Shown here one piece after another: positions 1 through 64,000 of a stretch of DNA of 64,000 nt. The position numbers and the translations under genes are program-made. Source of the DNA: Enchytraeus crypticus (lineage: Eukaryota; Annelida; Clitellata; Enchytraeida; Enchytraeidae); contig CAJHZI010000485.1 of the NCBI GenBank assembly GCA_905160935.1, positions 1 to 64,000 on the forward strand. Direction: 5' to 3'. The notes beneath the pieces were generated by a model. The model made no database searches. It was not told the DNA's origin and saw only the letters and a list, made by a program, of their open reading frames with translations. Within the stretch, counting starts at the first letter, position 1. Each line of letters opens with the position of its first letter.

Positions 1-47
<47 letters not shown>

Positions 48-69
48 TACATGTATATATATATAGACC

Positions 70-101
<32 letters not shown>

Positions 102-198
102 TGTATATATACATACATATATGTATATGTATATATATATATATACATACATGTATATATATATATATAGACCTATATATATATATATATATATATAT
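1..198 (+). repeat. (TA)n microsatellite
   Basis: TA/TATG repeats. The many short open frames here and in the other TA tracts (YIYI peptides) are artefacts. Confidence 0.97.
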
Positions 199-390
199 AC
201 TCCGCCTAGGTTAATCTATCGCGAGTGGCACTTTCTCTATGCTGTAGGGGGCCTGAGCGCCCGATTTTCTCTTCAAATCTTCCGCCGATTCATTGAGTTT
301 TATACATTTCCAGCCTCATATGTATATGTATATATATATACATACATGTATATATATATAGACCTATATATATATACATATATATAGACC

Positions 391-423
<33 letters not shown>

Positions 424-542
424 ACTCCGCCTAGGTTAATCTATCGCGGGTGGCACTTTCTCTATGCTCTAGGGGGCCTGAGTGCCCGATTTTCTCTTCA
501 AATCTTCCGCCGATTCATTGAGTTTTATACATTTCCAGCCTC
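199..542. repeat. 119-bp unit duplicated within (TA)n
   Basis: 199-317 and 424-542 are near identical (ACTCCGCCTAGGTTAATCTA to TTTCCAGCCTC) with TA repeats between. Read on minus, each unit ends at a TA tract, as the LINE 3' ends here do, so this may be the end of another minus-strand element. The unit itself is unrecognised. Unique DNA follows to about 720. Confidence 0.75.
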
Positions 543-719
543 CTTTCAATGGAATTTTCAGCAGCTCCTATTATTTTTATGGCTTTAGAAAGTCTGGTGT
601 AGGTCGATCAGTAATAAGTTATGTTGGCTGTAGGTTATATCTGAGGTCTGTTGTTTACTTGTAGTATATGACGTAATGAGACGTGTCAGGAATGATGGAT
701 TGATTAGCTGCTGATGTAT

Positions 720-729
720 GTGTCTGAGA

Positions 730-766
<37 letters not shown>

Positions 767-1145
767 AAAAGGGAGGGAAGAAGGGAGGGAGAGAGAGAAG
801 GAGGGAGGAAGGGAGGGAGAGAGAGAGAGAGAGAGAGACGGAGAGTGGGTGGAAGGTGGGGATTGAGAGAAAGAGAACATTAGAGAGACTGATAAAAAGA
901 TGGATGGATGTGAGTGAGAGGGAAATAGAGAGAAAGAAGAACTGATAAAGAGAAAGAGAGTGTGAGAGAGAGAGGATGAGAGAGAGAGAGAGAGAAGATG
1001 AGAGAGAGAGAGACTGTAAGAGATAAAGAGAAATTATGTAATATTTTAATGAGTAATTAAATTAAAGTGATATTGAGAGAAGAGAGAGAGAGAGAGAAAC
1101 AGAGACAGCGCAGAGAGAGAGAGAGCGAAAGAGAGGGAGAGGTAT
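720..1145 (+). repeat. (GA)n-rich tract
   Basis: Purine-rich GA/GGGA repeats with short unique interruptions. 1146-1537 is ordinary AT-rich intron of msi. Confidence 0.95.
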
Positions 1146-1537
1146 AGACGGAGAGAGACGGTTTAAGAGATTGATTGATAAGGCAGTTGAAGGCATCCCG
1201 TAATATTTCATTAATTATATAAGTCTATAATTTGAGAATAGCCTCTTTAAAGCTTTACAATCAATAATTATACTACTTATACACCGCTATACAGTGTATC
1301 CTATATAAACCACATTTGTAAAATTGTAACGTCAATTTTTACTTCGAAATAAATGTAGAAGATTACAGATCATACATGTAGATTTTTCTGGATTCAATCC
1401 AATAATTTATGCCGCACAGAAACTTTTTGTTCATTTCATTCACTGACGTATACATGTACATGTATATTCTAATCTATAAAAAAAGAATTAATTATACTTT
1501 AAATCACAAATATTAATTTTGTTTTTTTACATTGTAG

Positions 1538-1620
1538 GATTTGCTTTTGTGATATTCGAAAGTGAGAGCGTAGTGGACAAAGTGTGCGAAATACATTTTC
1601 ATGAAATCAATGGAAAGATG
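1538..1620 (+). CDS. msi: msi exon: RRM2 RNP1 region
   Basis: Acceptor ATTGTAG at 1531-1537, donor GTCAGT at 1621. The exon enters with two bases of a split glycine codon and ends in phase 0. It encodes FAFVIFES then [16 protein letters not shown]. The preceding intron fills at least the first 1.5 kb of the window. Confidence 0.88.
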
Positions 1621-2551
1621 GTCAGTATTTTATCTGAGAATATTTAATAGCTATTCTAATTTTCAACTCTAATTGTTCTAGTTATCAACAAATACCTGCT
1701 GCAGTGTATACTATCGTATCAGTTGTCTAATGTAGTATAACGGTACGGTTTTAGACTAACTGTCTAGACTAGAATGTCTCAATCTTTACTCTTAGAGTCT
1801 AATATCCTACCAGTTCGCCTTATTCATAAATATTCAATTGTAAGAATTATTTAAAAGTGTATGTACTGCAATAACCTTAAATCCAGTGTTGCAAGAAAAC
1901 TTTTCACACATAATAATCAAATCACCTGCAATTATTTAACAAGACTATCCCTAACTAACCACCAATATTTACAATCCAATCGGGCATTTTTCTGTTCTAT
2001 AACATTTAATAACCACTAAACTTAGAACAGTATATTGGAACAGATTAGATCTAAATAGAACCGCGATAAATTTCAAAGGCTCCTTAAAATTATTTATTGG
2101 ACACATGAATCCTTGATTTATTTTGTTGACTACTGCATTTTTAACTTTATTTATTAATCTACATTTGCGTGATAATTAAAACTTGTAGGGTCTATGCGTT
2201 AAACTGATATCTGAGTTGTTGCACATGTCGGTGACCAGCAAGATAGAACCATGTCCTCATTGGTGGCCGCTTTAATTTCTTATAAACATATATTCAAAAT
2301 AATGATAATTTAGAGGTATAAGTGATAACCTTAATATAATTTAACTAACTAAATATTAACGAATATCCGGGTGAATTAAGTAATTAAATGTTCATTAATA
2401 GAACTAATTCATGTTTTGTTTTATTTTAGGTCGAATGCAAGAAAGCTCAGCCTAAAGAAATACTGGCTCCAGCAGGAGCGAGTAGAGGTAGGATTGAAAG
2501 AGTTTTCGAAACAGTTTAACGTGGAATAAATGTACATTGGTTTGAGAATTG

Positions 2552-2597
<46 letters not shown>

Positions 2598-2880
2598 TAT
2601 ATATATTTTAGTGATTTATATTTTTAAAATATCTAACTTGATCATGAAGATACTCTTTTTTGTTGCCATTCCCCTACTTTCCAAGCATCAATTATTCTGA
2701 AATCAACCAATTAACTCTGCAGCCTGAAGTCTCGGTGAATTGACGCCGATTTAATTGCATGTTGCAGAAGCAAAATTATAAATAGAAAGAATTATCTCTT
2801 TAACGGCGCTGATAGGTGCTTAACTGCTTGACTCAAATTCTCCTACTAGCCGAATTCAATAAACCACCATCTCCTTCATC

Positions 2881-2942
<62 letters not shown>

Positions 2943-5900
2943 TTATACTATAGTCTATATAGGCCTATTGCTTGATATAAAGTTGCTTAAAGCTGAAATA
3001 ACAATTATCAAGAGCTATTTAGTTTAGTTTCTACCGTGTTCAAGTTTTAAGACTTAACGACTAAACTAGTTCAACATATATAATTGTATTTATTTTCGTA
3101 AGCTTTCCTCTTACTAGGCCTATCTGTTATTATAGCTTAATTAAAAGTAATATAAATTCATTGTTACCATAGGTTCAACAGTATTCTGCTGCGCAGTAAG
3201 CAATTGTAAACGAATGTGTTATTTTTATTTGCTCCTATTAACTGTATTATCACAGAGGAACCAATTTGTGGTAGCCTTCTTCTTCTAGATTATATTACTT
3301 GTTTATTTGCTAAATGAGTATGTTTGTATTTACTATTAGTGAGACGGATAAGCTAATAAAAACTTTGAAGGTAAAAATGAAAAGTTAATTACATAGATTG
3401 TCGTTGTTTCTTCACAGCAAAGATTTCCAAAAGATTTCAAAAATCTTGATGATTTTTCTATTGCTTCAGGACTTCTCCCGGTTGGATTGCATGTGGGTCT
3501 AGCTTCACCGTATAGCCGTGTATTCACGTTACCAGGATTTACTGGTTACTACATACCAGGTTAGTCCAATTTATTAAATTTTTAAAAATAATTTAGTTAG
3601 AACGTAAGACCTATAGTTGAATAATTGATTGGAATAGACCTTAGTGAGATCAATAGTTTAGAGTACAAATTAAATTAATATCTTTAATAATAAGCTGAGT
3701 GTTTGGGTATTTATATGGTTAAGCAATGACAATGTAACATTTTCAAAATATTTTTAAGAGCTGCGTGACTATTGTTATTTACTAATAATTTTCGAATGAA
3801 CTTTGACAAATGAAACTGCTAGTACATTATCTATAAATTTTAGGCCAATTCGCCGGCTGCAGTTTCTAATTTTCACTCCAGATATGTATTTATTTAAATT
3901 TTGGCAATTAGGATCAAGCGGTCATATGCTTTGTTCTATTCTTGAAAAATCGCCTTACATTTAAAACTAGAGAGAAATTTAATTTAACAGTGAGTTGAAT
4001 TATTGTTGGGTTTATTATGTTGGGTTTATTATGTTGAATTTATTGCGTTGGGTTTATTAGATTGGGTTTATTATGTTAGGTTTATTTTGTTGGGTTTATT
4101 ATGTTGGGTTTATTATTTTGGATTTATTATGTTGGGTTTTTTACGTTGAATTTATTACGTTGGGTTCATTATGTCGAGTTTTTTATGTTGGGTTTATTAT
4201 GTTGGGTTTATATGTTGAGTTTTTTATGTTGGGTTGAAGGTTTTGCCTCAGCGCCGGGTTCCCAGTTGGGTTCAGCTCAACTCTTATCTGCTCGAGGACT
4301 TCCTCCGAACTACCATCAGGCTGATGATAGATCAAGGACATCCGGATCTTCCTTAAGTCCTTCGTATCTAGGAGCTTTATCACCCGTTGGTAAGGGTAAG
4401 GATAGTTACGCTGCTATTTCGTTTCGATGAAAATCGGGTTAATGATTAAACGCAAATTATAGTGAAGTTGTTGGTCATCCATGATTTTAGCAATCACTAT
4501 AAATTAAACGAAGAGTGTTCTGATGATTTACTGGACATAACTGAGGATAGCCTTCAGAAATTATCTCAAAAACTTTTCGATGCTGAGGCTGTATTAGTGT
4601 TAAGGAATGATATTTGTTTTGAGATTAGTGTGTTTATGAGTATTGGGAGTCTCTTTAAAGTAATCTCTGATTCAACATATACTTAACCAAGCGAGAGAGA
4701 TTTTGACGACGATTGACTTAAGATATTTTCAATCGTAGGAACATAGAATTTGAAAAATAATTTCTTCAATAATTATGTCTTATGATAGAACCGGGTATTT
4801 AATTTACGAAGCGTTTAATGCTAGTGCTGGAATTAGTAGGAATTCTAGTTAAGTTTCTTACAATTCATTTTGATTGTTTTATGATCCTATGTTTATGTGT
4901 GTATGTGTGTGTATAAATTTATATGTGATGCATCTTGATCCTGTTTTTTTAAGAATAAAGAACTGAATAATAACTATCACTGATCCTGTATTTGAACCCC
5001 AGCATCTCAATCCTAAGTTCTTATTGTTTGTATAATCTGTGCTGTGATTAAAAAATAAACGAAAAATAAAAGTGGGACGTTCTATTGAAAAACATTATAC
5101 TTGAAGAAAAGGTGTTCGACTTATTTTCTAATATCGCAATGAATAACTCTCTTCATACGCAGATATTATGTCTTTTATATCACTACAGTGCCTTCAGGGA
5201 ATGCTTTATCGCTATTTAACGGATCGACCGGAAATGGCGCTTGGAGGATTTATTCTTCCAATCCTCATCAGCTGGGATGTGGGATTAACGGCGGGTCAGC
5301 TCTGGATCATCTCTATAATCCCTCTACCGCTGGACTGATCCCTCATCATGGTGTCTCTGCCCTAGAATCTGGATCAGCCTTCCTTCAGCATCAGCAACTA
5401 GCCGGTCTCGCGGTTAGATGTCTAATCAGACGATTATTTAATCGTTACATTGTACGCACAATGGACTAAATTACCTAAAGGTTTAAACATGTTTAAACAT
5501 GTAACTGGCTGGAGCCAGTGGCGAAGTCGGTAAGATACTCGACCGCGGATCAGTAAGTGCGGGGTTCAAATCCTGCGTCACTGACATCGCTTTCGAGTGA
5601 GGAAACTGTCCTTAGCTTTTTTATCTATGTGGTATTAAAGTTGATAGATATCAACATAGTTGATCGTTTCACTATAGTGCACGTTCGCTGTATCATTTCA
5701 TCTCCAAATAAGAACCCCTAGAATTTCCGTTTGTCGTCTCTTTCTCTAATGCGATGCTGTTGCTAAAATAAAATCAGATCTCTGCGTTACAGTTTTTTAT
5801 GCTTGGTTGAAGTAATGTGTTGGACCATGGAGTGTTCGTTTGCGAGGTTATGAGCTGACAGTGAGGAGTAATTAATAATTATTAGATTAATCATTTTAAA

Positions 5901-6306
5901 AAGTATTTAAATATTAAATTAATTAATCGGCAACTTAATCGGTAAATTTCTCTCTCAGTGCACTGCCTACTGGCAGGTCCATGGTACATAACGCCTCCAC
6001 TCTTTTCTGCTTTCCGTTTTCCACTTCATGCATGTCTACATGACATGTCTACATGAAAAAAATCTGTATATAAAAATATAAACATTAAGTTGAACATTCC
6101 ATACATTTCGTCTCTGGCCAAGCGTGATTCATTTAGGAAAAAACTATCTCCTTTAAATTTAAATCTCTTACAGTCACTGCTGACTATGTAGGCATTTTAA
6201 TATAATTTAGTCATACGATTAGGCCCCTACTAATATTTAGCTATATTTTACTTTACAGGGTGGAACATTGATCCCAGCCGGTGGGTTTCAGGCTGCTTAT
6301 CATTGA
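1538..6306 (+). CDS. msi: Musashi RNA-binding protein, 3' six exons (5' part outside window)
   Basis: Musashi proteins bind UAG-containing motifs in mRNA 3' UTRs through two RRM domains and control translation in neural and germline progenitors. Six exons join in phase: 1538-1620, 2430-2487, 3470-3559, 4252-4389, 5189-5412 and 6259-6306, giving about 212 residues and a stop at 6304-6306. The first two exons encode the end of RRM2, with RNP1-like GFAFVIFES, then [16 protein letters not shown] and [10 protein letters not shown], which is diagnostic of Musashi rather than DAZAP1 or hnRNP A. The middle exons give a low-complexity Gly/Pro/Ser/Tyr region. The last exon encodes [15 protein letters not shown]-stop, matching the conserved Musashi C-terminus (GGPLIATAFTNGYH in vertebrates, from memory). 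RRM1 and the start codon lie upstream of the window. Every junction has GT/AG. The family call is firm; the low-complexity exon limits are less certain. Confidence 0.9.
2430..2487 (+). CDS. msi: msi exon: end of RRM2
   Basis: Acceptor TTTTAG ends at 2429, donor GTAGGA begins at 2488. It encodes [19 protein letters not shown] plus one base. [10 protein letters not shown] is the strongest Musashi signature in the window. Confidence 0.9.
2553..2945 (+). repeat. Two (TA)n tracts in msi intron
   Basis: TA runs at about 2553-2605 and 2883-2945, with unique AT-rich DNA between. Confidence 0.95.
3470..3559 (+). CDS. msi: msi exon: hydrophobic/aromatic linker
   Basis: Acceptor TTGCTTCAG ends at 3469, donor GTTAGT begins at 3560; 90 bp, phase 1 in and out. 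It encodes [16 protein letters not shown], then [14 protein letters not shown]. Phase continuity with both neighbours supports it. This part of Musashi is poorly conserved. Confidence 0.75.
4002..4238 (+). repeat. 14-bp minisatellite abutting msi exon 4252-4389
   Basis: About 16 imperfect copies of TTGGGTTTATTATG run to within about 15 bases of the 3' splice site at 4251, so the array lies where the branch point and polypyrimidine tract should be. It is T-rich on the coding strand and may supply the tract. Confidence 0.9.
4252..4389 (+). CDS. msi: msi exon: Ser/Gly/Leu-rich segment
   Basis: Acceptor TTTTGCCTCAG ends at 4251, donor GTAAGG begins at 4390; 138 bp, phase 1 in and out. It encodes [45 protein letters not shown]. 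An alternative acceptor 11 bases upstream would break phase with the previous exon. Confidence 0.8.
5189..5412 (+). CDS. msi: msi exon: Gly/Ser/His-rich segment
   Basis: Acceptor CACTACAG ends at 5188, donor GTTAGA begins at 5413; 224 bp, phase 1 in and phase 0 out. It encodes [31 protein letters not shown], then a segment ending QHQQLAGLA. It is GC-richer than the flanking introns, as expected of coding DNA. Confidence 0.82.
5507..5675 (+). mobile_element. SINE A joined to SINE B tail (chimera), msi intron 5
   Basis: SINE A: tRNA-like head GGCTGGAGCCAGTGGCGAAG with an A-box-like segment, B box GGGTTCAAATCC, tail GACATCGCTTTCGAGTGAGG. From about 5621 the sequence is the 3' end of SINE B (TTGATAGATATCAACATAGT). 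Confidence 0.8.
5950..6055 (-). mobile_element. LINE family 1, 3'-end stub (msi intron 5)
   Basis: CTCTCTCAGTGCACTGCCTA then the conserved last 90 bp, inside the last Musashi intron. Confidence 0.85.
6259..6306 (+). CDS. msi: msi terminal exon with stop
   Basis: Acceptor CTTTACAG ends at 6258. It encodes [15 protein letters not shown] and TGA. The peptide aligns with the conserved extreme C-terminus of Musashi, which confirms that the chain of exons is one gene. The 3' UTR and poly(A) site are not clear; no AATAAA lies close downstream. TTAGGTAAGAG just after the stop resembles a donor site, so alternative 3' splicing is possible. Confidence 0.85.
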   Translation, partial: GGTLIPAGGFQAAYH

Positions 6307-6547
6307 ATCTCCTCATCATTTTTACAACATTTTCTTAGGTAAGAGCGTCAAACAATCATCTTTGTTATACGATTATTCAACAATAGGATTTCTGTCAGAT
6401 TTGATTGACATTTTGAAAAATTCAAGTCACGTCGATCTGCTAAAACATTGTTAATGAATACGAACATTCAAAATATTCATCTTTTTGATATGAATTTTAT
6501 TCAAATTCAATATTTACTGCATGGCTATAATATTATAAAACTAAACG

Positions 6548-6760
6548 CATTGCATTTTGCGCACTGTACTTTACGCTCTGTATTGTACGCTACTGTACTG
6601 TACGCACTGTGCTTTAGCTTTGTATTGTCCGCTCTGTACATTACTCAATGTGCTGTACGCAGTGTACTTTACGCACTGTACTGAACACACTCTACTGTAC
6701 GCACTGTACTGTACGCACTGTTCTGTATGCACTGTATTGTGCGCAATGTAATGTACTCGC
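6548..6760 (+). repeat. 14-15-bp minisatellite
   Basis: Imperfect copies of GTACTGTACGCACT. Sited 240 bp past the msi stop, so possibly in its 3' UTR. Open frames here come from the repeat. Confidence 0.88.
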
Positions 6761-6895
6761 GATGAAAATTCATACGCTTATACCAGCCTATAGATGAGGC
6801 TGCACTGTCTTTTAACGCATAAACTTTTAACATAAATTTGTACTGAGATAATCAGATAACGGTGTGAATTACAAAAAACTATCTATGTCTTTCTA

Positions 6896-7270
6896 TTAGT
6901 GCATTGCCTACTGGTAGGTCCATGATATATATCGCCTCCATTCTTCTCTGTCTTCCGCTTTCCTCTTCGTGTCCACATATAAATGGACCTTTAAATCATC
7001 TAACATTCCTAATCTCGGCCTGCCTCTGCCTCCTTTGCCTTCCAATCTGCCTTCTATGACCTCTATTAATAGACCTTCTCCCCTTAGAATGTGTCCTATC
7101 CAACTCTTCTTCCTAATTCTTAATACATTTATAAAACGTCTATTTGTACCTCCAGAACTTACCTCCATATTTGTAACATTTTGAGTCCAGCTAATACTTT
7201 CCATTTGAAAGGATATCCATATAACATTGTGTAAATCCCTATAATGGGGCTTACAGAAGCGTTGGTAGGT
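6896..7270 (-). mobile_element. LINE family 1, 3' end
   Basis: Minus-strand copy encoding [20 protein letters not shown] and [14 protein letters not shown]; terminus at about 6897. No long microsatellite is left at its end. Confidence 0.9.
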
Positions 7271-8435
7271 CAATTGAAAGGCTTCGGGACAAATTTGTAA
7301 TGCACTATACTATGTGCTTCTACAATATACTGTAGAAGCACAGGCTCGAGACATATTTGACTATCATTTATAAAACCTGAATTTTTATGTTATATTTTCA
7401 TTAGTATGCAAAATTTGGTATTTTGTTTAAAACGTACCATTCAGAACTTTTAGACATTATTAGCTTACTTCTTTCGAAATCTCATTCATTTAATTTCAAC
7501 TGCGTAGGCCAAATTACAATCTGTGAAACTAAAGGCCTAAATAACTTTAAAATGTTTCAAATCATGTTTATGTCTAATATAATACTGTTGTATTTTTGCA
7601 GGCTATTTGAAGCAAGGAGAATCACAAAATCGTAAATAATCGCTCGGGATACATTGTATTAAAAGCAATTATATACCGGCTTGTTGTCATGGCAAATTAA
7701 CATTTAAAGTTTTCTCATTTTGTTGCGCTGAAATGTTCTAATTAATAATTTTTTTCTATGGTAATGGTTAAGGCTGGGGTAGTATTAGGGTTAGGGTTTA
7801 AGACTACTAAATGGATCATTCAAGATCAATCAATATGCCATAATAGCAGTCCGTTTAATTGTATAGTACTTAACTTTAAGGAGTCTTCACTCCATCGTTT
7901 TGTTAATTTTTATGATCTGCCTTTACTTTGTTGTGTACTTAATAATAAATGTGTCCCGCCCTTCCAGCTTCAACTCCAAGCACGTGACTATATTTACTTG
8001 ATATGCATTTTAGTAAGAACTCAATTATAATTTACTGCCCGGTTCTTCGTCTAATGCATTGTGAGAAACGTTTCTAGTGGACAAAATACAATTAATGTCA
8101 TTATTGAGCTTGTAAACAATTTAAACTCAATTAAGCTAAATTTAAATAATGTTAATTACTGTACTTAATACATTAATCTGATGTAAAAAATAAAATGTTC
8201 TGAATATAAAGTGCAGAACGTGGACTATTTTCTATTTCAAGTTTTCTAATCCAGTTTGTTTATTGAATGCAGTTCGTTTATTTTAATGTGATTTATTTTA
8301 TCAAACGCTTGTTACTAATCTCTCCATGAGCTTCCTGTCACTGTTGTTTGTTCCAGGGCTGTACCGAACTTTTCAAGGGCCATTCGGGTTTGAGTCGAAT
8401 AGAAGTTTTATCAATATTTGTTATTCTATATAGTT
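7271..8435. other. No gene seen
   Basis: AT-rich unique DNA. The one feature is an 11-bp perfect inverted repeat at 7314-7341 (GTGCTTCTACA with a 6-base loop). Confidence 0.6.
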
Positions 8436-8439
8436 TCAC

Positions 8440-8705
8440 ACAAGATATACCGATTGTGCTACGTAGTTTCCTTTCTTAGTTGTTATTTTTGTAGTTTTCA
8501 TGATTTCATCCTTTTCCCCTCCATGGTTATTAATAATCGTTGCTTTTTGTTGGCGCTCCACTAGCAGCCTAGAATAAGTTCCAACACCCAGGGGATTGTT
8601 TACATTCAAATCTGTCGACACTTGGTCGTCCAAAATAGTCCCCCACAAAGTACTAACCGCGCGCAACGTGGTTTTACTTCTTTCAATTTAAGCCCAGCTT
8701 AACCG
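8440..8705 (-). mobile_element. 5S-rRNA-derived SINE, copy 2
   Basis: In reverse: ACGTTGCGCGCGGTTAGTAC, then GCCAACAAAAAGCAACGATT and AATAACCATGGAGGGGAAAA; diverged from copy 1 but colinear. Confidence 0.7.
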
Positions 8706-8797
8706 AGATATTATATGATAGAAGTCGCAATGCAGTATCATCTGAGAGATTGTACTCTTACTATGCTGCTATGCACTATGATATGGCTGACAATGGT

Positions 8798-9072
8798 TGC
8801 AACCCAGTCACTGGGAAATTCCAAAGAAAATGGTACAGTTGTGGTCACTGAAGAATCCCAAGGAAAGTGGTTAAATTATTGTCATTGGGAAATCCCATGG
8901 AATACCATACAGTTGAGTTATGGTCATTGAAGAATCTCAAGGAAACTGGTTCAATTGTTGTCATTGGAAATCCTATGAATACCATACAGTTGAGTTGTGA
9001 TCACTGAAGAATCCCAAGGAAACTGGTTCACTTATTGTCGTTGGGAAATCCCATAGAAAATGGTTCAGTTTC
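8798..9072 (+). repeat. About 90-bp tandem repeat, three copies
   Basis: Units contain GAAGAATCCCAAGGAAACTG and GTCATTGGGAAATCCCAT. An open frame at 8715-8930 runs into it and is probably spurious. Confidence 0.85.
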
Positions 9073-9636
9073 TATGCCATCGGCAATGTTGTTTCTGTTA
9101 CATTATTGCAAATTTTCCAAATAGGGTCTATCATTTATTTATCTGCATGTACATGTAGTTTTAACTTTTAAAATATTTAATTTATGCCACCAGTTTGCAT
9201 AATTTGAAGACAATTCGTTTTAGTAATCGGGTCAGTTTGGTAGTTGCTATATTCGGCTCAGTTATTGTTACTTATCAAAACTGACAAATAATATCCCGTT
9301 ATTATTGCCACATAATACCCATTCGGTACAGCTCTAGCTTATTAAGCTTTAATTTATCGTTGTTTGTTTTACACCCGGTAGTAATAAAGTCGTTTAAAAT
9401 CGCTTTTCTTGAACGAAAGTCGAATTAAAATGAAGGAAAGTAGTTTCATAATACCCAATTTCTTTTAATCGACATTTGGCTGTTCAATACTACTTTTCCT
9501 TTTTATTATTATGACCGGTATAAATAGCAATTTTGTGGATTTTACTATACATATGCAGTTTGTGGATGGCGTGGGGGATATCTGGAATTGTAGACAGTTA
9601 CTTATTCATAATTTCTGATATATAACGCTACAAATA
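9073..9636. other. No gene seen
   Basis: Unique AT-rich DNA with no recognisable element. Confidence 0.6.
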
Positions 9637-9935
9637 CTATTACTGAGAGGCCAAATACTATTACTGAGAGGCCAAATACTATTACTGAGAGGCCAAATAC
9701 TATTACTGAGAGGATGCGGCATCACTTAGACGAAATAGTCCTCTATCTCGAATACATTTTTCTTACAAGAGGTTGAATATGACCCATGAATTTTCTCAAG
9801 AACTTCAGCCTTTCAGATGTCTGCATGTTTGGAGCTGTAAACACCAGTGGCACCAGTGCCGCCAGAGCCACTAGTGGCACCAGTGCCTTCAGAGCCACTA
9901 GTGGCACCAGTGCCTACAGAGACACTAGTGGCGCG
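9637..9935 (+). repeat. Two short minisatellites
   Basis: 21-bp unit (CTGAGAGGCCAAATACTATTA) x about 4 at 9637-9714, read as unit positions 1-20 plus A; 27-bp unit around CACTAGTGGCACCAGTGCC x about 3 at 9846-9935. The second holds the palindrome CACTAGTG. Confidence 0.85.
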
Positions 9936-10440
9936 ATGGGTTAGGTGTTTGTGACTGAGATCAGAAGTCGTGGGTGTGAATTGTGAGCTCGTTTGTCGCT
10001 GATGTCCTTTCGAGAGGTGATTAATGAAATTAAGCTGGACTTTAAGTTTGAATTAATTTACAGGGTTTCTGATATTCTGCTGCTGCTGTTGTTGTTGTTG
10101 TTGTTCTGAACTTTTATAATATTCTATGTAATCCTCGAGTTTTCAAATGTGATCGTTATTACAATAATCGTGTAACTTTGCAGTAATAATGTTATATTAT
10201 ACGACTCACAGACAAAACGAGTTCACTGATAGCAATCTAGAGAGAGAGAGAGAGAAATAGAATGCAAGAGTGAGAAATTTTAGAAATTCTTTACTTTATT
10301 TATCGTTGCCTATATATTCAACAATATGTTAACTATTAATTCTATTACATGCTGTGAGCAGAACTCTGTGTAATTGACTCCGTGACTTCAGTTCGATTTC
10401 AGTTTGATTTCAGTTCTCTGGCTCTGTGCGATACAGGCAG

Positions 10441-10525
10441 AGGGAGAAACTCTCCCTCTCTCTCTCTCTCTCTCTCCCTCTCTCTCTCTCCCTCTCGAGG
10501 GAGAGAGAGAGAGAGAGAGAATCCA
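10441..10525. repeat. (CT)n/(GA)n palindrome
   Basis: A CT tract meets a GA tract at CTCTCGAGGGAGAG, making a perfect-to-near-perfect inverted repeat of about 35 bp per arm; it could fold as a hairpin or triplex. Confidence 0.85.
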
Positions 10526-10572
10526 ATCTAAGGATTGAAGTTTCTCTCCCAATTGGATGCACCGCTTCAGTA

Positions 10573-10707
10573 AAAGCTAAAAGTTGGTAAAACTAAGGTT
10601 AACGACAGCTTTCTCACTCGAAAGCGATGTCAGTGACGGGCGAGCCCAGGATTTGAACCCCGCACATGCGGTCGAGTATCTTACCGACTTCGCCACTGGC
10701 TCCAGCC
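10573..10707 (-). mobile_element. SINE A
   Basis: Full copy in reverse: tail CTCACTCGAAAGCGATGTCA, B box GGATTTGAACCCC, head TTCGCCACTGGCTCCAGCC. Confidence 0.88.
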
Positions 10708-11428
10708 AAAATAGTAGTATCAAAAATCTATAGTTTTCTATACACTTCTTTCACTATTCTACCAATCCATTTATTACATTTATTGCTCAGAGAAACTTAT
10801 TCATAAGTGTCTATTCCAAACAGATAATCGTCATCCTCATTTATGGCAAGCATCTTTAATCTCAAGCATGCTAATTATCCCCCCAATTTCGGATCTAGCT
10901 TTCTTTATAAATGGTCGTCTGGTACTTTTTATAAATCATTTGTCAAAGATACCTTTACAAACTGTAACGAAATTCTAACTTCTATTAGAAACATCTGCTC
11001 TCTATCTACCTTCTCTTATAAATACAAACGTTACTTACTAATCTTCTATTTCTAACCAAACACTTGTACGTTTATGATAATTTATCAAACTTAATGTAAA
11101 TTAATTTACATTTTATCTATCTATACAAATGATTTCGTATGATAATTTCTAAACGATTTAGGCTCTCTCAAAGTATTTTACTGGAAAACTATACTAGAAT
11201 CATATTAGAATGCAAACTGGGTGTTCAACTAGATAGGACGCCTTGCGCCCTCCTCGTTGATGGCCTTTCTTATTCAATTACTTATGGACATTTTTTTCAC
11301 TTACAGCACTTATTGCATTTATTACTTAGACTCTGATAATGTTTATTTAATATCTTTTGTGAAATTTTCATTGATGTGATTTCTCTGTAAAATTTTTATG
11401 AAAATAAGATATATTTCTCTATCTCTCT

Positions 11429-11465
<37 letters not shown>

Positions 11466-12213
11466 ATCTCTACTTATAAGATTTCAAGTCCACAACTTTA
11501 TCTCCTATAATTTTTATAATTGACACTAACTGTTTATTTATTGTAGCTTTCAATAGTTTTAAACTTTTTAGAACTTACAATTGTTGCAATTTTATATATA
11601 CAATTTTAATTTATATTTCATAAATTTATAGCAAACTTTGTGACCTACAACTTATATAGCTTTGATCCCAGTCAAGTGCTATACAGCTTTCTCCTCGAAA
11701 CTACTTATTAGTTTATTCGTTGAGAGAACGAGAGAGATATTTTATTATTAGTTGATTTATAGTAGTTTTCTTGTAGTGATATACATATTGCACTTCGACT
11801 ACCAGACTACAGTATGGAGCTCACGATTGTTTTAATAACCGTATAATTTCAAGACTTATCTGCAATCTAAGTATGGTCGATAGACTGTATAGTTGCAGTA
11901 AAGTGCCTGATCGAAATATTTAACGTTTTTATGACCTTTTATAGCCACATTTTCACTAGTAGTTAACAGATACTTGACTCTAAGAGGGCCAATAAAAAAT
12001 CTCATCTATCAGTTTGGCTATCTATCGGAGTTTATCGGCAGCCTCTGTAGATTTATCTCTCAAGAATATTGACTAATAATTCGTTGTAAAACTTTCTTGA
12101 CTAAGCAAATCGACAAAGAATTTTTTATACCATGGATTAATGTTTTAAGGATAAATGAATAAATGTTTCGGTGAAAAATACGCCCGACTCCGTCATGAAA
12201 AAAGATTCTTTCT
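10708..12213. other. No gene seen
   Basis: AT-rich DNA with one (CT)n run (about 11420-11464). Short open frames (10843-11055, 11139-11336) match no family I know. Confidence 0.55.
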
Positions 12214-12603
12214 AATTTGTCTGGCTGTCTAAAGATTTAGGCTTATCTATCTGTCGTGATTTAGGCTGGTCTGTCAATAAAGATTTAGGCTTATCTATCT
12301 GTCGTGATTTAGGCTGGTCTGTCAATAAAGATTTAGGCTTATCTATCTGTCGTGATTTAGGCTGGTCTGTCAATAAAGATTTAGGCTTATCTATCTGTCG
12401 TGATTTAGGCTGGTCTGTCAATAAAGATTTAGGCTTATCTATCTGTCGTGATTTAGGCTGGTCTGTCAATAAAGATTTAGGCTTATCTATCTGTCGTGAT
12501 TTAGGCTGGTCTGTCAATAAAGATTTAGGCTTATCTATCTGTGAATATTTAGGCTGGTCTGTCAATAAAGATTTAGGCTTATCCATCTGTGAATATTTAG
12601 GCT
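12214..12603 (-). repeat. 48-bp minisatellite with open frame
   Basis: About eight copies of a 48-bp unit. As 48 is divisible by three, minus gives an open frame of 16-residue repeats (IDKPKSLLTDQPKSRQ) at 12586-12212. There is no flanking gene structure, signal peptide or splice context, so it is called a repeat, not a gene. Confidence 0.88.
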
Positions 12604-12770
12604 AAGTAGCGAATATGTAAATCTTTCCGCAATTATAAATCAATGCGGTCATAAATGCTTGCATAGCGTAGGCTGTTGGTTCACTAATACAGCAGAAATA
12701 CATTTTCCATTGCCTGTATTAAGAATATACTAGTATTTCATGTATTATTATTATTACTATTACTATTATT

Positions 12771-12965
12771 GGGGTAGAGATATGGTGTAATTATTACAGT
12801 GTTCGCTTCGGATGCCTCGGCCTGGGTTCAAAGGCCATGTCAATCAGCAAAGCGAATGATAGATACCCCCTTAAACCCATGGAAGGTTAATCATGTATCG
12901 GAGTTCGCTGCCAGTTAGAGCTATCAATATAGGCTAATAATAATAATAATAATATTAATAATAAT
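12771..12965 (+). mobile_element. tRNA-like SINE with (AAT)n tail
   Basis: GTGTTCGCTTCGGATGCCTC head with B-box-like GGGTTCAAAGGCC, a unique body, and a TAATAATAAT tail. Only copy seen in the window. Confidence 0.55.
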
Positions 12966-12992
12966 AATAGTAATAATAATAATAATAGTGTC

Positions 12993-13160
12993 TGCGTCCG
13001 TGGCACATTGGCGAATGCGGCCTCCCAGAGCGTAGAGGAACCATTTCAAATATTTTTTCATATTTTAATCAAATAAAGTCTTTCTTTATTTTATATTTTA
13101 GCCCGGGGCCTTATACAGCCCAGGGCATTAAGAATTAAAAAATAAATAAATAATAATAAT
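12993..13160 (+). mobile_element. SINE C, copy 1
   Basis: Head TCCGTGGCACATTGGCGAAT; tail CAAATAAAGTCTTTCTTTAT, TTAGCCCGGGGCC, CAGCCCAGGGCATTAA, then AAATAAATAAT repeats. Confidence 0.7.
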
Positions 13161-14390
13161 AATAATAAAGCGGCGATAAGCGAAAGACATATTTTCTTTG
13201 GCAAAAGCTTTCCATGACTTTGCAAAGATTTAATGCAGCTTGCTGCAAGAATTCCTTTAAGCCGATTGATGACATCGAGTAGCCGGGCGGCGATTCAGCA
13301 CTTATTGCTTGAATCGTTTTTATCAAATCCCAGGTTCTTTACACTGGGGTAAAAAAATAACAACAATAATAATAATAAAAATAATAATAATAAAAATAAT
13401 AAGCAGAGAATGTTGCTCTCCAGCGTTTCAATGCAGTATGTTTCCGTGGCACTGTGGCTAATGCGGCCTCCTAGAGTGTAGAGGATGTATTTTAACAAAT
13501 TCATTTTTTAAATTTTAATTTAAATAAGGTCTATTTTAACTTATTTTTAGCCCAGGGCCCTATACAGCCCAGGGCATTAAAAATAATAATATCAATAATA
13601 TCACTAACAATAACAATAAAAATAATATAAATAATACAAATAATTTACAAAATAATAATAGCACAAATTCAATGCAAACAGGCCCTTGTTAGAAAGCAAA
13701 TGCATTAGATTAGTTTGTTGAACATTTAGATACAGAAAGCTAATTAAATAAAAATGTTTCAAATTGTGAAATAACAACCAGAAGTAGAAAGCAAATTTAT
13801 TCCGAGGATATAATGAAAAACATCACCATAAAATAATTTTATTTTATATATTGTCACATATTTCTTCAGGAATTTGCGAATTATATTACAAAATTGAACG
13901 AAAAGTTCATGGGCTTTCGATTTAATTAATTGCATTAACAAAAGACGTCTATCACAAAAGTTTTCCGACTGAGCGTTCCACTGTTATTTTTACCTGAATC
14001 AAAATATGGATCTTGAATTATGACAATTTTAATTTATGCCAGTCATAGAGAATTTATTCTGCATGTAGGCTATATGGTAGAGACTCGCAACTTTACAGGT
14101 AGGCCCAAATTTTTGGCGAAATCGAAAATAACTATAGATTCATGAAATTGAAAAGATAACTGAAAGTAATTTATAATAATTAATACGACAGATATATGAA
14201 ATAACAGTAAAATTTCACGTTACAAACAAGTATATTTATAAAGTTCAAATATGTTCATAATGATATGTAGTCTAACAAATATCTAACAGTAACATAACAG
14301 CATCATTACATAACAGTAAATGACTAACAGTAATTGAAGGCTATTCTTAAGGCAACTCTCAAGACTCAACCATGCGGCGTATATACGATA
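13160..14390. other. AAT-rich DNA, no gene
   Basis: AAT/AAAT runs (13345-13402, 13580-13650) around SINE C copy 2, then unique AT-rich DNA. Confidence 0.6.
13437..13600 (+). mobile_element. SINE C, copy 2
   Basis: TTCCGTGGCACTGTGGCTAA head and TTAGCCCAGGGCCCTATACA tail; about 280 bp from copy 1. Confidence 0.72.
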
Positions 14391-14592
14391 AATACTTGAA
14401 TAAAGGCGATAGCATATCGTTACGATGTCCGACTTCTGATCTATCGGTAATGGGTTCAAACCCAGTTGAATCTCTAGTACAAAACGTATTTTATAAATAG
14501 GGAACTGATGCTAAACATCAACATTGATGTCTCTGACATTATCCTTGTATGAGGAAACGGACGTTAAAACATTATTATTATTATTAAACTTG
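14390..14592 (+). mobile_element. SINE with CR1/L2-like tail
   Basis: A tRNA-like B box (GGGTTCAAACCC) lies at about 14451. The 3' end is CTCTGACATTATCC, GATGAGGAAACGGACGTTAA-type sequence and (ATT)n, as in the LINE at 54838-55312. It lies just downstream of glycosyltransferase A. Confidence 0.65.
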
Positions 14593-14953
14593 ACTTTAGC
14601 CCTTTAAAGTTATCAATAATAATAAACTATGCTAATAAGGCGTATTTATTGTAATTCGCTATAATCATTGCTTTTTTGCTGTAAACAATTTGTAAAAGCC
14701 ATTAAAGAAATAGATCTGGTTACAGTACATCTAAAAATAAAGATATCAAAATATATGTTTACGCTTTGAGACTAATAAGGCAGCACGAAATATATATCAC
14801 GTTTAATTTAAGCATAGCATTATAGAAGCATACAATAATGACACATTTGAATATCCGGTATTGGTTAATATATGCAAATACTAAAACAAACTCATCTATT
14901 GATTTTCAGAAATGTTTTCTGAAATGGAGCGGCATCTAATGAAGCTACTGTAG

Positions 14954-15480
14954 CTAAATTTTTTGCTGTTTTGCTGGTGCTGCTTTGGTTTCAGTTGACG
15001 TACACAGAAGATTTTTTGAGCCATAGTAGATATGTCTAACCATTTCAGCCAGAGTAGTATTCTGACAGTCAACGTCTGAAAGAGTCTGAACCACGTATCT
15101 GTTCTTCTCGTGCATCTTCCTAACCCAGAGGTGCATAGCGTAATTCTTACTCCAGTCGATCGTCCTATCGTAAATCTGATCAATCTCAAACCAGTTCGGC
15201 CGATGAAGACTCTTTTCTTCCACGTGGATGACATCAGGATGTTGTACGGACATACGCTGAGGTTGCTCGACGGATTTTCCGGCCCAAGACTCTTGATCGG
15301 TATGGTAGTCATTATACTGGTCGAGAAGTAACCGAACGAATGGCGCCTTGGGCTCGGCGATGATGATGCCATTGCACAGTCCGTTAGATCTCTCCATTCC
15401 CATGACGGTGGAGTAAATCCTGAGCGGATCAAAGCTCTTCAGGATCAGGACATCCGCATCGATATAGATGCCTCCCAATT
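14954..15480 (-). CDS. glycosyltransferase A exon 2 (DXD exon)
   Basis: Acceptor TTTTCAG lies at 15487-15481 read on minus. The exon opens with two bases completing a Glu codon, then LGGIYIDADVLILKSFDPLR. It continues through CNGIIIAEPKAPFVRLLLDQ, WAGKSVEQPQRMSVQHPD and LHLWVRKMHEKN-type segments (here AMHLWVRKMHEKN) to a stop at 14954-14956. Confidence 0.9.
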
Positions 15481-17434
15481 CTGAAAATATATTATAACCA
15501 TATTTACTGCTAATTATTGAATATATTCAGTATAAATGACAGTCAGTATAATCAAAATATAGTACAGTTTCATTGTCGATTTCTGCTCATTGAAATACGT
15601 AGTAAGGTTATGAGTATTCTTGCCAGAGAAATCTATCAATTACTTACCAACAACAGAACTATTTCAAACTAGTACTTGATCTAAGCTGGTCTTATTTTAA
15701 AATATTATCTACAGTAAATTCTCTTACTATCTCTCTCTCTCTCTCTGTTTCTGTCTCTGTCTCTCTCTCGCTCTCTTTCTATGTCTCCCTCTTAGAGTAC
15801 AAATTTGATGAGCTATTTCATGTTATACTTCCAAATAGTTTCTGTGCAATATCTTGTCAGAATTGTCTGCTAATGCACCTTTTTGAGGCATGACATATTA
15901 TTCAACCATCTCTCTCAGTGCACTGCCTACTGGCAGGTCCATAGTATATAACGCTTCCAATCTTCTCTGTCTTAGGTTTTTCTCTTCATATCTACATACG
16001 AGTGGAACTTTAAATTCTCTAGCAATAGGATACTCAGTCTTGTTATTATATAACATTATTCTTGAGGGATTGTGCTTATGACGAAGTGGGTCCCCTTTGC
16101 CTTATTCAGCTATGACTAACATTTACTGGGCAGGGGCGTCATTCTCTGAGAAAACTATCTTGTTACCCTACTAAATTGTTCTGTTTACACTATTCAACCA
16201 TAAGCCCGTGCTATATTTTTCATTTCTTAAGCTCTCACGTCAGCCACGCCTACTGATCCTACAGGGAACTATGGCCCCAATATTATACACATTTCAAACG
16301 ACATCATGTGCATGTAATTTAAATTAAGATGGATATTTTGAAGACAGACATATACATTATACAATAAACTAACCCTAGAAAATAATTGTGCAGTAGAATA
16401 TAGATTAATATCCTTCATCAGTATAAGAGACATCGTAATGAATAAAGCAATCATTATATACGAACTATATGCTATATTGCAATATAGCCTTACTTTATAC
16501 CTACTTTATTCCCATATTTGGGTAAACAGGATTGTTATCTCAGGGAATGACGACCCTGCCCAGTAAATGCTAGTCGAAGGTGAGAAAGGCATAGGGGACC
16601 CACATCATAAGCAGAATCCCCCAAGAATACTGGTATATCAAAAGGAATGTTATAAATAATTTAAAGATCCTCTCGTATGCGAACATGAAGAGAATTACGG
16701 ATTATAGAGATGAGTAGAGGCGTTATATACCATGGACCCGCCAGTAGGCAGTGCACTAGGATAGAGAAAAAGATTTATATTGCTATATAGCATTATTAAA
16801 TTATATTGAATAATAAAAGTGTATTTATATTGTGCGTCTAACTATACCAACCGTAAATAATTTCAGTTCGAAGCAGGTCAGAGGCGTGAGCAATGAATTT
16901 GAACTTTTGACCGTTAAGCGCTGTAGCCGGGGTCTTCCTCGTCACGTGATAGACGTTGTGGACCTCCTGACGAACCTTTTCCCACCACTCCCCTGCTGGT
17001 CCCTTCTCTCCGTGAACTAGAATAGCTAGAGGCTTGATGAACCTGTGCACACTGAGGAAGCTGATGTAATGAAGAAATGTAAACTTTAGATCTGATCCAA
17101 GCCACACGTAGTGAACTACATTGGGAATAATAATACGGCCTCCACCGGAATATATCCTTTTGCTAGATTCTGACGGTTCGGCTTGGTTGTTTGAGATAAG
17201 TTCAAAAGACCAATTTAACGCTCTAAGCGAATTTAAAAGATCGTTTATTATTAATATACTAGAAGGCTTACACGAAGGCTTTAATTTACCTTGAATACCA
17301 TTCGAAAATTGCAATGAAAACTGGTTTTTCTTAAATATTGTTATAAATATCAGACTGGAAATTAAGACAAATATTAGCAGTATGCTTCGACGCGTCGTCA
17401 CATATCGGGCTAAACTGCAATCTCTGCTCGACAT
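14954..17434 (-). CDS. GT32-like type II glycosyltransferase, copy A (two exons, complete)
   Basis: Predicted Golgi glycosyltransferase of the DXD sugar-binding (Gly_transf_sug, GT32-like) group related to alpha-1,4-GlcNAc/Gal transferases. Exon 1 is 17434-16852 and exon 2 is 15480-14954, phase 1 intron (donor TACG/GTTGGT, acceptor TTTTCAG), 369 residues. A short cytoplasmic tail precedes a membrane anchor at about residues 17-35 (SILLIFVLISSLIFITIF), giving type II topology. The fold signature VVHYVWLG occurs in exon 1. The spliced junction restores YELGGIYIDADV, whose DAD at 202-204 is the metal/nucleotide-sugar DXD motif. N-glycosylation sequons NWS and NTT are present. Length matches the family (about 340-370 aa). 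The Gb3-synthase C-terminal domain is not evident, so donor and acceptor sugars cannot be named. A paralogue lies about 7 kb upstream in gene direction. Confidence 0.88.
15908..16190 (-). mobile_element. Non-autonomous LINE-tailed element
   Basis: Same composition as 16505-16767 but inverted: terminus TCTCTCAGTGCACTGCCTAC, then the same unidentified head. Confidence 0.75.
16505..16767 (+). mobile_element. Non-autonomous LINE-tailed element
   Basis: An unrecognised head of about 170 bp (AGTCGAAGGTGAGAAAGGCA, GACCCACATCATAAGCAGAA) is fused to the last 90 bp of LINE family 1 ending GGCAGTGCACTAGG. It is in the intron of glycosyltransferase A. No protein-coding capacity seen. Confidence 0.75.
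16852..17434 (-). CDS. glycosyltransferase A exon 1
   Basis: The ATG at 17434-17432 opens an uninterrupted frame with a membrane anchor; 583 bp ending in phase 1. The 3' 330 bp is about 95% identical to exon 1 of copy B by eye, while the 5' part (tail, anchor, stem) is not alignable. Confidence 0.88.
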
Positions 17435-17716
17435 CTTGCCTAGCGGCTGAAATTAGTCAACAAAGGAGATGAAATTAAAACTGAGAAATAAAACTATGAT
17501 TTAATTCGAATCATATAATTGAAACAATCTGAAAGAAATTTTTTGTTTGTTCTATGATAAACAGCTACGCTTCGAATTTTATTAAGTTTTACTGAATGCA
17601 TCAGTCAACATTATCTGAAAGAAAAAGCTTAAACAAAGACATCAAATTGGAAAAAACGAGCTCTGATTATTTAAATTTTAAATCGTAAGCCTCTCTCCTA
17701 TTTTTTTTATTTAATG

Positions 17717-17960
17717 ACAGGCATTACAGTGAAACGATCAACTACGTTGATATCTATCACTTTTTATATCACATGTTAAATCAGTTAGGTAGTTTATTCC
17801 ATTTTCCGTGTAACCACTCCTATGAATGTCAGATATTTTACTCTCAGATCAGCGTGGCCGGAATCGAACCCAAGAGAGTTCCATTCACCTCAGGATCTGT
17901 CATTTAAAACTTCATGACCACATCGACACCTCTAATCACTACGCCATTGGGACATTCAAT
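17717..17960 (-). mobile_element. SINE B
   Basis: Reverse copy with GGAATCGAACCCAAGAGAG (B box) and TCATTTAAAACTTCATGACC; upstream of glycosyltransferase A. Confidence 0.75.
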
Positions 17961-18060
17961 TTAATTTAGTGTATTAGTATAACACTAACATAGCACTTTA
18001 ATAACGATTTCAGAGACGTTTTGGACGGCAGAGTCCAGAGTAAAACCTATATTGTCTTGT

Positions 18061-18199
18061 TAAAAGCTGGTAAAGCTAATGTTAAAGTCAGTTTCCTCAC
18101 TCGAAAGCGATGTTAGTGACGGGAGAGCCCAGGATTTGAACCTCTCACATACTGATCCGCGGTAGAGTAACTTTCCGACTTCGCCACTGGCTCCAGCCA
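18061..18199 (-). mobile_element. SINE A
   Basis: Full reverse copy; a degenerate second remnant may follow at 18200-18280. It forms an inverted pair with the copy at 18582. Confidence 0.85.
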
Positions 18200-18581
18200 G
18201 GAGCCTATTAAAGACAGTTTCCTGCTCTATAACATATCAATGACGGGGGTTAAGATTTCGACACACTGGCACATAATATTGTTGTGCTAAAAAATGATTT
18301 GAAGAGGCTTACGAAAGGTTTTCATCGGTTTAAATCCAGGGTTTTAGAGATGCAATGTATGCGCTTAAAATAAATAAATAACTTATATTAGATAAAAATT
18401 AAGCCAAACACGAAGCATAGTGACGCTTGATTACTGTCACCAAAATAGCAAAAATACATAGTAATAATATAATCAAGTACACCCGAAATCTACACAATTG
18501 AAACGCAATTTTAATTAAATACGGTTCCGTATTTAAAAACTCAGTTTCAGTTCTCTAGCTACAAAATTTAATCTCTTATCT

Positions 18582-18710
18582 GGCTGGAGAAAGTGGCAGT
18601 GTCGGTAAGATACTCCACCGCGGATCAGTATGTAATGGGTTCAAATCCTGGGATCTCCTGTCACTAATATCGCTTTCGAGTGAGGAAACTGACGTTAACA
18701 TTAGCTTTTT
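18582..18710 (+). mobile_element. SINE A
   Basis: GGCTGGAGAAAGTGGCAGTG head, GGGTTCAAATCC B box, TTTCGAGTGAGGAAACTGAC tail. Confidence 0.85.
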
Positions 18711-18965
18711 TGCTTTATTTCTCTCGTAGCTACCGTAAGCTTCTTTTAAACTTAAAGCATTGAATGTAGTAGTAACGTCACAAATATAGAATGAACTATA
18801 GGGGCATGCCCTGGGATAATTAAGAACTGAACTGAGAACCTACTGGTTCTCATCTCGAAACTAAACTAATAATATAAGCGCCAGACAGAAGAGTCAAATA
18901 AAGTGAAGTGTCAGTTTCTAAGCAACCAACCCCCACATGCCGAAGCTCTAAAGCCAAAAAATGAT

Positions 18966-19006
<41 letters not shown>

Positions 19007-19455
19007 AAGAACCCCAAACGAAAGGGTCCGTGTCACGGTTTATATAGCCTAGACCAAAGTTACTCAATTAATTAAGTCATTATTACGCATTTCTAAAGTG
19101 TACGAGCGAATCCGATTTAAGCAGTTATTCTGAAGGAAAGTCGTCTATGCCATATTGAACCTGACATTCCAAGTAATTCTAATTAAAGCTTTGACATTCT
19201 ACCATACATACTCTACTGTCTATAATTCACTAATTGCACGCATGTATCACCTACCCTCACAATAATATCGATAATTAATATAGATAATTAATATGCTTAA
19301 TGAATGTGCATAATTAATAGAACTTGACGAAACCTATTCCAGATTTACAATATTTAATTGTCATGGCATAACCTATCAGAACAAACCAACTCAGAAGAAA
19401 CGGAGACAGACTTCATTATCCGCTAATTCGCCTAAGGAAGTGAATATTTAACATT
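18711..19455. other. No gene seen
   Basis: Unique DNA with a (GA)n tract at about 18965-19005. Confidence 0.6.
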
Positions 19456-19560
19456 TAGTTTGTCTTTTTCCTGTTGTATTTGCTCGTATGTGGGTCAGGT
19501 GACTTCTACAGGGTTGACTGACCCTGTTTGATGATCTTATTAAATACTAAATTTTGCTTA
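19456..19560 (+). repeat. Interspersed repeat, uninterrupted copy
   Basis: TTTAGTTTGTCTTTTTCCTG and TTGCTCGTATGTGGGTCAGG, GTTGACTGACCCTGTTTGAT. The same sequence is found split at 54780-54825 and 55313-55380. Confidence 0.6.
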
Positions 19561-19814
19561 GAAGAAGAAACTCAATCGAAAACCAACAACGGAAAATCAT
19601 ACATCTTTACGTCCACTATTATCCAAAACATTCCTGGGTACAACAAGCACTTGCATGGTTGTTAGATAATAAAGAGTAAAAATTTAGAATATATTTATGA
19701 AGTAGCCTACACGTATATAAGAACTTAGCATTCGTTCGTTTGTCTTTCGCTCAAGCTCTCACTCCTTCGTTCACTCATTCATTTACTTATATTTATTCAC
19801 TAATATTCATTCAC

Positions 19815-19865
<51 letters not shown>

Positions 19866-19868
19866 GGC

Positions 19869-19925
<57 letters not shown>

Positions 19926-19931
19926 GGGGGC

Positions 19932-20000
<69 letters not shown>
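19815..20000 (+). repeat. (TA)n microsatellite with GGGGGC interruptions
   Basis: TA repeats interrupted twice by TAGGGGGCATA. The family 1 LINE copy starts directly after it. Confidence 0.95.
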
Positions 20001-20271
20001 AAGTCCTGGAGAGAGTTGGCACAGATAGACAGTTGATAAATGTATTAAGAAATAGGAAGAAGAGATGGATAGGACACATTCTAAGGGGGGAAGGTCTATT
20101 AAAAGAGGTCATAGAAGGTAGAATGGAAGGAAAAAGAGGCAGGGGAAGGCCGAGATTAGGTATGTTAGATGATTTAAAGACCCACTCATATGTGGAAGTG
20201 AAGAGGAAGGCGGAAGACAGAGAAGAGTGGAGGTGTTATGCACCATGGACCTGCCAGTAGGCAGTGCACTA

Positions 20272-20274
<3 letters not shown>
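19998..20274 (+). mobile_element. LINE family 1, 5'-truncated 3' end
   Basis: Matches 50265-50540 at about 97% by eye, with an intact tail of the second domain ([20 protein letters not shown]). It lies between two (TA)n tracts. High identity implies recent activity. Confidence 0.92.
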
Positions 20275-20334
<60 letters not shown>

Positions 20335-20395
20335 CTATATATATATAGGCCCTATATTCATTAATTCATTCATTCATTCGTTCATTTATTCGATA
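20275..20395 (+). repeat. (TA)n and ATTC repeats after LINE 3' end
   Basis: TA repeat from the LINE terminus to about 20350, then CATTCATTCATT repeats. 20396-20840 is unique DNA with no gene seen. Confidence 0.92.
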
Positions 20396-20842
20396 AATAA
20401 TACAGTTCAAGTAACCATGCATAAAACTGTATAGCACACTCTCAACAGCTCCTGATTAGCCTATCTGCACAATTTGCTAAGTTGTAAATGAAACAGTTAC
20501 CTAAAGACTGTTACAGCAGTCTTGCTGTATCAATCAATGCTCTCAACATTGTCAGATAGCGTAGCCTGTCTCAACCTCAGCCTGCTGGCCTTGATGACCA
20601 ATTAATTAACTCAAGTGATAATTAACTCTATCGATTTAACGGGACCTCGGGGCGCAGGCTACATAGATAAGGCTCTGAGATACTGAAATTTAAAATGGTG
20701 CCGATTACAATATTGCCTCAGTGGGTTAGGAGAAATTTTGAATAAAACCTACTGCTGTGTTTGTATTATTATTCTAGGTGTCTTTTTTATCTAATAATCT
20801 CATATCATAGTCGTATCTTACATGTATACATGCGTAGATACA

Positions 20843-20844
<2 letters not shown>

Positions 20845-20896
<52 letters not shown>

Positions 20897-20922
20897 ATAT
20901 ATAAAGAGCCTATATAGTACAA

Positions 20923-20986
<64 letters not shown>

Positions 20987-21056
20987 TACATGTATGTTTG
21001 GGCTTCCGTAAATGCAGGACAGTTACTGTTGTTACAACGCAAACTTTATATAGTAC

Positions 21057-21101
<45 letters not shown>

Positions 21102-21155
21102 GCATATACATGCGTATATATATATACATGTATATATGAATCTATATAAATATAA

Positions 21156-21199
<44 letters not shown>

Positions 21200-21210
21200 T
21201 CTTAAATATA
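20845..21210 (+). repeat. (TA)n/TACATG microsatellites
   Basis: Three TA tracts with short unique spacers; the last grades into TACATGTATA repeats to about 21250. Confidence 0.95.
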
Positions 21211-21382
21211 CAAAAGCATGTACATGTATATTATATGTACATGTACATGTATATGTCCATGTTTATATGTATAAATTAAATCGGCAACAAAATATATGTG
21301 AAAATATAGATAATATTATTATCGCGTTCAGTGTCGCATCTCTTGTTCTTCGATATCATGTATGCCCGTTCTACGACGTCAG

Positions 21383-21450
21383 AAAGTGACGTCAGTGACG
21401 GGAGAGCCCAGGACTCGAACCCCGCACACACTGACCCGCAGTCGGATATG
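21383..21450 (-). mobile_element. SINE A, truncated
   Basis: The tail (without its last bases) and B box remain (GGACTCGAACCCCGCACA); the head is lost next to the exon-like segment at 21451-21610. Confidence 0.7.
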
Positions 21451-21612
21451 CTGTCGATGATGGTTGATTTAAGTGCGATTCTTCACCACCCGGGGAGGTA
21501 GAAGTGCGCTTAGATTCCCCTCCCATCTCGCTCATCTCCAAATCCGATATCAAAGAAAATTGCTCCCCGCCAATCAGCTGACTGATGCGCTCCTGCCTCA
21601 TTCCCGTAGCAC
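21451..21612 (-). CDS. Possible orphan exon (unidentified)
   Basis: On minus, TTTCACAACAG (acceptor-like) is followed by an open frame richer in GC than its surroundings. It reads PGATGMRQERISQLIGGEQF, SLISDLEMSEMGGESKRTS and TSPGGEESHLNQPSST, then runs into a truncated SINE A. It is acidic and Ser-rich, with no domain I recognise. No convincing donor or partner exon was found between the two glycosyltransferase genes. It could be a true exon, an exon captured by duplication, or chance. Confidence 0.3.
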
Positions 21613-22260
21613 CAGGCTGTTGTGAAAATTGTTATAAATTCTAACCTGCTTTAAACTTGTAATACCGTGTGACGTTGTGATAATTAAACTACTCTACTTC
21701 CTTATTTGTCGAAGGAGGAAATTTTATGAAACTTGTATAATTGCTAGTGTTTCATGTCACTGAACCACTTTTCCTATAGATTCTGGGTTTAGAATTCTCC
21801 AAGTCAATATAATTACGGGCTCTCTGCGTGCACATGATTTATTAGCTTAATTAATTATAGTTCAATTGCATATAGTAATAGGCTAGAACTTCCTTCAAGC
21901 GATCAACACCCTGTTGTCGACATGTGCAGCTGCAATACGTTCATCTTCAACATAATACGGTAGTCCGAAGTAAATATTATGCGTATATTACTTGCTGTAA
22001 TATTACATATATTACATGCTGTAATATTACATATTCCATATGTAATATTCCATATTACACATGTAATGTTACATTTGCAATATGACAAACTATACATGCT
22101 GTAGACTGCTGGAATTTTTTTAAAATTGGTAACTACAATGTATGTAGATGGTGAACGTTTAACGTCCGTTTAATATTCCATGATGATATCAGGATAGTGG
22201 CAATTTTATTAATAGTCCTAATGAAGAGTTTACTACCGTCATTTTATATCGGTGCTAAGC
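21613..22260. other. No gene seen
   Basis: AT-rich; a short ATATTACATGCTGTA-type repeat at about 21985-22090. Confidence 0.6.
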
Positions 22261-22261
22261 C

Positions 22262-23093
22262 ACAGTAATATACCGATACTATGATATACCGTACCGCTGT
22301 ATTCTATGCTCTACTATGATATACCGTACCGCTGTATTCTATGATATACCGTCTGTATTCTATGCTCTACTATGATATACCGTACCACTGTATTCTATGC
22401 TCTACTATGATATACCGTACCACTGTATTCTATGCTCTACTATGATATACCGTACCACTGTATTCTATGCTCTACTATGATATACCGTATTCTATGCTCT
22501 ACTATGATATACCGTACCGCTGTATTCTATGCTCTACTATGATATACCGTACCGCTGTATTCTATGCTCTACTATGATATACCGTACCGCTGTATTCTAT
22601 GCTCTACTATGATATATCATACGGCTGTATTCTATGCTCTACTATGATAGACCGTACCGCTGTATTCTATGCTCTACTATGATAGACCGTACCGCTGTAT
22701 TCTATGCTCCACTATGATATATCATACGGCTGTATTCTATGCTCTACTATGATAGACCGTACCGCTGTATTCTATGCTCCACTATGATATATCATACGGC
22801 TGTATTCTATGCTCCACTATGATATATCATACGGCTGTATTCTATGCTCCACTATGATGTACCGCTGTATTCTATGCTCTACATACGGCTGTATTCTATG
22901 CTCTACTATGATAGACCGTACGCTGTATTCTATGCTCTACTATGATAGACCGTACCGCTGTATTCTATGCTCTACTATGATAGACCGTACCGCTGTATTC
23001 TATGCTCTACTATGATAGACCGTACCGCTGTATTCTATGCTCTACTATGATAGACCGTACCGCTGTATTCTATGCTCTACTATGATAAACCGA
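22262..23093 (+). repeat. 35-bp satellite array
   Basis: About 24 copies of a unit containing CTGTATTCTATGCTCTACTA and TGATATACCGTACCG. Variants (ATACCGT, AGACCGT, ATATCATACGG) are clustered, showing local homogenisation. Confidence 0.95.
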
Positions 23094-24495
23094 AAAAATA
23101 TTTCAAAAGGTATAAAATGTTAAAACAGTCTAAATTGTTTTGCAGTATAGTAAAGCTATAAAATAGTTGAAATAATGATAGATATGATTTGATGTGCTGA
23201 TATGATGTGATATGATGACATATCAGCATCTGATTAGACTGATCAGATAGCAAAATGTTGATACAATACACTTGTAGTTTATTTGAGTTAGCCTCAAGTT
23301 AAAACTGCGGAGGAAGGGATTTTACTAAATCTGTCGTGAAAAAAGATGACTATTCACATTTTTGGAAATACTCATAGGAAATGATTAACATAATATACAG
23401 CAATCTATATATTCACATCTTGAGCATTTCAGTGTCGCTGAGCGACGTTTGTCATGAGAAACTGATACCACAAACACATTGTATACACTAATGAAATGGG
23501 ATTATAAAGTATATTAAAACGTATAAAGTATCAACGTTAAAACTATATACATCTAAGTACGTTTAGCGTTGACACTTTAACGTTTTTTAAGTTCAACGAA
23601 TGAAGTATAAAAGTTATAAAGTATATTCCATTCCATTTCATTCATTCATTCATTCACTCACTCACTTATTCACTCACTCATTCACTCACTTACTCCCTCA
23701 CTGACTCACTCATTAATTCTTTCATTCATTCATTCATTCGTTCGTTCATTCATTCATTCATTCACTCAGCCCTTTAATTTGTTTTCATGCCATAATAAAC
23801 AACACATACAGCATATTTAATTAGAAAAACCCATAATCAGGAAGAGGGTTAAGACAAAACAGCTTAAGCTGTGTGAGATAATACAGAGCTTAGGCTCTAA
23901 TACTATAGAGTACATGTACGTATGTCAAGAGGTAAAATATATAGGCTCAATATATCATGATATATGGAAATTTATAAGCACTGTATGTCAAAAAGTCAGG
24001 GATATTACAGAATAGGGAATAGGGATATAGAATAGGGATCTCTAACTTGACTGTTATATGTTGCCTAAAACTTGCAACTTCACATACACTATATTCTCAT
24101 TTAAAGCTAAAAGTGTTTTACATTAGAATTTTTAAAAGCTATCAGTGTTTATAATTACTAAATTTAAATTTAACTTCATTCAGACTTCAGTCTTTGATTT
24201 TCCAATAAATCGCTACAGGTTGATCTCAATAAACTACGCAAACAGAATGTGATGAATTAAAATGACAAACAGTAATTAGCAAAAAGGCAAGATAGCAATA
24301 CATAACAAATAAATAATGAATCAGTAAAATATACGCTTCCACTAAAAAGCAGTTACAATAAAATAACGAAACATATAAATACTCACGGCATGCCCCTCTG
24401 TTAATTTTACAAAATAAATTATTTAAAAATCTTAATGTTTTCTATAGAAGTTGTTACAACTAGGTTCCTAAAATCTCTTAAAGATTGGGTAATTA
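23094..24495. other. No gene seen; 3' flank of glycosyltransferase B
   Basis: Unique AT-rich DNA with a CATT/CACT repeat at about 23635-23770. Confidence 0.6.
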
Positions 24496-25013
24496 TCAGG
24501 TAATTGTTCTATTGGTAGACACGGTAACATTTGAACACCGAAGATTTTTAGAACCATAATAGATAAACCTGCACATTTCCCCTAGTGTTGTGCTTAAACA
24601 GTTGACATCTTCCAACGATTGGGCAACTTTTCTATTCTTCTCGTGCATCTTTCTCACCCAGAGATGCAGAGCATAGTTTCTACTCCATTCAATAACTCTG
24701 TCATAAATCTGATCTATCTCAAACCAATTTGGCCTGTGAAGACTGGATTCTTCCACGTGTATAATGTCTGGATGTTGTACGGACATGCGCTGAGGTTGCT
24801 CAACGGATTTTCCAGCCCAAGTTTCATGTGCAAACTGATAGACTTTGTACTGATCGAGAAGTAACCGAACGAAAGGCGCCTTGGGCTCGGCGATGATGAT
24901 GCCATTGCACAGTCCGTTAGATCTCTCCATTCCCATGACGGTGGAGTAAATCCTGAGCGGATCAAAGCTCTTCAGGATCAGGACATCCGCATCGATATAG
25001 ATGCCTCCCAATT
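24496..25013 (-). CDS. glycosyltransferase B exon 2 (DXD exon)
   Basis: Starts at the same acceptor (TTTTCAG) and phase as copy A. The first 160 bp have two differences or fewer from A; after DQY the two diverge (KVYQFAHETW against NDYHTDQESW). Confidence 0.88.
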
Positions 25014-28000
25014 CTGAAAATATATTATAACCATATTTACTGCTAATTATTGAATATATTCAGTATAAATGACAGTCAGTATAATCAAAATATAGTACAG
25101 CTTCATTGTCATATTAAGAATTAAATTGAGTTAAGACTTATAATAAGTTTCATTGTCATATAAAGATATTTTTCATTCAAAAAATACCTTCAACCGCTAG
25201 CTACTCATTCCAATCTAAACTCATTGGATTAATTATCGTAATAAACGGAGAAATAATCATCTTCTTCTTCCCTTGAAACTCTGTTTAACAAGGGTTGAGA
25301 AAAAGGGCAAATAATACCTGGAATATTTAGGATATAATGAAATAATAAATATCGAGAAACTTGGAATGATTCCTGATATAATTCAATGACTGTTCTAGCG
25401 CGTCAATAATCAACTATTCCCCATAAAAACAAATTTACGTTAAGCCACTTGTGAAAACATTAGCAACAGAGAAAAAATAAATTCTAAAAGGCGCTGACCC
25501 CGTCATCGGAGAAAGTCATCGTCATCGGAGAAAGTTCTCGTCATCGGAGAAAGTCATCGTCATCGAAGGAAGTCATCGTCATCGGAGAAATTTATCGTCA
25601 GCGTAGAAACTCAAGAGGGATAGTTAAAACTCCAGTTTAATCAAATAGTTTTAAGCTTGCGCTAGATAAAGATGATGATGATGATTATAATGATGATGAT
25701 GATGATGACGATGATGTTGGTGATGATGGTAATAAAAATAAATAACAAATAATAAGCAAAATAATAGCCATTTAATTTTGTTATAACAATAATAATAGTA
25801 ATAATAATAATAACAAAATAATAATAATAAATGTATAACGTCCATTTTCTCATCCAAAGACGATGTTTGGGAAGTCACCTCAGCATACATCACTGCAAAT
25901 AAATTCACTCAAACCAATTCTCAAAACGAAACGTACTGACTACAATTAAAGTCCTAAACGACGCTGGTCCGGTGATCAAAAGATGGTCAGGATACATTCA
26001 GGACATGAGGAGCAGAGAAAAATCAAGAGGCGTAGATTTGCAGACAGTGGTAGTAGCGAATGAGGCTGTAGCCATTCTACAGCGTCATAGGATCGTTATG
26101 GTTGACAGGAAAATAAAAGCTCTAAAAGGTAGAGAGCATATTAAATCTTCAAAGAATTTTTAAATGGCAAAACCATTTCAATTTTTGCGGTGAACCACTA
26201 AATGTTAGTGGAGACGAATGATAGTTTATGGTACTTGATACCTCAACAGCCGATTATTATAGCTTAGTGGCTGTGTTTATACATGTAGTATATGATAGTA
26301 TATGTGTTGCGTATGCATAATTAAGTACTCTTCGTTACTGAGAGGTTTTAAACGATAATGGTCTATTCTTATGATAATTATCTTGAGTTTTAAGTAAATA
26401 CTTAGACTTATTTCTTAAAACTGTACAGTTGTTTCAAAGAATTCCTTTCTTTCTGTTCGATACAATTTCTTGTTTGTTTCTGTTTTTCTAAGTTATATGG
26501 ACCTGTTTGTGCATGTCTGCAATTAAATTCTTTGATTTGATTTATTTGATTATCGGTAGCTTAAGAGTACTCAGGAAAGTTTATAGAGGATCTTGTGCTC
26601 AGTGCGTCATGTCATGCCATACAGTTATGCAACTAATAAAATGGTAATATTTAATTTCTAGGTCCTCACAAACAAGCTATCTCAGAAACGAATTAGAAAG
26701 CTGTGAATGTGAAACTTACAAGAATTATAAGTGAATTTCTTGCAAGATCACATTTGAATATATAAAGATGAAAAGATCTGAATGAGAAATAGCGACACAT
26801 GGATAACATATTGGACCATCGTCACGCTTGCATGCTCACTATTTTGCATTTAGCTTGAAAGACTTCCATACCTGGATTTTTAAAACATTTCGTCACACAC
26901 GCACAGAGTTACCCACTTAGGTCACGCGAACAATAGCACCAAAAGAGTAAGAGTGGTACCGCTGTCCACGACAATATTGAGCAATATGAAGCCAAATCCA
27001 ACCGGTGAGCAGAATGCAGACTTCAAAAAACGGTGCGACCCAAAATCCGGGAATTCAATTCAGGCCAAGGAAGTTTACAAAGTTATAAGTAGATTCAAAC
27101 AACTGCAGTCGTGTAACGTGCATTCCATACATGTTACATGTAGCCTGCATAAAAGATTTTAAAAATTGAACTCCTCGAGGATAAAACGGGGCGAATAAGT
27201 GAATTGCAATCATCTTCCCATGAATCCCGGTTTAGCAAGGATCGGGAAAAATTTAGCATAGCCATATACTGCATTGAATCAGTCAGTGAAACACGAACGG
27301 AAATGATCTGCTAGACACGTTTCACCTAGGTCATTAAAGAGTCTAGCCAAATATATATAAATAAAGAAATAAATAAACAAACATATTAAAAGTAAGAATA
27401 CTTAATCTTTATTTACAGTATATATATTTGTCGTGCAAAATGCTTGAGTAATACTGTATTATATTATGCACTTCTGCGATTAAAACGGCAGCTTATTGTA
27501 ATACTCAGCTTGGATGTTACATTGCACTTGAAAACGGACGCTAAATACTGATTCAGAGTGGATTAAAATTATGCAATAAGAGATTAGGTCTAATATCGTT
27601 CTTCAATGTCTGGGACGAGAATTAAAATTAATAATTTAATAATAATAGACGAACTAAGATATTATATAATAGTATCGGATAATAGTAATAATATTAATAA
27701 TAAAAGTAATAATAATAATGATAATAATTATAATAATAACAATAATATATTTACATCCTGCATCTAATTAAGATATCATATAATAATTCTGAATAATAAT
27801 AAATTACCAATATAATTTTAATCATACATCTAACTAAGATAATATACAATAATAATGGACAATAATAATATACTTATATCATACATCTAAATAAACTAAC
27901 CATAGATAATTTCAGTTCGAAGCAGATCAGAGGCGTGAGCAATGAATTTGAACTTTTGACCGTTAAGCGCTGTAGCCGGGGTCTTCCTCGTCACGTGATA

Positions 28001-28486
28001 GACATTGGGTACCTCCTGACGAACCTTTTCCCACCACTCCCCTGCTGGGCCCTTCTCTCCGTGAACTAGAATAGCTAGAGGCTTGATGAACCTGTGCACA
28101 CTGACGAAGCTGATGTAATGAAGAAATGTAAACTTTAGATCTGTTCCGAGCCACACGTAGTGAACTACATTGGGAATAATAATACGGCCTCCACCGGAAA
28201 ATATTCTTTTACTAGATTCTGACGGATCTGTTCGGTTTCGGGACACGAGAGAAAAAGGAAACCCAAATGACTTGAGGGCACTGAAAACATCGCCTCCTAG
28301 CAATCTATTTGGTAATGTTTTATTTTCAGAGCAATTAGATGTAGTTGGCGGATCAGTAATGAAAACTTGTTTATATCTAGAAGTAATGGCTACTAATAAA
28401 AAAATTGAAAACGCGAAGAAAGCTATGACGAAGTTTCGCCTCAAACAGGCCTGTAGGAAAGCCGAGTGGTCATTTTTAAACATCAT
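24496..28486 (-). CDS. GT32-like type II glycosyltransferase, copy B (two exons, complete)
   Basis: Paralogue of copy A with the same predicted role, topology and intron position. Exon 1 is 28486-27901 and exon 2 is 25013-24496, 367 residues. The membrane anchor is at about residues 17-36 (NFVIAFFAFSIFLLVAI). The luminal stem carries sequons NCS, NKT and NRT. VVHYVWLG and the DAD motif (residues 203-205, in LGGIYIDADV) are retained, so the enzyme looks intact. The C-terminus differs (ends NVTVSTNRTIT against AAPAKQQKI in A). The catalytic core from PSESSKRI to the middle of exon 2 is nearly identical to A, while the N-terminal stem and C-terminal third have diverged. That suggests conserved chemistry with different localisation or acceptor preference, which is inference. 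Confidence 0.88.
25501..25614 (+). repeat. 19-bp minisatellite, six copies
   Basis: CGTCATCGGAGAAAGTCAT units inside the intron of glycosyltransferase B, followed by (GAT)n and (AAT)n to 25835. Confidence 0.9.
26940..27080 (+). repeat. (CAA)n-headed repeat family (intron of glycosyltransferase B)
   Basis: AGAGTGGTACCGCTGTCCAC, AGCAATATGAAGCCAAATCC and CAAAATCCGGGAATTCA match the family body; the CAA head is lost. Confidence 0.65.
27901..28486 (-). CDS. glycosyltransferase B exon 1
   Basis: ATG at 28486-28484; 586 bp ending in phase 1 at donor TATG/GTTAGT. A second in-frame Met directly follows the first, so either could be used. Confidence 0.87.
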
Positions 28487-28620
28487 CCTGTAAACTTCCT
28501 AAAACAGAAATATATTGTGAATTTATAGGTATATTAGGACTATCATATATACTGTATATGAAGATATAGGAAATGAATGCATTGATATACGCTAAATATA
28601 TGCACGAGCTATAGGAAGTT

Positions 28621-28755
28621 GGCTGGAGCCAGTGGCGATGTCGGTAAAATATTCGACAGAGGATCAGTATGTGCGGGGTTCAAATCCTGAGATCGCCCGT
28701 CAATGACATCGCTTTCGAGTGAGGAAACTGAGGTTAACATTAGCATTTACCAGTT
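28621..28755 (+). mobile_element. SINE A upstream of glycosyltransferase B
   Basis: Full copy starting GGCTGGAGCCAGTGGCGATG, about 135 bp 5' of the start codon of glycosyltransferase B (minus), so in its likely 5' UTR or promoter. Confidence 0.88.
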
Positions 28756-29504
28756 TTAAGTAATTCCCCGTTTTATATTCGAACCAGAGAAGAAGAATAG
28801 ACCAACTCTAAACTGCTCGAGTCGAAAAAGGCGATTAAGCAAGAACTGAAGTAGCAAATCATAATCATAAATAAAATCATCTCATCAACTACATTTTCAA
28901 GCTACATGTATGCTACTTTTACGTATATGTATGTTTAAAGCACAGCCGTTGGTTAAAAATTTTAATCAATACTCATGTCAATAAGTGGAGTATTCTGTAT
29001 TAAGCTGACTAATTTGTTGATCGAAGTATTGTAGTGCTCTTTATGAAGCACGACCCTGGACCTGCCAACTGGCAGAACAATTGTTCAAGAAGGAGGCAAT
29101 ATTACCCCCACGAACACTTAAATATCAGTGTAGAAATAAAATGTATATATAATCACTCACACGACGATTACTCTGAATTACATTAGAGTATTTGAGTTTA
29201 TTGGAATCTCGTTTTTATTAAACACATGTTATCTAACTGCATAACAGCTTTAAGCAAATCGACTTGCAGTGATGGGTATATCAGTTTCTTTTCCCAAGAG
29301 CATAATATGATAAGTAATTAATTTTAAATGTCCCAATAGGTTAGTATGGACAAGTACCAACGTAAAATTCTAAACGACCTATTCTTATACCTTATCCAGA
29401 TATTCCACGATCAGACACTAAATATACAGCTCTAGAAATATAGTAATTGACAGCAGCACCTATTGTATTTAAATTTAATTTAAATCTAAACGTTGATTGA
29501 GACA
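28756..29504. other. No gene seen; upstream of glycosyltransferase B
   Basis: Unique AT-rich DNA. GACCCTGGACCTGCCAACTG at about 29050 faintly recalls a LINE family 1 terminus. Confidence 0.5.
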
Positions 29505-29558
29505 GTCTATTCGTATCCCGACCCTAGTTAAACTGGGATTCAAGGGAAGATGATGATT

Positions 29559-29593
<35 letters not shown>

Positions 29594-29612
29594 AATGATA
29601 TGATGATGAATA
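29505..29612 (+). repeat. GAT-tailed repeat family
   Basis: ATCCCGACCCTAGTTAAACT, GGGATTCAAGGGAAGATGAT then (GAT)n. Reverse pieces occur at 25262-25300, 27213-27250 and 53885-53950. Confidence 0.65.
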
Positions 29613-29883
29613 AATTAAACATAAATGTAATTTATATCCTAAAATGGATAGTTGTGGAAAGAATTGTAGCAGTACAATGAATGTAGTAGTAATAGTTTCA
29701 AAAAGCTACTATTGGTTATAAAATCGACAAAGGACAATTTGTAATCGAGAGCCACAAATTTGTAAATTTAAACACGTCTAGTAGATCTATGGCTTCACAT
29801 ATGTAGACCTATTAAAAAGAGTCAGCAAATAAAACTTCAAGCTACTTATTAAATAATAATAATAATATTACAATATTTCATTG

Positions 29884-30001
29884 CTTGGAGCCAGTGGCGA
29901 CGTCGGTAAGATACTCGACCGCGGATCAGCATGCGCGGGTTCAAATCCTGGGCTCGCCCTTCACTGACATCGCTTTCGAGTGAGGAAACTGAGGTTACCG
30001 T
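29884..30001 (+). mobile_element. SINE A
   Basis: Head GGAGCCAGTGGCGACGTCGG, B box GGGTTCAAATCC, tail GAGTGAGGAAACTGAGGTTA. Confidence 0.88.
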
Positions 30002-30099
30002 CAGTTTCCTTATAGTTACTATATTATATTATACTTATATTATAGTTACTATAAAATACTGCATGTAGGCTACATACTATTACCTCCAAACTGACAAGA

Positions 30100-30430
30100 C
30101 ATTACTGGCATCTTAACGACTCCACAAGTTTACAACGCCTGCAGGCTGACACCTAACATTTTACGACAGACTATTGTACGCTCGGTCGATAGACAGGCAC
30201 GACGTAAACAGGTAGAGTGCACAACAACATGCACGTACCAGTGCACGTATATAGGCCCACGTGCACAAGGCGCTTCTACGAAGATAGCTCGTCCGTCGCC
30301 GGTGTATTGAGCGAATAACCACGTACAATGGGATAACATAACGCCGTTTGAGCCAGGCGAGGTTACGGCCTACAATGATCGAGCCCTGCGCGCAACCTGA
30401 AACCGCCTTCCTATAGCTCTGTAGTCTACA
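30100..30430. other. GC-richer, CpG-containing segment
   Basis: Clearly richer in G+C and CpG than its neighbours (for example CTCGTCCGTCGCCGGTG, CTGCGCGCAACC), with several CACGTG-like E-box sites. No convincing open frame. It is 1.6 kb upstream of glycosyltransferase B in gene direction, so it could hold its promoter, but that is inference. Confidence 0.35.
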
Positions 30431-30952
30431 TTTGACAGGGCTGAATGCGCGATAAAGCTCCTAGGCGACTGACTGATGATGTGGGTTTAACGTTAAGGTC
30501 AGAAGCTAGGAGAGTTTCTCTTCAATACGTTGTTGATATGCAGTGAAAATGTGCATTGGCTCAATTTATGAGCTATTTATTTATGCCCGTACATACAGAT
30601 TTTGCCTGAATTCAAGTAATAGAACTAATAATAGAACTAATTTTCTGATGCGAAATACTGTCTTTTGCTGAATTCGGAAAAAATAAGATCAGATGGCAGA
30701 GCACTGTAAGGGCTTGTAACAGCAGACCAACGCTGATAAGATAAAAGGAGATCATATCGGGAGTTATGTGAATTTTACGAGCTCTTTAATTAAATCTTAC
30801 TCGCTAAAGATCTGAACATTGTTCAAGAATGAAAACTCGTCTTAAAGAGTAACTTATGAATGTAGATTTTGAGGGAGATATTTATTTTTAATTGAACATA
30901 TTTCAGTTTACCTGAGATACTTTTATGTATGTCAAGTTCTTAGTGCTTCAAT

Positions 30953-31185
30953 GAATGTCTCAATAATGTAGTCGTTAGAGGCGTCAGGTAACGTCATGAA
31001 GTTTTAAATGAGATATCCTCAGGTGAACTGAACTCTCGTAAGTTCGAATCCCAGCCGCGCTGATCTGAGAGCAAAATCTCGGACATTCACAGGACTGGGT
31101 ATAGGGAAAATGGACTAAACGATCTTAATAAGGGTTTTAAAAGGTGGTAATATCATTGATAGATATCAAAATAGTTGATAATAAT
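30953..31185 (+). mobile_element. SINE B (tRNA-like)
   Basis: Head AATGTCTCAATAATGTAGTC, conserved GTCATGAAGTTTTAAATGAG, B box AGTTCGAATCCCAGCC, then GCGCTGATCTGAGAGCAAAA and 3' end ATTGATAGATATCAAAATAG. Confidence 0.75.
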
Positions 31186-31365
31186 TAATAATAATAATTT
31201 TAGTTTAATACCAGATCTTATAAACACAAATCATTAACACATATACATTGCAAGTTGACAGAAATATACGAATAAAAACAAGATTAGACATAGAAATATC
31301 ATTTCACTATTGTGCGTGCTTGCTTTACTTTTAAATTATTTAAATTAATGGTATAGGTGTTGCAT

Positions 31366-31490
31366 TGAGCTGAGACGGTAGCACGTCGGTAAGTTGTCCG
31401 ATTGAGGATCAGTATGCTCCGGGTTCAAATAAGCAGTACTCTCTTAGCCAATGAGAAGCTTATAAGAAAACTGAAGTTAAGCGTGGCTCT
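31366..31490 (+). mobile_element. SINE A, degenerate
   Basis: GCACGTCGGTAAG and GGATCAGTATGCTCCGGGTT are recognisable; the rest is diverged. Confidence 0.5.
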
Positions 31491-31584
31491 AGCATCTAAG
31501 TTGTGCATGATATGATTCATTTAGTCACTTTGGACTGATTTTCTGGTTTTTGGAATTTGCACCGTGTCTGGACCTTCTTTTTGC

Positions 31585-31650
31585 TCACCAGCTTGATTTT
31601 ATCTCAATAATGCTCGATGTTGTCATTGATGACTGTAGTACTCTAATAAT
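31585..31650 (-). repeat. (CAA)n-headed repeat family, fragment
   Basis: CAATAATGCTCGATGTTGTC and ATGACTGTAGTACTCTAATA in reverse. The open frame across 31550-31747 on plus is therefore repeat-derived. Confidence 0.55.
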
Positions 31651-31660
31651 TGATGTATTG

Positions 31661-32195
31661 TTATTAGTTACAAAAACATTAAGTGTAAAATTAAAAAGAT
31701 ATGGCGGTGATTTTCTGTTATCAATATCAAAGTTTAGGCGGCTTTAATTAACGGAAGTACTTGGAACTTTATTTATTTCTATTCCTATTTGTTCCGTGCA
31801 CAAAACAGCATTAGGCTGCTACAACGAATGCCTGCATGAGTTTAATTTTGGAAGCTAAATATATTATTCCAAAATCAATGCCATCCCGTAGGAGTATTCA
31901 AGCGGCCGATAAATGGCTTTTTTAACGTATGTGTCTATCTCGAACATAATTTTGTTCTATCGAATAACAATAGCTACTTACAAGCGCATCTATTGTAATT
32001 TCTTGTTTATCTTTCTTTTGCTCGTGAACATTTACAATTGCTTACCCAGAACTGTTCCTAAAATAGTTGTAGCCTTTGTAGAGTCACGTTAGAGCCTTCG
32101 GGCCTGTATGCTTAATTTTCCCGTCGTTCTTTGCATAACGTATAATGTCATTGCGATTTACGCGAAAATAATATATATTCATAGGCATACCCGAC
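31661..32195. other. No gene seen
   Basis: Unique DNA without a recognised element. Confidence 0.6.
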
Positions 32196-32541
32196 TACGG
32201 TAAATCTACTAAGGTAAATCGACTAGGGTAAATCGACTTGGGTAAATCGACTAGGGTAAGTCGACTTGGGTAAATCAACTAGGGCAAATCTACTAGGGTA
32301 TATCGACTTGGGTAAATCGACTTGGGTAAATAGATTTGGGTGGTAAATCAACTAGGGTAAATCTGCTATGGTACATCTACAAGGGTAAATCTACTAGGGT
32401 AAATCGACTAGGGTTAATCGACTAGGGTAAATCTACTAGTATAAATCTACTAGGTTAAATCGACTAGTGTAAATATACTAGGGTAAATCGACTAGGATAA
32501 ATCTAGTAGGTTAAATCGACTTGGGTAAATCGACTTGGGTA
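32196..32541 (+). repeat. 14-bp minisatellite
   Basis: About 24 copies of CGACTAGGGTAAAT with CTACT/CGACTT variants. Confidence 0.95.
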
Positions 32542-32734
32542 TATGACAATGCGTGCTACTTGGACGTCCCTGATATCTTCTTTACCTGAGCAGATAAACG
32601 GTTGAAATCTTCGTATTCTTATTATAAGTAGGTAGTATCATGGGTCCATTTCAGCATGAGTAGCACAGTTAAACTTATTTTTCAATTAAAATCTAAACAT
32701 GTAATATGCAATTAATATGCACTTGAAATATATA

Positions 32735-32795
32735 TATGTAATATATAAATTACATATGCATGTATATTACATATAATATATATAGGCTATATATA

Positions 32796-32844
<49 letters not shown>

Positions 32845-33080
32845 CATATAAACATGTGTGTATGTATATGTTTATATGTTTAAATATACACATATGTTTA
32901 TACAATTTATATATTATTCGCACACACACGCACATATATATATAATAAATATAATATATAATATATATAATATATATAATTAATATATAATAATATATAA
33001 TATATATAATAAATATAATATATATTATAATATATATATGTATGTACATCTGTGTGTGTTTCTGTGTGTGTTTGTATGTT
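32735..33080 (+). repeat. (TA)n/(TAA)n microsatellite complex
   Basis: TA, ATATATAAT and TGTGTG repeats. 33081-33725 is unique, with an open frame (33293-33523) that matches nothing I know. Confidence 0.92.
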
Positions 33081-33725
33081 TATATGCATTGTATAATATA
33101 AGCTGGGCTTCCAGTAAATACAAATTGTTACTAATTTTAAACCCGTTACAAGTCAGCTTCGTTTCTCGAAAATAAAATTATATCAACGCTCATCTGTCCT
33201 CAGATTTGAATTACGCCAATACTGTAACCCGATAGCACATCTGCCATAATTGATTTTTCTAAACAATGAATTAGTACTAAGGCCTACTTTTCTTGAAAAA
33301 GGAGAAATCAAGAAGTGGTGTGAAATTTTTATATAAAAGTGAACTTAATAATGGCATTGATTGGAAGCAGAGACTTTCTATTAGCTTAGTTGATCGGAAG
33401 TATAAGTGGCCTTATCACATCGTATTATTAGGAATTCCCATTAACTATCACTCAATTAGAAAATCTGTACTCAAGCAGTTAGAGCACAAAGTTCTAATTC
33501 GACATTTCATTGAAACGCCGTAGTGTAACGCTAATAACGTCAAATTCGTCAATTATTCCTTTCAGACATCACAATTGCATGATGACATTAAGCATCAATG
33601 GCCATGGTTCGGTCTATTGGATCAGAATTAATCGTGGAAGCAAAATTGAGTGATTGCGCGGCCTAGTCGTACTGATATAATTATCTCCGGTCTACTACTA
33701 GCTTATTGTACAACCAATTCTAATT

Positions 33726-33728
33726 GAG

Positions 33729-33762
<34 letters not shown>

Positions 33763-34020
33763 GTGCACTGCCTACTCGCAGGCCATGGTACATGTATATA
33801 ACGCCTCCACTCATCTCTATCTTCCGTTTTCCTCTTCATTTCCACATATGAATGGACCTTTAAATCATCTATAACACTCCTTTTTATATACCATTGTCCT
33901 TGGGGAATTCTGCGTAAGACGAGGTGGGCACCCTATGCCTTTCTCAGCTTCGACTAGCATTTATTGGGCAGATGCGTCATACTTTGAGAAAATAAACCTG
34001 TTTACCCAAACAATCCTGTT
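33726..34020 (-). mobile_element. Non-autonomous LINE-tailed element with (CT)n tail
   Basis: (CT)n, then the LINE family 1 terminus, then the shared head (GCATTTATTGGGCAGATGCG). Third clear copy. Confidence 0.75.
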
Positions 34021-34170
34021 TACCCAATTATAAATAATTATAAATTTTTATAAATTTATAATTAATTTATAAATTATAATAATAATTATAATAAATTAAT
34101 AAATATAATAAATTATTTATAAATTATAATTATTCACCATAATTATAAATTATAATTATAATAGGCCCCT
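34021..34170. repeat. AT-only self-complementary tract
   Basis: AATTATAAATTTATAATTAA-type sequence able to fold on itself. 34171-34709 is unique AT-rich DNA without a gene. Confidence 0.75.
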
Positions 34171-34709
34171 ATATGCATTCTATTGGAGTTATGTGTTTAG
34201 TATATAATTATTTGCGATGGCTGTGTAGGCCTTTTATAAATGGGTTCTCAATTGAGTCATGAGCAATGACTCTGTTTGACTTCGATTGAAAATCCAGGTT
34301 TTAAGGACCTACTGACATTGTTTAACTTAGATCTCCGTAGATCGTAATGTCTCAGATTGAAGACTATAAACAATTAATATAAATGTATTAGTAATATTGC
34401 AGTTAATTCTGAATCATGCAATTAGTATTAGTGTAGTTAATTATGAATTTTAATTTTAATTATAATTATGAATAATGCAGTTGACTTATAGTTGACTTAG
34501 TAAAGATGACTTATGCATTTACTAGGGTAGTTAATTATAAATTACATAATTATTAGCGCGCTATCGTGGCTTAAGACAACATAGAGTATTATGAAATCAA
34601 AGCCAATCCTCTGAAAGTAAAGAAAACCATGAAACAGCGAGAGTTCAACGTCAAGAATACTGACCCAGTAAATATATCTCTCATAAAATATATCTCCCAG
34701 TAAAGTTCA

Positions 34710-35035
34710 AAGACTACTTGATTAACTTACTAGATATTGATACAGTAAGTAGGCTCAATTCAGATATATCTTTCCGCCATTGGTCTAAATTTCCACCCGC
34801 TTGCCTTGGTTTTTGGACTTACACTGTTTTGATTTGTGTGGGTCTCAAACAAGCAGTTATGCTTTCTGACCTAGTGTCGTTATGTTTATCTCGCTTTCTC
34901 TTGTGGTCTCTGTGTACTCAGTCGTCATCGTGTGGTGCTTTGGCGCCAGTTTGTGCAGAGTCTGCAAGAGACATCCCTGACATTACCCTATGGCGAGGAA
35001 CCGGACCTTAAATACTTATTGATTGATATTGATTT
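34710..35035 (+). mobile_element. CR1/L2-like 3' end, degenerate
   Basis: GACATCCCTGACATTACCCT, GAGGAACCGGACCTTAAATA and a TTGATTGATA-type tail match the 3' end at 55245-55285. The upstream part has no clear coding match. Confidence 0.55.
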
Positions 35036-35440
35036 GATTCCGTATCTTCTTTTATGAAATTTAACTTGGAGTCGAGGCCTTAACTAGAAAGGAACAATTA
35101 GCTGAGTTAATTAACATGGCAAATGTTTATATCTTTACGGAATCTTAATATTTGACTATTCATGCGAGCTACCTTTAGTCAGATGATTTTAACGAAATGT
35201 AAACATCGCAAACAACAAAATGGCAAAACAAATAAAGGTAGGCAAAACACATGGCAGTTTATTGGTAGAGAATATTTAATTAGACGGCATTTGATACTTT
35301 TGCTCATATTAAGGGTATTCAGTGCTTCTATAAGTTTAATTATTGCCGGGTGGGATAAATACTGAGAAGTTGGGGGAGATCTTTTGAGGGGTGAGATCTT
35401 CAGTTTAACCTGAACCTACTGAGTGCATGCATTACTTACA
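35036..35440. other. No gene seen
   Basis: Unique DNA; a 67-codon open frame at 35162-35365 matches nothing known to me. Confidence 0.55.
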
Positions 35441-35975
35441 CATAGGGACACATAGTGACATATGGTGACACAAAGTGACACATATTGACACATAGTGACA
35501 TATGGTGACACAAAGTGACACATATTGACACATAGTGACATATGGTGACACAAAGTGACACATATTGACACATAGTGACATATAATGAAACATAGTGACA
35601 CATAGTAACATATAGTGACATATAGAGACACATATTGACACATAGTGACACATAGTGGCACATAGGGACACATCGTGACACATAGTGACACATAGTGACA
35701 CATAGTGACACATAGTGACACAAAGAGACACATAGAGACACATAGTGACACATAGTGACACATAGTGACATATAGTGACACATAGTGATACAAAGTGACA
35801 CATAGTGACACATAGTGACACTATGGGGACACATAGTGACATATAGTAACATATAGTGACACATAGTGACACATAGAGACACATAGTGATATATAGTGAC
35901 ACATAGAGATACATAGTGACACATAGTGGCACATAGGGACACATAGTGATACATAGTGACACATAGTAACACATC
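35441..35975 (+). repeat. 10-bp minisatellite
   Basis: About 53 copies of ACATAGTGAC with few changes. Three long overlapping minus frames (131-183 codons of CHYVSLCVTM type) arise only because the unit has no minus-strand stop in any phase. Confidence 0.97.
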
Positions 35976-36540
35976 GTACAGAGGCATATAATTTACGCAT
36001 ATTGACGAACCGCACTGTAGTTGAACTATAAGACATGGATAATATTATGGGTAATAACAAGAAACAACATTTATACTTTTCTCATATAAAAATTAATTAG
36101 TATCTAAAATTTCGTTGCAGTTACATGAACATGATCCATTATGTGATCCTTTTAAGCTATTATTATTAGAAAATCTTAATAGTAATGTGTAAAAGTAGTT
36201 ACATTAGATTTTTCCTTTTTATTACTATTGTGAAGTAACACACTGCATTTACAGCATCAATTTATATGTATCCTCAGAATTAGACGATTCCATTAACCAT
36301 TACTGCAAATCCAAACATCCGATACGCAATTGCACATAGAAAAAATAAATAAATGCGTACATAGGATATATGCACGTACATACCGCAAGTTAACTAAATT
36401 AAAATTTTGACTGAGCTTCAATATTTAATTTAAATATATTTTATATTAGTTGGCTGTATTTACATTGTTGTGTGGTTCACACAACGCAGCGCAAACCATG
36501 GTCGATGTGAGCGCCAGGTGGCCTCAACAATCAAATTATA

Positions 36541-36626
36541 ATTTAGCCTGTGCACCGTAGCGATTCTGTTACAGTGTATTATTATACACTCTAATTACAG
36601 AATCGCTATGGTGCATAGGCTAAATT
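36541..36626. other. Hairpin-forming inverted repeat
   Basis: Arms of about 38 bp (TTTAGCCTGTGCACCGTAGC and, opposite, GCTATGGTGCATAGGCTAAA) with a 6-base loop TTATTA and few mismatches. Could be a small inverted-repeat transposon or an RNA hairpin of miRNA-precursor size. Confidence 0.8.
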
Positions 36627-36642
36627 TTTGTACGTGTATACA

Positions 36643-36644
<2 letters not shown>

Positions 36645-36707
<63 letters not shown>

Positions 36708-36767
36708 CCCATTCACATATACATACATATAGGCCTGTATACAAATATAATTAGGCCTATATATACG

Positions 36768-36838
<71 letters not shown>
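36645..36838 (+). repeat. (TA)n microsatellites
   Basis: Two TA tracts with TATAGGCC spacers. 36839-37144 is unique DNA. Confidence 0.95.
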
Positions 36839-36839
<1 letters not shown>

Positions 36840-37144
36840 CTTATATTAAATAGTTGTTCATCTAAATTTTATTTTCTGCATTGCATTGCCGAAAGACTGC
36901 GCAGAATCTGCTATCACAGTCACTCTTAAAGGCCTAATGATATTACAAGAAATATAAGAATCAGTCTTACTTTGACTATTGTCCTCTATCAACTGCAAAT
37001 AAAGATTTAGCAGTACAAAATGCAGTGAAATAAAGTGGTAATGGATGTAAAAATATGATAGCCACAAAGAATGTAGGCCTACTATATAATACTATGCCGC
37101 AAATAGAAGAAGATAAACACACACGCACACACACACACATAATA

Positions 37145-37270
37145 GCTGGAGCCAGTGGCGATGTCGGTAAGATACTCGACCGCGGATCAGTATGTACGGG
37201 TTTCAAATGCTGGGCTCGCCCGTCACTGACATCGCTTTCGAGTAAAGAAACTGACGTTAACATTAGTTTT
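37145..37270 (+). mobile_element. SINE A
   Basis: GCTGGAGCCAGTGGCGATGT head; the full tail follows an (AC)n run. Confidence 0.87.
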
Positions 37271-37526
37271 AATCGCTTTTAATTATTTTAACAATTACAT
37301 ACGTGTGATTCAGACATTATCAATTAATAGTCAAGAACAGAAGAAGCATCGATTAGTTGTAACTACTAATACGAGATTTCTTAATTAGTTCTCTGTGAAA
37401 AATACGTTGTACCGAAAAAAGTATTGACTACAGATGAAATAGATGAAAATTTACTTCCGTTTAGACAAGTTCAAACTAGAAATGTAAACTTGATGCAACA
37501 GAAAGTGTTCATGTATCTCATACTCA

Positions 37527-37682
37527 TCTCTCTCTCTCTCTTAGTGCACTGCCTAATGGCAGGTCCATGGTATATAACGCCGCCACTGTTCTTTATCATC
37601 GGTATTCCTCTTCACGTCCATATATGAGTGGGTCTTGGAATCATCTAACATACCTAATCTCGGCCTGCCCCTGCCTCTATTT
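37527..37682 (-). mobile_element. LINE family 1, 3' end with (CT)n tail
   Basis: TCTCTCTCTCTCTTAGTGCA begins the minus-strand terminus; it reaches the GRGRPRL region then stops. Confidence 0.85.
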
Positions 37683-37928
37683 TATTTCATCCTACATATA
37701 CCTTCCATTCTCATAATCGTATTACACAATAAAAGCACTGTAGGATGAACAAGATAAAATCTAAGTCGGTATAATTTTGCCGTTAAAGATATTACGGTAA
37801 ATAAGAATAATCAGAGATATTTTTGCTATAGAGCCATTAAAGAAATATATTGTAAGTAATGAGGTCTATATTGTATCAGTATCATCTTTCAGTTATGTAT
37901 ACTTATGCTTTCAGAGCGTTTACTATTT

Positions 37929-38225
37929 ATATAATTCTAAAGAAATCTACGCGGTTATATGCAACTGACAATTCATTCAGCTCACGACCCTTTTGTGATA
38001 CACTAGGCAAAAAATCAGGTTTTATGTATAGAATGAATAGTTAGGTTGAAGTTAAATTTAACCGAGCGAATGTACAATGATTTACAAGCACGTGCGTATA
38101 TAATTCTAAAGAAATCTACGCGGTTATATGCAACTGGCAATTCATTCAGCTCACGACCCTTTTGTGATACACTAGGCAAAAAATCAGGTTTTATGTATAG
38201 AATGAATAGTTAGGTTGAAGTTAAA
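37929..38225 (+). repeat. Direct duplication of about 127 bp
   Basis: 37929-38055 and 38099-38225 are nearly identical (AATTCTAAAGAAATCTACGC to ATAGTTAGGTTGAAGTTAAA). No coding match. Confidence 0.9.
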
Positions 38226-38247
38226 TGTTAGTTGAATTAAAGCTTCA

Positions 38248-38332
38248 CTCGTATGCGGACATGAAGAGAAAACTGAATACAAAGAAGATTGGAGGCGTTA
38301 TGTACCTTGAACCTGCCAGTGGTTGAGTACAC

Positions 38333-38336
<4 letters not shown>
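38248..38336 (+). mobile_element. LINE family 1, 3'-end stub with (GA)n tail
   Basis: CACTCGTATGCGGACATGAA to GAGTACACTAAG, then (GA)n to about 38381. Confidence 0.8.
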
Positions 38337-38366
<30 letters not shown>

Positions 38367-38634
38367 AGAGAGAGAGAGAGGAATAAATTTTGAGTATTTT
38401 ACCTATATGTATGGGATCTCTAACCACCATCCCTTAGTAATTATATTTAGATGTACGGACTCTAACATTCTTAGATTATTACATTTAAACTCCCACATTT
38501 TGCTGATTTTAGAGGGTTAAAATTAAAATCTCAAATTCTTAGACCGTTAAGCAGGCTTGATACATAGTTTGAGCAGTCCAGGTGACTATAATAGCCTAGC
38601 TGACTAATAACACTATATATATATTATATAAACA

Positions 38635-38641
38635 CACACAC

Positions 38642-38729
<88 letters not shown>

Positions 38730-38730
38730 C
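38635..38730 (+). repeat. (TA)n microsatellite
   Basis: TA run after a short ACATACATACAT stretch. GCTGACTAATAACA flanks it on both sides (38598 and 38729), as for a target-site or slippage duplication. Confidence 0.92.
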
Positions 38731-39084
38731 TGACTAATAACAGTGACAATCCCACAATTAGAAAGTACCAGTGTCTTAGTCAACTATAAAAATATCTGAC
38801 TAATGTACTAATGTAAGGTCGTGAATGAGTGAAATAGAGGTCTTAATTTAGCCGCAATATTAGGTTTTTCCAAAAGCGTAGGCTGAAAGATAGGGCCTAT
38901 TGAAGCAAAATCTAAATGTCAACTGTAACTATACGTGATATATGCCAATAAACTTTATAACCTTGTAAATATATCGACAAAACTTTGTTAGTCTAAAACA
39001 GAATTTTATTTGAGGTGCACGACTCACAAAATCTGGTTTTTATACTGCATGATGGAAACACCAAAAACCTTCGGCGTGAACAAA

Positions 39085-39250
39085 AACAACAACAACAATA
39101 CAATTAGAGTGGTACTGTTGTCCATAACAACATCGAGCACTATGGAACCAAATCAAAACCGATGAGCAGCATGTGGGTGGTTAATAAACGGAGCGTGCCA
39201 AAATCCGGGTAATCAGTTCAGGAAGGATACTAGGGGAATGGAGGTTTGCG
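39085..39250 (+). repeat. (CAA)n-headed repeat family
   Basis: AACAACAACAACAATACAAT, AGAGTGGTACTGTTGTCCAT, CATCGAGCACTATGGAACCA, AAAATCCGGGTAATCAG. Other copies or pieces: 26940-27080 (+), 31585-31650 (-), 51845-51910 (+), 52090-52160 (+), 60490-60610 (-), 61815-61990 (+). Probably a mobile element; no coding capacity seen. Confidence 0.7.
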
Positions 39251-39397
39251 TGATGGTCTCAGTGCAATGACATGGAGATTAGGTGGATAGGAAAGAGAGA
39301 ACGTGTGCTACCTAGAGAGATCTTACCGCTGGTTTTGTACGCGGTAATTCTATTCATCTAGTTATACGTATGTCTGTATCGCGAACTTAACATGGAC

Positions 39398-39660
39398 ACG
39401 GGATTTAGCGTAGTCGGTTTAGCTGCGCATCGATCACATGAAGTTAAGCTACGTCGCGCCCGCCTAGTACGAGTGTTGACAACTTTGAAAAATATCCCGA
39501 GGGTGATGGAAGGTTACTCTTAAATCCGCGCTGGTTGCAATCAATGCGCCAGCAAAAGGCAACTATTGCTAATAACCACGGAGAGGATGGAGGAAAAAGT
39601 GAAAACACAAAAAAGCAATTAAGAAAGGCTACTGCAATGATTATGTAACAAGTGTGTTTC
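39398..39660 (+). mobile_element. 5S-rRNA-derived SINE, copy 1
   Basis: CACATGAAGTTAAGCTACGT and CGCGCCCGCCTAGTACGAGT match the internal control region of 5S rRNA, followed by a shared body (CCAGCAAAAGGCAACTATTG) ending near GAAAGGCTACTGCA. Its 3' half is the outer part of the left inverted-repeat arm. Confidence 0.7.
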
Positions 39661-39849
39661 GTTTAACGGAAATAAGCTGGAATACTTTTGAATCTCTTTC
39701 AAGCATCGTATTTAGATTTAAACTGAAAATAATAGCAGCGCCGGTTCATGTGAAGTTGAAGAAAAAACTCGATGCGAATGCTTATAGATTAAAAATGGCC
39801 TAAATTTTAACAATATTGAACATGCCTGCGTTGTTAAAGATTTCATAAT
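39513..39849 (+). repeat. Left arm of 337-bp inverted duplication
   Basis: GTTACTCTTAAATCCGCGCT through CTGCGTTGTTAAAGATTTCA. About 95% identical in reverse to 41094-41430. It includes the 3' half of a 5S-derived SINE plus about 190 bp of other sequence. Confidence 0.88.
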
Positions 39850-40544
39850 CGTTACATGGACACAAACACATCAATGTTCAAGCAAGCAACTACTAGTTTC
39901 CTGTATTGTTATACTTGTAGACTAGGACTAATTACAAGTTGCAAAGTGTAGAAATGCCTTTGCTTCATGTACTCCATTAAACATAATAGAATTTTAAAAC
40001 TGACCTTGATTTTATTTTTGATATTATTAAAATATTAAATGAATAATTTCTGAAATTTCCTGATGGCTAACGATCAGGACAATTTATTAAAGACAAAATT
40101 GTAAAAATTGATTGAAAAATAAAATAAATAAAAATATTAGAAACACAAGAGAGACTATATTTATTGAAATAAGAAAATTTTGTAGTCTGAAAAAATTAAC
40201 AGACCCTGAAAAATGCATAAATTATTAAGCAACGTATTCCATAAGTTAAGCGGAATCCTACATAGCTAAAATTACTAACAAAATTTAAATTAAACTGATG
40301 CATGAACCTGGTAGTGAATTATGTACATCACTATTTGTGAAGAAAATTTTCAAGACAAGAATAGAAAGAGCAATTACGCCTACGCCTTAATGAATAACTA
40401 GTCGCAGCAAATTAAGCAGAGAGAGTTTGTAAAGTAAATATGAAAGTTCTTTAAAATTGACAAATACTAGATTTATGTCTATAGCCCTCTAGAGAGTAGC
40501 AAACTAATCGGTTTTTCATTTATACATATCATATTTGCAGGTCT

Positions 40545-40706
40545 TAGAATGTCTCAATAGCGTACGGGTAGCGTCATGAAGTTTTAAATGGCGATGTCGG
40601 TAAGGTACTCGACGTGGATCAGTATGTGCGGGGTTCAAATCCTGGGCTCGCCCGACACTGACATCGCTTTCGAGTGAGGACACTGACGTTAGCATTAGCT
40701 TTACCT
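40545..40706 (+). mobile_element. SINE B head joined to SINE A body (chimera)
   Basis: 40545-40588 (AATGTCTCAATAGC to GTCATGAAGTTTTAAAT) is the start of SINE B; from GGCGATGTCGG at 40589 it is SINE A through the tail. Confidence 0.78.
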
Positions 40707-41093
40707 ATTTCCAGATAAAGTTTGCAAAAGTTTTCGATTGACTCTCATCGTAAAACAATTTTTGTAAAGATCTCGTAAAACCTGGGGCATCAAGCGCGTT
40801 CACGTGACTTTTCTCGACGTGTAGATAGATAATTTATTACATGAAATATTTATGACATCAATAGGTTCATATAACTATAGAGCGGTCGCCTTGCGCGTTA
40901 CAGGCATCATCTTGTGACAGCGTAAAAACTTTAAATCTTTACTGTTAAATATTTACTGTTAAATCTTTACTATTCAATCTTTTCTATTAAATTGTTACTG
41001 CTAAATCTTTACTGATTTACTATTTTTACGGCATACTATAAGAAATAATTGCAAATCGATTCATCCTGTATGCTTCAAATAATATGCTGCAGC

Positions 41094-41430
41094 AATTATG
41101 AAATCTTTAACAACGCAGGTATGTTCGATATTTTTAACATTTAGGCCATTTTTAATGTGCAAGCATTCGCATCGTGTTTTTCTTCAACTTCACATGAACC
41201 GGCGCTGCTAATATTTTCAGTTTAAATCTAAATACGATGCTTGAAAGAGATTCAAAAGTATTCCAGCCTATTTCCGCTAAACGAAACACACTTGTTACAT
41301 AATCATTGCAGTAGCCTTTCTTAATTGCTTTTTTGTGTTTTCACTTTTTCCTTCATCCTCTCCGTGGTTATTAGTAATCGTTGCCTTTTGCTGGTGCATT
41401 GATTGCAACCAGCGCGGATTTAAGAGTAAC
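41094..41430 (-). repeat. Right arm of 337-bp inverted duplication
   Basis: Reverse counterpart of 39513-39849. The spacer between the arms (39850-41093) holds a chimeric SINE and unremarkable AT-rich DNA. Confidence 0.88.
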
Positions 41431-41449
41431 TTGTTATCTTCTGCTTCTT

Positions 41450-41500
41450 CAGTGCCCTGCCAAGTGGCAGGTTCAAGGTACTTATTCATACTCAAAGTTT
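41450..41500 (-). mobile_element. LINE family 1 terminus, degenerate
   Basis: CTTCAGTGCCCTGCCAAGTG and GGCAGGTTCAAGGTACTTAT resemble the terminal 45 bp. It lies just outside the right arm of the large inverted repeat. Confidence 0.4.
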
Positions 41501-42954
41501 GTTTTCTCGCTCCATAAGAGCACTCCTTAGATAAACAAGTCATCCCTTCACAAAGTCTATGCCTTATCCATACCTTATGTAGCTTATAGCTTGGAAAAAG
41601 CATGGCTTCTGTGGTGGTTTCCCGTTGCATTCCTCAGTTAGATGGATTAATTACCTTTTAATCCTGGGGAAAAATATTCTAACATAACCTAATATAACCT
41701 CTGATTACTTGACAACTTGGAATTCAGCTAATTCATAAAACTTTATGTATATTTTTTTCGTAGCGTTTACATTCTTCCTTTTAAAACTATTTTTGTTTAG
41801 ACGGATATTTGCATGAAGTGTTGCCTTTTGTCAGCTGGGAATAATCTCTAGAGAGTCAATTGGCCCCAGTAACTTGTCCCAACTCTAAACAAAATCTGCA
41901 CATCAAACAGCAGTCTAAGCAACAAGTATTTTAGTACAAAATATTTTAAAATCGTTTTACAAATATTTAGAAGGAATATTTGAAAACTTTAAAAAATTTG
42001 ATATCGACGTAAGGTATCGGATGATTTCTGGCCACTTTTAAGAACGCAGGCTTCTGTGCCTTTATAAAAATGTTGCTCAAAGTTTGTCCCCTCCCCATCC
42101 CACAGTAAAGACATTCACCATTTCTCCCCAACGAAATAAAAATTTATCTAAAGAGGCTATGGGCTCAGATTTAATATGTAAGTGACCAGCAAGTTAAGAT
42201 AAAATGTGAAATAATTTAAATGACGTCAATGCAATAAAGTGCCAGCAACAACTGTCTGAACTCAAGTGTTCCTATTTATTGTAAAAATTAAACAACATAT
42301 TCATTGTGAAGTCTATAAGTCAATTAATATGTACTGTCGTGTTACAATGTATGCTACTGTTAAGTTTTCAATTAGTCCTTTAATAGGTAATGTAATAAGA
42401 CAACGTATGCTATTAAGTATTTAATTAATCACTTAACAGGTATTGCCTGTTGAAAAGTTGACCGCTTCATTATGATGTTAGATGTTAATTCGTGCAGCGG
42501 TTTCTATATCGCTCTTTTAATAAAAAGTTAAACAAGAAACAGTTTGACTATAGACTGTCTGGAGTGCCTCAAGTATACTTCGCTTTCGTCGTGAAGAGAA
42601 ATATACAATAATTAAAGTCATTGAAGGAATTGAAGCATTGCGAAGTGGCGCAGATAGTGTATTACTTAAAATATTTGCTGTAAAGCTTCACTTCCTGTTT
42701 TCGCAGAGATGTGGTCGCATTACACAATATACACCATTATGATAGCTAAATATCATAAATAGAGGAACAATTAATTGAACAATAAAAGTCGGAGATTAAT
42801 TGTTACTAGGCGGTACAGTCACAAAGGTGACAATTGACGCTAATACCACCGTGAAGTCACCACGTTACTTAGATACGAATTAAAAACGTTATTCATATCT
42901 TCCTGCTTAATTTCGTAATTTCTATCTAGGACTCCTAAAAGCAAAATCTTATTT
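41501..42954. other. No gene seen
   Basis: Unique AT-rich DNA. Confidence 0.6.
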
Positions 42955-43065
42955 TAAAGTCAGTTTCTTGTCTACAAGAAAAAAACACAGTAAAGGGAAA
43001 AGCACTGAATTTGAACCCTCGCTAACACATCCATAGTCGGAAATCTAACCGATATGATAACAGCT
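42955..43065 (-). mobile_element. SINE A, degenerate
   Basis: GAATTTGAACCCTCG B-box region and flanking tail remnants in reverse. Confidence 0.4.
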
Positions 43066-43074
43066 GCTGTTAAC

Positions 43075-43125
43075 TACTCTTAATTATTCTTATAATTAGA
43101 TAATAATTATAAGAATAAATGAATT
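43075..43125. other. Short hairpin
   Basis: TTATTCTTATAATTA and TAATTATAAGAATAA, loop GATAA-like; about 15-bp arms. Confidence 0.7.
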
Positions 43126-43684
43126 CGTATGAGAGCCCGTCTATGTAGTATGCCACAGTACAGCTAAAGGAACATTAAGACGGTCTTTCATTCTTCCTGA
43201 CACCACCAAGCAATGCAAGCATACACGACTCGGGTTTTTATGCACCCCTCGAAAGAGAAAAAACTACGTTGCTACGCAGTCTCGAACCCGCGTCCTGTCA
43301 TTCAAGAAACGAGCTCTTTATCAACGTGCAACAAGACGTTCCAAATACTGTTCTGATGTAGGCCTAACAGTGTTCTTTATGGCGGAAGAAATAGTCTACT
43401 CATTCTAGTGGTAACATCCACTGATACTTATTTCAATATTATATTTCGCGATTGACACAAAGATATACACACATGTTTCTCCCATAGATTTAGTCTGCTA
43501 ATTTTACTCTGACTTCCAGTTAAAAACAAAAACAAAAAATAAATAATTTTGTTTTTTCTCTGAGAACTTATATAGCTGTACATCAGCAGATGACAGCAGC
43601 TGGTGGGCTTTTCAAAGACCTAAGTTAAAACAACGCGTAACTTAGGTTTAAACATTGCTTACTTAATAATTATATGGCGCATCT

Positions 43685-43810
43685 GGCTGAAGCCAGTGCG
43701 ATGTCGGTAAAAAATCGACCGCGGATCGGTATGTCCGGGTTTCAAATCCAGGGCTCGGCCGTCACTAACATCGCTTTTGAGTGAGAAAACTGATATTAAC
43801 GTTAGCTTTT
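43685..43810 (+). mobile_element. SINE A
   Basis: GGCTGAAGCCAGTGCGATGT head, with several substitutions. Confidence 0.82.
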
Positions 43811-44098
43811 TACTTTTATCTATTTGAAACCTAGATTCAGTCAGTCAGTGACACTTGCTCGTACCTTTCGATGATCTAAAGAAGCTTAAAAATCCCGATA
43901 TTTGTCCTACAGAAGGTTAAGCGTCGCCAACAGTGCAATGGCTTACAGAATATTATATTAGATTCATTGGCGTCTGAAGTCGAACTGAGATCAAATTAAT
44001 CATCTTACTAATTAGTACTAATGCATATTGGTTTCATTTTAATTTCCAGACTACAGTAATTGTTAAGAAATGACTAATAGATCTGTCTTCGTTATTAG

Positions 44099-44232
44099 AT
44101 GGAGCCAGTGGCGATGACAGTAAGATATTCGACCGCGGATCAGAATCTACGTGAATATACGTGTTCAAATTCTGGGCTCGCCCGTCACTGACATCGCTTT
44201 CGAGAGAAGAAACTGACGCTAACATTAACTGC
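44099..44232 (+). mobile_element. SINE A, just 3' of the GPCR gene
   Basis: GGAGCCAGTGGCGATGACAG head, with an insertion before the B box. About 145 bp beyond the receptor stop codon in the opposite orientation, so likely in its 3' UTR region. Confidence 0.85.
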
Positions 44233-44377
44233 TTTACAAGCTTTTCTATAGCAGGACGTATCTTGTTCACTGCTTGCTCTTCGATATAACACTATAAACC
44301 GGGAAGTAAAAACAAGAATCTCGCAAGAAGACAAAAACTCGATAAATCAAACATTTACAAGACAGCCCTGCTCTTAA

Positions 44378-45247
44378 TTAGAATTCATCTTTCGAGCTGA
44401 TATCCGTCAACAGATCTTTTTCATAGGATTCATCTGTAAGGACGCTCTTCTGATCAATCAGTTCTGCTTCAACCGTCAGCAACACGGGTTCGCCAGTGAC
44501 CCCATCGTAGCAGCCGTTCTTCTCAACCGATCCCACCTGATTCTGCTCCTTATCTTCCTGACAGCTGTTCCTGACGCACTGACGAATGGGAGACATACAC
44601 ACCTGACTGCGACTGTGGATCGACTGATCCAAACCCGTAGCTTCTAGAGAGTCACCACTGCTCGCTTCCACTTTCTTTCTCCTCCTCAAACTCAGCACTC
44701 TGACAGACTGCTTCGCCTTTCTTCTGTACCCGTTAGATCTGAAGCAGAATCTCCACAAACAGCACGAATGGAGCAACACCCGTAGGCGACTTCTCGACGG
44801 GCAGGCCTTTCCAGCGGCCTTCCGAAATCCGTCTCCGAGAAAGCAGTAGATAATCGGATTGAGAGATGGAATGGCGTAGGACAGTGTGTGGGCAAATATC
44901 TTGTATCGATAAGTGATCTCGGTTAGAGGGAACTTAAGGTCGAACTTTCTCCAGAGTTGTAGAACATGGATGGGCAGCCAGCAGATAGCGAAAACGAGAA
45001 AAATAACGGCCACCATTTTGGCTGTTTTACGTCTTCTGCGCAGGTTTGAACAGCTGGCTCTTTGTTTGGTCTGTCTGGCGCCTCTGTGGCTTGATCTCGT
45101 GGTCTCTGTTCTAGCAGAGGAAAAGGTACCGGTCTGAGATACAACCTCTGTGGACGCTGGACCGGTAGAATGGATTTTGGATTTGAAAACGCCTCCACAA
45201 GTTGTTGTAGTACTGGCTTCGAGATTTGTAGTTGTGAAATCACTGGC
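44378..45247 (-). CDS. GPCR exon 4: ICL3, TM6, TM7, C-tail
   Basis: Acceptor TTGTTTCAG, 289 codons and a stop. ICL3 is Thr/Ser-rich then strongly basic (NLRRRRKTAK). TM6 is VAVIFLVFAICWLPIHVLQL, TM7 HTLSYAIPSLNPIIYCFL, helix 8 FRKAAGK. A tail of about 145 residues has basic clusters and ends LLTDISSKDEF. Confidence 0.88.
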   Translation of the reverse strand, partial: ASDFTTTNLEASTTTTCGGVFKSKIHSTGPASTEVVSQTGTFSSARTETTRSSHRGARQTKQRASCSNLRRRRKTAKMVAVIFLVFAICWLPIHVLQLWRKFDLKFPLTEITYRYKIFAHTLSYAIPSLNPIIYCFLGDGFRKAAGKACPSRSRLRVLLHSCCLWRFCFRSNGYRRKAKQSVRVLSLRRRKKVEASSGDSLEATGLDQSIHSRSQVCMSPIRQCVRNSCQEDKEQNQVGSVEKNGCYDGVTGEPVLLTVEAELIDQKSVLTDESYEKDLLTDISSKDEF

Positions 45248-47404
45248 CTGAAACAAGAAGTGTATAAGTACATTATAAGACTCTAAATACATTATAAGAC
45301 TCTAAATACATTATAAGACTCTAAATACATTATAAGACTCTAAATACATTATAGGACTCTAAATACATTATATGACTCAAAATACATTATAAGAATTTAA
45401 ATACATTATAAGACTCTAAATACATTATAGGACTCTAAATACATTATATGACTCAAAATACATTATAAGAATTTAAATACATTATAAGACTCTAAATACA
45501 TTATAAGACTCTAAATACATTATAAGACTCTAAATACATTATATGACTCCAAATACATTATAAGACTCCAAATACATTATAAGACTCCAAATACATTATA
45601 AGACTCTAAATACATTATAAGACTCTAAATACATTATATGAGTCAAAATACATTATAAGAATTTAAATACATTATAAGACTCTAAATTCAACATAAGACT
45701 CTAAATACAATAAAAGACTCTAAATACATTGTAAGACTCTGAAAACATTACATGACTATACATGTAAGTACATTCTTTCTCTCTTAGTGCATTGCCTACT
45801 GGCAGGTCCATGGTGTATAACGCCTCCACTCTATTCTGTCTTCCGCTTTCCTCTTCATGTCCACATATGAGTGAGTCTTTAAATAATCTACTCGTATGTG
45901 GACATGAAGAGAATAGCGGAAGACAGTGAAGACTGGAGGCGTTATAAGACTATTATCTAATATACTAAGTACATTAGAAAACTATAAATACATTATAAGA
46001 ACTTTGACTTACGCAGACTCAGCATAGAGTCACATAATCATAAAGTTGATAGGTTGTAATTTATAATGAATGAAATAACTGCCAAAATATTTATTAAGGG
46101 CTTATCGTTTCAGAGCACATGATGGAATTAGAATTTATTGCAGTAAACTATATTACGTTAACAATTTCGCGTTGAGTTACACTCACATATCGAGTCAGTA
46201 TTATACCAAATATGCCCTTAATTACTTCTTAGGTCTGATTTTGCAATTCCTGATATGTGATATTATTATTATTTTCGTTTAGTATCGTTTATTGATTCAT
46301 CACAGCACAGATTACACAAACAATAGGAACGCGCATGTAGTTAAATAATAAACTAACACTCCAAAAGAGGCTACTATGAAAGAACCATAGTTCGATAATA
46401 CCACAATTAGTAGCTACATCAGGGTCTAATTGAGTCTGAAAGACAAAAAAATCTATATTAAGATTAACGAGACAACATGTATTGTTTTATTGATTCCAAA
46501 TTCCAAATTCCAGGATTTGACATTATGAGGCTTTTTGGTTGTATGAACGGAATACTAATAATTCTTATACTTTATAACCATCTTTATTGTAAACATCCGC
46601 AACTATTCCCAACTTTTCTTTACTTGAGTGAAAAATTACATTTTAATTGCCATCCCAGTCCGTATTAAATTTGGTTGTGTACGTTTTAAAGTGCTATAAA
46701 GCATATTGGTCCATTACATTGAATGTTGTTTAATTAGGTAAAAATGCAACACACTAACTTATAAGCAAAGCCAGCAATGATTTATAAGTTTGTTTCGTAG
46801 AATTTTATATAGCAATTTAGCAAATCTATTTGTATATCACGTAATTAAGCAAAAATACGCGAAATACTCGATACTCTCATAGGACTACCATCAGTCTAAA
46901 CATTTTAGGTTATTATAATTTTATACTCTTATATATAAGGCAGTTCTGCTCTTCTAATATAGTTTTTCTCTTATGTACTAACACTCTCATAATGCATTTA
47001 TGCATGCTGAGACTATATTGTATGGATGAGAAACATGGACCTTAAGGAAGGAAGATATTAGGAAACTGGAGGCATTGGAAATGTGGATTTGGAGAAGAAT
47101 GGAGAGAATTAGCTGGACTCTAAAGTTTACAAATGAGGAAGTTCTGGAGAGTGTTGTTACAAATAGACAGTTGATAAATGTATTAAGAAATAGGAAGAGT
47201 TGGATAGGACATATTCTAAGTGGGAAAGGTTTACTAAACGAGGTTACAGAAGGCAGAATGAAAGGAAATAGAGGCAGAGGCAGGCCGAGATTAGAAATAT
47301 TATATGATTTAAAGATCTACTCATACATGGACATGAAGAGGGAAGCAGAAGACAGAGAATAGTGGAGGAGCTATTTACAATGGCAGGTATAGTAGGCAGT
47401 GCAC

Positions 47405-47449
<45 letters not shown>

Positions 47450-48003
47450 GAGAGATAGATAGAGAGAGAGAATGCATTTATACTATTATATGTATTTATA
47501 CTTTAATGTATTTATACTTTATAGTCTAATTCTACTCTCGTACTATAGTCACACTCTATAATACAATGTACAATTTACACATCGGACTTAGTATTAACTA
47601 AGTCCGATGTATCTGCTCGTTCATAGATTTATCTTAGTGCATTGATGGATGACCACATTGATACACCGAGCGCTTCAGAATTGAACAAAAATCTCGGAGT
47701 ATTGAGAGATTATTCGTAACTCTGCGCTGACTGTACTCTGTGCACTAAAAGGCAAATACTACCAATAATTAAGGAATGAAAAACGATATAACGAAAGCAA
47801 CAAAAGCAGCAACTGTGCAAGGAAACTCTGCAACGTGTGCGATGTGGCATGTGCGTAGTCAGAGCAAAACATGAAAAAAGGTCTGAGTCAGTCTCAAAGC
47901 CTTCAACATCTATACTTAGCTTCAACAACTATTTTTAATTAACTCCCCAGTGTCTCTAACTAACACCGGTATTAATTAATTGCCTACGAATAAACAAATA
48001 AAT

Positions 48004-48052
<49 letters not shown>

Positions 48053-48224
48053 GCATATATGTATATATATATATCTTAGTGCACTGCCGACTGGCAGGAT
48101 CATGATATATAACGCCTCCACTATTCTCTATCTTCTGTTTTCCTTTTCACGTACACAAACGAGTGGATCTTTAAATCATCTGTAACTTTCCCTTTGATAT
48201 ACCAATATTCTTTGGGTAATATAT

Positions 48225-48281
<57 letters not shown>

Positions 48282-50537
48282 GATAGACAATATTCTGACA
48301 AAGCAACGGTATAGGAATAGTGTGAAGAATGCAAGGGCTTATCCAAGAGACGATATTAATTCAGACCACAATCTAGTATTGGCAAAAGTAGGGCTTCAGC
48401 TGAAGAAAATACATAAGAAGAAAAGCAGTAAGAGATGGAATTTGAACGGATTGAACTAGAAAAGAAGTCAGTTTCAGGAAGCAGGGGAAAGAAAAGTTAA
48501 GGAAATGAAGGACTACGGAACTACAGGGATAAATTAAAGATGGTGTCAGCTAAAGGAGGCTGTTAAAATAGGTGCAAAAGAAGTTTATGGCTGTCTTAAA
48601 GCAAATACAGCTAAAAACTTTGGATCACAAGCGAGATGCTAGACAAAATGAATGAAAGGAGGAAATGGAAAAGTATAGATACCAGTCATGGCCGAAGGAA
48701 ATATAGAAGCTTAAGCAGTGAACTTCGAAGAATTACAGACAAAGCAAAAGTTCAATGGTGGAGTGAAAAGTGTGATGATTTAGCAGAATATGATAGAAGA
48801 GGGAGGAGGTCGGATCTATTATACTAGGAAGTCAGGATATTAACAAGAACTGATAAGAACAAGAAAGGAGATGCAAAGAACATTAGTATAATGAGTAAAG
48901 ATGGGGAATTGAAGACAGAGCTGGAAGAAGTAAAAGAAAGATGTAGAGAATATGTCGAGGAATTGTATGATAAGGCTGGGAAACCAGTTCAAGAGGATTT
49001 TAAAATAGAAGAAGAAAATATCATAGAAGACGATAAAAGGGGCCCCGATTTAATGAAGGAGAAAATTTATTCTGCAATTAACAGAATGAAGAAGGGGAAG
49101 ACAGCCGGAATAGATGAAATCCCAGCAGAATTCTTGAAAATGTTGGAAGGAGAAACACTCAAAAAGTTAATAGAGTTATGTATGGAAGTGTACAATACAG
49201 GTATTTGGCCAGACGACTTTACCAAATCAGTGATGATCCCAATTCCCAAAAAAGCCAATGCTGTGGAGTGTTCCGATTACAGAACAATCAGTTTAATACC
49301 TCATGCATCGTAGATCTTATTAAAGATAGTAAATAATCGCATTCAGTCGAAAGCAGAGATGATACTGAGCAAGACACAATTTGGTTTTAGGAAAGGATGC
49401 GGCACAAGAGAAGCAATAGGACTAATGCGGGTTCTTTGTGAAAGAAGCTTAGAATATGGAAATGACGTTTTTGTATGCTTTGTAGACTTCGAGAAAGCCT
49501 TTGACAGGATTGATTGGATAACGATGATGAATATCTTAAAAAGAATAGGAATTGACCGGAGAGATAGAAGACTAATTTAGAACTTGTACATGAATCAAAG
49601 AGCAGTAATCAAAATCCAACAAGAATACTCAGAAGAAGGTGAAGTAGGACGTGGATTAAGACAAGGTTGTAGCATTTCGCCGCTGCTGTTTAACATTTAC
49701 GCTGAGGCAATGATGGAGAAAGCCATGGAAGACCTGGAAGAAAAAATAAAAGTAGGAGGAAATTTGGTACAAGATGTACGATTTGCAGATGACTAAGGAA
49801 TGGTAGCGGGCAGCGAGATTGGATTGCAGAAGATAATGGATAGGCTGAATGATACGGCTTTGAGATATGGAATGAAGATTAATATAAAAATGACCAAGGT
49901 TATGAGAGTGTCCAATAATAAAGGTGAAGTTAATATCACAATAGATGGCACGAAATTGGAACAGGTAAGGAGTTTCAAATATTTGGGTCATACTATAACC
50001 GATGACGGGAAATGTGAGACGGAAATATGCAGTAGGATTGCACAAGCAAAAAGCGGCATTTGGTATTAGAAAAAAACTATTAACAAAAAGTCTAAAGAAA
50101 GACACAAAGATAAAGATAGTGAAAACTTTGGTTTGGACCACGCTATTGTATGGGTGTGAAACATCGACCTTAAGGAAGGAAGATATTAGGAAACTGGAGG
50201 CATTGGAAAATGTGGATTTGGAGAAGAATGGAGAGGATTAGCAGGACCAAAAGGTTACAAATGAAGAAGTTCTGGAGAGAGTTGGCACAGATAGACAGTT
50301 GATTAATGTATTAAGAAATAGGAAGAATAGATGGATAGGACACATTCTAAGGGGGGAAGGTCTATTAAAAGAGGTCATAGAAGGTAGAATGGTAGGAAAA
50401 AGAGGCAGGGGCAGGCCGAGATTAGGTATGTTAGATGAATTAAAGACCCACTCATATGTGGAAATGAAGAGGAAGGCGGAAGACAGAGAAGAGTGGAGGC
50501 GTTATGTACCATGGACCTGCCAGTAAGCAGTGCGCTA

Positions 50538-50597
<60 letters not shown>

Positions 50598-50668
50598 TAA
50601 GAAAGACGAGAAGATGGAGATGAGTAGAGGCGTTATATACCATGGACCTGCCAGTAGGCAGTACACTA

Positions 50669-50708
<40 letters not shown>

Positions 50709-53700
50709 TATATATATTATATATATATATACTTCTTTATTTGTCAACATTAACAAGAAGAAAAGTAACAGAAAACAACTCAAACAGTAATGGTATATAT
50801 GATAGACATATTATTGAATAAATTAATTGTCTAAGATGTAATATATAAAGTATACATAAATTACAGGAGTAACTTAATTATCGAAGATAGAAATAAAGTA
50901 TAAAAACAATATAAATGTAAAGTATTGTCTAAGATTGCGGAGGGGGGAGGGGAAGAGAACTATGTTAATTGTCCAACACACTCCATACCCATAGCTTGTC
51001 TCATTCAGCCATGGCAATACGTTGCTGATCTATTAGACGTTTTTACAACTGCAATTTTATATCGTTTGAGATTATTACTGATGTCGTGTGATAATATCAG
51101 TAATAATAAAATCGTCTGAGTAGTATACAAGAATAAACCTCAAGTGCAATTAAACAAGTAGATTGTAGGCGTGCGCAGATGTAGTCTCCTAATTACTGCA
51201 AATACACTGCATTTCAGTTTATTGTGAATATGCCACAAGTGTCGCAAAGCTTAACATTTATTCCATGATTTTCATTATGATAAATTATTTTTACATTTTC
51301 TCTACTGTATTCTTCATCCCACGCTATTCCAACGAAAATCAAGCTGAGCTTATGTAAACACCGCTAATTTTAACTTAGTTTACATTTATTATTATAAAAT
51401 TAGAATAATTTAATCTATTATTAAATTTATTTTATCTAATAATCATTTTACATAATAAAATTAATTTAACAACAATTTGGGCTGAACCTGCGGCGTGTTG
51501 ACAAGTTGTTGGAAAGCAGATCAGTAGGTGTATGGATTAAATCTAGTATTCTCCCCGTCACTAACATACTTTAGAGACATGAAACTGACGCTAAAGTTGA
51601 CTTTGGCTTTAGATTTCCTGGTTTGAACTTTTTTCCTTTGGCACTCTCACTAATTTTGAAAGGGGTACCTCCAACCTATATAATGCTGAATTGAGTTTCA
51701 ATAGCAAATCGGGAGCTCAATAAGTTCTTTCAAAATTGATCTATTCGTAAAATGTACTAGTAGAAACATTACACATAACAAAGAAACAATGAACCATTAC
51801 CTTATACTGAAATCTAAGTACGATAGTGCGAAACTTTTAAATGTAATGGCAACAACACTTAAAGTGTTACTGACGTCAATGACAACATTGAGCACTATTG
51901 AATTAATTACAAGCTGTCGAGCAAAAAGCAAAAGGACCGAACTACAATGCGAAAAACAAAATACAAAATCTAGTTCAAAGACATGGAATTTTAAATAAGT
52001 AAATATTCATAGAAATCTTTTGCATCGTACGCAAGATACTCAACTTCTAGCGAAATTTGTAGGATTTTCTTACAAATTTTACCAACTAGGACAACAGCAA
52101 CAACAACAGAATTAGAGTGCTACTGTTGTACATGACAACGAGGACGCAATAAGCAATCTTTATGCAGATGGATAATGAAAAACTGTATTGTACTGCAGCA
52201 ATACTGTCTGCCGTTTAGCGGACATATAAATACAAGCATACAACCACAGAAGTAGACAAGCATACAACCACAGAAATAGACAAGAATACAACTACAGACA
52301 TAGACAAGCATATAACTACAGAAATAGACAAACATACAACCGCAGAAATATACAAACATACAACCGCAGAAATTGACACAAGAAAACAATCACAGAAATA
52401 GACAAGCATACAACAACAGAAATAGACAAGAATACAAGCACAGAAATAGACCTACATACAACTACAGAAAAAGACAAGCATACAACCGCTGCGAATCGAC
52501 GGGGTTTAGTCGAAGGAGTACACTTGGCAAGATGACGCAATATTCTCCAGTAGCAGATGACAATCAGTGCCAGAGGTGTGACGTAGGTCAAGGTTATGAC
52601 GTAAACAATGGCAGTCTGGCCCACCCATGGCTGAGGCCAGGTCTCCCAGCAGCGCATCTGAACGATCTCGGCAGGATTGTCCATGAAGGGGTCAGCGGAG
52701 GTGCCCAAGAGGTATACCGAGGTGGTAGAAGGGGAGGGGTTATCCGCTCTGACGAGATCATGGTGAAGGGCGAACGGTAAACAAAGAACTAGAGACACTG
52801 AAACAGACCAGCATATGGTATTTTTATTAAATAATGGCATAAATAAATAAGTAATTATTTTAATCGCCGCATTGTTTTTACTTTTAATTAAATAAAGTCT
52901 CTTTTATCTTATTTTTTAGCCCATGGCCCTATTCAGCCCAGGGCATTAAAAAATAAATAAATAAGTATATAAATAAATATATAAATAACTAAAGACATAA
53001 ATTGTAATGCATGCTTCTCTTATTGTGCTTGCGGATAGTGAGGAATAGATTAAGAGTTTACTGTGTAAGAGGAAACTAAGCAATTAATCAGGACAGCAAT
53101 GTAAAACCACCGCAGAAGCCTTATTAGTCTTAACCCATAGGCTATATTAAGGAATCAGAAGAGCCATAGTGTTCCGGTATGTTCTAGATCAACTGGTTGC
53201 TTGATATCTTTTTGACTCGATATTTTGGTCGCACCTTAGGCGCTAAATGGTGCCGATTATGCAAGTAAGCAGTTTCAGATTTCGTTTCTCATTATCTGAC
53301 ATTAATCGGCTAATTGAAAGCACATATGGAATCCCAATGAACCACTTCATACTATTTACAACAATGCTTGGGATGTATGCAATAATAAATTAGGATGTAT
53401 GTAGCTATGCTTGGGGTGTATGTAGCAATACATTAGGGTGTATGTAGCAATGCATTAGGATGTATGTAACAATGCATTAGGCTGTATTTAGCAATGCATT
53501 AGGGTGTATATAGAAGTACATTAGCATGTATGTAGCAACGCATTAGGGTGTATGTTGCAATACACTAGGGTGTAAGTAGCAATGCTTAGTGTGCATGTAG
53601 CAATGTATTATGATGTATGTAGCAATGCATTAGGATGTATGAGGCGATGCATTAGGATGTATGTAGCAATGCAATATGGCGCATGTTGCAATGCATTAGG

Positions 53701-56700
53701 GTGTAAATACCTATCCAACTCATCCCGTTGATGACGGCGGCTAGTCTAGGGGTGCGATGAGGCAGGGACTCTATCGGGTGGATGATGGAGAAATAGCGGT
53801 CAACTGTCATGGCGGACATCGTCAAACAACTGGCAAACAGCAGAACCTGTGCGTGGACACAATCACAATATGTACAAAGCAAACATCATCATCATCTTCC
53901 CTTAAATCCCAGTTTAACCAGGGTCGGGGTACTAATAGACTTTCTCCAGTCCTCCCGGGCAAAAACAAAACAAACAGTCAAACAGACAAAAGACAAAGAA
54001 CCGGAAAAGGCAACAAAACAACAAAAACAATGAAAGCCAACAAAAAAACAGAAAAAAAGACAAAGACAGTCTCATTTAGTTTTCTGTCTTGAAGGCGTAT
54101 CAGTGACGGGAAGAGCACTGGTTTTGAATAAGGGAACTGCTGAATTATAGTCGGGCATGTTACCGATGTGCTACCGGCTTCACTCGATAATAAATTAACT
54201 ACATCCTATCTCGAGTTCCGCTAAGTGGCAGATCCTTGGCAGACATTTCTACTCACAGCTTTCGTTTAGGAACTTCAGTTAAATCCTCAAATCCACGCTG
54301 ATCTTGATCTTAAAATCCTTAAATCCCTACTAACCTTGATTTTTAAGTGACTGAAGTAAATTGTCGGTCATAGGAAGAAGCAGAATATGTAGAATTAACT
54401 AAGCTACTTTCACAATTCCTCTACTAGCCTTTTACATTATTTAAGCGATAGACGTAATCGTGGATGATATAATAAACGCATTAGGTAGGTTATGTCATAG
54501 CTTAACAGAAGGTAAGTACCGCGTAACACGACAACTAATTTTTTTAAATGAACGCGACATTATTTTAATGTTAAATTTTTTGAGTTGAAGCTTCAGTCAC
54601 AAATGGTTTCAAGGCCATTGGTCTTGGCTGTTGTTCCTGTGCAAATTAAATTGTCAGTTTTGTTACTTAATGATATTTAAATTTGATCAGAAATAACCTA
54701 ATAATATAATTAGATAAGAAAAATCAAATGTTATTGTAATTAATTTATCTTATTTTTCTTTAAGTTCACCATAGCTTACATTTAGTTTGTGTTTTTTCCT
54801 GTTGCATTTGCTTGTTTGTGTGTTGTATATCGCATAAAATATAAAATAGCTCTATTAAGTTTCAAAACTCAGCGATTTGGCAAGCCTTCTTACTTATCTG
54901 AAATTCTTCTTCCCTATCATCCCTCACGTGCACTTCGCTCCACCGATGCCAATCTTCTCTCTGTTCCAAATATTCTCACATCATTGGGCAGACGTTCTCT
55001 TTTCTTACGCAGCACCCACAATCTGGAACTCTTTACCTGCTAATCTTCGCTCTTGTTCTTCTCTTTCAACATTCTCTAGCAAGCTTAAAACTTACCTTTT
55101 CCCACCGTAGACATAATCAATCTACCTGACCATTTTTGATCACCGAACTGGCTTTCGTTTAGGACCTTACTTCTCCTCAGCACATTTCTTTTGCAGATTG
55201 GTCTGGGTGAATTGATCTGTAGTGATGTGTGCTGTTGGGGACGTCCCTGACATCATCCCTGGATGAGGAAACGGACGTTAAACCTTTATTATTATTATTA
55301 TTATTATTATTATATGTGAACTCCACAGAGTTGAATGACCCTTTTTGGTGTTCTTAGTAAATTGAATTGAATTGAGATGAAATAGAAAATAAGTTACCTA
55401 ATGATATCATAACTGTCAGTATTGCATATGATTAGGCCTATATTATGATATTATGATTAAGTAAATTCATATTTAATAATACTATAATTGGCTAATAAAT
55501 TACCTAGGTCTTATTATAATATAATCAGATAAGAAGCTGATAAATTAAAGTGCACAGGAAAGCTTTAGTTGAATATCTTCTATGCAATGTGTTTTTCAAA
55601 ATAATTAAATGAACAAAATTAACACACTCCCTTATTCCATTAGCGTATTGCCTAACGGCAGGTCCGAGACATAAAATGTATCTCTTCAGTCAATGCCATC
55701 CTCCGCTTTTTTAAACTCGATGTACGAATACACGATAAAATCGTATAACAGGGTAGGATTTAGCGCACTTGTTTCAGCTGCGCGTCAAGAAACGAAGTTA
55801 AGCTACGTTGTACCCAGTTAGTACTTGAATGGCTCACCACCTTGGTAGGAAGGCCGTGTGTTGGTAGTTTCTAAAGAAAGGAAGTCCGCAAGGTGTTGGA
55901 AGTTTATTCTTAACACCGAGTCTGGTGCAAATAAAGCGCTAACAAAAGCAAATTATTACGCGAATATTTGCCAAATGGAAGTAGAAAATGACGAAACTAT
56001 AAAAGCAGACGCTAAGCAAGTAACTCGAAATAAGAGCGGTGTGTCAAGTGTTAAACCGTCTAAAATACATAACAATGGATTTAAAAAAGCTAAAGCTAAT
56101 GTTAACGTCAGTTTCCTCACTCGAAAGCTATGACAGTGACGGGAGAGGCCAGGATTTGAACCCCGCACTGATCCGAGGTCTAATATCTTACCGACTTCAC
56201 CACTGGCGATTAATGATCCGTCGTTTCTTTGATCTATGACTGATATCAAAATATGCTCTATGTGCTGGTAATTTAAATCCTAACGGCACTGATGAATCCT
56301 AACGGTACGTGCCTCTCAAAATGTTCATAATAAATTATGCGAAATTAATATACTTGGTTTTTCAAGCTGGTCACCCACAAAATACTAAACTGACTCGACG
56401 TAGATTAACTTGGTTCAAATGACACACGGCTATGCCGAGTGCGCTAAATCCGGCCCCAAATGCACATAAACTGACCACTTTAATTAAATCAAATGTTATA
56501 CTATTAAAATATAAAATAGTAAACACGCATTACAGTGAAATGGTCTACTATGTTGATATCTATCACTTTCAATAACACGTGTTTAACGCATGTTATACGT
56601 TAGACTATTTAGACCATTTTACGTAAAACCAGTCCAGTCAATGATATAGATTTTACCCTCAGATCAGCGCGGCTTGGATTCGAACCCACGAGGATTTAAT

Positions 56701-57401
56701 TCACCTCGGGATCTGTCATTTAAAACTTCATGAAGTTACCCCTATGCTATTAAGACTTTCTAATGTCTACTCGACAACAGATGAATTTTTTCGGACACAT
56801 TATGCGGAACAAAATAGTTGAAAATATCGTAGTGACAGGAATAATAGATGGCAAAGATGCAAGAGTCGACAGCGGATGACGTTTATTAAGAGTCCTAGCA
56901 AATTGATGCAGTTAACTGAAACAGAGATGATCAGAGCAACAATGAACAGAGACATATGGAGGAATATGACCATGACCGCCCAGGCATGGAACAGGCACGG
57001 CACTTAGAGAAGAAGTAGAAGAATGTCTACTCGTATTCAATACTTACGTAGATCGTATACATGTTGAACTTGCAGGCAGCTCGTCCTAGAACAGTGATAC
57101 TAGGCAGGGCGTAGTAAAGCATGGTGCTAGGGATGACTATGGCGCTGAAGGCCAGGTCAGTCAGTGCCAGGTTAATGACGTAGAAATTAGTTGCATTTCT
57201 CTCGGCGTGACGTAACATGACATAAAGCACGACGCAATTTCCAACCAATCCGGTCAGAGTTAGCGGAGTCCAGATTGTTGGGACTATTACCGTGTCATCC
57301 AGTTCCATGGAGATGGGCGGACCTTGGTAGGATTGCTTCTGTCCTGATGATCCTGTTACATGGAACTCTTCTCCGCTTGAGTTACGACAATCCGGCTCCA
57401 T
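44378..57401 (-). CDS. Galanin/kisspeptin-type neuropeptide GPCR (four exons, complete)
   Basis: Seven-transmembrane rhodopsin-family receptor, 556 residues, exons 57401-57048, 53846-53711, 52797-52487 and 45247-44378. Phases 0, 1 and 0 are consistent and every junction is GT-AG. Visible landmarks are: N-terminal sequon NSS (8-10); TM1 LVGNCVVLYVMLRH with N55; TM2 NLALTDLAF with D82; C110 before TM3; DRY at 134-136; ECL2 C213; TM6 CWLP (356-359); and TM7 NPIIY (397-401). PHRTPRLA after DRY resembles kisspeptin receptors. HVLQLWRKFDLKFPL and the TM7 region resemble galanin receptor 1. The length (vertebrate members are about 350-400) is due to a long ECL2, a basic Ser/Thr-rich ICL3 and a long C-terminal tail. 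The subfamily is not settled; a Gq- or Gi-coupled neuropeptide receptor at the plasma membrane is inferred. Introns are large and repeat-filled. Confidence 0.88.
45268..45765 (-). repeat. 19-bp minisatellite next to GPCR exon 4 acceptor
   Basis: About 25 copies of ACTCTAAATACATTATAAG begin about 20 bases upstream of the 3' splice site. Read in gene direction each unit contains GTCTTATAATG, which resembles a branch-point sequence. Confidence 0.92.
45779..45946. mobile_element. Two LINE family 1 stubs, head-to-head
   Basis: A minus-strand 3' end (45779-45885) is followed at once by a plus-strand fragment (45886-45946) of the same 3' region, giving an imperfect palindrome. It lies in GPCR intron 3. 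Confidence 0.8.
47000..47409 (+). mobile_element. LINE family 1, 3' end with (GA)n tail
   Basis: Encodes [43 protein letters not shown] and the terminus GCAGTGCACTAAG, followed by (GA)n to about 47470. Confidence 0.9.
47410..47610. repeat. (GA)n tract and a perfect hairpin
   Basis: (GA)n runs to about 47470. 47579-47610 is a perfect 13-14-bp inverted repeat (ACATCGGACTTAG and CTAAGTCCGATGT). Confidence 0.88.
48008..48284 (+). repeat. (TA)n tracts flanking LINE pieces
   Basis: TA runs at 48008-48075 and 48220-48284, on either side of the minus-strand LINE-tailed fragment. Confidence 0.93.
48072..48225 (-). mobile_element. LINE-tailed element fragment
   Basis: Family 1 terminus (ATCTTAGTGCACTGCCGACT) continuing into the TGATATACCAATATTCTTTG segment shared with the non-autonomous LINE-tailed elements. 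(TA)n lies on both sides, and the large LINE starts 60 bp further on. Confidence 0.75.
48285..50540 (+). mobile_element. RTE-like LINE, 5'-truncated, defective (family 1 reference copy)
   Basis: Non-LTR retrotransposon. The end of the endonuclease is visible (SDHNLVLAKV at about 48358-48387). The reverse transcriptase follows: GKTAGIDEIPAEFLK (about 49096), GFRKGCGTREAI (about 49380), CFVDFEKAFDRI (about 49480), GRGLRQGCSISPLLFNIY (about 49650) and catalytic VRFADD (about 49780-49795). The C-terminal region has [25 protein letters not shown] and [14 protein letters not shown]. It is broken by in-frame stops at 48457, 49311, 49578 and 49794 and a frameshift near 50040. The 3' end CAGTGCGCTAAG runs straight into (TA)n. 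The RTE clade is suggested by the motifs and the microsatellite 3' end; a related clade is not excluded. Confidence 0.9.
50541..50732 (+). repeat. (TA)n tracts at LINE 3' ends
   Basis: One run starts at the terminus of the large LINE, the other at the terminus of the stub at 50592. 50733-51478 is unique intron DNA. Confidence 0.95.
50592..50671 (+). mobile_element. LINE family 1, 3'-end stub
   Basis: About 80 bp with the last bases of the coding end and the CCATGGACCTGCCAGTAGGC-type terminus, flanked on both sides by (TA)n. It sits just downstream of the large copy. Confidence 0.85.
51479..51605 (+). mobile_element. SINE A, degenerate (GPCR intron 3)
   Basis: CCCCGTCACTAACATACTTT and GAAACTGACGCTAAAGTTGA recall the tail; the head is diverged. 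Confidence 0.45.
52217..52490 (-). repeat. 24-bp minisatellite at GPCR exon 3 donor
   Basis: About 11 copies of AGAAATAGACAAGCATACAA-CCAC. The first copy in gene direction is the 5' splice site itself (GCG/GTTGTATG); the same GCGGTTGTATG occurs twice more inside the array, at about 52331-52341 and 52355-52365. Confidence 0.93.
52487..52797 (-). CDS. GPCR exon 3: TM4 end, ECL2, TM5
   Basis: Acceptor GTCTGTTTCAG, donor GCG/GTTGTATG, 311 bp. It encodes SLVLCLPFALHHDL, a long ECL2 with MRCWETWPQPW, then TM5 VYVITLTYVTPLALIVICYW and RILRHLAKC. The donor lies at the edge of a minisatellite. Confidence 0.85.
52863..52978 (+). mobile_element. SINE C, 3' half (GPCR intron 2)
   Basis: AATTAAATAAAGTCTCTTTT and TTAGCCCATGGCCCTATTCA, GCATTAAAAAATAAATAAAT tail; about 65 bp upstream of GPCR exon 3 in gene order. 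Confidence 0.7.
53393..53707 (-). repeat. 22-bp minisatellite at GPCR exon 2 donor
   Basis: About 14 copies of TGTATGTAGCAATGCATTAG-GA, ending within about 10 bases of the donor at 53710. Each unit holds palindromic TGCATTA/GCAATGCATT-like DNA. Confidence 0.92.
53711..53846 (-). CDS. GPCR exon 2: TM3-DRY-TM4
   Basis: Acceptor CACGCACAG, donor GTATTT. It encodes VLLFASCLTMSAMTVDRYFS, then IIHPIESLPHRTPRLA and AAVINGMSWI. Splicing exon 1 to exon 2 gives exactly the spacing from Cys to DRY seen in kisspeptin receptors. Confidence 0.87.
53885..53950 (-). repeat. GAT-tailed repeat family (GPCR intron 1)
   Basis: CATCATCATCTTCCCTTAAA and CCAGTTTAACCAGGGTCGGG, the reverse of the 29505 copy; about 40 bp upstream of GPCR exon 2. 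Confidence 0.65.
54066..54185 (-). mobile_element. SINE A, degenerate
   Basis: CAGTGACGGGAAGAGCACTG, then diverged B box and head in reverse. Confidence 0.4.
54838..55312 (+). mobile_element. CR1/L2-type LINE, 3' end with (ATT)n tail
   Basis: Two frames share the typical C-terminus: YLSEILLPYHPSRALRS and AAPTIWNSLPANLRSCSSLS followed by FSSKLKTYLF. The 3' UTR ends GTCCCTGACATC, GATGAGGAAACGGACGTTAA and then ATT repeats. It is frameshifted and 5'-truncated, in GPCR intron 1. Confidence 0.8.
55635..55715 (-). mobile_element. LINE family 1, degenerate 3'-end stub
   Basis: TTAGCGTATTGCCTAACGGC resembles the family terminus with several substitutions, in GPCR intron 1. Confidence 0.55.
55745..55990 (+). 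mobile_element. 5S-rRNA-derived SINE, copy 3 (GPCR intron 1)
   Basis: The clearest 5S match: GAAGTTAAGCTACGTTGTAC and GTTAGTACTTGAATGGCTCA (box A/box C-like), then GCGCTAACAAAAGCAAATTA. Confidence 0.75.
56088..56208 (-). mobile_element. SINE A
   Basis: TCCTCACTCGAAAGCTATGA tail and GGATTTGAACCCCGCACT, ending CTTCACCACTGGC; the first bases of the head are missing. Confidence 0.82.
56350..56462 (-). mobile_element. 5S-rRNA-derived SINE, 5' part
   Basis: In reverse: CCGGATTTAGCGCACTCGGC, AGTTAATCTACGTCGAGTCA, GTGGGTGACCAGCTTG. The body is missing. Confidence 0.65.
56527..56765 (-). mobile_element. SINE B (GPCR intron 1)
   Basis: Reverse copy: ATGTTGATATCTATCACTTT, GATTCGAACCCACGAGG, CATTTAAAACTTCATGAAGT. 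Confidence 0.78.
56765..57018 (+). mobile_element. RTE-like LINE family 2, 3' end
   Basis: Conceptual reading gives FFGHIMRNKIVENIVVTG and related residues, the same C-terminal region as family 1 but diverged, ending GGAACAGGCACGGCACTTAG. It begins about 30 bp inside GPCR intron 1. Confidence 0.75.
57048..57401 (-). CDS. GPCR exon 1: N-terminus, TM1, TM2, start of TM3
   Basis: The ATG at 57401 is followed by 118 codons to donor TAC/GTAAGT. It encodes NSS, GLVGNCVVLYVMLRH, NLALTDLAF and AACKFNMYTIY. Another Met at residue 32 is possible, but the upstream Met keeps the glycosylation site. Confidence 0.87.
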
Positions 57402-57486
57402 CTTGAACCAGAGTTTAACTGATGAAATTCATCCAGCGGAGAGTATTGAATCCGAAAGATTTAAAGTCTTCTTAAGAATTATATTG

Positions 57487-57650
57487 AACTTACTGGTAAT
57501 TCGTACATTGAACTAACTGTAATTCGTATAATTAACTAATTTGCTAATTCGTATATTGAACTAACTGTAATTCGTATAATTAACTAATTTGCTAATTCGT
57601 ATAATGAACTAAACGGTAATTCATGTTTTGAACTAATTGGTAATTCAGTT
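57487..57650 (+). repeat. 23-25-bp minisatellite upstream of GPCR start
   Basis: About seven copies of TAACTGTAATTCGTATAATT-like units, about 85 bp 5' of the start codon of the receptor, so possibly in its 5' UTR or promoter. Confidence 0.88.
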
Positions 57651-58127
57651 TCTAACATGATTTACTATCCTAAAAACGGCATGCCCTTTGAATGCAAATG
57701 CAAATAATCTAGACATATTATTTCCCGTTTTAGGCCATTTCTACAATATTTGTAGAGAGCAAAATTTGAAAAAAATTAGTTGCAAATCTTGACCGCAGCT
57801 CAACGATTATTAGAAGAGGCACGCTAGTTACGAGTTCCTTATTAAACACATCAACTTCTACGCAAACTAGTTTTACTATTTCATACTGAACTCAGGTTCT
57901 TTCACGGTTCCGAATCCAAATCGAGTCTATGAAAAAGTAAAATCTCGGATACCAACCAAGCCTCCATCCTTTCCACGGTCGCTATTTGACTGTCAATCAG
58001 TCCAAGAGAGTGTCTCCTACAGAAGATAAGAAGTGCGACACCAATCAATGTATAGATTGATTATTTTTTTCCATGAAGAGTTACAATCTCATCTGCGGAT
58101 GTGATTGTCACCATTGTCCGGTAGAGT
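57651..58127. other. No gene seen; GPCR 5' flank
   Basis: Unique DNA. Confidence 0.6.
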
Positions 58128-58258
58128 TGTGGATCCCGGACGAGTATCCGGTATAGTTTAGTCTTGGATCAGCTGCGGATCAATGTCCGGTAGAGTTTAG
58201 TCTTGGATCAGTTCCCGGATCAGTGTCCGGTATAGTTTAGTCATGGATCAATTCTCAA
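58128..58258 (+). repeat. About 47-bp tandem repeat, three copies
   Basis: Units contain GTCCGGTATAGTTTAGTCTT and GGATCA. GC-richer region in the GPCR 5' flank. Confidence 0.85.
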
Positions 58259-59607
58259 GTCCATGTCTCTGTTCTACGCTTCATCCCAGTCTCCAGAGAC
58301 TCGCTGTTGGCAGGCCTATTTCCATTCGGGTCTAGTTTCAAAGCGAAAGATTTCAAGATTAAAAATTAAGGATTCCAACGATTAAAAGGGAAGATTGCAA
58401 AGTATGCTTCGAGTCTAGAAGTTATGTTCTCGATTTCTAATGCTAAACTTTAACTAGTATTTATTTATCAACCTCCATTGCATTCTGACTAGACGGAACA
58501 CAGTATCTTATCCTATCCAGTTATCCTATGTCCTAGAGATGACTTGCGTGAAAGCAAGAAAGCGTTGCAGATACGAGAGGCCACTTGCCATCTGAGTAAT
58601 CTCGCTCGCTCAGCAGCTGCGTGAACTATAAATAATTCTAAAAATATCTATAATTGTAAAATGTATTTGAAACTATAACAAAACGGTAAATGCAGCTGCT
58701 GACGAAATTATGATACTTAATAATGTATTGTATATTCTGTATGTTCCAGAAATGCGAAGCTAAGGAGTTACTTTGTCTGCAGATCCGAACTGATCAACCG
58801 TATATGAGTTTATTCTGCAATGTAATTCAATTTAACTCCACAAATTATCCATGTAATCAAGGTTAACTAGGTCTATATGTGATAGAAGTGGTATAGCCAG
58901 TATTACTAAAATTATTGCAACAAGACGGTTAATAAGAAATGAGTAAAACCATAGGCTCGTGTACAACAAAATAAAATATAAGCTTATACAAGAATATTGA
59001 ATTTGTTGATAGATTTCAATTGAAGATCACGTGAAATCGTACGCATAACTTCAATGATTTAAAGACCAGGGGTTAGATCTCATTGACCTTACACAAAAAT
59101 GAATGAACTAAATTGTATTTCTAATCATTCAGATTCATATACCAAGATGATATTTTCTTTTTTCTTTTCTGAAGACGCGCTATGATATAAGATTGTGGTG
59201 GCCTGTTCAAAGCTAAACTATAAACCAAAGATTTAGTCTAGTTTACACCGTTTGACATTTATCAGAATATTTTCCCAGCAACCATTTTGAGAAATGCTAT
59301 ATTTATCTGACCCTAAACGACTCAAGAGTTCCACACTCATCCAGGACTCTTTGAAGATGACTCAAATCACACGAGAATATGGACCCCAGTCTTCATCCAC
59401 TGCAAATGTCAACCTTATTGTGATGCTTGCTTCCCTTAATAGTGAAGAATTTTAGTTTAAATTAGGTTGAACTTTGTATATAGAGTAGAAGCTAATAATA
59501 CTTTGAGCAAGCAGCTGATACTACTTTTCAGGTTAAACTTTTAAACATTAAACTTTTCAGGTTCATGTAAAATTTTGCTTTGTGCATTTTCATTTCTGGT
59601 TTTAGGT
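58259..59607. other. No gene seen
   Basis: Unique DNA; GTGAACTATAAATAATTC at about 58621 is TATA-like but unsupported. Confidence 0.55.
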
Positions 59608-60160
59608 GCATGACTATATTCAATGATACATGATTATGACTATGTTCAATGACTCATGTTCATGACTATACTCAATGACTTATGATCATGATTATGTTCA
59701 ATAACTCATAATCATGACTATGTTCAATGACTCATAATCATGACTATGTTCAATGACTAATGATCATGACTATGTTCAAGGGCTCATGGTCATGATTGTG
59801 CTAAACGACTCATGATCATGACTATGCTGAATGACTCATGATCATGACTGTGTTCAATGACGCATGATCATGACTATGCTCAATGACACATGATCATGAC
59901 TATGTTCAATGACGCATGATCATGACTATGTTCAAGACTTATGACCATGACTATGTTCAGTGACGCATGATCATGACTGCTCAATGACACATGATCATGA
60001 TTACGTTCAACAACTCATGATCATGACTATGTTCAATGACTCATGATCACGACTATGTTCAATAACTCATGATCATGACTATGTTCAATGACTCATGATC
60101 ACGACTATGTTCAATAACTCATGATCATGACTATGTTCAATGACTCAGTATACTCAATGA
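59608..60160 (+). repeat. 26-bp minisatellite with internal palindrome
   Basis: About 21 copies of TGACTCATGATCATGACTAT-GTTCAA. Each contains the palindrome CATGATCATG, and many a TGACTCA (AP-1-like) site. Confidence 0.93.
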
Positions 60161-60489
60161 TTTTTCTTCAATCAATTAATAGGCCTAATAGCGTAACAGC
60201 AGAAATAATGTGTAAAAACACACCATTTGTTGAAATAATTATCTGTAATAATATCTATCGCTTTTAATACCAATTGTCTAACCATCCGTCAGTTTAGTTA
60301 AATATTAATTTTACCCGTCCTATGATTGTATGGGATTTGCTCTCTGGTGAACCCTACTAGGAATTGATCTAAGGACCGAGATAGACGATTTAAAAAGATT
60401 GACTGCTTAGACACGAGTTTTATAAAAAAATTGTTGTCAGTTGACAAGATTTTTTATAAAATTCTATACGGAGTCTTTTTCAATCGATT
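60161..60489. other. Unique DNA with a short hairpin
   Basis: 60420-60465 holds an inverted repeat (TTTATAAAAAAATTGTTGTC against GACAAGATTTTTTATAAA). Sequence around 60230-60400 faintly resembles SINE B in reverse. Confidence 0.5.
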
Positions 60490-60610
60490 CTCATTTCTGG
60501 TTTAGACCCCACACTCTGCTCCTTGGATTGGATTTGGTACCATAGTGCTCAATGTTGTCATGGACGACAGTAGCACTCTAATTATGTTGTTGTTGTTGTT
60601 GTTGTATCGG
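60490..60610 (-). repeat. (CAA)n-headed repeat family, reverse copy
   Basis: TGGATTTGGTACCATAGTGC, CATGGACGACAGTAGCACTC then (TTG)n, which is the family in reverse. Confidence 0.7.
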
Positions 60611-61814
60611 TTATGAAAGAGGCAGTGTAGAGGTGCGAAAAAGTCAGTCCATCAGTAATTGTTACAAATCGCGAAAATATATCTGATCGTATCAAATTGA
60701 TAGCTATAGATTTCTTTCTGTAAGCAATTAGCGTTTACCTTTGTAAGTCTTCTTTCCGTACATTAAAATCTCACGATCTGATACCTCATTGAAAGCGACG
60801 CCTACCTATTGCCTTGATTTTAATTTGGTTAAGAACAAGATTGATCTCGTAAACAGCACAAAAAGTTTTGCTACCAAAATAGATAAGGGCATAACTATTG
60901 CAGTAGCTCTGAACGTGCCGAAACAACTATTTCCGCTACGCTAAACGATAATTATAATCTGAGATTTTGAAGGAGTGACGAGAAATAATTTTAATTTAGA
61001 AATTAGTCAATTAGCACGCTAGAGTTAAAATTCAAACTACGGTGTAGTTACGAATTTCTGAAGATGATTATATACTTAGAGAATACCAATAGCAAAATTT
61101 TGCTCTTTCGGTTTTGATTTTATTGTGAAAAATGGAATATAATAATACATGTAGATTCGTTCAGCCTATTTTTCGAATGTCAGTTAAATAAGCAGATTTA
61201 GCTTAAATATTAAACTGGTTTCACTCTTATGTCTTTATTACTGCTTACTGTATAGCAGCTAGCCGCAGATGAATAACTATAAATTTTATTTTGCCAAAGA
61301 AATTCATAAACGTTTAACCGTTCTTCCATCACGAAAGTAAGTTAATTTTTTCGAAGATAAATAAACTAAGCTATAGTCTATTAATCCACCATATCAATCA
61401 ATTAATTGTTTATCTTATCCATCTAATTTAGAAAGTAGAATATGTACAAAAACTCCATGAGCAATGGACCAGATAAAAATACCAAGCCATTCTTTCTTTG
61501 AATTCTTTAACATAAAACATCGCAGGCTTCTTACCAACATTTCGGAGAAACTTAACGTATTGTGCACACATGCGGATAGGCCGCAAATGTTTTAGGTGAT
61601 ATTATCATTAAAAGCGTTTGACATTCATCGTCACGGGGGATATTTATGGCATCAATGACGCGTTTTTAAATAGCCTTTCTCGACGCTGCCCATTCAGAAC
61701 CGACATCGTAGGCCTCTAGTCAAAGAGTTGCATAAGAAAATTTCAAAAGAGGGAAGAAAATTAATTTTAAAACCCTCTTACATAAATGCTCCTATCTGCT
61801 CCTTCACTGCATCT
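60611..61814. other. No gene seen
   Basis: Unique AT-rich DNA. Confidence 0.6.
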
Positions 61815-61990
61815 CAACACCAATAACACCAACAATACGATTAGAGTGCTACTGTTGTCCATGACAGCATAGAGCATTTTAGAACCAAATCAAAACCGAC
61901 TAGCAGAATAACGGTAGTCAATAGTAGGTGCTAGCCAAAATCCGGGTAATCAGCCCAAGAAAGGGTACTAGCAATAATAGAAGGGTACTC
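61815..61990 (+). repeat. (CAA)n-headed repeat family
   Basis: AGAGTGCTACTGTTGTCCAT and GAACCAAATCAAAACCGACT; close to the copy at 39085. Confidence 0.7.
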
Positions 61991-62474
61991 ACTAATCTGA
62001 AAAGCGATTCAAAATCCCTTCCCAGGGGGTTCAACTCCCAAACAATTCAGTATGCAGCAGACCAGGTGAAGTTTGATATGAGAGAGAAAGCCGGCAGATT
62101 TCGACGAGGTAATGGTCGGTAATTGGAAAGGTGATATGAACTCTGTAGATGAAGCTGTACAAGAACGTATTCCATAATTCACTAATCACTGTGCTTCACA
62201 TTCTGGCGCAAAGTTGAGGCCTAAGACTGCAGTAATAGTCACCGATACAATCAGCAACATTCACCGATATAATCGGGAACACTCACCGATACATTCGTTG
62301 CAATTTCTATTCGACGATTACGCACTTAAAAGGTTGTCGTTAATTTTATCTCAACAATAAATGGATAATATATAGCAAAAAATAAAATTGTTCATGTTGT
62401 CATGTTGTATCCGGACCATTGTGTAATTAACTCAAAGTGTGTACGTATGCAGCTCGTGTTTTAGGACTAAATGA
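61991..62474. other. No gene seen
   Basis: Unique DNA; short triplication of CACCGATACA/AATC-like phrases at 62240-62300. Confidence 0.55.
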
Positions 62475-62513
<39 letters not shown>

Positions 62514-62554
62514 CTAATATATATAAATATATAATATATACACATGTATGTATG

Positions 62555-62608
<54 letters not shown>

Positions 62609-62623
62609 AATATACATGTATAT

Positions 62624-62682
<59 letters not shown>

Positions 62683-62724
62683 CATGTACATGTATATATA
62701 TATATACATACCATATATATAGAC

Positions 62725-62794
<70 letters not shown>
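62475..62794 (+). repeat. (TA)n/(CA)n microsatellite complex
   Basis: TA, TATG and CACACA runs with open frames on both strands that are artefacts. Confidence 0.97.
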
Positions 62795-62795
<1 letters not shown>

Positions 62796-62962
62796 AAGTG
62801 CCGTGCCTGTTCCAAGCCTGGGCGGTCATGGTCATATTCCTCCATATGTCTCTGTTCATTGTTGCTCTGATCATCTCTGTTTCAGTTAACTGCATCCATT
62901 TGCTAAGACTCTTAATAAGCGTCAGTCGTTGTCGACCCTTGCATCTTTTTCCTTCTATTATA
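62795..62962 (-). mobile_element. LINE family 2, 3' end with (TA)n tail
   Basis: Reverse complement of the last part of 56765-57018 (CTAAGTGCCGTGCCTGTTCC at the terminus), flanked by (TA)n on both sides. Confidence 0.8.
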
Positions 62963-62964
62963 TA

Positions 62965-63026
<62 letters not shown>

Positions 63027-63060
63027 GGACCTATATATGTATATATTTATACACTGTATA
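62958..63060 (+). repeat. (TA)n microsatellite
   Basis: TA run with TATAGGACCTATA, beside LINE family 2. Confidence 0.95.
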
Positions 63061-63373
63061 TATGGTTCTTACATTTCAAGTACCTATACTAAATCTCTTG
63101 GTGTTCTTGGAATGCAAAGGGTATGGCATATCTGTGAGGCACCCAAACTCTCGATCGATCGTGGCATTCCTGGCACCCTCTCCCCACTTAAGGAGTGGAC
63201 GCGGCTGAGGGCCTTTTGTTTGTTGTTTTATGCCATATTATCATGGAGAATTGCGCTGCACGATGAGGTGGTTCTTATTTCCCTTCCTTCAGCACTTGCT
63301 TTGCCGCCTCCTACGACACGCGCAGTTTGTCTATGTTTGGTCCATTCTACAGTGCGCCGGACACAACACGGTC

Positions 63374-63376
<3 letters not shown>
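63061..63376. other. GC-richer unidentified segment between (TA)n tracts
   Basis: Compositionally distinct (GAGTGGACGCGGCTGAGGGC, CGCCTCCTACGACACGCGCA). Open on plus but matching nothing I recognise. Being bounded by TA tracts like the LINE stubs, it may be another element. Confidence 0.4.
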
Positions 63377-63428
<52 letters not shown>

Positions 63429-63438
63429 TATACATATA

Positions 63439-63506
<68 letters not shown>

Positions 63507-63507
63507 T
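63377..63507 (+). repeat. (TA)n microsatellite
   Basis: Two TA runs separated by GCATATACATATAGGA. Confidence 0.96.
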
Positions 63508-63551
63508 GTATCCTTCTGCTCCAAACAGAAGGAGGTTCCTAATCAGAAACG

Positions 63552-63708
63552 AAAAGTAGAATCGCTTTAGCAGAAGAAACGTTTAGCAAGTTGCAAAAAA
63601 TCATGAGAAGACACGATGTCGAACTTGAGATTAAAATAAGAACTCTTAACTCCTGCGTGATACCAGTACTAATCTATGGATGCGAATCACGGGAACTAAC
63701 AAAGGCAA
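63552..63708 (+). mobile_element. LINE fragment (post-RT region)
   Basis: [17 protein letters not shown] and IPVLIYGCESRELTKAM match the region after the RT palm (compare ARIAQAK and LLYGCET in family 1). It ends in a minisatellite. Confidence 0.75.
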
Positions 63709-63940
63709 TGGTGATAACAATGATGATATGTGTGATAACAGTGGTGATATGTGAGATAAAAATTATATGTGTGATAACAGTGGTGATATATGAGATAACA
63801 ATGGTGATATGTGTGATAACAATGATATGTGAAATAACAATGATAATATGTGTGATAACAATGGTGATCCGTGTGATAACAACGGTTATTTGTGAGGTAA
63901 CAATGGTGATATGTGTGATAACAATGAACTGTATTACTAC
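63703..63940 (+). repeat. 18-21-bp minisatellite
   Basis: Units of GTGTGATAACAATGGTGATAT type, about 12 copies, growing directly from the end of the LINE fragment at 63552-63708. Confidence 0.9.
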
Positions 63941-64000
63941 TAGTGACAAGTAGTGATATCAGTATCACAGTGGTTGTTGTGGTGATAACAGAGGATATCT

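Follow-up and report, generated by a model that had tools for sequence, protein, structure and literature searches.

Minisatellites lie directly against several splice junctions in the DNA considered here, and this raises the question of whether such contacts exceed chance and how they arise. The window, i.e., the whole stretch analyzed, comprises positions 1–64,000 of the Enchytraeus crypticus contig CAJHZI010000485.1, and its arrays were called by Tandem Repeats Finder. A sequence-only reading had placed arrays at the exon 2 donor, the exon 3 donor, and the exon 4 acceptor of a GPCR gene, and at one acceptor of a gene that we take to be a Musashi gene (Musashi-like hereafter). All four contacts were recovered near the positions it had given, with gaps between array and exon of 5, −1, 17, and 4 bp, respectively (Table 1).

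Table 1. Arrays in the window and the exons that they adjoin
Feature	Position	Strand	Basis and remarks
22 bp minisatellite, ~15 copies	53362..53705	-	Tandem Repeats Finder; begins 5 bp into GPCR intron 2
24 bp minisatellite, ~11 copies	52232..52487	-	Tandem Repeats Finder; starts at GPCR exon 3 donor
19 bp minisatellite, ~26 copies	45265..45750	-	Tandem Repeats Finder; stops 17 bp short of GPCR exon 4
14 bp T-rich minisatellite, ~17 copies	3999..4235	+	Tandem Repeats Finder; ends 4 bp before Musashi-like exon
Weak 66 bp-period repeat, 2.4 copies, 76% matches	27709..27870	-	30 bp inside donor, second glycosyltransferase paralogue
GPCR exon 1	57048..57401	-	7tm_1 start
GPCR exon 2	53711..53846	-	Donor GT 53710-53709; frame-continuous protein
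GPCR exon 3	52487..52797	-	Open frame and Pfam 7tm_1; donor GT at 52486 or 52483
GPCR exon 4	44381..45247	-	7tm_1, domain end and tail; frame-continuous protein
Musashi-like exon downstream of array	4240..4389	+	Frame-continuous with upstream exon

When joined, the four GPCR exons form one open 7TM protein, and Pfam 7tm_1 matches were found in exons 1, 3, and 4, that in exon 3 being under the curated cut-off. The exon 3 donor is not pinned by homology: besides the two GTs in Table 1, another may be present slightly upstream. The Musashi-like exon joins in frame with an exon at 3470–3559; the T-rich tract upstream of it is the array itself, and no Pfam domain was found in the 51 aa RRM-like piece of this gene. 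An ab initio gene finder trained on the few window exons grossly over-predicted and was discarded.

The units of the four arrays contain little or no exon sequence, and none of the arrays clearly spans a boundary. Repeated splice sites are clear in one of them only, that at the GPCR exon 3 donor, where donor-like GTATGC or GTATGT occurs in 7 of the 11 units. In the exon 2 array, GT is found at the junction-equivalent position of the unit in the junction copy only, and the last unit of the exon 4 array is degenerate and extends through the acceptor. The weak repeat of the second glycosyltransferase paralogue has no counterpart at the matching intron start of the first; because the sequence is AT-rich, this comparison gives a weak hint at most.

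For the window, 23 intron ends were modelled, a contact was defined as an array edge within 20 bp of an exon edge, and four array filters were applied. Contacts were found at 4 of the 23 ends. Under the main filter, the expected mean was 0.24 when the arrays were circularly shifted and 0.19 when they were placed off exons, and at least four contacts were obtained in 2 of 4000 shifts and in none of 2000 off-exon placements (1, 1, and 3 of 4000 shifts, and no placement out of 2000, for the other three filters). By this test, array edges coincide with exon edges significantly more often than expected, whereas the coverage argument alone does not reach significance: 4 of the 23 points located at +20 of the introns fell inside arrays against a background of 8.6–11.3% (P = 0.13–0.26). 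The view of the sequence-only reading that four contacts look more than chance thus stands for the edges; its reasoning from four contacts, 20 ends, and 10% coverage was rejected, because a coverage null already gives approximately two. The verdict on an excess over chance differs by the null: the edges pile up, while the coverage is at the background level.

On the same contig, an L2HGDH-like gene was found to have array contacts at 5 of 13 intron ends (coverage P = 0.011). At its exons c, d, and g, the repeat units hold exon sequence together with the splice site, and GT is kept in 6 of the 9 copies at exon g, the junction copy counted. Of the 9 copies at exon e, the junction copy has GT, and the 8 inner ones all lack it. 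A further array is present at a donor near position 108665 of the contig, in a gene that is presumably RBMS-like; its ends are not all fixed and it was excluded from the counts.

To extend the analysis beyond this contig, myosin exons were sampled from the 524 Mb genome: 80 of 81 hits on 22 contigs were fetched. Of 160 intron ends, 141 were called, and the other 19, for which no acceptable splice site was seen, were left out of the count. Contacts were found at 19 of the 141 ends, spread over 16 of the 22 contigs, against 1.57 expected with arrays placed off exons (approximately 12 times). These contacts fall into two classes. In 10 of them, the array overlaps the exon by 16–72 bp as called, and the exon end is repeated together with the splice site; the other 9 are purely abutting, approximately 6 times the same expectation. 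For L106, the fixed rule took an upstream copy of the acceptor; the frame places the true acceptor 36 bp downstream, which leaves an overlap of approximately 6 bp and still a contact. Within the ten exon-overlapping arrays, GT or AG is preserved in 26 of the 28 inner copies: L093, for example, has six copies of atggag|gtaagc, and L092 has six acceptor copies. At L036, L049, L092, and L093, several inner copies have changes in common that are absent from the junction copy. Donors (11/77) and acceptors (8/64) were similar in contact frequency, and the weaker hits gave 13 contacts in 72 ends and the strong hits 6 in 69. Among the left-out ends, an array overlaps the start of the hit at L051, L068, and L107, lies within the hit at L091, and ends 11 bp before it at L100. 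Occurrence across the genome is supported by this sample rather than by a full-genome count.

Two observations concern the identity of the host. The mitochondrial genes run in the annelid-like order cox1-cox2-cox3-nad6-cob-atp6, a short unconfirmed frame occupying the place of atp8. For three of three muscle-myosin exons, the top-ranked PDB chains are of squid or scallop. On these two grounds, a lancelet origin, which had been considered, was rejected. A search for a mollusc haemocyanin family gave no match, a result that carries no weight either way.

The array coverage along the introns was also examined. At +20 of the myosin introns, it was 18/141 (12.8%) against a background of 12.3%, and no excess was seen over +1 to +20. 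It climbs to a peak of 19% at +50 to +100; at +50, the myosin ends gave 27/141 (P = 0.013), and pooling of the myosin, window, and L2HGDH-like ends, which are not independent, gave 37/177 (P = 0.0008). As a composition control, GC-rich non-coding pseudo-exons were used: array edges were found nearby at 18 of 502 of their ends, compared with 68 of 6000 for random windows. These pseudo-exons were built without array bases, so that they are uninformative on the exon-overlapping arrays, and the set probably includes unannotated exons. Against their rate, the abutting myosin class (9/141) is marginal (P = 0.07), and GC composition accounts for part of this class.

What, then, brings the arrays to the junctions? 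We consider it probable that they are mirage-type minisatellites, which combine tolerance with duplication across the junction and require no strong hotspot. A tandem duplication would capture the exon end, the splice site, and the intron start, or the intron edge alone, and the duplicated copies would multiply within the intron. The outermost splice site, attached to the full exon, would be used, and the repeats would be spliced out. Because the mRNA can thereby remain unchanged, arrays would be tolerated right up to the exon, and the exon itself would halt them. We infer three elements of this account: the use of the outermost site, near-neutrality, and growth by slippage or unequal exchange. 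The sequence-only reading had proposed three causes. The best match among them is the tolerance of expansions in which the splice signals survive; a second, tandem duplication from the junction, can be seen directly at L2HGDH-like exons c, d, and g and at 10 myosin ends: since the unit contains the exon edge, these arrays began by duplication across the junction. Counting against the mirage-type account are the raised coverage at +50, the marginal excess of the abutting class over the GC-rich rate, the higher contact frequency at weaker than at strong myosin hits, the scarcity of exon sequence in the window units, and the lack of GT in the inner copies at L2HGDH-like exon e.

Another possibility, to which we give a lesser though appreciable weight, is that the exon acts only as a wall: arrays arise uniformly in a genome rich in repeats, purifying selection bars them from exons, and their edges pile up with no special origin. 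The myosin coverage at +20 and the nonsignificant coverage test in the window agree with this, and background-level coverage that reaches the edge without excess is what tolerance predicts. The exon edges inside the units just mentioned speak against it, as do the coverage of the L2HGDH-like gene and the raised coverage at +50 to +100, which is not predicted by tolerance alone. That peak would instead suit a mutational hotspot at or near the junctions (R-loops, replication or transcription stress, or a GC step) that seeds minisatellites, and so would the 6- to 12-fold excess of edges within 20 bp and the attraction of array edges to GC-rich segments. Nevertheless, a hotspot seems unlikely: donors and acceptors are alike, and R-loop or replication stress is unnecessary for the edge itself, because the coverage at +20 is no higher than the background. 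It is very improbable that the arrays are functional, i.e., that splicing gains robustness from additional splice sites or from the T-rich tract, or that in-frame peptide variants are produced. The retention of splice dinucleotides in the inner myosin copies and the T-rich array beside the Musashi-like exon would favor function, and boundary tandem repeats in human duplicated genes are reported to alter splicing (PMC2812944). However, only 6 of 28 unit lengths can be divided by 3, so that splicing at an inner copy would in most cases cause a frameshift; in-frame extension was rejected as a function on this ground. In addition, GPCR exon 2 and L2HGDH-like exon e have GT in the junction copy only. 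Finally, chance or faulty exon models in the window can hardly be the explanation. The window has only 23 intron ends, and the finding was picked after looking; nevertheless, it was replicated in the L2HGDH-like and myosin genes, outside the framing of the claim, and the exons are frame-continuous or homology-based.

The mirage-type interpretation is based on comparison with known systems. Lancelet mirages are tandem repeats across exon–intron boundaries in amphioxus Adh3, globin, troponin C, and PGBD5; their units are tens of bp (up to ~160 bp in the globins), both 5′ and 3′ boundaries are involved, many copies carry AG/GT, and the boundary copy in the globins is excluded from homogenisation (PMC3087553, PMC3902484). 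The present arrays resemble them in their boundary position (4/23 window, 5/13 L2HGDH-like, and 19/141 myosin ends), in the boundary-spanning units of L2HGDH-like c, d, and g and 10/141 myosin ends, in the GT/AG kept in many copies, and, as in the globins, in the inner-copy changes lacking in the junction copies of the four myosin arrays named above. They differ in the annelid host, although lancelet origin is a feature of the published cases and not of the definition; in being counted over a gene sample; and in the almost purely intronic units of the window. Human genes in segmental duplications likewise have minisatellites at exon–intron boundaries, namely variable internal tandem repeats of ~30 bp units with 27 intron modifications; that system concerns recent paralogues, alternative splicing, and novel introns, while the present one concerns ordinary invertebrate genes (PMC2812944). 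Intron gain by tandem genomic duplication also copies splice signals, but there the new intron is made from exon sequence, whereas here the copies sit in existing introns. At a single human locus, the interferon-induced gene 6-16 (IFI6), a minisatellite at the donor reportedly gives multiple splice donors. In annelids, earthworm metallothionein has minisatellites in intron 1 with monomers of ~180 bp, for which the consulted part of the report gives no link to splice junctions (PMC12783039).

In some of the present arrays, identical and complete splice sites follow one another several times. It is tentatively suggested, as a rather doubtful generalization, that splice-junction minisatellites might be a general way in which introns evolve, recurring in different lineages, with approximately one intron end in eight carrying an array in this annelid, and that the spliceosome would have to rank identical tandem sites by position. 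If this is true, the arrays would also form a lasting reservoir from which new exon ends and introns could arise. On the practical side, annotation and short-read mapping at array junctions are likely to be error-prone. Mirages have so far been known from a few genes of lancelets, and repeats at boundaries from duplicated genes in humans; the contacts at 19 of the 141 sampled myosin ends of this probable annelid suggest that other minisatellite-rich genomes may have mirages too. These would offer many natural experiments on the splicing choice between identical neighbouring sites and on the lengthening or shifting of introns.

The gene models in the window, built from reading frame and homology, provide 23 intron ends in total. 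On the minus strand, frame joining unites four coding exons into a single open 7TM protein, the GPCR, whose exons 1, 3, and 4 match Pfam 7tm_1 (exon 3 under the curated cut-off). The plus strand carries a gene presumed to be Musashi-like from its RRM sequence; a Pfam search of its 51 aa RRM piece gave no match. Two glycosyltransferase paralogues match Gly_transf_sug slightly under the Pfam cut-off. These DXD-motif genes (14953-17434 and 24497-28490) share their intron position, and on visual inspection their acceptor ends are almost identical.

The four minisatellites that the sequence-only reading had placed at splice junctions were all recovered by TRF: an array edge lies within 20 bp of 4 of the 23 intron ends, at distances of 5, -1, 17, and 4 bp. 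The accompanying claim, that four contacts are more than chance, held for the coincidence of edges. With the primary array selection, circular shifts in the window gave a mean of 0.24 contacts and at least four in 2 of 4000 shifts, and off-exon placement gave a mean of 0.19 and four contacts in 0 of 2000. The claim did not extend to coverage, which is not unusual (4 of 23 points at intron +20, that is, 20 bases into the intron, fall within arrays; P = 0.13 to 0.26). Both tests are valid and address different questions: the array edges meet exons, whereas the quantity of array sequence close to exons is unremarkable.

Minisatellites adjoining splice junctions in the window
Array	Strand	Position relative to the junction	Basis
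GPCR exon 2 donor	minus	begins at intron base 6	unit-by-unit reading
GPCR exon 3	minus	begins at the final base of the assumed exon	unit-by-unit reading
GPCR exon 4	minus	good units to base -24, then a degenerate unit across tract and acceptor	unit-by-unit reading
Musashi side	plus	TTATGTTGGGTTTA units, stopping 4 bp short of the exon	unit-by-unit reading

In the exon 2 donor array, GT stands at the corresponding unit place in the junction copy only; in the exon 3 array, GTATGC or GTATGT is found in 7 of 11 units. The T-rich tract upstream of the Musashi-like exon is the TTATGTTGGGTTTA array itself. The window also holds a LINE-like element (48828-50500) with a weak reverse transcriptase match in Pfam, and tail-like copies near 6911-7309, 15930-15990, 20100-20350, 45765-45960, and 47030-47360. 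By eye, these copies end in a common 3′ stretch, followed in several by differing microsatellites. One copy lies immediately before the 19 bp array that adjoins the acceptor of GPCR exon 4. The GPCR start codon is preceded, at about 80-245 bp, by a further 24/48 bp array (57480-57646), and a 48 bp minisatellite (12230-12590; 7.5 copies, 98% matches) is open over its full length in one frame.

The searchable genome comprises 524 Mb in 802 contigs, of which C392 carries the window. Elsewhere on C392 lies a gene that we take for L2HGDH. Joined together, exons b to h encode a single open protein; Pfam DAO is matched by exons b, d, and e (d under the cut-off), and exon d aligns with PDB chain 8w75_D, FI05204p, from the first residue. 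In this out-of-sample gene on the same contig, arrays occur at 5 of 13 intron ends. The repeat unit holds the exon edge and splice site at exons c (62 bp), d (41 bp), and g (41 bp); GT is kept in 6 of 9 copies at exon g and in 1 of 9, the junction copy, at exon e. Two coding-looking frames at L025:3638-3862 and 7542-7733 adjoin arrays (3832-4496 and 7760-7945) and were left out of the counts; a Pfam search of both gave no match.

A second out-of-sample set, drawn from the whole genome, used Pfam myosin-head matches: 80 of the 81 exon matches listed were fetched with 250 bp flanks. A fixed rule blind to repeats assigned a splice site to 141 of 160 ends, and the other 19 were dropped. An array lies over the edge or within 20 bp at 19 of the 141 ends, against 1.57 predicted by the background density (72 arrays of period 10 or more in the 129,520 bp of C392:64001-193520, or 11.6% of that sequence; minisatellites make up about 11% of the contig). 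The distances fall into 10 at 0 or inside the exon, 9 at 1-20, 8 at 21-50, 3 at 51-100, 1 at 101-150, and 3 at 151-200 bp. At least one contact occurs on 16 of 22 myosin contigs, and bootstrapping over contigs gives a contact rate of 9-19%. Donors (11/77) and acceptors (8/64) both contribute; the halves of the match list gave 6/69 and 13/72, the weaker matches having the higher rate.

The copies of ten exon-overlapping myosin arrays were aligned on the junction, and GT or AG was retained in 26 of 28 inner copies. Six copies carry an identical complete donor in locus L093 and an identical complete acceptor in L092. At L036, L049, L092, and L093, several inner copies have bases in common that are absent from the junction copy, as expected if copies homogenise one another with the coding copy excluded. 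At L106, the rule took an upstream acceptor copy; the frame sets the true acceptor 36 bp downstream, so that the overlap is about 6 bp, not 42. The array positions, the copied exon ends, the retained splice dinucleotides, and their recurrence are observed directly.

Three muscle-myosin exons have top-ranked PDB chains from squid or scallop. On the mitochondrial contig C802 (15,205 bp; 8901-14700 read), the order on one strand is cox1, cox2, cox3, nad6, cob, atp6 (nad6 and atp6 match Pfam under the curated cut-off); a short frame at the expected atp8 place gave no Pfam match. Partial cox1 matches with stops on C361:258458-258736, C424, C796, C373, and C166 are perhaps nuclear copies of mitochondrial DNA. 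In published work, cox1-N-cox2 and cox3-Q-nad6-cob-W-atp6-R are conserved annelid clusters (PMC2667193), and mitochondrial gene order is highly conserved in most annelids (PMC4866719). The animal is taken, with high confidence, to be an annelid.

Boundary-spanning repeats are published for lancelets as mirages, to which PGBD5 was added, with troponin C cited (PMC3902484). The kind extends beyond lancelets, because human segmental-duplication genes carry variable tandem repeats at exon-intron boundaries, which come with new introns and alternative splicing (PMC2812944). Titles and abstract beginnings in the open-licence PMC literature yielded no annelid splice-junction minisatellites; earthworm intron minisatellites with monomers of about 180 bp (PMC12783039) differ in that the available description draws no link to splice junctions.

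Finally, some results weigh against our reading of these arrays as mirage-type. The coverage of myosin introns was 7.1% at +1, 9.9% at +10, 12.8% at +20, 19.1% at both +50 and +100, and 13.6% at +200, with a background of 12.3% (111/900 points, random 700 bp segments); the value at +50 is above background (P = 0.013). Pooling myosin, window, and L2HGDH-like ends, which are not independent, gave 37/177 at +50 (P = 0.0008) and 27/177 at +20 (P = 0.14). Array coverage is thus not in excess at the very edge and modestly in excess deeper in the intron. Arrays also lie more often near the ends of GC-rich non-coding segments (18/502) than near those of random windows (68/6000). On these results, the simplest account is that minisatellites are not kept from splice sites and that some start as cross-junction duplications. 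Such arrays would then grow via slippage or unequal exchange, splicing would choose the outermost site, and junction arrays may be neutral.
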